The notes beneath the pieces were generated by a model, which saw only the letters and a list, made by a program, of their open reading frames with translations, was not told the origin of the DNA and made no database searches. From positions 230,723-294,722 of the forward strand of contig NC_090610.1 in the NCBI RefSeq assembly GCF_004359215.1: DNA of 64,000 nt, read 5' to 3'. Made by a program: the position numbers and the translations under genes. Below, one piece after another: positions 1 to 64,000 of this stretch; position 1 is the stretch's first letter; every line of letters starts with the position of its first letter. The stretch is from Bremia lactucae. Lineage: Eukaryota > Oomycota > Peronosporomycetes > Peronosporales > Peronosporaceae.

Positions 1-2476
1 ACCATACCGGCGCAAACGCCAGTCTCGCGGAAAGATGTTCTGTTGAACTTCATGAGGTAGGCAACATTCTTTTCCGCGTTAGATTCTAAGGATAGCTACT
101 ATCAGGTACTCATGAGAGAGTCCGATGTAGCCAAAACTGCAGTAAGCACCCCAAGCGGTTAGCTTGTGATGCCCCAAGATTTAAAAAACGCACTGGCGAC
201 ATTCAACTGAGTTGTGCTACACGTGATGCGTCAGCACTGTGCCTACGCGCTCCATTACTCTGACGATGCATTCGTGCATAGTAGGGCCAAGGACGGGCTG
301 AGCGCAATAGAGTCGCACAAGCGTCATTTAGACGCTGTGTTGCAGACTTTGAAGGAGGCCCAATTGTACGTCAACTTGCAAAAGTGTGTCATAGGGATCT
401 TTGAGATACCTATGGTGGGCTGCATCGTTGGTACACATGGTGTACGAGCGGACCTAGACAAGGTAAATCAGTAAAGGAATGGCCAATCCCACGGCATGTA
501 AGGGATTTCCGCCAATTCCTAGGGCTCGCTAATTACTTGCATAAGTATAGCAAGAATTATGCGGAGCAAACTAAACCATTGTCTGACCTCCTTAAAAAGG
601 ACTCAGAATGGGTTTGGTTAAAACAACAAGAAGACGCGTTTACATCAGTGAAGCAGTCTCTTGTAGAGGCACCGGTCTTGGCATTGCCAGGCGCACATAA
701 GCACTCTAGCGTCGTCTGTGATGCAAGCAATTTTGCAAACGGAAGCGCGCTCATGCAAAAGGATGACGACGGCGTCGACGGTGTCATTTATTTTCAGTTC
801 CGGCTTTTAAAAGCCGCGGAACTGAATTGCCCTGTGCATGACAAGGAGCTATTTGCAATAAAGTATGCTCTTGTTAAGTTTCGAGTGCACCTATTGGGCA
901 CCGAACCATTTGTGGTTTATACGGATCACGCATCATTTTAAACCGTAATAAATTTATTGCACTTCTCGCCTAGAATGGCAAGATGGCTCACATTCTTCTC
1001 TGAATTTAATTTCGAAGTTGAATACAAGCTGGGTAAGTCGAATGTCTTGGCTGACGCGTTATCGCGCAGACCAGATTTCGAGGAAAGACACCAGGAAGTG
1101 TGTCTAGTGCTAAAGCACAATCGAAGCAGTCAATGTTGGCAGCCATTAAGGCCCACCACGTGACGACCCCATTGGCCTCCGAAATAAAGGAGGGCTATAG
1201 TCAGGAAGCACATTGTCGTCTGCTGTTGGATTACTTCACTTCTGGACGAAAGGTTTCCCTTTCGTCGCACCTGAAAGCTTAGCAAATCACTTAAGCTACA
1301 GCGATAGCCCGTTATGGCATCACCTGTCACCTTGTGATTCCTTGAGAGATTATGTGCCTCCTGACACAGATCTCAAGCTGATGATCCTTGACGAGCTCTA
1401 TGATGCGCCATCGAGTGGGCATCTTGGCCGTAAAAAGACATTTGTAAGAGTGTCAGAGGAACGTTGGTGGCTACACAGGGTATCAAGTCAACGACAGAAA
1501 TTTGCCCTAGTGACCTTTCCAGTTTAGCAGTGGTCAATAAAACTACGTCCTATTACCGACCTCTTGGCGGTGCCATTGGCGATTTAGATGCTAAAAGCGT
1601 GAGCGAGGCTCAACGCTTTGTGGATGAGCGATTAGCCATCACACGAAAAGTTCGTGACGAGATGGCAAGCGCACAGATTCAACAAAAAGAATATGCTTTT
1701 CGAAATGGTCGCAAAAATAATGAACGCTTTAGAGTGGGAGAAAAAGTAATGTTAATTACTGCTACCCTACCTAAAAATGCAATTTCTGTACTATGAAGTT
1801 ATTGCAACGTTTCATTGGGCCGTTTACGGAGGTAGAAGAGGTTGGAGACCTAAGTTATAGGCTCACACTTCCCCCGTATATGAAGCCGCACTCCGTATTT
1901 TACGTGGGTCGTGTGTAACGGTATGTAGACCCAGAAGAGATCACATACCCCCATCCGCATAAGGAGATCGATGGTGACGTCGACTATGAGTCGAGCGTCG
2001 ATCAAGTGAGGGAGACGGGGAAGGTGAAAAACTTCCAGCCGAATGACTCCTCCCACGACAATAAGGGCTCGGAGAGCGAGGGATACCACGCGCATAATGC
2101 GGGCCCCTCAGCATCAATTTCTCCAGGATATCAAGCCGAACTTCCATGCGTTCAAACCCTGGCGAACCTTCGGACGTACATCCTGAAGATCTGGGGTCAG
2201 TCGCAAGACTTGACCCTCGAGATCCTCAATGCGTCGTTCAGCAGCGCTTAACGCCTGTGACGGAACGGATGCGGGTATGGCAGCCGCGGTTAGGTGGGTG
2301 GAATCGCCACATCTATCGGGCGCCGCCTGCACTGATAGATGCGGGTGGAAATCAACGCTTCCATGTTTGAAAATTGCTTGCATATCCGAAGAGTTTTGAC
2401 TCTTGGGAACCGATCGATATCCTACGTCTTTATGTGCCCGGCGTGGTGACTATCTCTCGAAAAGAGCACTAGCTGA
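1..2476 (+). mobile_element. Degenerate Ty3/gypsy pol, family A (RT to chromodomain)
   Basis: The window opens inside a reverse transcriptase reading from left to right. In order I see RT palm remnants with a decayed YxDD region (about 214-474), the RNase H segment with 'VVCDASNFANGSALMQK' (537-941) and 'LADALSRRP' (near 1040), integrase pieces (1213-1527), the integrase tail (1464-1930; 'RFIGPFTEV' near 1815), and a chromodomain remnant containing 'YPKSFDSWEPID' (near 2380). Frameshifts and stops separate every block, so no protein can be made. Most of the integrase core is missing compared with the copy at 24.6-31.9 kb, so an internal deletion is likely near 1480-1520. It is followed by the antisense ORF typical of this family. 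Confidence 0.85.
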
Positions 2477-2489
2477 GGACTCTCCGCTA

Positions 2490-3880
2490 GTCACAATGGA
2501 CTAGCAGGAGTAGCGTGTGAAAAGAAACAGGGGGTACAGTAGCGCCAATAATTTATCATACGCAACAGGGCGAAACTTTTTCGCTGCAATCATTTTTTAA
2601 CCGCATTTTGTGAATTCAGCCTCGTATTGGTCGGGCGTTTCATTTGAACGCAACACGACCGGGATCGGGAAAAGACATCCAAGCGATTTCTACTAAGCCT
2701 TCCATGAATTAAAGACGCCATAATAATTATGAGCATCTAGAATAGCGCGCTGGATGCGATATTTTTGGCCCATTGAGATGGAGGGGGCATAAGTGCTTTG
2801 TTATGTAGGTGGGCACGTCTTAATGCGGCCACGCTCAAATAAAGCACACACCCTAGCACAGCAAAATTGCGGTTTTACCGTCTTCTCTCACGTGCAGTGA
2901 GATAGAAGGTGGGCGCCTAAGCGACCCCACCCAACGAACTATAAGCCGAGACGAAGGGACGTCACGGGAGCGGTAGTCCCGCTCCACATGCGCAAAAACA
3001 CCGATTTCAGAATTCGGTGAGAGTTAAAACACGCAAGTCTAGCTGTCAACATGCGACTTCATTTTCAAAAGGCAAACTATCGTTGCTAAAGTTCGAAGCC
3101 AAAAATTACTCAAACTCAGCGTTTTTCGCAGATGAACTGCTTGGTGCACATTTAGGACTGTGCTGACGCCCATTTCGTTCTAGAAAGTAGTTTTCAGACT
3201 GATTTATATTTAATCGTACCAAATAGAAGCTCCTATTTTTAAATAATCCTAAAATGCCGTCTCCGTAGAAAGACACTAGTATGTGTTGCGAGCGTATTTT
3301 TCTAGACACCTCGCGTAACGAATGACGCTAGCCGTCGTCCCCGCTAATGTGAATGCCGTTAGGGACATCACATATACAACGGTGAGTCACAATGTGAACC
3401 ACACCCAAGTGGTGGGTCTAATTACTTCATTAAGTAATTGGCCATCTTCTTGAGTACACAAAGTGTACTTAACGAGAATTGTTTTACATAGGGCAACTTT
3501 TGCTCGTCCCATGCCACCCATCACATAGCCACGTTCGATACGACTGTCTTGTGGCACCGACTAGACACGCTCAGGTGCCGTCGGTGGAGGTTTAAGCTCA
3601 GGCTCTTCTGCGTCGGACACATTGTGAATGATGGTCTGAACGATAAGTGTTAAGGGTTTACTTAACTGAGAAGCAGCTGCGCCTTTATGGGCAGCGCTCT
3701 CATTAATTGTTGATACGCTAGCCAGCGCAGACGACAGACATCACTAGAAAACTTTGTTGTCTCCATGTTAGGAGCAATATTTGAAGTTTGGATGAGCAAT
3801 AAAGCGCCATCATCCTTGATCATTAGCTCGCTGTCCTCATCACAACTATGAGGTGATGCCTTCTCTTTGACGATTTGCAA
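2490..3880 (-). pseudogene. Antisense ORF of family A, copy 1, split by an inserted LTR
   Basis: This lies on the strand opposite to the upstream pol. Reading right to left, 3880-3662 encodes an N-terminal part with 'IKDDGALLLIQTS', matching the copy at 23.9-24.1 kb. 3660-3511 continues it, an LTR-A copy interrupts it, and 2790-2490 carries the C-terminal part with 'IPVVLRSNETPDQYEAEF' (about 2611-2665). The same protein segments occur in the same order in two other copies (23787-24644 and 32923-33985). Frameshifts make this copy a pseudogene. I recognise no known domain and assign no function. Confidence 0.6.
2804..3509 (-). repeat. LTR-A inserted in the antisense ORF
   Basis: This is the reverse complement of the LTR-A consensus. 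The left end is TGTAGGTGGGCACG, which corresponds to the LTR 3' end ...CCTACA. Internal landmarks match the solo LTR at 20705-21365: the TTGGGTGAGGTCGC-type block and the block with CTCGCGTAA next to GATGACGCTAG. The right end is eroded and no clean target duplication is visible. It splits antisense ORF copy 1, whose halves lie on both sides. Confidence 0.75.
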
Positions 3881-3882
3881 AA

Positions 3883-4360
3883 TGTAAATTCGTTCTTAAG
3901 GGGATGGTCAATTACTTAAGTAAAGTAGTTGGACCCACCGCTTGGTGGTTCACATTGTGACCCACCCTTGTGTATGTGATGCACATAGTTGCATTTACAT
4001 TGGAAGGGATGACGGCAAGCGTCATCCAAGATACAAGGTATTTAGAATAATACGCTCGCAATACGTATAAGTGTATATCTACAGAGATGGCATTTAGGAT
4101 TAATTAAAATATGTTATGTATTTAAAACAATTAAGTAAAACTCAGTCTCAAAACTTATTTCTAGTTCGTAAATGCGCACGTGGAGCCGGATTACCGCTCC
4201 CGTGACGTCACTTAAACTAAGGCTTATAGTTCGTTGGGTGAGGTCGCTGAGGCGCCCAACAACTACCTCACTACACGTGAGAGAAGACGGTCAGACCGCT
4301 TTCTTGCTGTGCTAAGGTTTGTGCTTAAGTAGAGCGTGGCAATAGACGTGCCCGAATACA
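3883..4360 (+). repeat. LTR-A, 3' LTR of the first element
   Basis: It begins TGTAAATTCG, is shortened at its 5' side, and ends GCCCGAATACA. The internal blocks match the solo LTR at 20705-21365. It has the same orientation as the upstream family A pol and directly follows the antisense ORF, as expected for the 3' LTR of that element. It is inverted relative to the LTR-A at 2804-3509. Confidence 0.7.
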
Positions 4361-4389
4361 AAATAAGTAAAGAGGTACAACATTATTAG

Positions 4390-4800
4390 GGTGCCGGTAT
4401 ATGTACCTCAACTTTTTGGTAAACGTACATCACCCAAATTATCCTTACAAAAATTAGGATAAAAAAACTCATTTAACCTTTATACCATTTCTTAGCGTTC
4501 GTTACAAGACACGATAAGGTGGTGCGCAAGGGGGCGCTTTACATAACTACTTATTATTATGTTAATGCCAGTAAATAGAAACTGTAACGAAAGAATTAAT
4601 ATATTAAGACACCATTACTCTGTACTAAAGCCTTAGTATCGACCCCTCTAGTCGCTAAGACTTCTAAGCTACTTGTAACATTCCTCTGCACGTCAGTGCA
4701 CGTGAAGTAATCTAAACACCTCACCTTCACTGTTATCAGTGTAGCTGAGAAGTACTGCTGTCAGTACCTGCGAAAGGTGCCTCGTTACAGGCCACGATTC
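4390..4800 (-). repeat. Repeat D, reverse copy
   Basis: The reverse complement of about 4520-4800 aligns with 10958-11245. Shared blocks include AGTACT-rich sequence, 'ACAGTGAAGGTG', 'ACTTCACGTGCA', 'CGTGCAGAG' and 'CTTGCGCACC'. It is probably the LTR of a further element family. I could not define its termini, and there is no coding potential. Confidence 0.5.
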
Positions 4801-4869
4801 GATTTTCACTGAGGCTTACTTGTGGGTTGAAATTGGTTACCGTGTAGACCACAGAGTCGCAAGGAGGCT

Positions 4870-5519
4870 GTCTATTTGGTGCAACTCGAAAGACATGCAT
4901 CAGCAAACTTCATTCGGGAGCGGCGGGTTTGATCTTGAACGAAAAGTCTCATAGAGAAGCGATGGTGAGACAGCTGGAGAGCAAGCCTTGTGGAATTAGC
5001 GAAAGTATAGGTAGAGCAAGCCATAGCGAAACAATAGGACGCCCGCTGCTTCATATTTTTGCAATGCTACCAATTCAATTTGTATTTTTCTTAGGCGAAA
5101 CGGCAATGTCGAAAGACGTATCAATTATTATCGCGCAACAATCTTGGCCAAGTCTTTGCGCTCGTATAATCGCCGATTTAGGGAGTGAATGTGCTCCGCA
5201 AATGATGTAAAGCCTACTTAAAGCAGAAAAGGCAGTCCTCCATCGAATAGGACTGGTCAGATCATATATGGGTAAGTCATCTATCTCAAGCATCTTGGAC
5301 GACTTCGCACGTTCTTGCCCGCGTTTGGCATCGTTACCAGAGCAGCAGCATGACTCTAGGGCGCTTGAGAGGACAATGACATTTTATCAGGCGACTTCAC
5401 ATTTGAGCTCTAAAAGTCCCCTTGATTATTTTTGCTTCCAACTGCGTTACACTTGTCGTCATTCTCGTGACTTGAAAGCTTCAAAGTACCAGAACAAATT
5501 GGGTACATTACGCGGTTAA
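4870..5519 (+). other. Unrecognised decayed coding region
   Basis: Two frames stay open for 80-93 codons (4929-5210 and 5268-5519), with serine-rich text such as 'SSISSILDDFARSCPRL'. No domain is recognised. The region lies between repeat D and a gypsy pol fragment, so a retrotransposon gag or leader remnant is the most economical guess, but nothing in the sequence proves it. From about 5520 to 5760 I see nothing. Confidence 0.25.
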
Positions 5520-5759
5520 TACTAAGAGCAAGACCTCGCTCAGATTTTTGCTGTGTCTTTTATGATTTCGAAAAGCTAGGATCAAGCTATTCTTTTAACG
5601 GTAGGGTTAGTCAGGCCCGGTATCGCTTGTCGTGCAGCACCCAAATAAGTCATCAATTATTTGTGTGAATAAGAAATCAGAAACCTGTGGTCAAAGGTTC
5701 CCACCTTTGGAAATAAGATCCAAAGATAAAAGTGAGACATTAAATTTCTAGTAAACAAC

Positions 5760-7080
5760 CGATTAAGTGTAGGCACTTATGCACATGATCTGATAGCGCC
5801 TCCGAAATTAATTTCGGAGATAACTCAATTGCAACGCTAGAACCGAGACGATTCTTTCGTGACCTGCGTAGTGGCAAAGTCAAGCCGATGTGCGTGCTTG
5901 TCACAGATGACAAGGACTTGGCCGATATTCGGTCGGCAACGGTTTCCAGCAGCTCATCGATGGACGAAAGTGCCTCAATGAGAAGACTCGGATGGAACGT
6001 TTTACGTCCCAATCTTTAAAGACAACTCCTTTATTTAAGGATTTGACCAATTTCAAGGTTGTATTCCCCGAATCCATATCGTGCGGGTCGCCTCTGACAA
6101 AGATACTGATGTGAACGGGATATTCTGTTCACGCATAGGCATCTGATAGAATCCATCCATCAGATCTAATGACGAAAAGATAGTACTTTTTGCCACACCG
6201 TCAATAATAAAGTCTTTTCGTGGTATCGGCGTTTGAGCTGGTACCGTTGCAAGCTTCAATTAATTGAATGCATGCACAAACCGCCATCCTCCTGTTGCTC
6301 TACGCACACAGAAGGTCGGAGAGCTATGCGGGAAACTTGATTTCCTCTCATGGCCCGCTGCTAAGCAATCGGCAAAGTATTTGTCGATCGCTAATACTGT
6401 TCACGAGGCCACTGCTTCATGACACAGAATTTTGAACCTCAAGCGAGCTATGGGAGTGGCTGGTTATGCCACAGGGACTTATTAATGCCCCTGCGACATT
6501 TACTAGATGTGTGATCAATCTGTTAAGATCGGTGGTGGATTTCGCACCGATTTATTTTGATGACGTTTTCGTTCATAGCATATACAAAAGTGGAAAGTCG
6601 GACGTTAAGGTACATCGTACCCAGGTCCGAAAGATTCTCACTCTTATGCGTAAGCATAAGTTGTGTGCAAATCTCAAGAAGTGTATATTCGCTGCAAGCG
6701 AAATACCACATCTTGGATGAATCGTGGGTAAACACGATGTACGCCCTGATCCGAAAAATATCAAGGCGATCACCGAATGACCTGTGTAAATCGATGTAAA
6801 GGGAATTCGAAAGCTTCTCGGCGTACTCCTGCGATTGTGCCGAAATGACAGTACATCTTTGAAAAAGATGTGAAGTCGTAATGAAATGCTGATTGTCAGC
6901 AATCCTTTGAGAGTACCAAGCAACGCTTGATGCGATCGCCAATCCGGGCGATTGCGGACCAAGACAGACCATTTCATGTGGTCTGTGACGCCAGCGATTT
7001 TGCAATCGGCTGTGTGATAATGCAATATGACACAGGTGGCGCCATACTGAGTGTCATTAATGACGCTATTGGCGGTGAAG
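5760..7080 (+). mobile_element. Ty3/gypsy pol fragment with an inverted segment inside RT
   Basis: The segment 5760-6010 reads on the plus strand as the pre-RT spacer ('FFRDLRSGKVKPMCVLVTDD'). From 6440 back to 6053 the minus strand encodes the start of RT ('PTFCVRRATGGWRF', 'TVPAQTPIPRKDF', 'FSSLDLMDGFYQMPMRE'). From about 6440 the plus strand resumes RT ('LWEWLVMPQGLINAPATFTR', 'IYFDDVFVHS', 'ANLKKCIFAASEIPHLG') and enters RNase H ('VVCDASDFAIGCVIMQ', about 6970). The order is therefore plus, minus, plus within one domain, which a local inversion of about 420 bp explains. Stops break all parts. Confidence 0.8.
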
Positions 7081-7099
7081 GACACGTAGACGTTCGTTG

Positions 7100-8861
7100 G
7101 ATAAAGAAGTTGAGTTACCTAACTCCTTGTCGGATGTCGAATTCGACACATGTCTGGTATAGCACCAATACAGGCTGGGATATTCGTGGACGTGAATGCC
7201 CCGGCCTCTTAGAGGCGTATTGTCTCTACTCTAAGACTGGGGAGACGCGAAGCGTTTATACCCTCACAAAGTGATACGTGTGAGCAATTACACACCCTTG
7301 TAAATGGTGTAACCGGTAACATTGACGGAGAAGTTAACCTTGCGGCTATCCCTTCGTTACATGCTCTTTTAGAGCTAGACGAAATGTCTATCGATGAGTG
7401 CGGCCAAGCCTTAAAAGCTGGCGACTTATCTGAGATGGTGGTCATTCGACCTATGATTGAATTAAACTCATCGTCACTTCTGGACGAAGCTTTCCTAGAT
7501 GACACAAAAGCTGCACTAGTCGCGCGGAATGGGTCATCGATTCTTAAAAATCCTACGGATCCATTTTATTTCTAGATTAAGGAATTCCAAAATGTGGTAT
7601 GGAATAATCCACCATCTGTTTTACCTCCGGATAGAGGTGTTCGTCGTGAAATTGACTTCGTTCCGGGAACCAACTACTGTGTCACACTACAATGGCCTTT
7701 ATCAAGGAAGCATTGTGACGTCATTGACGATTTCTTGCGTGCTAAGCACGACGCTGGAATGGTACGAGAAAGCAAATCTCCTCATTCGACACCGACATTT
7801 TGTGTCAAAAAGCCAAATGGTATTGGCGCATTTTACATGCTTTTAATAAGCTTAACGACGTCACTATACCAGCACAAACCCCCATTCCTAGAAAAAATGT
7901 TCTTTAAAACAATATGGTGGGATGTACAATGTACAGTGCACTTGACTTAGTCGCTGGTTACTATCAACTGCTCATGCGAGCTAGCGATATCCCGCTTACA
8001 GCGGTTAGCGCTGCCACAAGAACTTTTTAACGCTTCGTTGCATTTAATCGTCTAGTGACGCAACTGTTTCTCCCTCATCGAGGTTATGCACAGACTTATT
8101 TCGATGACATTTTTGTCCATAGTCGTGCGGAGCAGGGTCGGACGGATATGGAAAACCGTTTAGACCATTTGCGAGCAGTGCTCGAGTGTATGCGCAAAAT
8201 AAATAGTATGTCAATGCATCTAAATGCAGTTTTGGCGCAGAAGAAATTCCTTTTTAAGGCTAATTCATTGGAAAGCGAGGCCTTAGGGCGGATCCCGCTA
8301 AGGTAAAAGCCATAGTAGATTGGCCGGTTCCTAAAAACCACAAGGATTTGCGTAAGTGGTTGGGTCTCGCCAATTATTTACACAAATATAGCGAAAATTA
8401 CGCTGAAAAGGCTAGGCCATTATCTAATCTCCTTAAAAAGTATACAGAACGGTGCTGGACTAGTAGAGAACATAATGCTTTCCGCGTAGTTAAGGATAGT
8501 CTTATTCATTCACCAATCCTGGCACTGCTAAACCCGAATTGGCCTTTCAGTGTCGTCTGTGACGCATCAGATTTTGCCATTGGCAGTGCTCTGTTGCAAA
8601 AGATGTTGAGGGGCATGAACGTATTATTGCGTTCGAGTCTAGACAACTTAAAGCTGCGGAAAAGAGCTACCCAGTTAATGACAAATAGTTACTTGCTATG
8701 AAGTATGCTCTCGGCAAATTCAGAGTTCATCTGCTCGGCTCTAAGCCGTTTGTGATATATGCAGATCACGCGTCGTTACGGACGGTGACTAAGTCGCTCC
8801 CACCTCTCACAGAGAATGGCCCGATGGCTACCTTTTTTCGCGAAATACAACTTCGAGGTGG
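7100..8861 (+). mobile_element. Second Ty3/gypsy pol fragment (spacer, RT, RNase H)
   Basis: A fresh pol starts before the previous one reaches integrase. The blocks are a spacer (about 7130-7575), 'NPPSVLPPDRGVRREIDF' (near 7600), 'SPHSTPTFCVKKPNG' (near 7780), 'YFDDIFVHSRAEQG' as the RT catalytic FDD (near 8100), 'WLGLANYLHKYSENYAEKAR' (near 8360), and RNase H with 'VVCDASDFAIGSALLQK' (near 8560) and 'YALGKFRVHLLGSKPFVIY' (near 8710). Several frameshifts are present. It is truncated in RNase H at about 8861, where LTR-C sequence begins abruptly. Confidence 0.85.
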
Positions 8862-9017
8862 TTCTACGAGCCCCTGAATTCCTTGAATTAGGATTCCTTA
8901 AGCTTTAATAGCTCGTACGACTCCCTGAGTTGTTAAACCCATTAGGTCAATAGAACTAAGCGACTCTCTGAGTCTGAAAGTCTTTTTCGAGGTTAGGAGC
9001 GAGGTAGATCCGCTACA
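8862..9017 (+). repeat. LTR-C 3' fragment
   Basis: It matches the last third of LTR-C: 'GGTTCTACGAGCCCCTGAAT', then 'CTCGTACGACTCCCTGAGTT', ending 'GATCCGCTACA'. The 5' two thirds are missing and the fragment joins directly to truncated RNase H. Confidence 0.75.
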
Positions 9018-9239
9018 CAAAGATTCAATTATCGAACGATATCAGATACTTTAGGTAGCTCTCATAGTTATAAATTTATAAATTATCGATAGAATAGGCG
9101 CGCTTTCTGATTGGCTGGAAATGTCATCCGCCAAAAATTTAAAACAAGCGTCAAACTGCTCTACCCCCTTCCCACTCAAACCACAACAATTTATGATCCC
9201 AATATCCCAACAAACTCAGAAAAGATGCCCCAAAGCAAT

Positions 9240-10957
9240 TAAGCTCTCGAAATTTCACGAACAAAGAAGTTCTCTGTTAAAAGCATAACGAGTTGCCACG
9301 CAAGACTCAAGTTGCTTTTTGCGCATGGGCAAAGCAAGAATTCAACCTATCAAAGCCTCCTACTCAAAGCACAATAAGTTTCACTTCGAAAAAGCGATGC
9401 AATTATGAAGCTATGGATTCAACCAGCCTCGAGGCGAATGTTGATTTTTCGGAAATCTTCTTTTCTACACAAATGGCTGTCGCACTTCCAAACACCCCGA
9501 ACTAGATCAAGTGCTTGCAGAGTGGGTTCTTCGATGCGAAGCCTGGCGTATCTGTACCGCAACAGAGCTTATCAAGTCAAAAGCTGCCAGGTTCGCAGAG
9601 CACCTAAAAATCGAATACGTGCCATCCTTCTCAAATTAATAGATTGAGTAGTTCAAGTCTCGCCATGGCTTCAAAGCTTTCAAGTCGCACGGCGAGAGTG
9701 GATCTGCTTACATGGAGACGACCGAAGAAGCACTTCCAGGCATTTGAGAAAAGCTACAAAATTACGAGCTACGCGACATCTATAATACGGATGAGACTGG
9801 TATCTGCTATCGAATGGATCCGGACAAAACAATTGCGCACACGCAAATCGAAGAGTCAAAGAAAGACGATTCAAGATTTACTCTTGCCTTCACTGCAAAT
9901 GCAGACAGCTCACATCAGCTCCAACCGTTCATCATCGGTTAGGCGCAAAACTCGAGAATTTTGTATTTAAATTTGACGCCAATAACCAAGATAATAATAA
10001 TTCAATAGACATTAAGATAATTATAATATTCTGTCTGTTTAAACTATACCATATACACAAAATAAAAAAAGTGGAAAAAAATGATTTAGAGTACTCATAA
10101 AAATTAAACTAACCAAATAAAAATTATTAAAATACCAGCTGTATATAAAAACAACTTAATGAAAAAGGTAAGAAAAAAACTTTCCAACCTAGGCGCATTA
10201 ATTGATCAGAACATAGCAAGGAGCTTGAATTCTTTGATCGCTGGAATACGAAAGCTTGGGTGACAAGCAAGCTTTTCCAAGAGTGGCTAAAGCGCTTTTA
10301 AGATGAGTAGCTAAGAATCGACAAGTACCACTTCTGTACGATATTGCGCCTTCGCACATCCTTGAAGAATCGGAAATTTCTAATGTTGACCTGATCCCGC
10401 TCCCGTTAAATGCAACATCAAAGATTCAGCCTATGAATGCTGGAATCATTGCAGCTTCTAAACGTCGCTATCGCTGCTATCAGCTGCAGGACGCGCTCGA
10501 TTGGGACGAACACGACGCTACTGATATTTACCAAGTATACAGCTTACGGTAATGCGCTAGAGCAGAGCTGCATGGGCAGAACTTCCAGATCGCTCATCGC
10601 TAATTGATACAAACACACTGGACTCTTCGATAATCGAATTCAAGCGCCCACTGAAGCGAGGCTCGACACACTGAACGAAGCAATCGAAAACGAACTTCAA
10701 GATGCGATGAACACCCTTCAGATTCGCTATTCTATGTCAGTCGCAAAGCTTCCAAATCTAATCGAGGAAGCACAGGAGGTGTACGTTTAGCTGACGGACA
10801 ACACGCTGGTTGAATTGGTGTAATGCGATGCAGACAAAACAAATACCAAGGTTTCCGACGATAACGACGAGTCAAACGAAGAACATTTGCCAATTTAAGT
10901 GCAGCAGAAAGCTGTGAGCGTTGTGGAAAAAGAACGCAACGTCGACTGAAACAGGGC
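9240..10957 (+). pseudogene. pogo/Tigger-like DDE transposase relic
   Basis: The N-terminus reads like the CENP-B/pogo helix-turn-helix ('VAFCAWAKQEFNLSKPPTQS', about 9305-9370). A second DNA-binding-like part follows ('HLKIEYVPSF', near 9605), then the DDE domain start ('YNTDETGICYRMDPDKTIA', near 9780) and 'QLQPFIIG' (near 9920). An AT-rich stretch (about 9970-10195) interrupts it. The DDE domain then continues with 'LLYDIAPSHILEESE' (near 10340) and 'IQPMNAGIIAASKRRYR' (near 10425). The family normally has Asp in the QPMDAG-type motif; here it is Asn. Many frameshifts make this a pseudogene of a Tc1/mariner-superfamily transposon. I could not define terminal inverted repeats. Confidence 0.8.
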
Positions 10958-11245
10958 ACCCTTTGATAGTACTGATAATAGTACTTGTCAACCTACACCA
11001 ATTACAGTGAAGGTGGGGCGCCTCGACTACTTCACGTGCACGACGTGCAGAGAAAGGTTTTAAGTAGCTAAGAGGTCTTAGCTACTAAAGGTAAATCCTT
11101 AGGCTTTAAAATAAAAAACGTAAAACTGTTTTAGTGTATTGTGTTTCTACGTAACGATCTTCTATCTACTACTGACTTTATTATATGATTAAGAAACTAT
11201 CTACGGCGCCAACTTGCGCACCGCACAATCAGTCTTATGACGATT
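10958..11245 (+). repeat. Repeat D, forward copy
   Basis: It is similar to the reverse complement of 4520-4800, and its last part resembles 48535-48640 ('TTTCTACGT[AG]ACGATC'). It is probably an LTR or a terminal piece of an unnamed element. It has no coding content. Confidence 0.5.
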
Positions 11246-11290
11246 CACTGAATTGATTTAAACTTAAATCAATTAATCAATAGAACTAAT

Positions 11291-11754
11291 GTCTCTCACT
11301 CCTAAAGTCAGAGGAAGACCTTTAGACACAGAGAGTCTCAAAGTTCTATTGAACTAATGGGTTTAACAACTCAGGGAGTCGTACAAGCTATATAAGCTTA
11401 ATGAATCCTAGTTTAAGGGATTCAGGGGTTCGTAGAACCAAGTGGCAACTAGTTCCCAAGAGGATATAACTTTAAAAGGCTTCTATCTCTTACAGATCAA
11501 TGTGCAAGCCTTAGAAAGGCACTTAACGTTTTAAGATTAAAAGGGGAACTGCACTTTATTTAATTATTTAATCTAAAACCTTACCCTAGCTAATTTAAAA
11601 ATAGATTTCGGCCGCCAGATTTATAGGCGGCGGCCACATTTGTTACCTATAATAAATGGGATTTAACTATTCTAGAATAGGACAAAAGGGTATTTTACCC
11701 ATAAAGTAGATGTACCACAACAACGGTTGTCCAACCGATGTGTGCCCCATTACA
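11291..11754 (-). repeat. LTR-C, 3' LTR of a minus-strand element, with polypurine tract
   Basis: The reverse complement begins TGTAATGGGGCACACATCGG at 11754 and runs through the LTR-C landmarks (GGCGGCCAAAAT-type block, 'GAGAGATAGAAGC', 'CTAGTTGCCAC', 'GACTCCCTGAGTTGTTAAAC'). It lacks the terminal CCGCTACA. Immediately outside, 11755-11768 read on the minus strand as GATGGGGGAGGG, a polypurine tract. This fixes the orientation: the LTR closes the element whose pol tail lies at 12700-13471. Confidence 0.8.
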
Positions 11755-11779
11755 CCCTCCCCCATCAAACTGTTGACAC

Positions 11780-12699
11780 CGAGTGACAACATTCGCTTCA
11801 TTTCCTCTTTGAGGTTGGAACGTAATCAGCTAACCGTTCGGTTGTGTTTTTCTTTCCTTTGTCTCATGACAATCAAGCGTGATTCACAGACTCTTAGTAC
11901 CTTCCTCGACGATGAGGGAATGGTGGATTTTGAAAGCACTCTCCATAAGAGAAGGAGGAGAAAGAGCGTCATTCTCTCACGCCTTCTCTTCCGGATGAAC
12001 GTCGGCGGGCCTCGAATCTGTTCCCAGAACGTGTTGACGCTGATGTCTTAACTGCATTGAGCAGGACACGGGACCCTGAGTCCAACATCTTTCCGAATTC
12101 GCTCGATGAAGAGCAAGGGCGGATAATCCTCGTAGAGGAAAAAGCTCGTCGTCGAGCTGCCGAGCTTGCGAAAGCTAACGCTCATAGTGAATATAGATTC
12201 ACTCCGCTTAGCGCGGACCAGCGTCTCAAAGAGATAGTGGGTCATAGCTTGGCCGTCTGGATCTCTTGAGACGTAGCGAGAACGCCGGAGGAGATTGCTG
12301 CTCGCGACGCACTTCGTGAGCGATACCTTATGCCAAAGATAGTGACGCGAAGTCAGTATCTGACGCGTTTACGTGATCAAGCCCGTGGGGCTTCGGTGAC
12401 CTCCATGAGGAAAATTCCGATTGTTCTGCTTCCAAACGATACAAGGAGTGAAAACGAAGTATCATTTGAGAACTGTTGTCCACCGGGCCCGTCGCCTTCG
12501 TAATATTTGGAATGTTAAAGAGTCTGCGAATGCGGCTGATGTTCGTTTGGAACGGAAGCTTCACTTCGATTTCGCCAAGCTTAAGGCCAAAGGCCAGTTA
12601 CGTTCGATATTTATGCCACAAACGAATAAAGGTCTAGCCGATATTTCAGTGCTTCGGCTGACCGTACAACCATGGATCGAAGCTGCACTGAGGCCATAG
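11780..12699 (+). pseudogene. Antisense ORF of family C, copy 1
   Basis: It lies between the chromodomain (minus strand) and the polypurine tract, and is read opposite to pol. The recognisable protein runs from about 11870 ('LMTIKRDS'), through 'LDEEQGRIILVEEKARRRAA' (near 12105) and 'YRFTPLSADQRLKEI' (near 12195), to 'TPEEIAARDALRERYL' (near 12290), 'SQYLTRLRDQARGASVTSM' (near 12355), 'IPIVLLPNDT' (12413-12475) and 'VRLERKLHFDF' (near 12545), ending 'LTVQPWIEAALRP' at 12699. The same blocks occur in the same order at 47117-47982 on the other strand. One stop (near 12267) and frameshifts interrupt it. There is no recognised domain; it is rich in Arg, Lys and Glu. Confidence 0.65.
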
Positions 12700-13471
12700 A
12701 TCCACCTAATCCTACGTCTAGTGGTGGGAAGCGTCGTTTGACGCAAGTTGATCCTGAGCTTGGCGCTCAAAACGTCAACGGCGTACGGGCAATCTTGCCG
12801 AAGAGGTACCTCGAACTCCCAAGAGTTTTCAGAAGAAAGGTACCCTAGCCACTTCACCAGATACTGTTATTGGCCCTTACGACGACGTCGCTTTAAAACT
12901 TTCTCCACATGAAACTGAAGGTCCCCCCGCGCATCAAGCAGCGCGGGAGGGGGCCGAAATTTCGGCGAAAGCATTTGATGTTCTAAGGCACGAGGTGCAA
13001 CTTCTTCCTGATGTCCTTGCTCGGGTTGAGAGCTCTTTTGAGGCGGTTCGGGACCATCTTTTAACGCTGGAGCGTCAGCAGCCTCGTTTAGACGGCCAGC
13101 TGGACATCCTGGTGAGGATGCAATCTGCGTCACGACCGCCTGTCTCGGCGCAAGCGCCTTCAAGTCCACGTGGGAAGGGTCCTGATAGGGCTTAAGCAAG
13201 CCAACGTAGAGCACTGGGTGTGAGCGCAGCTTGCTAGGAAGGTTTAGCGTATAAGCTTGGCCCTTCTTGACCACGAAGGTAAATGGTCCAATAAAGCGCG
13301 GGCGCAATTTGGTCTTGAAGACCGCGGAAACCAAGTTGGTAGGTAGATTTCTAGCGTTTGATAAAACGCGGTCTCCGGCCGTATAAAAATTAATACAGCT
13401 TCTCCTTTGGCATCTGCTTGTTCTTTTTGTTTGTCTTGGCTATCAGCCATCGTGTCTCTGACACGTCTTAA
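12700..13471 (-). mobile_element. Ty3/gypsy family C pol tail: integrase C-terminus and chromodomain
   Basis: On the minus strand, 13450-13244 gives a spacer with 'MADSQDKQKEQAD'. 13334-12867 gives the integrase GPY/F-like module 'LRPRFIGPFTFVVKKGQAYT' and a proline-rich tail ending 'PPPALLDARGDLQFHVEKVL'. 12861-12700 gives the chromodomain 'WLGYLSSENSWE'. The rest of the element is cut by the N run at 13472. A single frameshift separates the tail from the chromodomain. The homologous region at 46498-47090 has the same order. Confidence 0.85.
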
Positions 13472-13571
13472 NNNNNNNNNNNNNNNNNNNNNNNNNNNNN
13501 NNNNNNNNNNNNNNNNNNNNNNNNNNNNNNNNNNNNNNNNNNNNNNNNNNNNNNNNNNNNNNNNNNNNNNN
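13472..13571. other. Assembly gap (100 N)
   Basis: A run of 100 N, probably a fixed-size placeholder. It separates family C pol (minus strand) from the first gene island, so the real distance is unknown. Confidence 0.99.
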
Positions 13572-13657
13572 GTCTGTTGGCATTGGATACTTCTTGGGCC
13601 GTGGCTTTTCCCAGCTTACGACCGCACGTTGAAAAGGTGTTTTTTCAACGCGATTGA

Positions 13658-14992
13658 TTGTTAGTACGAGGCATGCGACGTCGCAGCATCACGATCGTCG
13701 GCGCAGAAGGAGTGGGCAAGACGAGCTTTGTCCTCGCACTGGGCGCCAAGGCGCCCGTGGCGAACGAAAGGCAACACTTTTTCTGGCAGCGAGGGATGCA
13801 GAATGGGAATCAGATGACAACAATGCACATTCTGCGCAAACCGGAGACACTTTTGGACTACGAGGACGGAATCTTCGTGCTACTGTTTGACCTTACACAA
13901 CGCGACTCGCTCTCCGCGGTCACTGCACAATGGGCGCACCTGGCAGACGTCGTTAAGCGAAGGCTTCTGCTTGTGGGCACTCATGCTGATTGCGCGAGCC
14001 AGCGCGAAGTCTTGCTCTCGGAAGTACATGAAATTGTGGGAGAGTATAATGGGTACGAAGAGGTCTGCTGTAGTCAAGAGGATGCAGGGATACTTCATGT
14101 TCAGCTAGCGCTAGCTCAATGGATGGTGAATGGACCTGCAACGCTCGCAATTGATATGCCGCTTGCGCGAGCTTCCATCTGTGGTGGCTTTCCGAGGCCC
14201 GTCGTGACGATGGTCACGAATGCATCGCATTGCTCGCCTTCATCTACGGACGATCGTCGACGTTCTCGTAGTCACACTGCATCGGACGAAATGTCGTCAA
14301 GTGCGATCGCACTGATAGCTTGTAGCGACGTGAAGCTCCGGACGATTTCCAAGGCAATTTATGACATTCGTGGGGCCATGGCTGAGAAAAGCAAACCACT
14401 GGCAAAATGTCGTGATCCTCAAATGAGTCACTGGCTCACGCGTAGTCGATACTTTGGACCTACTGAAAGCCTTCGTCAAAAACGATGGCAGGAGGAACAG
14501 AAGAAACATCAAGCAGCTCAAGGGCATACGCATCATCATCATACGAGCGCTACTCGGCGTCAGTCAGGTGCTCTCAAATCGTTGCATGTACCAAGTGAAC
14601 CCCAACGTTTAACTCTCTCCGCACGGCGTAACTCGTTGCATTTGTCGAGCATTAGTATAGCAGCTTATGAGGCGAGTCTTATGCCTCTTGTAGACTCTGG
14701 CAACACACAGCCGCAGCATCCGCTTGAAGCAAGCTTTGCATTGGAGACACAGAAATGCTTGGCTAGAAAACGTGCATTGCGCCAGCAGCAACGAGCGGCC
14801 TCGAATGACATGTTTGAGCGAAGCACAATGTCGTCAGTAGCCTATTTGAATTGCTACGACGAGATGGATATGCCGCCACAGTTGCGGCCTATTTCTCCAT
14901 CCTTGCGTCAATGCTTTCCTCGTTTAAAGTTATCCCCATCATCTCCGATGAAATCTCCATCGAGCCGTTTCAGAATTAATATAGAACCTTAA
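13658..14992 (+). CDS. Atypical Ras-like small-GTPase domain protein with long C-terminal extension
   Basis: Single exon, 444 aa. Residues 10-23 form a P-loop strand and Walker A: 'SITIVGAEGVGKTS' (GxxxxGKT at 15-22). The beta strand 'GIFVLLFDLTQRDSLSAV' near residue 70 resembles the Ras-family core. 'LLLVGTHADC' near residue 105 occupies the place of the NKxD base-recognition motif, with THAD instead. No clear DxxG switch II motif is visible; 'LDYEDG' is in its place. The domain ends near residue 160. The remaining 280 residues are low complexity, rich in Ser, Arg, His and Gln, with a short His run. The start could also be Met6. The family is likely Ras/Rab/Miro-like; nucleotide binding is plausible, but hydrolysis and guanine specificity are uncertain. 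The neighbours give no functional hint. Confidence 0.7.
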   Translation: MLVRGMRRRSITIVGAEGVGKTSFVLALGAKAPVANERQHFFWQRGMQNGNQMTTMHILRKPETLLDYEDGIFVLLFDLTQRDSLSAVTAQWAHLADVVKRRLLLVGTHADCASQREVLLSEVHEIVGEYNGYEEVCCSQEDAGILHVQLALAQWMVNGPATLAIDMPLARASICGGFPRPVVTMVTNASHCSPSSTDDRRRSRSHTASDEMSSSAIALIACSDVKLRTISKAIYDIRGAMAEKSKPLAKCRDPQMSHWLTRSRYFGPTESLRQKRWQEEQKKHQAAQGHTHHHHTSATRRQSGALKSLHVPSEPQRLTLSARRNSLHLSSISIAAYEASLMPLVDSGNTQPQHPLEASFALETQKCLARKRALRQQQRAASNDMFERSTMSSVAYLNCYDEMDMPPQLRPISPSLRQCFPRLKLSPSSPMKSPSSRFRINIEP

Positions 14993-15457
14993 GTGTCTGA
15001 GGCAGACGAACTCGGCACATCCGGATATTGCTCGCGTTTAAATCAAATTGGTTGACAAGGAGGGCTTCAGCCCCATCATCTCAAAGGTCAATGAATGAAA
15101 GCCACTACAGTTTTGAGAACCACGCGCACGACACTTGTATTATAAATATAACGGTGAAGCTCCATGTACCGAAGGAGCTACTGAATCCATCGAACGCCTT
15201 ACTGATCCAGTTGCCATCAATCCCTTACTACTACCACCGTCTGGTATTTGTACGAAAGCTCCTGTAATAGTCTCGCTAAAAATACAAGCAGCAGCGAGAC
15301 TATTACAGGAGCTTTTGTACAAATAACCAGACGGTGGTGGTAAGTCGTGAACTGCGACGATATTGACGGCATGTTCGCATACATTTAATGCGTCTTTCGC
15401 AACTATAAATTGGCAATTCAAACGTACACATTTTACTCAACTTGGTAGCTAAATAAA
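14993..15457. other. Intergenic region with a long hairpin
   Basis: The region lies between the GTPase protein and MnmE. The only structure is an inverted repeat at 15224-15344: arms of about 51-54 nt (15224-15277 and 15294-15344), near-perfect, with a loop of about 16 nt. Small open frames here are by-products of the hairpin. The hairpin ends about 113 bp before the MnmE start codon, so it may sit in the promoter or 5' UTR. Confidence 0.8.
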
Positions 15458-17304
15458 ATGGCGATGGCCCGGTGCGTTCGAGCTGCGCGAGCTCGGCACT
15501 TTGTCAGTATTTCATTAGGCACAGAGACTCGCAAGAATAGCATTGGCGTTTATGAGCTCGACACCATCTATGCCCTGTCTTCTGCTCCTGGAAAGGCTGG
15601 TGTAGCGGTTATTCGCATCTCGGGCGAACAGGCCAACTTGTGTTTGCAGCAACTGAGCAAGTCTCTAACGTTGCCGAGGCCGCGATTGTGAGTGTCATTG
15701 CAACACAAATTTCGCATTCCGTTGGGCTCACGAGCATTGACAAATGCTTTGGTTTACGTAGCGCTGCGTTACGAAAACTTTATCACCCTAAGACGAAGAC
15801 ACATTTAGACGACGCGCTTGTATTGCGGTTTCCACACCCACACAGGTACTTCGACGAATTGTGGTAGCTGTGCAATGTAAAGGGCTCAGTATTTACACGT
15901 AGTTTCACCGGAGAAGATGTCGTAGAACTTCATACGCATGGCAGTGCTGCCGTAATTTCTAGTGTCTTAGAAGCACTAAGTATAGTGCCGGTGTGTGATT
16001 TCGACCATGTTTATGAACGTTGAATCAATAGATAGTTACTATTATGCTTGCTTTTGTAGCATTGCCGAGCTGCAGAAGCAGGAGAATTTACAGAAAGAGC
16101 GTTTGACAACGATAAAATCGATTTACTGCAAGTTGAAGGGCTAGCAGATCTCCTAAGTGCTGAGACTGAAGCACAACGCCATCAGGCGCTTCGACAATTA
16201 TCAGGTGATATTGGAGAAATATACGAAGGATGGCGTCACACTCTTGTCAAGTGTCTGGCTTATGTGGAAGCCATGATTGATTTTGGAGACGACGAAGATG
16301 ATGTGACGTTTGCTGCTTATGAAGCTGCAGTGAAAAGGTAGAAATGACAATTTGTTTCTAAGTGTTTTCTGACAACTTTTTTTTGAAAGAGTGAGGGAGT
16401 TAGCTGATTCAATTTGCGGCCACTTGGCAGACAATAGACGAGGAGAAATTCTGCGAAATGGCTTCCAAGTCGCTATAGTAGGTCCACCGAACGCAGGCAA
16501 AAGTAGTTTATTAAATCGTCTTGCACGACGACCTGCCGCAATTGTTTCATCGATTGCTGGAACCACAAGAGATATTGTACAAGTACCGCTTAATATTGCC
16601 GGATATCCTGTTATTGTGAGCGACACAGCTGGACTTCGTGAAACGGAGGATGTTATCGAAAAAGAGGGTGTTTTGCGAGCTGAGCAATGTGCTAGCGACG
16701 CTGACATTTGTGTTGTGATGATGGACATACAGGTATGCAATCACGTCAGAAAATTTAATAAAGTCTTGCTGTAATCAGACTCCTTGTGCAGAATGCAGGA
16801 ACACTTTTGACCGAGAAATACCAGTCGTATTTGCGCAGTGGTGCAATGATTGTGCTGAACAAGAGCGATCTGGTTGATAAAATCCATATTGAGAGCGTAC
16901 TGGAAACAGTTGACTCAAAGCTGCTAGAACGCTTGTTAGTTGTTTCCTGTACAGAGGGAGACAATATTGAGGCGTTCGTCGACAACCTCGCAAGTATCGT
17001 CAAGGAAAAGTGCGTGCTTATCATAACACGATAGAACAATACTTAAAACCGTCTGATCTACTACAGGATTGAAGAATCTGGAGGAAATTCCACGAATGGT
17101 GCGATTATCACGCGAGAGAGACACCGACAAAATCTTGTCTCGTGTCTCTCATCCTTGGATCAGTTTCTTCTTGATCCATACCAAAGTGAACTTGCAGCTG
17201 AAGACCTTCGTCGCGCAGTCGCGGCCATTGGTCGCATTCTCGGACGAATTGATGTTGAAGACATTCTAGACGTTCTGTTCGCCGACTTTTGCATTGGCAA
17301 ATAA
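15458..17304 (+). CDS. Mitochondrial tRNA modification GTPase MnmE/TrmE/MSS1
   Basis: Seven exons give a 492-aa protein: 15458-15687, 15762-15845, 15903-15990, 16060-16337, 16390-16732, 16792-17009 and 17067-17304. All six introns are GT-AG, 52-74 bp, and the exons sum to a whole number of codons. The N-terminal domain has '[20 protein letters not shown]' (near residue 33) and '[14 protein letters not shown]', the tetrahydrofolate-binding type. The G domain has 'GPPNAGKSS' (258-266), 'IAGTTRD', 'DTAGLRET' and 'NKSD'. The C-terminus is CIGK, the conserved C[I/L/V]GK box whose Cys is catalytic in MnmE. The enzyme works with MnmG/GidA to make 5-carboxymethylaminomethyl-type uridine at the tRNA wobble position. 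The Arg-rich N-terminus ('[15 protein letters not shown]') fits mitochondrial import. This is inferred to be the nuclear-encoded organellar enzyme. Confidence 0.93.
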
Positions 17305-18230
17305 AGCGTCACCTAAGTTGATGAGACGTCAAATTTACGAATTTTAGGCACTTGATGAAATGTTGAGCTTATGTCTGTGCGCTCGAAGAAAGCGACTCCG
17401 TTAACTGCGTTTCCAACTAAAAGATAGGAAGATACCTTTACTATACATGTCTGAGCCCGGCAGGATAAACGTATCCAACATCTAGCAATATTTATCGAAA
17501 TTGACTTGCTGTTGGGGATCCCATGTCTGTTTCGATCAATATTGCTAGAGCTTCGAAGAAACGCAAACCTTTTTTAAAGTTACGCCACTTACCTCATTAA
17601 AGACATATTTGGCGGCAGGAAATGTGACAACTCATGCATCTTCACAACTAAGCGTCTATGTGGAGGCAGGATGATAGTTTGATCATACATTGGCGTTTGT
17701 CTTCGTCACATCAATAACCTAAGAATCAGCTTCTCTTCCATTCCAATTGTAATTATTTTTTTTCATTCATGGATTTTTTTAATTTACGGCACCCCACCAT
17801 TAAATAATTATAGTTCAACGATGTCTCCAATAGAATTCTTTGACAAAGTACACTCTTTGTAAGTTAATTATTTTCAGTGAATAACTTTACGATCTCGCGA
17901 GACACCATCGCAGAAATTTGGCCGCTTGGGGAAGCTTGGGGAAGCTTGGGCTTCGAAAGTATGTATCCTTAAAATTCTATATTTGTGATGCGACATTTTA
18001 CCGAAAAAAATATAAGCCCACCACTTAAAATCTGCTTGTTTAAACTTGTGCAAAGAATGCCTCATAACTTGTAGGCATTCACACCTTTTTCGCTAAATTT
18101 TATTTCGGTAATTTTTTTGTAATCGGAGCTGATAATGAGATAAAAAGATATCGTCATTTTGATGCCTGAAGGTTGAATAAATCAATTGCGTCGCATACCA
18201 TTTTGCAAAACTTTCGCTGCCATTGCAAAT
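17305..18230. other. Intergenic region between convergent genes
   Basis: It lies between the 3' ends of MnmE (plus) and ZPR1 (minus). It holds an imperfect inverted repeat at 17482-17549 (20-nt arms, CTAGCAATATTTATCGAAAT against its near complement) and a short tandem repeat, three units of about 9 bp containing GGGAAGCTT, at about 17930-17955. I see no gene. The AT-rich 3' halves are probably the two transcripts' 3' UTRs. Confidence 0.6.
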
Positions 18231-19908
18231 TCATTTTACCCGTTCGTTTTGCTGCTCTAGCTGGTGTTTTACTTCCATGACTGCAGCCGGATTCGGATGG
18301 TACTTGGACGGGTCGATTGCTTGGCCACCGCCCATGGTCTCCTTGTCACTGCGAATAGGCTCAGTAGACATGTTTGCGTCCTCCTCCGTGATACTGCTCA
18401 AACCAGTATCGTCTGAATAGTTCTCCACCTTCATATCTGCAATACCTAAGACATCGTCCTCGAACTCGGTGCGGGTAAATTTCTCTGCCGTCATGCAAGG
18501 ATCGTTTTCGGCAGCGCCATAAGGTGAGTAAATGAAAGAATTTGCCAGTGGGTCCTCCATGATAAGCGTAAAAGGCTCGGAACCACGCTTTAGTCCGTCA
18601 AGGCGCTCCAGCCAAGCGTTCAGCAGTGATCGGCCACCATCACTATCGCCAATCGCGAATGGATTGCCTTCTTCAATATTCTGTCGAACTTTGTCTAATA
18701 ATCCTTCAACAGTCGTGTAGAGCCCACCGAGCGAGCCGTGCGCCATCTCGAGCTCAATTTCCGGAATGTTTACACACGCCGAGTCAGCTTTCAGAATATC
18801 GCGGTCCATGACGTTCGGTTCCTTGCGCTGGTCAATTTTAAGTGTTATGCGCTCACCCTGCGGCGGAATAGCACCTCCCGCCTTTACCTCGTTCGTTTTA
18901 AAACCGCAGGCCTCGCAGTTAAACGACATAATGATCACCTCTTTAAAATGAGGAATGTCCGTCATACACATGCAGGAGACACCGGGTGCCTGGCAAGCAA
19001 AGCAATCGGCAGGGATCTGGATCACCTCTTTTTTGGCAATATTTGCTTCTTCGACAAACTTGTCCAGACCTTCGTTGCGGTGTGGCAACACACGTGGAGC
19101 CTGCGAAGGCAAATCGTGCGACATGTCCGGCTGCAATCCGCAAATTAAATTTTGCTGTTCGGATCGATAATAATGCGTGACTTTCATCATTGGATCGACA
19201 GTTGGTGCGTGAGGGTTTTCAATGTGCGAATTGCCCGACGGATCATCCAGCACTATCGTAAATGGCAGAGTAATACCTGCCGACATTAGTGCGAGCTTCG
19301 CAATAAAGTCGTCAATCTTTTTACTGGTCTCAAGGTCAGTTTCACGACGATGCTCTTGGTTTTCACGTAAATCCTCAATGGCTTTTTGCAGCACACCTTC
19401 GATGGTATTAATACTACCGCGCTGAGTCTCGCGTGGAATTTCAAAGTCCAATGACGGGAAGTAAATGACACCTGCATCAGCCTTTATCAGCTGGCGATTA
19501 AGGTCCTATAGCAATAAATACAACGTCAGTAGCTGTATATTCCGTGGCTTACGACGGCTGCACCTCTATTTGTGTGAGCTCAAGCTCAATTTTGGCGCCT
19601 TGTTCTTGCACCTTGCCTCCAAACTGCACCTCGCTATTTTTACAGCCACAATGCTCGCACTCGAACGACATAAGAATAACTTCACGAAAGTATGGAATTA
19701 CGGTAAGCAGGAGCTTGGTCAAGCCGTCTTCATGGCAGTTCATGCACAAACTTGTCATCGTTGTGACCTCAGGCCCGTCGTTCTCAGCCTGAAGCGTGTA
19801 GATTGACGGCACATTGTCATTTCCATTATTATCCACGTCTTTTAAGTGAAAGCGCTCATCCACATTTGGCCGCGTGCCGCCAAGCACCTGAGGTGCCTTC
19901 TCCGACAT
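18231..19908 (-). CDS. ZPR1: Zinc finger protein ZPR1
   Basis: Two exons (19908-19564 and 19505-18231) give a 539-aa protein. The intron is 58 bp. The phase-0 donor inside 'GAGGTGCAG' joins ...TQIE to DLNRQLIKADAG, which matches the conserved EDLNRQ text of the family. A donor 8 nt downstream (GTAAGC) looks stronger but gives the wrong frame. ZPR1 has two copies of a C4 zinc finger plus beta-barrel module. Here finger 1 has Cys55, Cys58, Cys84 and Cys87 ('CMNC' and 'CEHC'), and finger 2 has 'CFACQ' and 'CEACG' with the same 'PHFKEVIIMSF' spacer. Family members bind translation elongation factor eEF1A and move between cytoplasm and nucleus. The order is finger, barrel, finger, barrel, with an acidic C-terminal region. 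The length is slightly above the usual 450-500 aa. Confidence 0.93.
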
Positions 19909-20704
19909 ACTTTGCCTGGATTATTTTAGTTTGGCTGGTCAGACGTCAACCGATTTTGCATTTTTATGCTCTCATTTAGTCCACTAATTGACGTTAGCAA
20001 TTAAATTTGCGTGGTTCTACTGCTGATAAGGTTTCATTTTTAAATTCTCGACAAGGCATTATTACATTATTCGTTTACTCTTTCGATAATAATCCACAAT
20101 TACACCTTCCTCGTATCGTTAAAGGATACTTTCACGTCAATGGCGTCCATTAAATGGACATAAAGACGAGTTTGAAAACAATGCGTTTGAGATCTTCGAG
20201 TTGATTTTTCATCTTATAGAGAGTGGAGTCACTGCACCTCACTTAAATCTTCACAGCCACAACCAAATAATTTGCGCACGTCTACCAATAGTCTAGCAGC
20301 GTAGGTTGCAGTTCACTTTGTCGGAGCTATTCGATGAATTACCGCAAAGGCAGAGGATTACGCATTCAGTATGTCCCTTGTCTTACAGACAAAAATGTGG
20401 AGCGTATCTCTCTAGTGTTAGCAAATTTTAATACAATTATATATTTTAATCTGCTAAATCTAGACAACTATTGTTTTATGATCGGTACTCAAAAATTGCA
20501 GCCGTGATCGCCGTCCCTAGTTAGAGCTAGAGCTAAAATAGGGACGGCGTTTAAGGCTGCAATTTTCGAGTATCGATCATTAGTATGATTCTAAATCGCA
20601 TCATGCAGGATTTCATCGTTGCTGTGGCAAGAATGACTTGCTTCTCAAAAGCAAAATATGGAAAAAATACGCTATCTGCCACCATTTAAGGTGGTAACAA
20701 AATA
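19909..20704. other. Upstream region of ZPR1, with a hairpin
   Basis: There is no gene here. The ZPR1 promoter must lie in the first few hundred bases on the minus strand, but no element stands out. A strong inverted repeat occupies 20479-20582: arms of about 42 nt sharing 'AAAATTGCAGCC' and 'CGCCGTCCCTA', with a loop of about 20 nt. It looks like a small foldback element. Confidence 0.6.
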
Positions 20705-21365
20705 TGTAACGCGCTAAAGTTGCCCTAATGTTACACAGTCCCCGTTAAGTACACTTGGTGTACTTAAGGGAATGGTCAATTACTAAATAATAGTAATAAG
20801 ACCCAGCACTCGGGCGTGGTGCACATTTGTGACCAACCCTTGTGTATGTGATGCACATGGGTGCATTCACATTAGGAGGGATGACGGCTAGCGTCATCCG
20901 TTACGCGAGGTATCTAGAAAGATACGCTCGCAATACATATTACATGTTATCTATTGAGATGACATTTTAATTGGTAAAAATAGGTATTTATATTTAATTC
21001 TATTAAATATAAATCAGTCTGAAAACTATTGCAAACGCACAGCCGATTAACCGCTGGCGTCACAGACAACATGAAACAGACGGCGCAGAGCACGTCGTCT
21101 GTTATCAGTCGCGTCAGCTTCAACCAGCTGAGCGCAATTATCCATTGTACGACAAGGAATTCTACTTGGTAAGTGCGCACGAGGAGACGGATTACGCTCC
21201 CGTAACGACACTTAACCAGAGTACTTAGTGTGTTGGGTGAGGTCGCTCAAGCGCCCACCCCAACTACCTCACTGCACGCAAGAGAATCAGCTTAAACCGC
21301 TTCCTCGCTGTGCTAGGGTGTGTGTCTAAGTAGATCGTGGCCGCATTACGACGTGCCCGCCTACA
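20705..21365 (+). repeat. Solo LTR-A with 5-bp target duplication
   Basis: This 661-bp LTR runs from TGTAACGCGC to CGCCTACA and is flanked by AAATA on the left (20700-20704) and AAATA on the right (21366-21370). No retrotransposon coding sequence adjoins either end, so it is a solo LTR left by LTR-LTR recombination. It serves as the reference for the other LTR-A copies in the window. It is the longest copy seen. Confidence 0.9.
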
Positions 21366-22051
21366 AAATACGTTAGGAATGCTAAGGCAGCACGCTCAAT
21401 GCTTTGTAGTTGTCGAGAAAAGTTCACGTGTTATGGCGGAATTTTGTGTCATCTCGTTAATAACATCGGACACAGCAAAGTTGTGCCTATATTTAAATAC
21501 ATTAGATCGGACAACGTAAATTTGTCCCTAATTCCACCGGTTGCCCTTCAGTTGTTATTGAAACGTGGTGTGGTTCAGATTAGAGTTCAATATTGATTAG
21601 TAATACCTTATCGCTAAAGGGAGGCGACACGCGTTGGCAACCATATAGAAATATACTGGCAGTGCTAATTTAGCAGGTAGTCTATATCAGGCTAACTAAA
21701 GATAAAGCATTTTTTACTTCTCGAATAATCTCCGTAGAATTAAGTGGCTCTTGAGCTTAAAGTAAGCTCTTAAAAAGCCCATTACACCTTTGGAGGTGGT
21801 GACAGCTCCTATTTTGACGCGCACATGCTGACGCGTCTGCCCCGCGAACAAGATTTCTAATGGCAGTCTGCCGTTAACGCAATCGAGGCCTGAATTGCGT
21901 GTCATAGTGGAAGCTGGTGACATTGTTACTTTTGAGAAAGAGGGGGACATTGCATATCTATTTTGGATTTTTAACCATAAGACTTTTTATCTTGTCACGA
22001 AGTAAAAAAATGGGATGTTAGGTGGCTTGTAGGTGCTACATTTACTTAAAG
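21366..22051. other. Unrecognised sequence between LTRs
   Basis: One minus-strand frame at 21950-21714 (78 codons, 'CVNGRLPLEILFAG') is the only notable open stretch, and I do not recognise it. The end of the region (21960-22050) is AT-rich. It may be a remnant of an older insertion. Confidence 0.3.
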
Positions 22052-22385
22052 TGTAACGGGGTGTATCGTTACGAAATTAACACTTAAAGGTTGTTAATTA
22101 ATATATTATCTAAAAAGTAGAGAATATTTGGAGAAAATTACTTTATATAGTAATGTTCAGAAATCTTATTCATAAATAGGTAGAGGCCATTATATCTATT
22201 TATCCCGAAGACTAATCAGCTGTAAACGTAAACAAAGAGAGAGACAGATAAGATTTCAATTCCATGTTTAGTATTAGTTTATGATTATAGATAGAAAGAA
22301 GAGATACTTAATTATTTTAATACAGCTATCATTAAACCCTCATTAAGGTAGTTGTCTTGAATAGAAGTCTTCCTTAGATATGTCA
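22052..22385 (+). repeat. LTR-B, 3'-truncated
   Basis: It begins TGTAACGGGGTGTATCGTTA and follows LTR-B through the ATAATATATTAATTAAC-type block (here in reverse sense) and the 'AATCAGCTGTA' block. It loses similarity near 22385, before the terminal CCCCGTTACA. It is in inverted orientation to the LTR-B at 22761-23189. Confidence 0.75.
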
Positions 22386-22416
22386 ATCTTTAAGGTTTCC
22401 GGACAACGCGTGTGCG

Positions 22417-22760
22417 TTATCCCAGAAACAGAAGTCTGTACTGCTGTAACCTCAACAGTTCTGCCTGTTGAGAGCCTTGTTGATTCAGCAAGGCTACCTT
22501 CTCCTTCGCCTCGTCAAGTTCATGTTGTATGAACTTGGCGATGGCTGAATGGAGTGCATCTCTGTCCAAACTGGACAGCATGGCCAAGATGGCATCGTTC
22601 CCTACGGTCGAACTCATTCGTTCGACCGCACTCCTTTCTATGTTACTTAGAAAAGAGTAGCTTTCACGCGAAACGTGATGCGAATTCCCACTATCATCTA
22701 AAATGTCCATGTTAGATGAAGGAAATGTGGTCCTTGGACGGACTACAAAGTGCTACCAGG
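22417..22760 (-). mobile_element. Family B gag start and primer-binding site
   Basis: Reading leftward from the LTR-B at 22761, the first bases are CCTGGTAGCACTTTGTAGTC: a primer-binding site starting two bases after the LTR. The frame 22710-22417 follows (97 aa; 'MDILDDSGNSHHVSRES' then 'LDEAKEKVALLNQQGSQQA'). It matches 62165-62290 in the other family B copy. It is probably the Gag N-terminus with a coiled coil. It is truncated downstream, where an inverted LTR-B fragment begins. Confidence 0.7.
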
Positions 22761-23189
22761 TGTAACGGGGCACTACGACTTGTACTGTTTCAGAACAAGT
22801 CCACTTCGCACTGCTTCAGTTGCGAGTGATGCCTTACGTCACTTCACGCACACTAGTACGTGCAGAGGGAGGCTTCTCTTAAGACAACTAACTTAAAGAG
22901 GGTTAAATGAAAACTGTATTAAAATAATTAAGTATCTCTTCTTTCTATCTATAATTATAAACTAATACTAAACATGCAATTGAAATCTTATCTGTCTCTC
23001 TCTTTGTTTACGTTTACAGCTGATAAGTCTGCGGGATAAATAGGTATAATGGCCTATACCTATTTATGGATAAGATTTCTGAACATTACTAAATAAAGTA
23101 ATATTCTCCAAATATTATCTACCTTTTGGATAATATATTAATTAACAACCTTTAAGTGTTAATTTCATGTAACGATACACCCCGTTACA
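22761..23189 (-). repeat. LTR-B, 5' LTR of a minus-strand element
   Basis: 429 bp, bounded by TGTAACGGGG and CCCCGTTACA, a perfect 10-bp inverted repeat. The primer-binding site and gag on its left side show it is a 5' LTR read on the minus strand. Its right end abuts a truncated LTR-A, so the B element inserted into or next to that older LTR. Confidence 0.88.
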
Positions 23190-23659
23190 CTAGCACAGCG
23201 AGGAAGCGGCTAAACCAGCTTATCTTGCGTGCAGTGAGGTAGTTGTGGTGAACGCCTTAGCGACCTCACCCAACGCACTATGTACTCGAGTAAAGTGTCG
23301 TCACGGGAGCGGTAATACGGCTCCACTTAGTAAGTAGAAAGTATTTTTTAGACTGATTTATAGTTAATCGCATCAAATATAAATACCTATTTTTACCAAT
23401 CAAAATGTCATATCTGAACACGACTATGTATTGGGAGCGTAACTTTCTAGATACCTCGCGTAATGGATGACGCTAGCCGTCATCCCTCCTAATGTGAATG
23501 CACCTATGTGCATTTACATACACAAGGGTTGGTCACAAATGTGAACCACACCCGAGTGGTGGGTCTAATTACTTTATTTAAGTTATTGACCATCCCCTTA
23601 AGTACATCAAGATTACTTAAAGGGACTGTGTAACTTTAGGGCAACTTAAGCCCGTTACG
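23190..23659 (-). repeat. LTR-A, 3' LTR of the large minus-strand family A element
   Basis: It reads on the minus strand from CGTAACGGGC (start, at 23659) with all LTR-A landmarks, and is cut at 23190 by LTR-B before its own CCTACA end. The adjoining 23660-23676 read CTTAAAGGGGGGATGG on the minus strand, a good polypurine tract. Orientation therefore agrees with the pol at 24.6-31.9 kb. Confidence 0.82.
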
Positions 23660-23786
23660 CCATCCCCCCCTTTAAGACCGAATTTACATTTAGAATTCGT
23701 CAAAGCGGAAGGAGGAACTGCGAGCTGCATAACGCGCCGCTAGGTCTCCCATTCACTTTAGCGACCTGTGTTTTCATACACGGCGC

Positions 23787-24644
23787 TAGATATGCCACCT
23801 AAAGGAGGCCGCGTTAACGCGCCGGCAGCCTCCAATGCCTTAGTCGAAACGCCGACAGCTACTGCTGCTGTCGCGTTAACGGGGCAGCAGCAGTAGCTGT
23901 CGGCTTACGGATCCATCCCACTTTAACAGTGAGGATATTGATCCCTCGCTCATTGTAGTGATTCGGACAACGATCTCATGAGGAAGAATGATAGAGCATT
24001 ATTGCCCATTCAAACTTCTCTCATGGCTCACAACATGAAGACAGCAACATTTACGAATGCTGTCTCGTCGTCTGCGCTAAATAGCGCAGCGACGGTTAAT
24101 GATAGCGCTGCCTTTAAGGCGCAGCTGCTTCTTCGTTGGCTAAACCCACAACGCCTTATGCTCAGATCATTATCCATAATGGTTGTGACATAGAGTACTC
24201 GGAGCCTAAAGCTCCGCCGACGACACGTGAACGTGCTCAGTCGGTGTCACAAGACAGTGGTTTTGAACGTGGCTATGTGGCGGGTGGCATGTCACTGATG
24301 CTAACTCCATTTAAATGGTCTCGTTTAAACGGGCCAAGAGCGTCGCTCCAAGAGCGCGCTCTTTTAGGCGCACATAATTCTTATGGCGCCTTTAAGTCAT
24401 GGAGGGCTCATGGAAAATCGCTTGGGCGTATTTTCCCGATCCCGGTCGTGTTGCGTTCAAATGAAACGCCCGACCAATACGAGGCGGAATTCAGCGCCGC
24501 ATTCATCCGCTTTCTGATGCGATGAAACAGCGGTCGCAGCGAATTAATCTAGCCCGCTTGTGTGAAAGCCATCATGGGCGGTACTGTACCCCCTGTTTCT
24601 TCTCACAGCGCTACTTCTGCTTGTCCATTTGACACTAGCGAAGA
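23787..24644 (+). pseudogene. Antisense ORF of family A, copy 2
   Basis: It lies on the plus strand, between the minus-strand chromodomain and the minus-strand polypurine tract and LTR. It starts at 23787 with 'MPPKGGRVNAPAAS'; the copy at 33985 starts 'MPPKRGKTAGSS'. It passes through 'EDIDPSLIV' (23932) and 'LLPIQTS' (24000). From 24136 there is a 129-codon frame with 'TRERAQSVSQDSGFERGY', 'RASLQERALL' and 'IPVVLRSNETPDQYEAEF' (24439-24492), and after a one-base shift 'DAMKQRSQRINLARLC'. About 260 aa could be encoded if intact. It is basic with no recognised domain. At 23851-23904 there is a 20-bp foldback absent from copy 3. Confidence 0.65.
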
Positions 24645-26282
24645 GGCCTCAGCTGGTGCTCCTTTTCATAGGCAGCCACCAAGCCGGGCGCATCAATACG
24701 TAGGGTATCGATGGCTCCCAAGAGTCGACACTCTTTCGGCTAACCTTTCCATTGGACGAGGATCTGATACCTTTGCCTCACGGAGCGGTAGAGCAAGCAA
24801 CCTTCCAACTAGAAAGCGTTGATTCCCACCCGCATCCATCAGTGCAGGCGGCGCTCGATAGGAGTGGCAATCTCGCCCACCTACTCAGGGCTGCCTTACC
24901 TTCGTCCAATCAGTCACAGGCGTTTAGCGCTGCTGAACGACGCATTGCGGATCTCGAGGGTCAATTCTCGCGACTGAATTCGGATCTTTGTGATGTCCGA
25001 GCGAAGGCTCGTCAGGTTATGAACGCTGAAGACTCGCTTGGACCTTTTTGAGCGGATAATGCTGAGGGAACCGCGTTACTCGCGTGATGTCCCTCGCTCT
25101 TCGAGTCCTTTTCGTGATGGGAGGAGTCGATCGGCTGATAGTTTTTCGCCTTCTCCGTCTCCCTCACCCGAACGACGCTCGACTCACAGTCGGCGTCACC
25201 ATCGGTCTCCTTAGACGGATGGGGGTATGTGACCTCATTTGGGTCTACATACCGTTTCAGACGACCCACGCAAAATACGGGGGGTGTCTTCAGATACGGG
25301 GGAAGGGTGAGTCTATAATTTAGGTCTCCAACCTCTTCTACCACCGTAAAGGGCCCAATGAAACGCGGCAACAACTTCCTAGTACCTCCAGGTAGTGCAG
25401 AAATTGAATTATTAGGTAGGGTAGCAGTACATAATAGTACTTTTTCACCCACTCTAAAGCGTTCATTATTATTGCGACCATTTCGGTCCGCAAATTCTTT
25501 TTGCTTGTCCTGTGCGCTTGCCATCGCGTCACGGATTTTCGTGTGATGGCTAATCGCTCATCCACAAAGCGTTGAGCCTCGCTCACGCTTTTAGCATCAA
25601 ACTCGCCTATGATACCGCCAAGAGGTCGGTCATAAGGCGTAGTTTTATTGACCACTGCTAAACTGGCAGGGTCACTAGGGCAAGTTTCAGACGTTGAGAT
25701 GATACCTTCGCGGGTCATCGTTATATTGGCGAAACTATGCCCCTCTTTCTCACCGAGCATAGTGAGAGGCCCTCCGCTACTTAGACTCGGGCTGCGCACA
25801 AACGAGACTGGCGTCCGAGGATGACGCAGTCTGTTAATATAAAACGATGTCTCACCCGTACTGGCGTGGGCACTGTTATTTATAGCGAACTCGATAAAGG
25901 GCAATTGCTTGCTCCACTCTTTGGGAGCTGCTATATTGCGTAAGACATCCGCCACGACCCGATTGGCACGTTCGGTTTGGCCATCGGTCTGGGGATGATC
26001 TGCGGTCGACATATGGAGTTTGCTACGTAGCAGCTCGAACAAATGTCGCCAAAAACCAGACGTAAAATGTGGATCCCGGTCCGATACTATGGGCTCGGGC
26101 ATCCCGTGTAGTCGGTAAACATGATTTGGGAACAAGAGAGCTGCCTCCTTGCCTGTGATCGATGTCTTACATGGTGCTAAATGCACCATCTGGCTCAGTC
26201 TGTCTACAAAGACGACTAGCCCTGTCCGACCCTTATGATCGGGCGGCATGCCAAACATGAAGTCCAGACTTACTACTTCCAA
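24645..26282 (-). mobile_element. Family A integrase and chromodomain
   Basis: The frame 26282-25338 encodes an integrase core with the D,D35E triad: Asp in 'SLDFMFG' (residue 7), Asp in 'IVSDRDPHF' (68) and Glu in 'TDGQTERAN' (104). The HHCC-type zinc-binding part lies just upstream (about 26290-26470, 'CEQCHRIKPAP'-like). A frameshift near 25540 leads to 25524-25012, with 'LLPRFIGPFTVVEEVGDLNY' and a Ser/Glu-rich tail. The chromodomain remnant ('QRYQILVQWKG') is at about 24820-24700. It joins the processed DNA to the genome and targets chromatin. This is the best-preserved integrase core in the window, but the polyprotein is broken. Confidence 0.85.
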
Positions 26283-26289
26283 GAGTTGG

Positions 26290-27113
26290 TTGGAATCGGT
26301 AGCGGCTTCAGTGGCGCCATGCTGGACGGTGCAGGCTTATGCGGTGACACTGTTCGCAAGAGCGAATCTAATTGGGTACCCATTTACATGTGTGTGGCCA
26401 CCCATATTCGTGTGACCCTTAAGATTCTTTTCACGGTCAGATGTCTTTTCATGGCGCATATGGGCTCTTGAAGGATCATCAGCTTGAGATCTGTGTCATG
26501 AGGCATAGAGCTTCTCAAGGGATCAGAAGGTGACAGCTGATGCCATAACAGGCCATCGCTGTAGCTAAAGCGATTTATCTTAGCTTTCAGGTGCGACGGA
26601 AGGGTTACCTTTCGTCCACCGAAGTGATCCAACAGCAGGCTACAGGGTCGTCCTGACTGTAGCTCTCTTTTATTTTAGAGGCCAATTGGCTCGTCACGTG
26701 GTATGCCTTCATGGCTGCCAGCGTTGACGGCTGAAATTGTGCTTTCGCACTAGACACACTTTCCTGGTGTCTCACCTCGAAGTCTGGTCTGCGCGATAAA
26801 GCGTCAGCTAAGACATTCGTCTTACCCGGGTTATATTCAATTTTGATATTAAATTCAGAGAAGAATGTGAGCCATCTTGCTATTCTGGCGATATGTGCGG
26901 TGAGTTTATTGCGGTCCGCAGTGATGCGTGATCGTTTAGACCACAAATGGTTCGGTGCCCAGTAGGTGCACGCGAAACTTGACAAGAGCATACTTTATTG
27001 AAAGTAGCTCTTTGTCATGGTCGGGGTAATTCAGTTCCGCGGCTTTTGAAAGCCATAAGAGATGACGCGGTTAACGCCGTCGTCATCCTTCTGTATGAGC
27101 GCGCTGCCGATTG
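26290..27113 (-). mobile_element. Family A RNase H and integrase N-terminus
   Basis: Minus-strand frames 27240-27031 ('VVCDASNFAIGSALIQKDD'), 26991-26605 ('RWLTFFSEFNIKIEY', 'VLADALSRRPDFEVRHQE') and 26632-26384 give RNase H and the start of integrase. They match the degenerate copy at 537-1330. One or two frameshifts are present. Confidence 0.8.
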
Positions 27114-28775
27114 CAAAGTTACTTGCATCGCAGACGACGCTAAAGGGCTTATCCGTGTCTGGCAATGTCAAGACCGGTGCCCTACAAGAGATTGCTTCAC
27201 TGATGTGAACGCATCTTCTTGTTTTTTTAACTAAATCCATTCTGCGTCTTTTTCAGGAGATCATATAATGTTTAGTTTGCTCCGCATAATTCTTGCTATA
27301 TTTATGCAAGTAATTAGCGATCCCTAGGAATTGGCGCAAATCCTTCACATGCCGTGGGATTGGCCATTCCTTTACTGATTTTACCTTGTCTGGGTCTGCT
27401 CGTACACCATGGGTACCTACGATGCAACCCAGTACAGGTATCTCAGGGACCCCTATGACGCACATTTGCAAGTTGACGTACAATTAGGCGTCCTTTAAAG
27501 TCTGCAACACAGCGTCTAAATACCGCTTGTGCGACTCTATTGCGCTCAGGCCGTCCTCGGCCTTACTGTGCACGAATACATCGTCAAAGTAATGGGCGCG
27601 TAGGCACGGTGCTGACGCATCACGTGAGCCACCACTCGGTTGAATGTCGCTGGTACGTTTTTCAAACCTTGGGCCATCACAAGCCACTCCCAAAGCATAC
27701 CGCTTCGGGTGCTACAGCTGTTTTGGCTATATCGGAATCTCTCATGAGTACCTGATAGTAGCCATCCTTCAAATCCAACGCGGAAAAGATAGTTGACTGT
27801 CGCATGGAGTATCTTTCCGCGGGATCGGTGTTTGCGCCGGTATGGTCGCCGTGTTCAGCTTGTTGTAAGTATGAGCCACGCGCCATCCACCTGTGGCTTC
27901 ACGCACACAAAAGGTCGGGCTGCAGTGAGGCGACTTGTTCTCACGTACGTGTCCCGATTTGGCTCGCTTGTCGAAGAACTCATCGATATAATCGACTTGT
28001 TCTTGCCGTTTCTAGGACGCTCTCGTCCATTGTGAACGACGAGCAACAGTCCACCAAGTTCTCTTCTGGAACTGGTGTGACTATTTCGTGGATCTTTCCT
28101 TCCTTAAGTTCGGACAGGAATAGATCCCACGGCGTCTCCGGGAGTTTTACTATCTCATCGGTAGATTTAAAGACTTGCTGGAGCACCTCAACTGAGGATG
28201 CCTCCGCAATTTCGTCTTTGACGGCCTCAAACACCTCGTTCGAAGGCCCGTCCTATTTAATTGGTACTGATCGAAAGGTCACTCGTTTTGACGTGCCTTT
28301 GATCGTCCTAATCTGCCGGGTACTCGTTCTTCGAGTCACCACGACCTTTGTCAGGGAAGCGGGTGCCGTTGCTCTCCTGGCTAACGCACCCCTTCCAACC
28401 GCACCAGGTTCTAGGCACTGTGCTGGTTCATGCGACGCTGTGCTTCCTGTCAGCTCGCTGTCTACTGCCACAAGCTCTCGGCTCTGTACAGGACTATGGG
28501 ACACATGACTACTTTTCATTGCCGTTTTCACTACTTCAGTCTCCACGAGCTGGGTAGGAATTGGAGACGTTTGACATCCCGTCAACGCACCCTCAGCTGT
28601 GTTCGACACGACATCAGTTGCATACGCCTCTCGCAGGAGCACATCCTTTCCGGTGTCCTGCTTAGAGTTCGAAGCTGTGGGTGTACGCCAGTCTATCCAC
28701 GGTTGGTATTTTTCATACCATGGCATGCCTAGGATGAGGCCATACGGACTCTCCGTGCCTAGCACTGTGAACTTC
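27114..28775 (-). mobile_element. Family A RT and protease-end segment, tandem copy 1
   Basis: Right to left: 'GLILGMPWYEKYQPWIDW' (end of the protease region, 28720), a Ser/Thr-rich spacer, 'EELVDCC'-like spacer text (28060), the RT start ('NTDPAERYSMRQSTIFSALD', 27820), the RT catalytic block 'YFDDVFVHSKAEDG' (27590) and 'GCIVGTHGVRADPDK' (27410). It is the first of two tandem units; the second is at 28776-30438. Confidence 0.85.
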
Positions 28776-30438
28776 AAAATTACTTGCATCGCAGACGAAG
28801 CGAAAGGGCTTATCCGCGTCTGGCAATGCCAAGACCGGTGCCTCCACAAGAGACTGCTTCACTGATGTGAACGCATCTTCTAATTATTTTAACCAAACCC
28901 ATTCTGCGTCCTTTTTCAGGAGATCAGATAATGGTTTAGTTTGCTCAGCATAATTTCTTGCTATACTTATGCAAGTAATTAGCGAGCCCTAGGAATTGGC
29001 GCAAATCCTTCACATGCCGTGGGATTGGCCATTCCTTTACTGATTTACCTTGTCTGGGTCTGCTCGTACACCATGGTACCTACGATGCAACCCAGTACAG
29101 GTATCTCAGGGACCCCTATGACGCACATTTGCAAGTTGACGTACAATTAGGCGTCCTTTAAAGTCTGCAACACAGCGTCTAAATACCGCTTGTGCGACTC
29201 TATTGCGCTCAGGCCGTCCTCGGCCTTACTGTGCACGAATACATCGTCAAAGTAATGGGCGCGTAGGCACGGTGCTGACGCATCACGTGAGCCACCACTC
29301 GGTTGAATGTCGCTGGTACGTTTTTCAAACCTTGGGCCATCACAAGCCACTCCCAAAGCATACCGCTTCGGGTGCTACAGCTGTTTTGGCTATATCGGAA
29401 TCTCTCATGAGTACCTGATAGTAGCCATCCTTCAAATCCAACGCGGAAAAGATAGTTGACTGTCGCATGGAGTATCTTTCCGCGGGATCGGTGTTTGCGC
29501 CGGTATGGTCGCCGTGTTCAGCTTGTTGTAAGTATGAGCCACGCGCCATCCACCTGTGGCTTCACGCACACAAAAGGTCGGGCTGCAGTGAGGCGACTTG
29601 TTCTCACGTACGTGTCCCGATTTGGCTCGCTTGTCGAAGAACTCATCGATATAATCGACTTGTTCTTGCCGTTTCTAGGACGCTCTCGTCCATTGTGAAC
29701 GACGAGCAACAGTCCACCAAGTTCTCTTCTGGAACTGGTGTGACTATTTCGTGGATCTTTCCTTCCTTAAATTCGGAAAGGAACAGATCCCACGACATCT
29801 CCGGGAGATTTACTATCTCATCGGTAGATTTAAAGACTTGCTGGAGCACCTCAACTGAGGATGCCTCCGCAATTTCGTCTTTGACGGCCTCAAACACCTC
29901 GTTCGAAGGCCCGTCCTATTTAATTGGTACTGATCGAAAGGTCACTCGTTTTGACGTGCCTTTGATCGTCCTAATCTGCCGGGTACTCGTTCTTCGAGTC
30001 ACCACGACCTTTGTCAGGGAAGCGGGTGCCGTTGCTCTCCTGGCTAACGCACCCCTTCCAACCGCACCAGGTTCTAGGCACTGTGCTGGTTCATGCGACG
30101 CTGTGCTTCCTGTCAGCTCGCTGTCTACTGCCACAAGCTCTCGGCTCTGTACAGGACTATGGGACACATGACTACTTTTCATTGCCGTTTTCACTACTTC
30201 AGTCTCCACGAGCTGGGTAGGAATTGGAGACGTTTGACATCCCGTCAACGCACCCTCAGCTGTGTTCGACACGACATCAGTTGCATACGCCTCTCGCAGG
30301 AGCACATCCTTTCCGGTGTCCTGCTTAGAGTTCGAAGCTGTGGGTGTACGCCAGTCTATCCACGGTTGGTATTTTTCATACCATGGCATGCCTAGGATGA
30401 GGCCATACGGACTCTCCGTGCCTAGCACTGTGAACTTC
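28776..30438 (-). mobile_element. Family A RT and protease-end segment, tandem copy 2
   Basis: It repeats 27114-28775 with an offset of 1661-1663 bp. The stretch from about 29090 to 29760 looks identical to 27430-28100 by eye, while the first 300 bp of the unit differ at roughly one base in ten. A few differences also cluster near 29765-29815. The duplicated order (protease end, RT, protease end, RT) cannot give a normal polyprotein. Confidence 0.88.
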
Positions 30439-30900
30439 TCTTTACAAGAGAAGTCACTAAAGCTGAAGGCGAGTTCTACCTGAACTCCTTCAGACTTAAC
30501 GAGCGCGCCGTTCCCTAAACGAACGGTCGCTTCTTCTCGCTTGCCATCCTGGCAAAGCGAATCAACATCGCCGGTTTCTTTCTTAGAGCCGCGAGTTTTA
30601 CAAAATATTGTGATGCACCCGATTTCACTAGGAGGGTCATCGCGTGGTCATAGCTCTTACTGGAGCGCTATAGACCAGCAGGGTTGAGGTCCGAAATATC
30701 GAGACCTCAGGTACTATGCTACCCATTTGTTCCACAACTCTGAACTTTAGCTTCAGAGTCCGCGCCAGCAGGGAATCCCGCCCCTACTGCGCTCCTGCAT
30801 TTCCCGCCCCTCAGTGGTCGATGCAGAACTCATGCATCTCGCTCACTGGTTCTTGCCATCGCCCTTTGGGTAGGGATTCCTCTTTCTGGGCGTCTTAGCA
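30439..30900 (-). mobile_element. Family A protease, active site lost
   Basis: On the minus strand 'AMTLLVKSGASQYFVKLAAL' (about 30670-30600) is the flap-side strand and active-site loop of the retroviral-type aspartic protease. Family members have D-S/T-G-A here; this copy has K-S-G-A (Lys codon at 30623-30625). Frames then shift and continue to 'FTVLGTESPYGLILGMPWY'. The copy is catalytically dead as written. Confidence 0.7.
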
Positions 30901-31916
30901 CCAGCAGAGACTTATCATAGCAGCGAGCCATCATATGGCCGCGGTTGCCGCGCTTGCCGCATTTGTAACAAACAACTTCTGCATTGCGCAACTCCATGGG
31001 AGTGGCACCTGACCTCTCGGTCGACGGCTTATACCAAGCTGTCGCCGAGGCACTGTTGTAGGATGCTCATCAACTAAGGCAATTCGGATTGCCTCTTCCA
31101 TCGTCGACGGCACCTTCCTGAAAAGGGCCTGTCGCGATGGGCCATGCCGTAGTCCGTTCATAAACGTGGGCACCTTAATGTGCTCCGGAATCGGACCTAC
31201 GGTTATGGACGCCGACAGCGAGCGCATCTCTTGCACATACTCTTGCAGAGATCACTTTGCCTGTCGCGCTCCAAAGAAGCGCGCCTGAAGCAACACTTCG
31301 TTGTTCGGCGGCTGGTACATGGCGCGAATCTTTGTCTTAAAGATCGCCCATGAAGGGAACGCTTTTCTGTCCGCCATAAGCGCGGAGCAAGCCCACTCTG
31401 AGGCCTTACCGCGCAGATTCGACAGGCGTTCGACACCATCCGGTTGTCGTCCTCGATGAGCTGCATGACACCGCATTGCTCTACGGCTAAAAGCCAGTGG
31501 ACAATCGTGTGCGCCGCAGTTCCATCGAACTTGGGCGGGTCCATCCGAATGGGCCTCGGCTGATGCGGCCGGGCAGAGAGCATCTCAACAGTCCTGTTGA
31601 GAGCCTCGCTCCGAGCCTGCTCATGCCTCAGCTCATCCTGAGTCTGAGTGATGGACTTTATCGCAGCATGGCCCTATGCCTCGGACGCGGCCCTCCGCTG
31701 TCCGAGCACGAATGCCTCAAACTGCTCCAACTGAGCAACATGTTGCTCAGGAGGACTACCCAGGAGCCTGGCCAGGGCTTGTTCACCAAGTCCCTGCGCC
31801 ATTAGCCCTGCCACCTCCCGATGATGTTCGGAGAGGTGGGGAAAATGAGCCCAATCAATGTTGAGGCTCATCCTCACGTACACACGCAGAGATGCGGGTC
31901 GTGGGAAGGATTTCAA
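30900..31916 (-). mobile_element. Family A gag with CCHC zinc knuckle
   Basis: It starts near 31870 ('MSLNIDWAHFPHLSEHHRE'). A Gln/Glu-rich coiled-coil part follows, then 'PPKFDGTAAHTIVHWLLAVE' (31540, the conserved start of a Gag capsid-type domain), 'FPSWAIFKTKIRAMYQPPNN' (31330), 'IPEHIKVPTFMNGLRHGPSR' (31180) and a zinc knuckle at about 30985-30930: 'CYKCGKRGNRGHMMARC'. The spacing is C-x2-C-x7-H-x4-C, three residues longer than the usual x4. Two frameshifts break the frame. It would have formed the retrotransposon capsid shell. Confidence 0.82.
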
Positions 31917-31937
31917 GTGCTACCAAGTGTAGGCGGG
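31910..31937 (-). promoter_or_regulatory. End of LTR-A 5' LTR and primer-binding site
   Basis: On the minus strand the sequence reads CCCGCCTACA (LTR end), CT, then TGGTAGCACTTGAAATC, the tRNA primer-binding site. The rest of this 5' LTR lies in the adjoining N run. This marks the 5' boundary of the element that extends leftward to 23190. Confidence 0.8.
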
Positions 31938-32037
31938 NNNNNNNNNNNNNNNNNNNNNNNNNNNNNNNNNNNNNNNNNNNNNNNNNNNNNNNNNNNNNNN
32001 NNNNNNNNNNNNNNNNNNNNNNNNNNNNNNNNNNNNN
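31938..32037. other. Assembly gap (100 N) between inverted family A copies
   Basis: A run of 100 N. On its left is the 5' end of a minus-strand A element; on its right is integrase-tail sequence of a plus-strand A element that is nearly identical to 25524-24645 inverted. The junction is suspect. Confidence 0.99.
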
Positions 32038-32922
32038 CGCACAGGACAAGCAAAAAGAATATGCGGACCGAAATGGTCGCAATAATAATGAACGCTTTAG
32101 AGTGGGTGAAAAAGTACTATTATGTACTGCTACCCTACCTAATAATTCAATTTCTGCACTACCTGGAGGTACTAGGAAGTTGTTGCCGCGTTTCATTGGG
32201 CCCTTTACGGTGGAAGAAGAGGTTGGAGACCTAAATTATAGACTCACCCTTCCCCCGTATCTGAAGACACCCCCCGTATTTTACGTGGATCGTCTGAAAC
32301 GGTATGTAGACCCAAATGAGGTCACATACCCCCATCCGTCTAAAGAGACCGATGGTGACGCCGACTGTGAGTCGAGCGTCGTTCGGGTGAGGGAGACGGA
32401 GAAGGCGAAAAACTATCAGCCGATCGACTCCTCCCATCACGAAAAGGACTCGAAGAGCGAGGGACATCACGCGAGTAACGCGGTTCCCTCAGCATTATCC
32501 GCTCAAAAAGGTCCAAGCGAGTCTTCAGCGTTCATAACCCTGACGAGCCTTCGCTCGTACATCACAAAGATCCGAATTCAGTCGCGAGAATTGACCCTCG
32601 AGATCCGCAATGCGTCGTTCAGCAGCGCTAAACGCCTGTGACTGATTGGACGAAGGTAAGGCAGCCGTGAGTAGTTGGGCGAGATCGCCATTCCTATCTG
32701 GCGCCGCTTGCACTGATGGTGATACGGGTGGAGATCAAGCTTGCTTGTTGAGAGGTTGCTTGCCCACCGCTCCGTGAGGCAAAGGTATCAGATCCTCGTC
32801 CAATGGAAAGGTTACCCGAAGAGTTTTGAATCTTGGGAGCCGATCGATACCCTATGTATTGACGTGCCCGGCTTAATGGCTGCCTATGAAAAGGAGTACC
32901 AGCTGAGGCCTCTTCGCTAGTC
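32038..32922 (+). mobile_element. Family A integrase tail and chromodomain, plus strand
   Basis: It begins in 'AQDKQKEYADRNGRNNNERF', then 'LLPRFIGPFTVEEEVGDLNY', 'VFYVDRLKRYVDPNEVTYPH' and a Ser/Glu-rich tail. After several stops the chromodomain appears: 'QRYQILVQWKGYPKSFESWE', ending 'EYQLRPLR' and a stop at 32922. It is highly similar to 25524-24645 in the opposite orientation. The stop abuts the end of the antisense ORF that follows. Confidence 0.85.
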
Positions 32923-33985
32923 TCAACACAAGCGTGCGAAATTAATTCGCTGCGACCGCTGTTTCATCGCATCTGAATGCGGATGAATACGGCGCGTGAA
33001 TTCCGCCTCGTATTGGTCGGGCGTTTTATTTGAACGCAACACGACCGGGGTCTGGAAAATACGCCAAAGCGATTTTCCCTGACCCTTCCATGATTTAAAG
33101 ACGCCATAATAATTATGTGCGTCTGGAAGAGCGCGCTCTAGGAGCGACGCTCTTGGTCCGATTAAACGAGTCCATTTAGATGGAGGGGGCGTTAACGATA
33201 TGCCACCCGTGAGATAGCCACGTTCTAAACGACTGGCTTGTGACACCGACTGAGCACGTTCACGTGTCATCGGCGGAGCTTTAGGCTCGGAATCCTCTAT
33301 GTCAGTACATTTGTGCATAATGGTCTGAACTTTAGGCTCACTGCACGCCAGAGAAGCCGGTCTATCCGCTTCCTCGCTGTGCTAGGGTTTGTGTCTAAGT
33401 AGAGCGTGGCCGCATTAAGACGTGCGCGCCTTCAGTAAGACAGTTGCAGCCCAAATTGTAGGTCGAATGCTCAAGAAGGTCAATTAAGTTGTTGACCTGT
33501 AACTCGGAGGAGGTTTACATAGTGACCCACCCTTGTGTATGTGACGCACACAGGTGCATTTGTATTAAATGTGGGGCTGACGTCTTAGACTGACGTCGTC
33601 TGCGCTAGCTAGCGCAGACGACGAGACAGTTGCCTTGAAGACGTTAGGCAAGTTTGCCTTCGCAACCTTAGGTGTCTCCTTGTTAGAAGCAAGAGGGGAA
33701 TGGTGAATGAGCATTACAGCGTCATCATCCTTCCCCATTACCTCGCTGATCACTACTATGTGGTGATGGCATCAGTGTCGACTAATTGTAGTCAACAATG
33801 AGCGACGGATCTACATTCTCAATGTGCAAGTGGGATGGATTTTTGTGCTTAGTTGACAGCGCGACAGCAGCAGTTGCTGTCGGCGATGACGGCGTTTTAT
33901 CGCGGCGCGTACGCTTTGTTTTCGGTTGTGTGTTTATGTCTTTGCAGACGACCCAGCAGTTTTGCCCCTTTTAGGTGGCATGAGG
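32923..33985 (-). pseudogene. Antisense ORF of family A, copy 3
   Basis: Read right to left it starts at 33985 ('MPPKRGKTAGSS'), continues with 'ENVDPSLIVDYN' and, after a shift, 33753-33565 ('MGKDDDAVMLIHHSPLASNK', 'SSSALASADD'). An inserted LTR-A fragment interrupts it. It then continues uninterrupted from 33318 to 32923 (131 aa) with 'EPKAPPMTRERAQSVSQAS', 'RASLLERALPDAHNYYG', 'VVLRSNKTPDQYEAEF' and 'RRIHPHSDAMKQRSQRI'. It ends one base after the pol stop. In the shared C-terminal part it is about two thirds identical to copy 2 by eye. Function unknown. Confidence 0.65.
33335..33592 (+). repeat. LTR-A fragments inside antisense ORF copy 3
   Basis: The pieces are out of order: 33335-33440 matches the LTR-A 3' part (CTGTGCTAGGGT, GAGCGTGGCCGCATTAAGAC) and 33475-33592 matches the 5' part (CTTGTGTATGTGA, GTGCATTTGTATTAAATG). 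The order 3' part then 5' part suggests a rearranged or partly deleted insertion. Its right edge forms a perfect 30-bp palindrome with the host ORF (33594-33623). Confidence 0.65.
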
Positions 33986-34089
33986 AGCACCGTGCGATGA
34001 CACCCTAATTGGTGCACTTACTGGTCGCTGAAGGAGTGTATGAGAGGACTTAAGCGGCGCGTCGTGGACGGCAAGCTGTCCCTCGTTCC

Positions 34090-34325
34090 TCTATTTGACG
34101 ATGTTTTCAAAAATTGTAAAATCGTTCTACCCAACCACAAGGGTCGGACGGGGATCGTCGTCTTGTAGAAAGACTGAGCAAAATGGGCATTTAGCACCAT
34201 GTAAAACATCGATCACTGGCAAGGCGGCAGCTCTCTTGTTTCTGGATCATGTATACCAACTACACGGGATGCCCGAGTCCATTGTATCGGTCTGGGATCC
34301 ACGATTTACGTCAGGGTCTTGTCGA
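34090..34325 (+). mobile_element. Integrase core fragment
   Basis: 'HKGRTGIV', 'HLAPCKTSITGKAAALLFLD' and 'LHGMPESIVSVWDPRFTSGS' match the family A integrase core (compare 26230-26060). The second catalytic Asp position reads SVWDPRF instead of SDRDPHF. The fragment stops abruptly and is followed directly by a polypurine tract and LTR-A, so most of integrase and the antisense ORF are deleted in this copy. Confidence 0.75.
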
Positions 34326-34346
34326 CCTGTGTTAAAGAGGGGGTGT

Positions 34347-34841
34347 TGTGACGGCTAACTGCCTTATGTTACACGGCCATTAAGTACACTTAACCGGAAG
34401 GTCAGGTAACTCGTGTAACGGTAATCAAACTGTTACTCGGATGAGGTTCACATAGTGACCAATTCTTGTGTATGTGATGCACACAGGTGCATTCACATTA
34501 AATAGCATGACGTCTGGGACTGACGTCATCTGCGAGCCGATGTATTTAAAATAAATACGCCCGCCAGTTAGAGATGCACATCTACAGAGATGGCATCTAT
34601 TCATTAGAAACAAAGGTTTTGTATTTAATTCTATTAAATGACAATTAAGTGCGCACGTGAAGCCGAAAATCAGCTTTCGTGACACCACTTGTACTAAGGT
34701 ACTTCGTTCGTTGGGTGAGGTCACTTAGGCGCCAAGCACTTACCTCACTGGTCGTGAGAGAAGACGGTCAAACCGCTTTTCACTGTGCTTGAAGGTGTGT
34801 GCTTAAGTAGAGCGTGGCTGCTATAGAAGCAACCGCCTACA
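34347..34841 (+). repeat. LTR-A with polypurine tract
   Basis: The polypurine tract AAAGAGGGGGTG (34334-34345) precedes TGTGACGGCT. The LTR ends ACCGCCTACA at 34841. It is 495 bp and carries internal deletions relative to the solo LTR. It is the 3' LTR of the fragment at 34090-34325. Confidence 0.8.
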
Positions 34842-36464
34842 AGACTCCCGTCACATCATCAAACCCGCGCTCGATTATGTATCTCGCAGCATCGATTTTA
34901 ACGTCTCTTCATCTGTGCTGTATTCAATAAAGCGCTAAGAAAGCCGAATGCTTATGTGAAATAAATATTTCAAACACCAACGACGAGAACTTCGCAGGTG
35001 GCGCTGCTCTCGTTGCACAAACGCCGATTTCGGTCCGTTCAAAAAGGCAGCGTTACTGCACGAAGGCTGAGCTTCGAACCACATATGATCGGATTTTTGA
35101 CACCATGCACGTTCATATCAGGAAGTAGCTTCCTAACCTTTTTCTTATAACGAGGTCACTAGCAGGCGCATGTGCCGCTAGTAAGCAGGCTATAAAGAAA
35201 AAGCGGCGCTAAGTTACAATTGCGTCGATTCATCGTATATGCATTAATAGATGCCAGGACGTGAAGCTTTTCGGAACTAGATGCGCAAGCACATATGCAA
35301 TATCTGATGCGCTAAACAAAACTACAAAGCAGGCTCAAAGACAGGGTGCAGATTCCGGTGCAGATGCTTAGCGCGTTTCACAACCGACCTGAACTAAGCG
35401 GTTTTAGAAGCAAGTAGCCAAATGCGATTTCTTTGAAGCGTTGGTGTCCAAACTATTTCGAGACCAGCCGACATCGAGAATGCTCAAAAGATGCCTCGTG
35501 TAGCCTAGATAGGGAATCGTCGCACTATCGAGTACTGCAGAACAAGCTTCCCTGTTCCAATGCAATCAACGATTTGCGTTATTTCTGCACAGCAACTGCA
35601 GCCACGGTAGTTTTAGCGTAGCCAAGCAGCGTAGACGAGAGTGTGTTGCTGAGATAGTTAGTGACAAAATCTTCGTGCGGCGATAAGCACGACTTTTACG
35701 CATGGAGTCTGCAAGCTACCGCTCATTAAGTGTTCTTGAGACGCGCAGCCGGAAGCCGCGTTGTGGCTATAAGACCATTCTCGTAACCAATGATGAATCT
35801 TCCTATAATCTAACATGCGTCACAGTTGCACCGGATATGTAGTCGATTCACTTACAAAGCACGTTCGATTGAAGGAAGGTCTCACCATAAAATCATCCAC
35901 CAAAACTGTACCACCCAAGCCTCTTGCCCTGATAAGAATTTGATTTTACTGCCAAAAACGAGGGAGCACGTCAAGCTACTGTGCGAGCAAACAGGCAAGT
36001 CGAACAGCTCGGTGCTTGCTGTTGTTTGGCTCCTTAAATAAAGGTTCTCTCATGGCTGTAACAACATTCTTTGACACTGAAGGTATGCTTCCAGATACGA
36101 AAGCTGAGACCGCCTTCTTTGCACCGCCTCGCCTATATATTTTCGATTAATCACAACCGGGTGAGTATCGACTGCCGTTTGTTTTTCTCACAACCGCTTA
36201 ATGGACCCGTCCTGTTAATATCTCTTAAAGCACGAGAGTGTCAGGAGCAGTCAACTTGCTGAGACCTTGACCACTCATTTCGCTTTATCTTTTGAACCAT
36301 TCATTTCATTCAAATATACATATGCGCTATAATAAAACAAGTAAAAACTTTTGCGCAATCAGGAGAGATGATACTTAGTAAGACTTATGTTTACGATAGG
36401 TGATATCTTCAGGAGTGAACCAGAAGTATCGCTTAGTAAAACGAAATTTTAAATCAGTCGTAAT
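34842..36464. other. No recognisable gene
   Basis: Short open frames at 35433-35621, 35826-36041 and 36071-36262 resemble pieces of one decayed plus-strand coding region ('RLKEGLTIKSSTKTVPPKP', 'EHVKLLCEQTGKSNSSVLAV'), but I recognise no family. I cannot tell host pseudogene from transposon here. Confidence 0.35.
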
Positions 36465-36791
36465 TTACCCTAATTCCTTACAAGTGGTAGCACTTGTTGG
36501 TCTTCTGTTTGCTTCTTTGCCGTCCGCTCGCTTCTTCGTCGTTCGCGCTTCGTTAGATTGACCGGCACCGCTTGTAGCGTGAGAGATCTCGCTCGCAGCC
36601 AATGACGTACTGCTTGTAACGTGGGAATATTCGCTCGCAGTTAACTGCTCCATTCCTTTGGAAGTGCTGCGTAGCAATTTTGAGCGTGTGGCTCTAGTAT
36701 CCATTGTAAATCTAAGCTCTGTCAGGCAGATCGAGTTGCTTAGTCTGTGTGAGGCTGGGCCCGGCTTAACTCTGTGAAACAGTTTATCCAT
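36465..36791 (-). CDS. Hypothetical small protein, uncertain
   Basis: An intact 108-codon frame, rich in Ser, Thr, Ala and Lys, with an internal imperfect repeat ('TASEYSHVTSSTSLAASE' then 'ISHATSGAG'). There is no signal peptide and no recognised domain. It lies upstream of a gypsy element, and could be a chance frame or part of that element's leader. I would not call it a gene without transcript support. Confidence 0.2.
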   Translation of the reverse strand: MDKLFHRVKPGPASHRLSNSICLTELRFTMDTRATRSKLLRSTSKGMEQLTASEYSHVTSSTSLAASEISHATSGAGQSNEARTTKKRADGKEANRRPTSATTCKELG

Positions 36792-37165
36792 CTGGGAAAC
36801 GGTTGAATCTTTTACGCATTACGCATAAGGGCTAAATTAAGTCGTTGAGCTCAATGAGCTAGAAGCGAAAGGTTAGTATTTAGATTCCATTCGACTACAG
36901 TAAGACTTTCTTCTTTGAGTTCGGTGAGAAGTCTGCAAAGTCTGCGAACGATTTACTCGCGTCTTTATAGAAGACCCGGCGCATTGCAAAGATTTTAGCA
37001 AAACAACTCACCAAGGAGAAAGCCTGCCTGTTTAAGCAAGGGTCCACCTTATCAGTTCCGCTACACGAGTGCACCATTTCAAAGGATCCTTTGTTTAACT
37101 GAAAAGACTTAAATAAACTAAACAACTAAGTGTTTTAAAGTTTCTGAACACATCCTTCTTCCATT

Positions 37166-40100
37166 TTGGGCCAACCCTCCAACGCCGAGCTAATGCAGCA
37201 AATGATGCATATGCTACAGCAACAACAAGAGATAAATAAAACACTGGCCTATTCTCAAAAGGAAGGTGGGCTAAATATGGACGGGCTCAGGATACCGACG
37301 TATAGCGGAAGAAGCGAAGAGTTGGTTCGACTTTATTACGCGCAAGTAAAGCAATATTTTATTGTGCGTGGTGCGAAGTGGAAAGAGAACGCAATGGCTC
37401 CTTAAGTACTTGCCGTACTAGTCAGCTCATTGAGAGGACCAGCAGCATAATGGTTCTTGCTGCATCAATCAGATATTCAATCAGTCGGTAAATTCTTTTC
37501 TAGCAGTGGAAAAGGAATTGTCCCTGCGGATCTGCAACAACGAATTTGAGAAAATCTGCATTGGCTGAAAGAAGTCAATTGCAAAGGACAAACGGACTAC
37601 ATTGCGAAATTTCGACAAATTATTTCGCAACTTGAGGACATGACCGAAATAGACCAAATCTTTATATAACGAGGGTTAAGAATAAGAGCTCAAGAAGAAG
37701 TTCAATACTGACGGGGAAACGCACTGTCGAAGGCTACTACTGTGGCGCTCGACTTGGAATGCGCAGATTTGGGTGGATATCACCACCACACCGCTACAAC
37801 TCCTCGCCCTGGTCCACAAATGTGGCCAGAATTGAACAATGAGCCAGAGCCGTGGAAATCGACAATGCCCGACTATTTTCTAGGTCATATCGCGTCCATA
37901 ATCGAGGTCCAAATAAACCAAAGTGTGCATACTTAATAGAACTGGGGCACACGATTCAGCAGTGTTACAAGCGCAGGAATTATTAAAATAATCGCGGCAA
38001 CGAGTATCGTCGCGATCGTGCAAACGTCAACTAATTCGAGAATGAGTCAGTCGAAGAGGAAATCATCCCGACCGCGTCAATTGAAGCTATCACCACACTA
38101 AGTGAAGCTGACTTTGCTTCCTTTACGGAAAATGATTTGATCGTCAAAAAGGATCATCTTGACGATCGTGCTGTCAATATAATGCTCGATTCTGGTGCCA
38201 CATGCAATCTAGTGAAGCCTGGGTTGCTGTAGCGCGTCATGTCTGAATCGGCAATACAAGTCACATGTTTTGACGGCATAAATACCACCAAAGAAGGTGA
38301 AGAATAGAGTCGCAAATATTTCCTTTGATGGTAATCAGCTATCTGACGTTCTCGTCACTGAGTGGCCAATGAGCTATTCCCATGATGCAATTCTTGGTAA
38401 GCCTTGGTATACTGCGCAAGAGCCAATCATTTATTGGCCTTCTCATCAAGTTTCGTTCACAGTGGTGACATACCACAGGATGAGGTTTTCATATCGGTCA
38501 TTATTTCCTCTGCCAATTTTTCAAGGAAATTCAAGACATCACAATTTGAAGAAATCGATCTTGTCAAAATTTCAAGTGTCGGAATCTACAGTACCTGGTG
38601 AAAAACTGTCAAATGCTTTACTCGATTACTATAAATGTATTTCCGGGAAAGTTGCCAAATTCATTGCCTCCTCATCAATCGGTTGAGTTTGAAAAATCAA
38701 CATCCTACCCGGTGCGCAACCGAGTAATCGTCCGCCATTTCGACTTTCACAAGTTGAACAAAAGGCTTTACAGAAGCTCGTCGATGAGACCTTTCACGCG
38801 GATGGATCAAGCTTTCAGACTCGCCTCGGGTAACAATCATCTTTGGCACTCTTAAAAAGACCCGAGAACCGGTACGAGTGTTTCTTGTTCGGAATGGATT
38901 CGATCCGTAAACGCGAACATTCTACTCCGTTGGGTGATTGACTGCCGTTACGTCTCAAAGTCAGTCGTCCCTAAAGCATCTTTGCCGCGAATCGACGAGT
39001 TATTTGACAAGAAGCAAGGTATGAGCTACTTCACAGTCATTGACTTAGCCCAAGGGTACCATCAGATGCGTATCCATCCGGATAGCAAAAAGTACGCTGC
39101 GCTTCGTACATGAAATGATACATATCAGTGGTGCTTTGCTCCGATGGGCCTTGCTGGAATGCGCGGCATTTGGTCGCGCATGATGCGTGTTCCTTTTGGA
39201 GAGTTCCCATTCGTTGTGGTATTTGGATGACACATGCATTTTTTCCATCTCTTATGGCGAGCATCCTGAACATCTTGCTATCGCGTTCGACGTCTTACGC
39301 AAAGAAACACTTTTCGCTCACATCGGCAAGTGCAAGATTGCGCGTCAAGAAATCAGCTTTCTGGGGCATATTGATTCTGGCAAAGGATTGTACGTTGATA
39401 ATACAAAGACGGAAGCACTCGCTAAGTGGCCACCACCTACCTCAGTAAAGAAATTGCAAAGTTTTCTTGGTCTTGCTGATTATAGTTGCCACTTAACTCT
39501 TTAATTTGCGCACATAATTCTGACGTTGAGCCATTTCGTTAAGAAAGATTTTCCATGGGTCTGGAATGCAGAACAAGAGGAATCCTTCGTGAGGCTGAAG
39601 TCTGTCTTACAAGCCGCACCTGCGCTGACTTTGCCCAACTTTACACGCGCGTTTGTTCTCATTCCGGATGCATCGGGGTCGCCCGTCGGTGGTATTTAAT
39701 CGCAATTTATCAATGAACATGACCAGCGAGTAGCGTTCTATTTAAAGAAGCTTGGGATCCATGAGATTAATTGCCTGTTCATGAGAAGGAGCTATTTGCA
39801 ATCAAAGCTGGGTTAGACAAACGGCGCCATTACTTTTTATGGTCATCAGTTTGAGATCTTCACGGACAATAGCGACTACGCTTGGCTGCTTAATCATCCG
39901 AAAGTCTCGCCAAAGTTGACTCGATACTTGACCACCTTCGCTCAATATACGTTTACTATACACCACATTAATGATGCTTCAAACGTCGTAGCTGATGCGC
40001 TTTCACGCCAGCCAGATGATACTGTCGTAGACAATATCCACTTTCACAAGTGCGATTCCAGTTGCCTCAAGGTGGAGGTTTACTTTGTTCGCCCTCGGTG

Positions 40101-40470
40101 CCAACTCTGCCTCGGGAGGAAGCTGAGGCTTTAAAGTTGCCGACTTAATGACAGCGTCGTATGTCGAGTTGTCAAATGAAGTTCGAAAGTTACTTCAACA
40201 AGGCTACGCCAAAGATACAGATTTTAAATAAGCATGCAAAATTCTGATACAAGTTCATTGTTTGTCATACACGATGAATTGTTTCTCTTGCGCATATCGA
40301 AAAAGCTTACAAGTCTTTGTGTACCAAACAACAACCGTGTGCGCACAAAAGTAATATCGGATTATCAAACCGACTATTTCCGTAGCATCCACCCGGTGCT
40401 CACGCCGCATAGAACACCTGCCAATGCTCAGCACCCCAGACACTGCTGGAAGATCTGGATCTAGTAGTCG
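37166..40470 (+). mobile_element. Ty3/gypsy element of a different lineage (YLDD type), gag to RNase H
   Basis: Gag starts at 37166 with a Gln/Met-rich coiled coil ('LMQQMMHMLQQQQEI') and 'MDGLRIPTYSGRSEELVRLY'. A knuckle remnant lies near 37920 ('KCAYLIELGHTIQQC', second Cys lost). The protease has an intact 'MLDSGATCNLV' (38190). RT has 'LPRIDELFDKKQGMSYFTVI' (38985), 'VYLDDTCIF' (39220, catalytic DD) and 'QEISFLGHI' (39350). RNase H has 'FEIFTDNSDYAWLLNHP' (39850) and 'NVVADALSRQPDD' (39985). The integrase zinc-binding region starts near 40240 and breaks off at about 40470. YLDD instead of the FDD seen elsewhere, and the different Gag, separate it from families A-C. Many stops. No LTR was found at its ends. 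Confidence 0.85.
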
Positions 40471-40479
40471 CTGCCAATG

Positions 40480-41960
40480 TCACGCGACTGGACACTACAG
40501 ACACCAAAAGAGACCAGCCGTCGATGTTCTTCACGTACCGGCGTGGGAGGTCTGCAAGAAGGATCGACCGAGTCTATCTATCAAACGACAGAGGCAGCCA
40601 ATTCCAACATGTAGCAACACGAGTACCGTGCAAAAAAACGACCTACAAGAGAACACGGCGATTCTTTCGGCAAGAAAGCAGTGTCGCAACGACACACACA
40701 CCCGTGTTCCTATCTGATCAAATCCCCAACACCGCTGCTCGTCACGGAGCGACTGGAGCAGATCATTGGCGCGGAACTGGCTCAAGTCCACACGGAAAAA
40801 GTGCGGAACTGGGACAAGACGGTGGACAAGATCGAAGCGACGATCGTCTAGTAAGCAGACGAAAAAAGCGTCAAGCAAAGAAGAAAGCGGCCAAGATGAG
40901 GAGATGGCAAACAAGCACGCTATTAACGAGTCAAGCATGACTGATCGAAGAAGAAGAGCGCGAAGCACATCTCCTATCACTCAGAAGACTGGGCGCTCAC
41001 ATGCTGACATCACAAAACGACGTAAATAACTTCTTTAATGGGTCTCCGATTAGAGTCGAGATCAATCGATCAGCTAACTCGAGCTGGTAGGCAGAGAGCG
41101 GAAACTAGGCGAAAGCTTGGCGAACGTGATGGGTGAGGAAGCCAAATTCTGGGACAAGTACACGGGTGCAACGACCCAAGTGCTGTCCGAGAGATGTTAG
41201 GGGAACTCACAGATGGGGCGCACATCGGTTCTGCAAGCGAAAAATTTAATGACACACTCGATAAACTAATTACTCTCGACGAAGTGGAAATCGCAATAAA
41301 CTCCTTGAAAAGAGGCAAAGCCGGTGGTATAGACGGACTGACAAACGACATCTACAAGGACCTAAGCGACAAACTCTCACAAGCGCTAGTCGATAAATTC
41401 AACAGGATTCACACAGGTAGCGAACTCCCTCAGTCTTTCAAAGCAGGATTGGTGGTTTCTCTCCAGAAGAACGGAGATTAAAAAAAAAACGTTTGACTGC
41501 CGTCCAATATCAATGCTCGCAACCGGATACAAGGTGTTTGCGGCTGTCATGGCCACGAGGCTTCAATCAGGACTGGGTGAAGTACTGGGGGAAGCTCAAC
41601 AGGGCTTCATCAAGACGAGACGCATGGAACGATCAATTGTGCTCATGCAGGCAGCCTTGAACACAGCCGAACACGATGACCAAAAAAGATCAAGGACGAG
41701 TCACCTGAGATACTGCTCCTTTATTTCATGAAAACCTTCGACATGGTGAACAGGGAGAGCATGCCAGCAGTACGGGGAGCACTCGGCTTCAAAAGCACTT
41801 TCGTCAACCTGATCAAACGCCTTCACACAGACACAACAGCTACCTTCCTAGTCAACGGCGAGCTGTCGCGCCCGCAAAGAGTGTTGTCGAGGGGATAAGG
41901 CAGGGGTGCCCTTTGGCCCACTCCTTTTCGTCATAGCAATTGAACCACCAGCTTTAACAA
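40480..41960 (+). mobile_element. LINE (non-LTR retrotransposon) remnant
   Basis: The end of an AP-type endonuclease is visible near 40525 ('FFTYRRGRSARRIDRVYLSN'). A basic linker follows, then RT: 'TLDEVEIAINSLKRGKAGGI' (41270), 'ELPQSFKAGLVVSLQKNGD' (41425), 'ISMLATGYKVFAAVMATRLQ' (41510), 'EAQQGFIKTRRMERSI' (41590), 'FMKTFDMVNRE' (41730, first catalytic Asp) and 'GCPLAPLLFVIAIEP' (41905). It stops before the YxDD motif. It joins the gypsy element abruptly at about 40475, so one inserted in or recombined with the other. Confidence 0.85.
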
Positions 41961-42049
41961 TACAAGAATGTTGACGACGGATACTTAATGTTGCAACAGT
42001 GAGCTTATTCTCACTGTTGACTTGCACGGCCGGTTTAAGATCAGGCCGG

Positions 42050-43730
42050 CGTTAAAGCGCATCAGCGACGACATCAAGCCGTCCTGGTTTGTATCCTACG
42101 GGGAAGTAATACTCCGCGAAGATTGACAACCATCTCGTTGTTCGCTGCGAGAGGTATGGACTCTTTACGGCCGTGAGAAAAGACGCATGGTCCGGTCTAT
42201 CTCTAATGAGATAGACCGTAAACATATCCAGTGCATATTTCATGCCAGGGAGTTCCTTATCACGCGCTGCATAATTTCGCTCAGCTCGTCAGCTGACGCG
42301 ACTGATAGCAGACGACGCGCTAGGTGCTGTCTGTATCGTACTGCGTCAACGCACAGTCGATTGCGAAATCGCTGGCGTATGGAATGATCTTTCTTGGTCG
42401 GCAATCGCCAAGGTCGATTTTGTGTCGAGAGCCTATATCCTCAAGGAACTCGCATGAAACACATCCTTGAAATTCGGTCAAATCCTTATACAAAGAATAT
42501 TTGTTTTTGACTACTCTCAGGAATGAGACGTAAAACGTTCAATCCAATTATTCTCTTCGAAGATACGTTCGTTCATCAATAATCTCAGGAAATACTATTG
42601 TCGACCGAACATCGGCCACGTACTTGTCATCAGTGACAAGTACGCAATTCTTCTTGCCTTTTCTACTATGTAGAGTACGCAAAAATCATCTCGGCTCTAG
42701 CGTTGGCAATGGAGTCATTTTTCAAAGTTAACTTCGGAGGCGCTATCAGAATAAGTGTACAAGCGCCTACACTTGATCGGTTATTAATTAAGACTTTAAT
42801 GTCTCAGCCTCTCCTTTGAAACTCATTTCCAAAGAGTCCTGGGGACTTGTTCACTCCGGTTTTTATGGATCTTTTTACCCTGGCTTCTACGGACTTATTC
42901 CCTCAAGTATTTTAGGGTTTATTTTCTTATTTTAGGGGAGTATCCTCCCATACTGCCTCGAGCTGTGGCTGCGCAACCACACCGAGATCCGCTACGATCG
43001 ACTTTCCAATCGATCTAAAAATTTTACACTGTCTCTTATAGACAGGCATCTTGACTTCTTCTCTGGATGTTACTTTCAAGGCAAGCATTCTTGTTTCGAT
43101 TCACTTAACTAATTCGAGTGGTCGATTTTCGACGCCTGTAGACGTAGGAATCTAACCTTACCCAATGATGGGTCGTTACACAGAGGTATTGTGTTGTCGT
43201 CCAACCGACCAAACCATAAGTGGGGCCATCGCACTACCTCGTACGCTTCAAGCTGTTTGTTAGATGGCCATCTGATGAACGAGAGGCAGGCATATTCACG
43301 GCTTCCGGCTGCCACTTTATGCGTTGCTCGTACTTTATCAACCATGTTAATTCAAGGATGACGTCAAGTTTGTCATACTGTGAACCCTTTAATGTGTATT
43401 GAGTACCGACTCCACGTTTCTTAATTGTTACAGATGCGCCTGTCTGCTAGGCGCTCTGTCATCGTTAGAGGTACATCGCGCTTAACGAACTTAAGTCTAC
43501 GATCTTCTAGCGACTGACGTCGAGTGCGATTGTTTGACGCCTTACAATCGACTATGGCAACTCATTTGCCACTTTGATTTGCAAGTTGATACGGTTAACC
43601 TCATCATCAGGGGCAGTTACACACATAGTTTGTGTGTGAGGAGCAAATTTCGTCAAAGACCTGCAAGTTGTTTTGACGTTGCCAAATCAGTAAAATGCTT
43701 CGCACCTACTTACCCCGACCGCTTATTATG
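42050..43730 (-). mobile_element. Minus-strand gypsy remnant: protease region, spacer and RNase H, RT deleted
   Basis: Right to left: protease-region text similar to 63180-63260 (43650-43560), spacer (43345-43109), pre-RT spacer homologous to 5760-6000 ('APPKLTLKNDS'-type text, 42740-42600), then directly RNase H ('MKYALDMFTVYLI', 'QRTTRWLSIFAEYYFPVGYK', 42243-42052). RT is absent, so an internal deletion joins spacer to RNase H near 42420. Heavily decayed. Confidence 0.65.
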
Positions 43731-44118
43731 ATCCGCTTAGCCGTTGCGGTTTCGCAACAGCGTCGATCCGACTCCTTCACTTTTTTGAGCGGGAGGTCTA
43801 TCGTTTCGCAGTGTTTCTAGGCACTGGCGTGGGGCACTACATTTATAGGCGTAGTGCTCTGTCTTTTGACGAAGATCGCATCATTGCAATCGTTTGTAAC
43901 TAGTAGAGCGAGTTTATTTATCTACACATACGAGAGGTCCATAGGATCTGGACCTCCGGCCTCCTGTCATCTCGGTGGACGGTAAGCTCCCAAGTGGATA
44001 TAACCGTGTTTCAGCCTGTTTTGCTACCGAGATCGCTTAGTTTAGCGTCTCTTATTCGAGCCAGAACTTGTGAGTCTTATCGGTATGATCGGTTAGAGCT
44101 TTGATGAACTATTAATAT
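43731..44118. other. Unrecognised spacer
   Basis: No open frame of note, no repeat landmarks. It is the left flank of the family C element; the last five bases before the LTR are AATAT. Confidence 0.5.
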
Positions 44119-44590
44119 TGTAATGAAGCACACATCGGTTGGTGAACCGTTGTTGTGGTACATTTACTTTATGGGCAAAATACCCTTTTTCTTTCCAAAT
44201 ATTAGTTAATTACTAAAATCCCATTTATTATGAGTATCTTGTGGCAGCCGCCAAATATAAATCTGGCGGCCAAAAACAATTTTTACTTACCAAGGGTAAG
44301 GTTTTAGATTTAAATAAGTAAATAAAGTGCAAACCCCCTTTTGATTTACAATCGTGTAGTGCCTAAGGCTTGCGCATTGATCTGTGAGAGATAGAAGCTG
44401 CACACTCTCGGGTACTAGTTGCCACTGGGTTTTTCGAACCCCTGATTCCCTTGAACTAGGATTCACTAAGCTTTAATAGCTTGCGCGACTCCGTGAGCTG
44501 TTATACTTATTTCTTTTATGGAACTAAGAGACTCTTTGAGTCTATAAGTGGAGCGAGGTAGCTCCGCTACACCTGGTAGCACTCGTAGTC
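44119..44590 (+). repeat. LTR-C 5' LTR and primer-binding site
   Basis: The LTR is 44119-44571 (453 bp), TGTAATGAAGCACACATCGG ... GAGGTAGCTCCGCTACA. It is followed by CC and TGGTAGCACTCGTAGTC (44574-44590), a primer-binding site. It pairs with the 3' LTR at 48061-48531; by eye they are roughly 85 percent alike, so the insertion is old. Confidence 0.85.
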
Positions 44591-44744
44591 AATTAACGCC
44601 TGAGTCTTTATAAGACTAAGCCTTTACTGAAATTGAAACGTTTCCAGAACTTTCAAATGCGCAACGCACAGCTTATGACAAGCTCAAAACTCTGTTTAGT
44701 CTTGAACATATTGAGTATATTGTGTTTCAGGGACCAGAAGTTCT

Positions 44745-47100
44745 GCATGCACGTTGGGTCTCGCCAATTATTAACCCAAATATAGCGAAAATTACGCTGA
44801 TATGGCTAGGCCATTATCTAATCTCCTTAAAAAGGATACAATATGGAGCTGGGCTAGCACAGAACATAATGCTTTTTCAAGCAGTTAAGGGATAGTCTTT
44901 TCCAGGCCCCGATTCTGGCACTGCCGAATCCAAATCGGCCTTTCAGTGACGTCTGTGACGCATCCGATTTTGACATTGGCAGTGCTCTGTTACAAATAGA
45001 TGCCGATGGGCGTGAACGTATTATTGCATTCGAATCGTGACAGCTTAAAGCTGCAAAAAAGCACTACCCAGTTCATGACAAAGAGTTACTTGCTATGAAG
45101 TATGCTCTCGTCAAATTCAGACTTCATCTGCTTGGCTTTAAGCCGCTTGTGATATATATAGATCACGCGACATTCCGCACTGCGGCTAAGTCGTCCCATC
45201 TCTCACAGAGAATGGCCCGATGACTATCCTTTTTCGCCGAATACAATTTCGAAGCGAAACACAAGCCTGGCAAGCAGAATGATTTGGCCGATGCGTTATC
45301 ACGCAGGCCGGATTATGAGCTCTCTCATTTTCCGACAATATTGTCACCTATAACTGAATTAATCCGTTCGGCATACGCCAAGGATGAACAGTGTGTAGCT
45401 CTGCTACGAGCTCTAAAGAGCACTGAATCGGGTTTTAAATTGTCGGCACGTTTGCGTGCAAGGATACATCGATTTCTATCGATAACGACCTGTTGCTTTA
45501 TTACACGGACGCTGCGGATCCTCTGCGCGTCGTTATTCCTCGTGATGAGGATTTGAAGAACCGAATCCTCTATGAGGCACACGATACTGTCCTTGGTGGT
45601 TATCTCGGTAGAGAAAAGACCTACGGCTCTGTGAGTCAGATTTATTGGTGGCCCAAGCTTAAAAAATGGGTCAACACATACGTTCGCACATGCAAAAGTT
45701 GCCAACGAGTTAAACGCTCGGCTCATGCTGCTGAAAACCACTAGCAAGTCTGCCCGTACCCACATGGTTTTGGGAGTCCATTAGTATGGATTTTGTTGTC
45801 GGTCTACCGAAAGATTCGGGCGGTAACTCTGGCATAGTGGTCTTTGTTGACCGATTGAGCAAAATAGCTCACTTAGCGGCTGTGCCGGATACCATTGATG
45901 GTGAAGGTACAGCAAGGCTGTTCATCGATCGCGTGTTCGACAACACGGTTTGACTGTGGCTATTGTCTCTCATCGGGACCCCCGTTTCGCGGGTAAATTC
46001 TGGAAATTAATTTTCCGATTGCTTGGAACCAGATTGGACATGTCCACGCGGACCATCCGCAGACCGATGGTCAAACTAAAGGTGTCAATCGCATCATTAA
46101 ATACGTTTTACGCAGTGTGTGTGCTCAAACACCAAAGCGCTGGAGCTCAATGCTCCCGGTAGTGGAAGCTGCGTTAAATAACGCTGTCCATGCCTTAATA
46201 GGCTACCCCGTTCTATGTCAAACGTCTCACCCACCCACGAGTTCCGTTAACGAAACCACTGCGTGGCTCAGGGCTTGGTGGGGGGATATTAGCCGATAGG
46301 GTTGCTGATTTACCGTTCGAAAACAAGTAAGCGAGTACCTTGCAACACGATTTTGTGTCTTAAGGCATGTAAGAGACACGATGGCTGATAGGCAAGACAA
46401 ACAAAAAGAACAAGCAGATCCCAAAGGCAGAAGCTGTATTAATTCTTATGTGGACGGAGACCGAGTTTTACTAAACGCTTAAAATCTACCTACTAACTTG
46501 GTTTCCGCGGTCTTCAAGACCAAATTGCACCCTCGCTTTATTGGACCATTTACGATCGTGGCCAAGAGGGGCCTAGCTTTCACGCTAAGCTTTCGTAGCA
46601 AGCTGCGAACACACCCAGTGTTTTATGTCGAAATGCTTAAGCCATATCGGGACCCTTCTCACGTGGACTTAAAGGCGCTTGTGCCGAGACAGGCGGTCGT
46701 GCTGCAGACTGCTGCATCCACACGACCACCTGACCCTTTAAACGAGGTTGCTGACGTTACAGTATATAAAGACGGTTTTGAATCGCCTCAAAAGAGCCCT
46801 CAACCCGCGCAAGGCCGTCGCGAAGAAGTAGCACCTCGTACTTTAAAGCATGAAATGCTTTCGTCGAGATTTCGGTCCCCTCCCGCGCTGGTTGATGCGC
46901 GATGGACCTTTATTTTCACGTACCGAGACTTTTAAAGCGACGCCGTCGTTAGTTTCAAATCCCAGTATCTGGTGAAGTGGCTGAGGTACCCTCTTCTGAA
47001 AACTCGTGGGGGTTGAGGTACCGCTTCGGCAAGATAGCCCACACGCCATTGACGTTTTTGAGCGCCCAGATCATGGTAAACTTGTGTCAAACGACGCTTC
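44745..47100 (+). mobile_element. Family C pol, internally deleted (RNase H, integrase, chromodomain)
   Basis: After the primer-binding site only about 150 bp of gag remnant remain, then the text jumps to the RT/RNase H border. Blocks: 'VCDASDFDIGSALLQIDADG' (44950), 'HYPVHDKELLAMKYALVKFR' (45065), 'NDLADALSRRPDYELSHF' (45280), integrase zinc-binding part ('SQIYWWPKLKKWVNTYVRTC', 45635), core ('SMDFVVGLPKDSGGNSGIVV', 45785), GPY/F module ('HPRFIGPFTIVAKRGLAFT', 46530), 'PPALVDARW' (46880) and chromodomain 'SSENSWG' (46990). Frameshifts occur in every part. Gag, protease and most of RT are deleted, so the copy was non-autonomous or dead. Confidence 0.85.
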
Positions 47101-47116
47101 ACACCAATAGGTGGAT

Positions 47117-47982
47117 CTATAGCCTCAGTGTGGCTTCGATCCATGGTTGCACGGTCAAATGAAGCACTGAAATATTGCTAGGCCTATCCTCGTTTTGTGG
47201 CATAAACGCCAAACGTAAGTGGCCTTTGGCCTTAAGCTTTCGGAAGTCGAAGCGAAGCTTCCGTTCCAAACGAACATCATCCACATCCACAGACTCTCCA
47301 ATATTCCAAATATTGCGGAAGCGGTGGGCCCGATGGATCCAGTTCTCAAACGAAGCGTCGTTATCGCTTTGTGTTTCGTTTGGAAACAAAACGATCGGAA
47401 TTTCCCTCATTGAGGTCACCGAAGCCCCACGGGCTTGATCACGTAGACGCGTTAGATACTGACCTCGCGTCATTACCTTTGGCGTAAGGTATCGCTAATG
47501 AAGAGCGTCGCGAGCAGCGAGCTCCTCCGGCGTCCTCGCCGTGGGTCCGGAGATCCAGATGGTGAAGCTGCGACCCGTGATCTCTTTGAGTCGCTCTCCC
47601 GCACTAAGCGGAGTGAATCTGTATTTACGATGAGCTTTAGCTTTCGCTATCTCTGCAGCTCGACGACGAGCTTGTTCCTTTATGATAATTGTCCGCTCTT
47701 GCTCTTCATCAAGCGGATTCGTGATGACAATGGACTCAAGGTCCGGCGCCTGGTGAAATGTAGCTAAAACCCCGCGGCAACACGTTCTTGCAACGGATTT
47801 GGAGCCCGACGAAACTCGTCTACACGCCAAGGCGCACATGAGCGAGGCTCTTCTGCCTCTTTCTCCGATGTAGTGTGACTCATATAGTGTACCTGCAATT
47901 CATCGTCGGGGGAGTAGCTAGGAGTCGGTGACTCACGCTTTGTTATCATAAGACAAAGGAATGCAAAACACAACCAAACGAT
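47117..47982 (-). pseudogene. Antisense ORF of family C, copy 2
   Basis: It fills the space between the chromodomain and the polypurine tract, on the opposite strand. Read right to left: 47973-47764 ('MCFAFLCLMITKRESPTPSY'), after one frameshift 47760-47495 ('LDEEQERTIIIKEQARRRAA', 'YRFTPLSAGERLKEI', 'TARTPEELAARDALH'), and after one stop 47473-47117 ('GQYLTRLRDQARGASVTSM', 'IPIVLFPNET', 'DASFENWIHRAHRFRNIWNI', 'DVRLERKLRFDFRKLKAKG', 'LTVQPWIEATLRL'). With only two lesions it is better preserved than pol in the same element. It would be about 285 aa, charged, alpha-helical in appearance. No known domain recognised. Confidence 0.7.
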
Positions 47983-48046
47983 TAGTTGCTTTTATTCCAG
48001 CTTCAAAGAGGAAATGAAGCTAATGTTGAAACTAGGTGTCAACAGT

Positions 48047-48531
48047 CTGACGGGGGAGGGTGTAATGGGGCACTCATCGGTTTATGAACCGTTGTTGTGG
48101 TACATTTACTTTATGGGTAAAATACCCTTTTCTATTAAAAATTAGATAATTGCCAAATCTCATTTATTATGGGTAACATATGTGGCAGCCGCCATATATA
48201 AATCTGGCGGCCAAAAATCTATTTAATATAGCTAGGGTAAGGGTTTAGATTAAAATAAGTAAATAAAGTGCAGTTTCCCTTTTGATCTTAAAGCGTCTAG
48301 TGCCTTGCGCATTGATCTGTGAGAGATAGAAGCCTTTCTAACGTACATACTCTCGGGCACTAGTTGCCACTGGGTTCTACGAACCCCTAAATCCCATGAA
48401 CTAGGATTCACTAAGCTTTATTAGCTTGTACGACTCCCTGAGTTGTTAAACCTATTAGTTCCTTAGAACTAAGAGACTCTCTGAGTCGACAAGTCTTCCT
48501 CTGACTTAAGGAGTGAGGTAGCTCCGCTACA
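48047..48531 (+). repeat. LTR-C 3' LTR with polypurine tract
   Basis: The polypurine tract GACGGGGGAGGG (about 48049-48060) is followed by the LTR at 48061-48531 (471 bp), TGTAATGGGGCACTCATCGG ... GTAGCTCCGCTACA. The right flank is AACAT and the left flank of the 5' LTR is AATAT: a 5-bp target duplication with one mismatch. Confidence 0.88.
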
Positions 48532-48534
48532 AAC

Positions 48535-48640
48535 ATATTCAAGTTTCTACGTGACGATCATTTTTTTAATCTACTGAACTTAATATATTAATGTTAAATT
48601 TGTATTGCGACCCCTTGCGTGGCCATTTTACGGTAATATT
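48535..48640 (+). repeat. Short repeat D match
   Basis: 'TTTCTACGTGACGATC' and the following T-rich stretch resemble 11145-11210. It is weak and may be part of the flank shared by the two insertion sites. The next 150 bp up to the gene at 48799 are AT-rich and probably contain its promoter. Confidence 0.35.
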
Positions 48641-48798
48641 GAGAATATTAAGTAAAAAATATTATAAGATAATAATTTATATTTCTTATTTCTCTTATGG
48701 GATATAATATTTATGTAGTGGAACACCCGTTACAGGAAAGATAAATGAAATAATTATTACGTCTAAAATTTCCTTTCGGCCGAAATCGTGAATTTCAA

Positions 48799-51700
48799 AT
48801 GGGTCTGCAAGAATTAGGGATCGCGGCGTCGGCTGGAGAGGAACCAGTAGTCCTCGAAGGTTTTGAAATGGCGAAAACGGTGGCTAAGCAAATCTGTAAA
48901 GTTAAGGAGTTGAGACAGAGCTGGGTTAAAAAGAGGGAGGCGTCTCTTAAGCGCAAAGAAACACTGCTAAAATTGCTCAAGCTTCAAGATCTTAAGCGCA
49001 CGAATATTGAGCACATTGAGCCACAGAAAACCGAAACAGAGACAAATTTTCTGTCGAAAGAAAAGGAACTAGCAATTGATATAGCTCTTGCTCGAAAGGA
49101 GGAGCTAAAAGATTTGCAGGCGCGAGCAGAGGCGGCACGAAGGGTGCGTTCGAGCCTAATGTGCACACATCGTGACGAAATTTTTTATCTGATTCTATTA
49201 CAGAAACAGCAAGCAGCAGCCACTTTGCTATCGAGTTGCTTAAAGAAGTTGCTAGTAAAGCGCAAGCGGGAGGACAAAGAAGCGAATGATCGTGCAAGGA
49301 AAAAGAGTGACGTAGGCAATAGAACGATTCAAACAGCCGCTGCCATTGCCTCTACGATGCATCCTTGTAAGCTTGCATTTATCGAAGCCCTCGTCGGTAG
49401 ATGACGGCGGATAATTTTTTGGGGAATTTCTTGTTTATTGCAGTTGCTGCTGCTTCAGAATTGGACGTAGGAACAACGGAACTTGCAACGGCTGCTTGCT
49501 TTCGCATTGCTACGCGCCATCTCGTACAGACAGGAAAGGTAATGGAGCCATAATGACCGGCACAGTTGTTTTGCTCACCAAAGCTTATGATAAACCACAA
49601 TGTTATGACGAAATAGATGATTTTAAGGGAGGAGCTGGAGCAAGCGTTCAAGACCTACACAAGCTTGCAATTAAAAAATTGTGTAGAATGGTCAACAGTT
49701 CAATCCCTGCTTGCCACACTGGCAAATGGCGACATTTTTACAACAAAATCGGAATCCACACGAAATGCAGGCGTCTGCTGGCAACCTGGACGTCAATTTT
49801 TAACGACGCCGACATTTATTTCGTCGGATGCAAGTAAGTTTTTTCGTAACAAAGTGTACATGTAGCTTTTGAATTAGCTTGATTATCGTGGTCTAGGTCA
49901 AATTCAGACGATGGTTGAGCTCGAAAAGGAAGTCGTTGCTTCAGCTTGTGATCCAGATAATTCTGGTCTAATGAGTGCAACACTGATCAAAAGACGTCGA
50001 CAAGGTCTCTTTCTGAAGCACCTACTGGATGATTGTTCTACAATACCCACACTTTCAAGTGTTCTTTGTGCGTGCATCGGAGTCCATTCGTTAACGAGAC
50101 AAGCGAGCAACAATTTAAGAATTTCGTATCGATCGCACGCACAAATGGTCGACGCTTTACAAGTAGCAGAGATATGGCTTCGAGAACAAGCCGAAAAAAT
50201 CGGACACCGTAGCGACTTGCCGCCTCCATTCAATAAACACAATGGACCTCAAGACAAATTTGACAGACACATTTCCTCAAGATATGCAAAGCCGTTTTCT
50301 GTATTAAATGATTCAATTACGAAACAATTGAAAAGAGATGCGAAGAAGCCCTTTGGCTCGGAAAAAAATGATCTTATGAAGTACGTTGATATTTGCAAAT
50401 GTTGGCGCTGTTGCTATTTGTTCTGAACATTCTAACGTCGTCTGTTTCATTACAATTGTAAGAGTTTTGTGTCGCTACGAGCTGAATGGTGTCTGCAATG
50501 ACAAGAACTGCTCTAATTATCATCTAAAAGATTACGATCTATTCGTAAGCACAAGTGCTGATGCTCGTGACACTATTGCTGACTCTGCTGAAGCTTCTCG
50601 TGTGGACGTAAATATAAATGAGTTAAAGCAATTGATGGACTCGTTTGCTGCATTCCGTGAAAGAATCAAATGGCCTGTTATAACCACAACTCGGACACAT
50701 TCAACAGTAAGATCATTCACGAAAGAAAGTTACTTGCTTTCTTAAGTTCAATTTTTAATGCGCTTTCTGATCAAAGACAGCAAACTTATACAATAGCGGA
50801 AAGCTGATCACAACAGAAATACCATTATCAAGCGTAACTGAAATCAAAGTTTTAAGCTCACAGAATACGAATGAAGAAGCGAAAATTGATGGAAGTGACT
50901 TCATTCCTCTCGATTGTCAAGAAGAGCTTTTTGATTTTGAACACGCTCGATATATCGACAACGCTAACTCGCGAAAGATGTATGGTGAAATGTTGCAAGC
51001 AAAAGTTAAGGAAAATTCAGGTGCTACTGATGCATGGCTTCTTCTTGCTATTCATCAGCTTGAATTGGTGGAAGGAGGACTGAGGTTCGTATGCTTGTAA
51101 AAGAATACATAAATTACTGTACTAAAACTGAGCTATCTAATGTTGAACCCTTGTCTAAAAGCGATGATTTTATAAACTCATCTAATGATGACCTCCTGCA
51201 GCAACAGCTTGTAATTCTATGTAAGGAGCTTAATTGTACAACGACTCGCTTGTCTGTCGACGACGCAAATTTGAAAAGGTGTTTGCACACGCTATCTCGA
51301 GCTTTAGAAATTGAAGCAAATGCGTATTGTGAAGCGCTGTGGTTGTTATATCTCCATTTGTGCGAGCAAGTTATGGATCGTCAGACCGAAATTGACATGG
51401 TAGAGCAGGCCGTTCAGTTTTTACCAAATTCTCATGCGCTGTGGCTCCGTTATGTTTCGACATTTAATTATGACTCGGTGGGGATGGTTGAGGGTATTCA
51501 TCGGCGGCTTCTTGAACACCTTGCACAAACTGCCTTGGCTGCTAATGGGTCCAAGAATTCAAAATCAACTTTAAAAAAGGTATCCATTTTATTGGCAGCA
51601 ATATATCTGCATCTCTGTATAAAGTTATGGTACGCTGGAGCGACAAGCCGAGTCCTCGAGCTGCTTACAGCTTTGCTGCAGCTTGGCAACGAATCTTTGG

Positions 51701-54700
51701 AGCCTACGTGGAGCAGTATGGTGCGTTCTAGACTACGCTGTGATGAGCTGATTGTGCTTTGTTTAGTGCTCGCCCACGTTTTGTTGTTCAACGAGTTACC
51801 CAGTCTTATTGAACACTGGGTTGCTGCTAGTAATTGTGAGTGCATTCCAATCAAGGACTTTATCTACACAGCCGATATACTAAAGAACTCAAGCCAGGGT
51901 ATTAAAAAGGCCGTGGGATCTCAGACTTTGGCATCTTATAAGCTCGCATTTCATTTTTTTCAAAGCGGCTGTGATGCGATGCACGATTCTGGAAATGTCA
52001 TATTCAATAATTGGATGCTTTTACTTGCATTGCAAGGTGATGACAAGAACAATGAGTCTCTAAATGCATTTTTTGTGGAACATTTGGTCACGATACAGCG
52101 TTTCCCCGGTGCATCTCTCACAGCGGCAAAGTTAATGGGGCTCACATCGACTGAGGCTCAACAACTTATGATTACGATGATAAATCAAAGCTCCTCTACC
52201 CACTTTCCAAAAGCCTTACATAATTATTTATTTGCATGTCGTTTACAACCAGCACTAGTGATACATTTAGATGAAATGTTTCCGGACGTAATGGAACGCC
52301 TCGCAAGTCTTGTGGATATAAACATTGATCAAGTGCAGAAATCGGTGAAGGATATAATGCACGATAGTTGTCAAATATCCAAGTCGCGTGCGTTAAAAAG
52401 TCTGTTAGACAACTTATTGGGTGCGTGGATGGACCAGCTGGCTTTGATGTGGCGAGAAGCAGCAAATCATCAATTTGCTGACAGAGTAACGACATCTAAA
52501 GCCGATATTTACGTGGCACTAGATATTTGTCATTTGATGGGCGTGTTACTGGAAATATCTGTTGCCATCGATGGAATTCAATTACTATTAGGCTCATCTA
52601 GTTTCAATGCCATAAGCTATGAAGCTAAGCAACTTGCGTGGATGCAGCGCTTTATACTTCAAGTAGATTTGCTTCAAAAGGAAACTTTGCAAGGTTTGCT
52701 ATGGCGAGAGTATCAAGCGAGGGTGTCTAAACTATTTCGAAAGTACATGACCGAAATGAGTGTCGAATCTGAAATGATGCGTCAAGTTACAAGAAAAATA
52801 AAGACAGGAATCTTTAACAATGCAGTCGAAGATGCAGTATGTGATTGCCTGAACCCGGAAGGAAATGAATTATTGACATATGGTGCCAATCTTGAGATTT
52901 TTCGGCTTTGTTCCGCAGCAATTGCTGGGCCCGACAAGGCCGCTTTTCATGCCTCATGTACAGACCTCTTCACCTTTTCATCAGCATTTTCGCTTTCATT
53001 CTCTGGTACGTCTGCGATTAATTTATATATTTAATATTCTTATAGCTGTGCGCATTTCCTGTCTAGACGCTGCTACACATGAATGGGAATTACTGGCCGC
53101 GCGAGCAAGCTTGCGAAAATGTCTATTCGGGGCAAAGAGTCAGCGTTCTCAGATACTGCAAGCCTTGGTGGCTGTGGACTTGCGACTGAAGAACATGAAG
53201 GCAATTTCCAGTCTGCTTGAGTCTGAGATCCAATTGAATCCACTTTTGTTAGAACCTTGGCGTCTTGCCGTGGCTCTGGAAATATTATTTGGTAAAAGGT
53301 CCGACGATCGATCGAAGATAATCGCTAACGAAATTGAAAAGCGACAGGTGGTGTACACGTGTAATACATTTGGTGATGACCAAATACCGAATATTGAAGA
53401 AACGTCACACTTGAAGTTGCGAGGCCTTTGCCTTGACTTTATTCCAAACGCGGTTTTGTTACAGAATAAACTTGTATCGCTTGATATAAGTGGAAATGAG
53501 TTATTGGAGCTGCCGAAAGGCTTACGATATCTGACGAATCTCAAACAATTGGATGCATCAGAAAACGCATTGTTCGAGTTTCCTACAGGCATTAATCGCC
53601 TAGTGAAGCTGGAAGAATTGAGGCTTGCCCACAATAATTTAATCTCGATATCAGTGCCAGTGCTACCACGTTTGAATAAGATTGATGTCTGCTGGAACGC
53701 AGCAACTAATCTCTCTTCATCAGACATTGCTACCCTCCCAAAACTTGATAAATCTGCGAAAAAAATAGTGTCTGCGGACGAATTGTCGATAAGATCAGAT
53801 CTGCTATCGAGTCGTAAAAAAATATTGGATGCCAAAGCTCGAATGACTGAACGTGACACAATGCTTTACGAGGACAAGCAAAGCGGTCAATTAGCGAAAC
53901 AAATCATTCGAATGAGCTCGTTAGGAGAATCCTCACCTGCGGTAACACCTGAATTTGAAACTAGGTCTGCAAGTAGCGAAATGCCAATTGCGACAGGAAA
54001 TGAACTAATTACAGCTGCAGACATTGACGCTGGTCAGTCAACTGAGCAAGAATGTGTTCCGACTGTATCGTCATGTAAAGAATTTGACGGTGGAGAGGTA
54101 ATGATTGTTTCAACAATGAATGCTGTGCTCACATCTGAAAAGGTTGATAATCATCAGCCTACGGGCAATGGTAGCTGTGATATCGCTTTAGCGTCAAACC
54201 TAGAAACCGATAGCGATCAAATTACGACGAAAAAATCTGACGCACCATTTCCTTTGTCGTCTAATCCATCTGCTCAGGAGTCCGCAAAGACTTCAGCTTC
54301 TGATAAAAATTCAAAAGTTTATGATAGTGAGGATGAGAGTTTTGCGATGGAATCGCTGGAAGCTCGGCCGATGTCATTCAGTGGCAATTTACGCACAATT
54401 GACATCGCGCAGATGGATGCGTTTGTTCAAAATTATTCTCAAGTCGTTAAATCTACAGCTGTTCGAAGGCAAATGAGCCAGAACAATGCTTCTGTTGGAC
54501 AGCGACGACTAGACTCATATATGAAAGAATTTAATATCGATAATCGCGTTGAAGTTCGCAATCGGAACCCGACATTGTGGCGAGAATTTCTAGCCGCCAC
54601 TTTACCGGCCAATGTTGATTTGCCGGCATGCAAGCTGTGCTTTGCACCAAATGATGGTCCCAATCAGCGCTTAAACTCTGTTGTGCTTTGTATGTCCTGC

Positions 54701-54769
54701 CTGAAAGAAGCTCTTCTTGTACTGAAAGAGCGAAATGTCGTGTCAGACGCAGCGGAAGAGATTGCTTGA
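48799..54769 (+). CDS. ZFC3H1/Red1-like zinc-finger and HAT-repeat protein continuing into leucine-rich repeats
   Basis: Eight exons give 1838 aa: 48799-49366, 49444-49538, 49617-49833, 49897-50380, 50463-50706, 50777-51088, 51133-53005 and 53046-54769. All introns are GT-AG (40-82 bp) and the sum is in frame. Residues 1-170 are a coiled coil. The zinc finger C-x7-C-x4-C-x3-H is at 458-475 ('CRYELNGVCNDKNCSNYH'), the ZFC3H1-type. Helical HAT/TPR-like repeats follow, about 560-1370 ('GATDAWLLLAIHQLELVEGG', 'EALWLLYLHLCEQVM', 'NSHALWLRYVSTF'). Leucine-rich repeats lie at about 1385-1480 ('LVSLDISGNELLELPKGL'). An acidic Ser-rich linker and a C-terminal C-x2-C-x16-C-x2-C cluster complete it. ZFC3H1 and fungal Red1 link the MTR4 helicase to the nuclear exosome for RNA decay. 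The LRR part is not typical of the family. Two genes remain possible if the 40-bp intron call is wrong. Confidence 0.78.
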
Positions 54770-55109
54770 GCACGGAGATTTATTATTGGGTCGCGTTTTC
54801 AGGCATCGAGTAAAAGGAAATATACTATTTGGAGGAAAGGCGACGATGGTTGTTATGCCGTGAGAGGTTTGGAGACTAAGCTGGTGCGTAAGTTCATTTG
54901 AAAATATATTCAATTGTCAATGGTTAGCGTAGATGAATGCTTTTTCTTATTCATGGAGGCAACGGAATTGAGCTTGTGAAGGTCTTTTTCTCACGCACTT
55001 TTCAGCGGTTTAAATCAATGATCCATAAAATTGTTCTTTCACCGCAAATTAATAATATATTAATCAGTATTATACAATTTATATATCGCATTGAAGGCTC
55101 GGCTCGAAA
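54770..55109. other. Intergenic region between tandem genes
   Basis: 340 bp between the stop of the zinc-finger gene and the NAR1 start. It is AT-rich in the middle. It must hold the 3' end of one gene and the promoter of the next. No distinct element seen. Confidence 0.6.
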
Positions 55110-56728
55110 ATGGTGAGCGCTGGTGCTTGGCGTCAATACACTAATCGAAAGCGCGCTAATCCTATTGATTTTAGGCTTCCGTATTCCTTGGAGATCTCAA
55201 TGACTTCATTCAGCCGTCGCAGGCGTGCATAAATCCGCTATTCACATCGGACAAGCCAAAGGACGACGGCAGCACTATCGGCACAGCCAAAATTACTCTA
55301 CAGACGGAGCTCTCGGCCGCTGATTTAGTGTTGCCACAGGCTGTCAAGCCCAATATCATTCGTACCTCAACAGAAGAAAAAGCGACAATTTCCTTAGACG
55401 ACTGCCTTGCCTGCAGCGGGTGCGTCACGTCAGCTGAGACCGTGCTCATCTCGCAGCAGAGTTATAAGGAAATGCTAGACGTGGTGGCTCTTCAAAATCA
55501 TAAATTCCATATCGTGACGATTTCACCGCAATCAAGAGCATCATTAGCCGCGCATTTTTCAATGCCGGTAATAACTGTACACCGCAAGCTCGTGACAATG
55601 TTTCATAATCTTGGAGTAAACCTAGTGATCGACTCGACGACAAGTGGAGACTTTGCTCTACTTGAGTCTCGGGAAGAATTCTTGGCGCGATATCGCAACC
55701 AGCAAAAAACAATTTGGGCCCGACCTCCGTCTTCTGTCGCAATTTCGTCCGCCAAGACCGAGATTTTAGAGACAAGTACTGCTGCGATGCCGCTACAGGA
55801 CCCCCTTGTAGCGATTCCAATGTTGGCGTCATCTTGCCCTGGCTGGATTTGCTATGCGGAGAAATCGCAGCCGAATGCGATTCCATTTATTGACACGACA
55901 AAGTCACCGCAACAGATTGCCGGTTCGATCATCAAGCGTTTTGTGAGTGGTGAGCATGGCATTAAGCCAAACGACGTCTACCACGTTGCAGTGATGCCGT
56001 GCTTTGATAAGAAATTAGAGGCGTCACGAAAGGACTTTCAAGATCCAGAGGACGCAACGAAAGACGTCGACTGTGTGCTAGCTACGACAGAGATAATTGA
56101 ACTTCTTGAGGCGGTAAATGTTGATTTTGCGTCTCTGGAGCTTGCGAACTTATCGCCAGAAGAAGTTTTGCTAAGCGGTATATCGGAAGATGGATTAAGT
56201 GTCTTAGGTAGCAGCCTAAAGGCCAGTTCAGGTGGTCAGCTCGAGCATATTTTCCGCTATGCTGCCAAACAGCTTTTTAACGTTGAGATTAAGGGCCCGC
56301 TGGAGTATGTTACCGCTCGAAATTCAGACTTTCAGGAAGTCAAGCTCGTAGTAGGCGGCAACGAGGTTCTCAAATTTGCCATTGCTTATGGTTTTCGCAA
56401 CATTCAGTCGATCATGACGAAAATTAAAAGGAATCGGTGCCCGTATCACTACGTTGAGATCATGGCGTGTCCGAGTGGGTGTTTAAATGGAGGTGGGCAA
56501 ATTCGACCGAAGTCGACGCTGTTAGCATCCGAATTGCTTTCGAACGTCACAAAGTGCTTCGAGCAGCTCCACTTGCGCGACCCTATGGCCAATCCTGCGG
56601 TAAAGTTGGTGTACGATAAGTATCTAGACGGCATGCCCTTTTCAAAACTCGCGCGTGAAGTGCTGCACACGCGATATCACGCTGTGCCCAAGCTCGAGCA
56701 GCTAAATCCATTGGGCATTAAATGGTGA
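55110..56728 (+). CDS. NAR1: Cytosolic Fe-S cluster assembly factor NAR1 (IOP1/NARFL, iron-only hydrogenase-like)
   Basis: Two exons give 518 aa. Exon 1 is just the start codon ATG (55110-55112). A 62-bp GT-AG intron follows, and exon 2 is 55175-56728. This yields 'MASVFLGDLNDFIQPSQACI', the conserved family start. The N-terminal [4Fe-4S] ligands are Cys19, Cys78, Cys81 and Cys84 ('CLACSGC'). The H-cluster-like site has 'SSCPGWICY', 'VMPCFDKK' and 'MACPSGCLNGGGQI'. The protein ends in Trp (LGIKW), as in other NAR1 proteins. NAR1 takes clusters from the Nbp35/Cfd1 scaffold to the CIA targeting complex in the cytosol. The length is near the usual 480-500 aa. An alternative start at Met53 (55328) would remove Cys19, so the spliced start is preferred. 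Confidence 0.93.
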
Positions 56729-56841
56729 TCTATTCAAGCTTAAATACAATCGAAAGAGGCCGCGGTGCAATCGTATTGACCGTTCTATCTAATCTCAACG
56801 TAAGCATTTGGCGCGTTGGTAGCAAGTATTTATAAAAATTC

Positions 56842-58266
56842 TCAGTCCTTTCGAGAAGCTTGTGCTGTGATGGCCACCGTCGCCTTAGCCTGGTGTCCCA
56901 CATGCACCGGACAGAGCACACTGGTCTCGTCCGCCTGGTGCTGACCGTCCTTCACTCCCCACAACACCTCGTGGATGCAAAAACTTCGCAAACTACGTCG
57001 CAAAGCGCGCACCTTACAAACTAGCCACGCAGGCATGAAGGTCTCATCAGAGCATACGGATGAACCCTGTGACTCGAACTTTTCGACTTCACCCAGAAAC
57101 GCTTCATGCCATCCTTGATCGCGTTTCTGGTGTCGAGTCTCTTCTTTATCCATCCACTGCTGGCTGTGCATCACCATGCAGCCCATGATTAATGGCAGAT
57201 ACCACAGCGATGCTAAAAAGACCTTTTGCGCCGTGGCATTCGAAGGCTTTGCTTGAAATTGGTGGGTCAAGTAAATGTTATACGCATTCACGACCGTGCC
57301 TTCGACCGCAAACATGTAGCTAGTAGCGTTCGTAAGCGCCGCAACGATGGGAATCGCACTCATAAAGTAGGAATAACGCAGTGCTAATGCTGCACTGCGA
57401 GAGCCCGTGGGATCATTACATGCCACCATTTGGTAACCACCGCGACGGTAATCTTTCCGCGACCGCCAGCTCAATGCAAAGAAGTGCGGCATCTGCCAGC
57501 AGTACATCAGATACGCGTGCAATGCAGCTTCAGGCGCGAACACGGAGCCCGTGGCTGCGGCCCACCCCATCACAGGCGGGACCGCGCCCACGATGGAGCC
57601 CACCCACGTATTCCATTCGCTTTTCATCTTCATAGGCGTGTAAACTAGCGAGTAGAGGCCAATATTGAATACGCCCAGAGATGCCACAAGTGGGCTGCAT
57701 CCCGCGGCGAGGATGACGGTGCTGGCCGTAGCTGTTACAGCTCCAAAAGTCAGCGCATGTGGCTGCGAGATACGCCCAGACGGTAGCGGTCGGCGGTGCG
57801 TCCGCTGCATTTTTGCGTCTAGCTCCACCTCCCAACACTGATTGAACGTGTTGGCCGAAGCTGCAGCGAGAGAGGTTCCAACGGCCGCAGCGGCAAAGGT
57901 ACTCCACGTGATAGGCCCGCCAGCCATGAAGAAACCCGCACTCGTTGTCATGACCACCAGTGCGCTGAGACGCGCTTTGCTTAATTGGCTATAAATAGAC
58001 AAGCGGTCTTTTAGCGACATGGTCTCGGATAGCGGCGCCGCATCGACGGCATGAATGGTCGTAATAGCCGTAGCCTTGGCGCCAGTAGCTGCAGCTGCCA
58101 CTTCGCCCGTGAGACGGGTTGAATACAATCGGATTGCACATCGAGAAATACGGGCGCCAGAGTGCTGACCATAGGATGCAGCAAGCAGCACTGCGTGCGC
58201 ATGAAGAGTGGCGGACGTGAACATTTCAGAAGGAACAATGACCAACACGCCTACGGGCACGCTCAA
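56842..58266 (-). CDS. COX10: Protoheme IX farnesyltransferase COX10 (heme O synthase), mitochondrial
   Basis: Single exon, 474 aa. This UbiA-family prenyltransferase converts heme B to heme O for cytochrome c oxidase, in the inner mitochondrial membrane. Sequence marks: 'KARLSALVVMTTSAGFF' (first membrane segment), 'ASANTFNQCWEVELDAKMQR' followed by 'THRRPLPSG' (allylic-diphosphate site; the first acidic position is Glu), 'YTPMKMKSEWNTWVGSIVGA', 'PPVMGWAAATG', 'CWQMPHFFALSWRSRKDYRR' and 'GGYQMV'. Seven to nine hydrophobic segments follow the family plan. The first 60 residues are rich in Ala, Ser and Arg, a mitochondrial presequence; translation may begin at Met15 (58224). A C-terminal tail of about 100 residues beyond the last membrane segment is unusual. 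It converges on NAR1, with 113 bp between the stops. Confidence 0.95.
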   Translation of the reverse strand: MSVPVGVLVIVPSEMFTSATLHAHAVLLAASYGQHSGARISRCAIRLYSTRLTGEVAAAATGAKATAITTIHAVDAAPLSETMSLKDRLSIYSQLSKARLSALVVMTTSAGFFMAGGPITWSTFAAAAVGTSLAAASANTFNQCWEVELDAKMQRTHRRPLPSGRISQPHALTFGAVTATASTVILAAGCSPLVASLGVFNIGLYSLVYTPMKMKSEWNTWVGSIVGAVPPVMGWAAATGSVFAPEAALHAYLMYCWQMPHFFALSWRSRKDYRRGGYQMVACNDPTGSRSAALALRYSYFMSAIPIVAALTNATSYMFAVEGTVVNAYNIYLTHQFQAKPSNATAQKVFLASLWYLPLIMGCMVMHSQQWMDKEETRHQKRDQGWHEAFLGEVEKFESQGSSVCSDETFMPAWLVCKVRALRRSLRSFCIHEVLWGVKDGQHQADETSVLCPVHVGHQAKATVAITAQASRKD

Positions 58267-58825
58267 TACAATTGTCAGATTAGTGGCTGTAGACGAAATT
58301 TTAAGTTTAGAATTGAATTTTCACTGCGTCGATGATGATTTAACGCAATCTAAGACCTATTGGTTTTATTAATGGGCCACAAATGTCTAGAATTATATTT
58401 CGTCCCGCTACGGGTTCAGGTGAATTTTCACTGTCGAGTGTTCAAGGCTTCAGCGCTATCCGACTTAATTTGAGCGGGTGACGACTTTGGTCCTCGTCTT
58501 GACAACTCTTCCTCCCTTTCTTATCGCTCTTTTTTATGACTTGCCAATCAAGTGGTGTGCTCTTGACCTTATTTCACCTTAAAACATTCTAATACTAATT
58601 GACTGAGATATTATCGAGCCTCGCGCGCGCATGTATTCCGGGCTGAGGTCACCATTTGGGTAGCAGTACATATCGTAAGCTTAGCCAACCGGCTTCAGCA
58701 TCGGCAGCTAGCATATCTTGAAGTGCTCGCTGTCAACTCGCCCTTAAGAACTTATTAGCGTTTCTTCAAATGTAGGAACTTTTTTACCATGATGTCAAAC
58801 CAACAGAAGCGAGGCAGCGTGGTGT
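58267..58825. other. COX10 upstream region
   Basis: No gene. It should contain the COX10 promoter (read leftward). No clear motif identified. Its right end is bounded by transposon LTRs. Confidence 0.55.
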
Positions 58826-58997
58826 TGTAGCGGAGCTACTTCGCTCCTAAAATCAGAGGAAGACTTTCAGACTCAGAGAGTCACTTAGTTCTATTGAACT
58901 AGTGGGTTTAACAACTCAGGGAATCGTACAAGCTATTAAAGCTTAAGGAATCCTAGTTCAAGGGATTCAGGGGTTCGTAGAACCTAGTAGCAACTAG
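58826..58997 (-). repeat. LTR-C fragment (reverse)
   Basis: It begins TGTAGCGGAGCTACTTCGCT (the complement of the LTR-C end) and runs to 'GTAGCAACTAG', where LTR-B starts. The B element interrupts or truncates this older LTR. The missing part of LTR-C is not found on the far side. Confidence 0.78.
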
Positions 58998-59485
58998 TGT
59001 AACGGGGCACTACGACTTGTACTGCTTCAGTAAAAGTCCACTTTGCACTGCTTCAGTAAAAGTCCACTTCGCACTGCTTCAGTTGCGTGTGGTGTCTTAC
59101 GTTATTTCACGTACACTAGTACGTGCAAAGGAAGACTTCTCTTTAAGGCAACTAGCTTAAAGAGGGTTAAATGAAAACTGTATTAATATAATTAAGTATC
59201 TCTTCTTTCTATCTGTAACTATAACTCATTATAAACCAATACAAAACATGCAACTGAATTCTTATCTTATATTATCTTATCTTATCTATCTCTCTGTTTT
59301 GTTTATATCTACAGCTGATTTGTCTGCGGAATAAATAGATATAATGGTCTATACGTATTAATGGACAAGAATTCCGAACATTACTTTATAAAGTAATATC
59401 CTCCAAATATTATCTAACTTTCAAGATAATATATTAATTAACAACCTTTTAGTGTTTATTTCATGTAACGATACACCCCGTTACA
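58998..59485 (-). repeat. LTR-B, 3' LTR of a minus-strand element, with polypurine tract
   Basis: 488 bp, TGTAACGGGGCAC ... CCCCGTTACA. On the minus strand the sequence just before it (59506-59486) is TTTAAGGGAGGGGTGA, a polypurine tract. This proves it is the 3' LTR of an element lying to the right and read leftward. It contains an extra copy of a 27-bp unit (59022-59085). Confidence 0.85.
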
Positions 59486-59561
59486 TCACCCCTCCCTTAA
59501 ACGACAACCACTCTGACTGTCATTGGATAGAGTGGTCACTATGTGACCATTTAATGTTAAA

Positions 59562-60345
59562 ATGATGTTGATTGGTCAGAACCATCATTTTAGATTCCAT
59601 CGCATGAAGAATAAACTCATGCGGGGTGTTGATAGTGCTGCGCCTTCGGCTGCGGTTCGTGCAGCCGCGGGTGACGCACTGTTATCTCTTGCGGCAGACG
59701 GAACGTCTGCCGTAGTATCTTCCACTCGCACAACACTAGATGTTGCGAGTGCACGTGGTGATTCACCACGTGAATACGACCCCTCTTTGGAGGTCGACTA
59801 CGAATGCGAGTCGGANNNNNNNNNNNNNNNNNNNNNNNNNNNNNNNNNNNNNNNNNNNNNNNNNNNNNNNNNNNNNNNNNNNNNNNNNNNNNNNNNNNNN
59901 NNNNNNNNNNNNNNNTACGATCACCTGCACGTGTTTCTGTGCAAGGTGACGACGGTGGCGTAAGCCATCGTAAGAAAAGTCCTCGTGGTACCCCTACTTC
60001 AGCGGGTACCACTCAGGGGAGTGATGACAGTAAAATGTCTAATCTCGCCCCTGAAAAGAAGCCGTGGCTTTTGCCAGAAAGGCTCATTAATAGCTTGTCT
60101 GGAGAAACTACTCCACACAATAAATATCCTTTATTTATTGCGACAAAGCTACATGGCCTTGAACCCAGCGCGAAGAACTTTCGCGCTGAGAAGGATTTCT
60201 ATCTCGATGCTTTTCTAAAGCATCGATGGTTTAGTGGCAATAATAAGCGAGATAAAGTCTCGCTTATGCAAGCTTGGAGTGCGTTCATTCGCAATGTTAA
60301 AGACATTGGACGCGAAGCTTGGCTTCAAAAACTTAACGCGAATCG
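59562..60345 (+). pseudogene. Antisense ORF of family B, copy 1 (with gaps)
   Basis: It is read opposite to the element whose polypurine tract and 3' LTR lie on its left. Text: 'MMLIGQNHHFRFHRMKNKLM', 'PSAAVRAAAGDALLSLAADG', 'SPREYDPSLEVDYECES', then an N run. It resumes at 59916 with 'SPARVSVQGDDGGVSHRKK', 'PWLLPERLINSLSGET', 'YPLFIATKLHGLEPSAKNF' and 'VSLMQAWSAFIRNVKDIGRE'. It enters the large N run at 60346. The visible parts are free of stops. The middle is acidic and Ser/Arg/Pro-rich. No known domain. Comparison with copy 2 shows the same frame is kept. Confidence 0.62.
59816..59915. other. Assembly gap (100 N)
   Basis: A run of 100 N inside antisense ORF B copy 1. Copy 2 shows what should lie here: an acidic, Ser/Arg/Pro-rich stretch. 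Confidence 0.99.
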
Positions 60346-61043
60346 NNNNNNNNNNNNNNNNNNNNNNNNNNNNNNNNNNNNNNNNNNNNNNNNNNNNNNN
60401 NNNNNNNNNNNNNNNNNNNNNNNNNNNNNNNNNNNNNNNNNNNNNNNNNNNNNNNNNNNNNNNNNNNNNNNNNNNNNNNNNNNNNNNNNNNNNNNNNNNN
60501 NNNNNNNNNNNNNNNNNNNNNNNNNNNNNNNNNNNNNNNNNNNNNNNNNNNNNNNNNNNNNNNNNNNNNNNNNNNNNNNNNNNNNNNNNNNNNNNNNNNN
60601 NNNNNNNNNNNNNNNNNNNNNNNNNNNNNNNNNNNNNNNNNNNNNNNNNNNNNNNNNNNNNNNNNNNNNNNNNNNNNNNNNNNNNNNNNNNNNNNNNNNN
60701 NNNNNNNNNNNNNNNNNNNNNNNNNNNNNNNNNNNNNNNNNNNNNNNNNNNNNNNNNNNNNNNNNNNNNNNNNNNNNNNNNNNNNNNNNNNNNNNNNNNN
60801 NNNNNNNNNNNNNNNNNNNNNNNNNNNNNNNNNNNNNNNNNNNNNNNNNNNNNNNNNNNNNNNNNNNNNNNNNNNNNNNNNNNNNNNNNNNNNNNNNNNN
60901 NNNNNNNNNNNNNNNNNNNNNNNNNNNNNNNNNNNNNNNNNNNNNNNNNNNNNNNNNNNNNNNNNNNNNNNNNNNNNNNNNNNNNNNNNNNNNNNNNNNN
61001 NNNNNNNNNNNNNNNNNNNNNNNNNNNNNNNNNNNNNNNNNNN
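60346..61043. other. Assembly gap (698 N)
   Basis: It separates two family B 3' ends that face each other. The flanks (59918-60000 and 61044-61126) are identical inverted over about 80 bp, so the gap may mark a collapsed repeat. Confidence 0.99.
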
Positions 61044-61585
61044 GTAGGGGTACCACGAGGACTTTTCTTACGATGGCTTACGCCACCGTCGTCACCTTGC
61101 ACAGAAACACGTGCAGGTGATCGTATGGGAGACCGTACGAAAGATCGTACGGGCGATGAGGGATCATCCTCATCGTCGGAACCAAATAGACTGTTCACAC
61201 GTCTATCGGAATGAGCCGTCTCATTCGAAGGCTCATAATCAGCCGCCTGACGGGTATCAGGCGACTGTTCCATCCTCCCCGAGTCGGCCATTTCGTCCGA
61301 CTCGCACTCATAATCGACCTCTAAAGAGGGGTCGTACTCACGTGGTGAATCACCACGTGCACTCGCAACACCAAGTGTTGTGCGAGTGGAAGACACTACG
61401 GTAGACGGAACGTCTACCGCAAGAGATAACAATGCGTCACCCGCGGCTGCACGAACCGCAGCCGAAGGTTCAACACTATCCTCACCCCGCATGAATTGTT
61501 CCTTCATGCGATGGAATTTAAAATGATGGATCTGACCAATCAAAATCATTTTAAAAATTAAGTGGTCATTTAGCGACCACTCCAC
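61044..61585 (-). pseudogene. Antisense ORF of family B, copy 2 (partial)
   Basis: It starts at 61585 ('MEWSLNDHLIFKMILIG') and stays open for about 180 codons to the N run: 'FKFHRMKEQFMRGEDS', 'PSAAVRAAAGDALLSLAVD', 'SPREYDPSLEVDYECESDEM', 'SLFGSDDEDDPSSPVRSF' and 'VRSPIRSPARVSVQGDDGG'. RSP-like repeats and an acidic run suggest a disordered, possibly phosphorylated region. It is about 85 percent like copy 1 in the first 60 residues by eye. It is antisense to the plus-strand element that ends in the polypurine tract and LTR at 61627. Confidence 0.65.
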
Positions 61586-61608
61586 CTAATGACATTCAGA
61601 GTGATTGT

Positions 61609-62078
61609 CGTTTAAGGGAGGGGTGATGTAACGGGGTGTATCGTTACATGAAATTAACAATAAAAGATTGTTAATTAATATTATCCAAAAGGTAGATAAT
61701 ATTTGGAGGAAATTACTTTAAATAGTAATTTCCTGAATTCTTATCCATAAATAGGTATAGACCATTATGTCTATTTATTCCGCAGACTAATCAGCTGTAG
61801 AAGTAATCAAAGAGAGTTACGAGATAAGATAGATAAGAATTCATTTACATGTTTAGTATTAGTTTATAGTTAAGACAACATTTACAAAGATAGATTAACA
61901 AAGACACTTAACTATATTAATACAGTTTTCATTTTACCCTCTTAAGCTAACTTGCCTTAAGAGAAGTCTTCCTCTACACGTACAGTGCACGTTACTTAAC
62001 GAGAGGCACCACTCACATCTGAAGCAGTGTGAAGTGGACTTGTACTGAAACAGTACAAGTCGCAGTGCCCCGTTACAC
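61609..62078 (+). repeat. LTR-B with polypurine tract
   Basis: The polypurine tract TTTAAGGGAGGGGTGA (about 61611-61626) precedes the LTR at 61627-62078 (452 bp), TGTAACGGGGTGTATCG ... GTGCCCCGTTACA. Gag-like sequence of the same family follows it but without the primer-binding site, so two tandem elements shared this LTR or a deletion removed the site. Confidence 0.85.
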
Positions 62079-62084
62079 ATCCAA

Positions 62085-63865
62085 CATGGGCATGTTGGAT
62101 GATAAAGGAGAGAGCTTTCCAGCCGCTAAATAGGATATCACGCCACGCGTGAAAGGAAGCCGAGTTCATACAACACATACTCAACGGGGTTCGAGAGAAA
62201 AAAGCCTTGCTTGATCAGCAAGGCTCTCAACACGCGCAGGTGTTGAGAGAACAGGGTGCTCAACAATTGAAGCTGTTGACACAGCTGCATGTAAATGCTG
62301 CTAATGGGCCGACGCTTCGGCGTCGACCCGAAAGCTTAAAGATAGAAATCTCTAGGTTAAGGCAATCGAAGGCGACTCCCTTTTGAGACGGCTCGAATAG
62401 GACGATGCCATTGAAGCTCGTCGTATCAGTGATGATGCGACGAAAGTGAAGTTAGCATGTCCAACTTGGCCAGACGTGCCAAATCTTGGGCTTTGGGGCT
62501 CAAGCTTCACGATACATTTGTGTTTGGGACGTATGAGGTCTTTAAGCCCGGCTTAAGCGATTCTTTGAGCCGCCACGTGCCGAATTAAGGGCTCTAGCAG
62601 AGCTCCTGGATCTGAAGCAGGGCGAGCGTGACCTTCACGCTTATGCCCAACATAGACGAAACCAAGTAAGCTGTATCGTGAGTGAGACAATTGATAGCAA
62701 ATTCATGCAGCTGTGGTTATCAAGGGTCTTGCAAACGGTCTCTGTCATGATGCTCCTGTTCCGGATAGAAATAAACGCGGAGCAGGAGGAGTTCCGCCTG
62801 AACATAAGGCATTCGTCCGTCCACTCTGGTGCTTATCGCCCAAACGGACGACAAGAAAACGGAAGTTCTAAACCAATGGACCTCAGGAAGTGGAGAACGA
62901 GAAACCTCGCTCTTCAAGTTACAAACGATTAGAATGATGCAATCATTGTCAAAAGACAGGGCACTACGCCAATGAGTGTTGCGCCCCACGCCCAGCGCCT
63001 TGAAACACTGAGCGAAACGATCGACCTCCCGCTAACAAAAGCGGAGGACGCGGACCGACACTGTTGCAAAATTGAAACGAGGGGGGGGGCGGATCGCAAA
63101 AACGGTCAGGTCAGTAGTGCGGAGCGTCCTACTGATCCAGCAACGTCAAGTGAATTTTCAGGTCTATTGACGAAAGTTGTTCCGAACACACAAACCTTGT
63201 GTGTTACTGCCCCTAATGATGATATTAATCTCATCACCTTGCAAGTCGTGGTTGCAAAAATTGCCACTGAAGTATCGAGTCGATTGTGAGACGTCGGATA
63301 GTTTTATTTCAATCGCGATAAGGACGTAGGCTCAAGTTCTCACCCAATCGCTAAAAGATTGTAGGCTCAAAGTCTTTAAGCGCGACCTCTAACGAAGATG
63401 ACAGTGCGCCTAGCAATAGGCGCATCTGTAAGAGTAGATAAACGTGTTGTTGGTAATCAAAACGAGTGTAAGGGTAACCAGTACAATTACGTTTTCATGG
63501 TACTGAACTTAAATGACAAATTTGTTGTCATTTTGGGAATACCATGGCTCATAAAGTACGAGCCATTCAAAGAGTAGCAGCTTCGATCCGTTATGATTGC
63601 CTGTCTCTTGGTCATCAGACGGCCATCTGATGAACGTCTTGGAGCGTCCACAAGCTTGTGTATATACTACGTGAGTCCGATGGCCTCACTTGTGGGATCG
63701 GTTGTTAGTACGTCTGCACAAGACCTCAATGTGACGACCCATCCTAATGTGGAGTTAGATCCCGACGGATGTGCGCAAGCACATGGAGCGTCGAAGGTCC
63801 GCAAGCATGATGTGGAATTAGTTACCGATGGCTGTGTACAAGCACATGTATCGTCGAAGTTTTAA
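62085..63865 (+). mobile_element. Family B gag and protease region, degenerate
   Basis: 'VREKKALLDQQGSQHAQVL' (62190) matches the gag start at 22.5 kb. 'LGLKLHDTFVFGTYEVFKPG' (62500) is capsid-like. A canonical zinc knuckle C-x2-C-x4-H-x4-C ('CNHCQKTGHYANEC') lies at about 62938-62979. 63180-63260 ('VPNTQTLCVTAPNDDINLIT') and 'DKFVVILGIPWLIKYEPFK' (63515) belong to the protease region, compare 28720. The text then becomes unrecognisable, ending in two imperfect repeats ('ELDPDGCAQAHGASKVRKHD' and 'ELVTDGCVQAHVSSK', 63752-63865). Many stops. Confidence 0.78.
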
Positions 63866-64000
63866 CACTCGAATAAATTAAGTCGGAAAAAAAACCATTT
63901 AATCAGAAAAAAAATCAAATTAATTTTGAAATTATAATTTTTCTTATAATAGTATATAATTCCTAAAAAAATAACCTTAAATATTTTAGAAGAAATTTTA
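63866..64000. other. AT-rich end of window
   Basis: Mostly A and T runs; no feature recognised. Confidence 0.7.

Follow-up and report, generated by a model that had tools for sequence, protein, structure and literature searches.

The family A element of Bremia lactucae is a Ty3/gypsy retrotransposon with sense gag and pol genes, pol ending in a chromodomain, and with a third gene on the opposite strand. This antisense gene is very likely a real protein-coding gene of the element. We analyzed a 64-kb stretch of DNA (C1:230723-294722, referred to as the window) and searched the genome of 115,934,607 bases in 220 contigs. One genomic copy, L026 (C8:79199-82516), has an antisense frame that stays open for 493 codons, beginning with MPPKRG and ending with RRHHRSP. 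The probability of an open frame of this length arising by chance at the base composition of L026 is ~3e-9. R coordinates are those of L026 in the orientation that lets the antisense gene read forward. The window contains the following features:

23187..23662, minus strand: 3' LTR of family A, by homology to L026 R412-927 and to other LTRs in the window
23663..23673, minus strand: polypurine tract, read from the sequence
23792..25214, plus strand: antisense gene, broken copy (ATG to stop equivalent), homologous to the open frame L026:784-2262:-
24178..24522, plus strand: open piece of the conserved central block in the antisense protein (matched by all 150 scored genome candidates; helical prediction for P0006)
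24635..24815 (upper bound approximate), minus strand: chromodomain end of pol, by PF00385 in copies L013 and L030
24816..25214, minus strand: pol linker from the integrase SH3-like domain to the chromodomain, facing the antisense coiled coil and RS tail
24926..25061, plus strand: coiled-coil segment of the antisense protein
25015..25557, minus strand: integrase C-terminus, SH3_Tf2-1 (Pfam 54.5 bits)
25341..26336, minus strand: integrase core (rve E 1.1e-5, below cut-off)
27034..27252, minus strand: RNase H of pol (RT_RNaseH_2 45.2 bits)
27680..27898, minus strand: reverse transcriptase fragment (RVT_1 E 0.016, weak)
30833..31673, minus strand: gag, sense and in its usual place, with a CCHC-like knuckle recognized by eye (weak Retrotrans_gag match, E 0.0073)
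32340..33981, minus strand: second window copy of the antisense gene, divided by LTR sequence of family A at ~33338-33703
1959..3856, minus strand: third window copy of the antisense gene, split by an inverted LTR at 2804-3507

In the element adjoining the antisense gene at 23.8 kb, gag-pol is on the minus strand and the antisense gene on the plus strand. The order of gag, protease (recognized by eye only), RT-RNase H and integrase, together with the LTR and the polypurine tract, is that of Ty3/gypsy elements; several of the domains fall under the Pfam cut-offs because the copy is degraded. The outer end of the 3' LTR is truncated by another repeat. The 5' LTR was not found within the window, and the element is incomplete there. 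An assembly gap occupies 31938-32037, and a portion of the PR-RT block is duplicated (27412-27711 and 29075-29374, 100% identical and 1,663 bp apart). The inner edge of the LTR is at 23662. A preliminary description of this DNA had placed the polypurine tract at 23676-23660 and the antisense start at 23787. The tract is present with the extent 23663-23673, and the ATG is actually at 23792, with the stop equivalent at 25212-25214. In family A, the antisense ATG is found ~130 bp inward of the 3' LTR.

The same antisense protein had been proposed at three places in the window, and this was borne out by P0006 of Peronospora effusa, which matched each of them on the antisense strand: the 23.8-kb copy (24151-25208, E 1.8e-59), the 32-kb copy (33330-32346, E 1.1e-49) and the 2-kb copy (2755-2132, E 5e-29). 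None of the three window copies has an open antisense frame; the 23.8-kb copy (row L009 of the alignment) differs from L026 by 16 frame-shifting indels. Genome searches with the central piece gave matches at E ≤2.2e-42 for all 150 scored candidates (of 2,774 at first look), and all 150 scored candidates (of 1,871) also matched the C-terminal piece. The antisense-gene family is large in this genome and its host element is very abundant. For the published B. lactucae assembly, gypsy elements are given as 58.6% of contig sequence, and its size as 115 Mb, 24 Mb of it gaps, with repeats collapsed (PMC6570648).

We aligned 83 stretches (80 loci plus the three copies in the window). After removal of 12 with under 400 aligned ORF sites or with a difference below 1% from a retained stretch, 71 remained. 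Coverage of the ORF was near-complete in 37 of the 71, and L026 was the only one of these without a stop or frame shift. Closed frames in full-length copies had been named beforehand as evidence against a gene; 36 of the 37 nearly complete copies are indeed closed, which we interpret as copies in decay.

Protein searches over 5.8 billion proteins gave 13, 27 and 12 matches (with ~8,000 candidates scored in the first two), and at least 28 distinct related proteins (P0001-P0028) were collected. Among the matches listed, all members with a named source are from Peronospora (P. effusa and P. farinosa), and the titles of these records read only "unnamed protein product" or "Uncharacterized protein"; the other members are ENA or "lgn" records. 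Identity to L026 ranges from 44 to 90% for the 27 homologues. Several homologues are full length at 480-488 aa, and P0001 has 559 aa including an upstream extension. P0006 of P. effusa represents 19 member sequences. These comparisons show that the antisense gene encodes a conserved protein with a predicted length of ~480-495 aa.

In two of the homologues the gene appears to be flanked as it is in Bremia. P. farinosa P0008 continues for 60 aa past the common C-terminus, and this extension matches the antisense reading of the family A pol C-terminus (R2465-2644, 65% identity over 60 aa, E 6e-22). In P0001, the residues that precede the MPPKRG start correspond to a reading through the boundary between polypurine tract and LTR (R888-1013, E 5e-10). 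In both proteins the visible side of the gene is therefore flanked as here, and the continuation of the P. farinosa protein into the antisense of pol argues that the arrangement is common to both genera.

The antisense protein has a basic N-terminus (KRTRR), a helical central block, a long coiled coil and an Arg/Ser tail. Mean pairwise identities among six full-length members (L026 and five homologues) were 65% for residues 1-30, 43% for residues 31-62, 82% for DPSLIVDYNEST, 35% for the poorly conserved residues 77-155, 62% for the central block, 46% for residues 301-345 facing the chromodomain, 59% for residues 346-397, 65% for the coil and 57% for the tail. An AlphaFold2 model of P0006 (27 sequences; mean pLDDT 56, pTM 0.25) predicted helices at 193-213, 234-245 and 249-271 with middling confidence and a long helix or coil at 369-435 with block pLDDT up to 97, the remainder being low. 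A heptad scan was consistent with a coiled coil. No Pfam family exceeded its cut-off in six members, and a PDB search gave a sole match at E 1.1. No membrane-like segment was found in five members (maximal 19-residue hydropathy 0.74-1.34), which counted against an env identity, and no envelope gene was seen in family A.

To look for selection, we contrasted singletons with variants shared by four or more, or by six or more, of 70 copies (the 71 without L026, whose codons served as context), stratified by reference base and by transition or transversion. Young variants are expected to be near neutral because most copies are dead. In the antisense-only part (R1057-1930), the N/S ratio was 2.97 for singletons (487/164) and fell to 1.43 (93/65) and 1.23 (49/40) for the older variants. 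Stratified odds ratios for the antisense frame were 1.86 (p 5.5e-4) and 2.09 (p 6.3e-4). The sense frame showed no constraint in the same part (OR 0.74 and 0.64), in agreement with the preliminary description, which had seen no sense frame of comparable conservation. In the 40 copies that had not been picked by the antisense-only part, variants in at least 3, 4 and 5 copies gave OR 1.66, 1.75 and 1.55 (p 0.0039, 0.0078 and 0.043). A dN/dS near 1, which had been held to speak against a gene, applies to the young variants only (singleton N/S 2.97) and not to the old ones (1.23-1.43).

As a control, the LTR/leader (R412-1056) read in the same register was not significant after stratification (OR 1.37, p 0.099; OR 1.31, p 0.18), nor was it in the 40 copies (OR 1.33-1.46, p 0.16-0.25). 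Unstratified, the two cut-offs gave p 0.0064 and p 0.057 for this control, and the stratified figures are therefore those to trust. The positive control, the own frame of pol in its sense-only part (R2536-3318), was not significant (OR 1.24, p 0.22; OR 1.33, p 0.20), so the power of the test is limited, its p values should not be over-read and the negative result in sense-only pol carries little weight. The opposite frame sharing the wobble register (-x) gave OR 1.76 and 2.04, almost equal to the antisense frame; we take this signal as an echo of the antisense frame because stops close -x in L026.

Indels present in at least 20 copies were of 21 and 3 bp in the ORF, which keeps the frame, and of 1 and 2 bp in the LTR/leader. 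Among indels in at least six copies, two of the four in the ORF were multiples of three, against none of ten in the LTR/leader and none of five in sense-only pol. In the class shared by 3-5 copies, none of the ten in the antisense-only part was a multiple of three, and one of the three in the overlap with pol was. The depletion of amino-acid changes among old variants is a sign of selection in the lineages behind the copies. The within-genome evidence for selection alone is moderate, and the conservation of the full-length frame across genera is the stronger argument. Cross-genus conservation, the variant test and the absence of sense-frame constraint in the antisense-only part together uphold the earlier proposal of an antisense protein-coding gene at this place.

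The order chromodomain, antisense ORF, polypurine tract and LTR had been described correctly for the 23.8-kb element, but the ORF also overlaps the chromodomain and the preceding linker (~24635-25214), and this overlap with pol is new. In L026, the sense pol frame has one stop and runs from the SH3-like domain through a linker of ~135 aa into the chromodomain, with its end at R1961. Because the antisense ORF extends to R2535-2538, the two genes overlap tail to tail by ~575 bp. The chromodomain (PF00385, cut-off 25.1 bits) scored 35.1 bits in L013 and 26.1 in L030; L011, with 16.1, was below the cut-off. In the window it faces antisense residues ~302-361. The linker stop, ~36 codons before the chromodomain, is present in L026 and in 16 of 57 scored copies, and 13 more copies are gapped there.

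Sense codon positions 1/2/3 stand opposite antisense positions 1/3/2, and a wobble change on one strand therefore alters a second codon position on the opposite one. In the region facing most of the chromodomain (R1961-2105), the sense frame was constrained (stratified OR 3.05, p 0.016; 2.47, p 0.068 at the higher cut-off), with an echo in frame +2 (OR 2.56, p 0.045), and the antisense frame was unconstrained (OR 0.69-0.70). In R2106-2535, the first ~35 bp of which are still opposite the chromodomain start, the sense frame was unconstrained (OR 0.67-0.68) and the antisense frame weakly constrained in all copies (OR 1.47, p 0.066-0.091). For the 44 copies selected with the central piece or the sense probe, the antisense OR there was 1.74-2.20 (p 0.006-0.065); the sense probe reaches with its end into the final 47 bp of the region. 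The pattern, with its modest statistics, suggests that constraint switches strands along the overlap.

Taken as a whole, the data are best explained by an accessory antisense gene, probably for a nuclear regulator, expressed from an antisense promoter of the 3' LTR, and we regard this reading as reasonably probable. The gene runs toward pol from near the 3' LTR and ends inside pol. From its place, a promoter in or beside the 3' LTR would drive its transcription, followed by translation. The basic KRTRR terminus would allow nuclear entry, the coiled coil would form an oligomer, and the helical block with the Arg/Ser tail could bind nucleic acid or a host factor. The protein may in this way control LTR transcription, silencing or the handling of genomic RNA, and antisense transcription convergent with pol could add some damping by the RNA itself. 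The assignment as a nuclear regulator draws on composition and analogy, and we give it a somewhat better than even chance.

The protein could instead be a structural or particle component encoded on the minus strand, such as a second gag-like protein or an RNA chaperone, and no regulator. The coiled coil, basic N-terminus and RS-rich tail fit RNA binding, and many gags are similar in length to the antisense protein. We consider this unlikely, since a sense gag with a CCHC-like knuckle is already located upstream of the protease and Pfam detected no gag domain in six antisense proteins. A captured host gene, as the preliminary description had allowed, or what is left of a different transposon caught in the element is improbable; the three protein searches, each capped in candidates or restricted in its word set, gave this antisense family alone among the matches listed, no Pfam family exceeded its cut-off and no PDB match was better than E 1.1. 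The suggestion of a host gene thus found no support, even though the gene is oriented opposite to the element and capture of this kind has been considered for the antisense ORFs of plants (PMC7264820).

There is also a slim chance that the conserved entity is DNA or RNA, i.e., a regulatory region or a non-coding antisense transcript, and that no protein is made. Non-coding antisense RNAs are described for retroelements (PMC7264820), and the closed frames of 36 of the 37 nearly complete copies would fit, but the N/S shift in one open frame, the frame-keeping of the commonest indels and the protein-level conservation in the 27 homologues all argue against it. That the frame is a codon-bias echo of the sense gene, for which the echo in frame -x could be cited, can practically be dismissed, since ~900 of its 1,480 bp lie past the end of pol, where the sense frame is unconstrained (OR 0.64-0.74) and all three minus frames of L026 contain stops.

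An accessory antisense gene at this place has parallels elsewhere. Antisense accessory genes beside the 3' LTR are described for plant elements, a fungal element and retroviruses (PMC7264820). The antisense ORF of plant Tat/Retand elements has the same place, between pol and the 3' LTR, and the same orientation; the sources describe plant antisense ORFs as having no assigned function, with the Grande product reported to be nuclear (PMC7264820, PMC11963269). TRP28 is reported to be encoded in 97% of Retand clusters (PMC11963269), whereas six members of the antisense-protein family gave no TRP28 (PF04195) match at E up to 1. We detected no kinship to Retand TRP28 at the sequence level, as expected if, in line with the preliminary description, the oomycete gene is an independent equivalent of the plant Tat case. 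Family A also differs in having a chromodomain and in the overlap of its antisense gene with pol; the word "overlap" is absent from the main text of both plant papers (PMC7264820, PMC11963269).

By description, brtn of the Boty-like elements of Botrytis cinerea is similar in being an extra antisense gene of a fungal gypsy element (PMC7264820, PMC8365987). HBZ of HTLV-1 is described as an antisense gene expressed from the 3' LTR with a nuclear product (PMC10186651). The family A gene resembles it in starting near the 3' LTR, in overlapping a sense gene and in its predicted long coiled coil; unlike HBZ, six members of the protein family had no Pfam match to bZIP families. Chronos is described as an oomycete Ty3/gypsy element with a chromodomain at the pol 3' end and a defining dual RNase H (gRH plus aRH) (PMC5348765). 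Family A shares the chromodomain position (over the cut-off in L013 and L030). One RNase H was matched in the scanned pieces of the degraded window copy. The word "antisense" is absent from the main text of the Chronos paper (PMC5348765), as is "oomycete" from the plant review (PMC7264820), and no report of an antisense gene in oomycete elements was found by title or abstract start among the open-licence PMC papers listed.

An additional case in oomycetes, seemingly separate from the others, would be an argument that the location as such is functionally favored. More tentatively, with the odds below even, an oomycete gypsy element may carry an HBZ-like antisense regulatory gene that is independent of those of plants, fungi and retroviruses and shares DNA with the chromodomain end of pol, with constraint switching from pol over the chromodomain to the antisense gene over its coiled coil. 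If this is true, chromodomain targeting and antisense regulation would be genetically interlocked.

In some copies of the family A Ty3/gypsy element, the sense pol frame is interrupted by a stop codon at R2249-2251 (coordinates of the genomic reference copy L026, turned so that the antisense gene reads forward), corresponding to about 24924-24926 on the minus strand of the window and located ∼36 codons ahead of the chromodomain. The same stop was common to 16 of the 57 scored family A copies, and it may be the mark of a subfamily with a pol that lacks the chromodomain.

Two identical direct repeats (27412-27711 and 29075-29374, spaced 1,663 bp) were found in the window, through which the element's PR-RT region is partly duplicated. 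The repeat pair reflects either a tandem duplication of recent date or an artefact of the assembly. An inverted family A LTR (2804-3507) is contained in the antisense gene of the third window copy (1959-3856, minus strand). Another repeat family with matching ends (22050-23190) adjoins and truncates the family A LTR at about 23187; the truncating repeat was found again near 59-61 kb (59446-61666). Two long, oppositely oriented host ORFs occupy 55328-58266; judging by sequence, they presumably encode an iron-only hydrogenase/Nar1-type protein and a COX10-like prenyltransferase.

At 9 of the 20 genomic loci picked by the sense (pol) probe (L069-L088), the match to L026 stops at one identical point, R2454, and is followed by N. 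The nine loci probably represent sequence from collapsed repeats that the assembly positioned at gaps. If this is true, the affected copies would seem falsely young.
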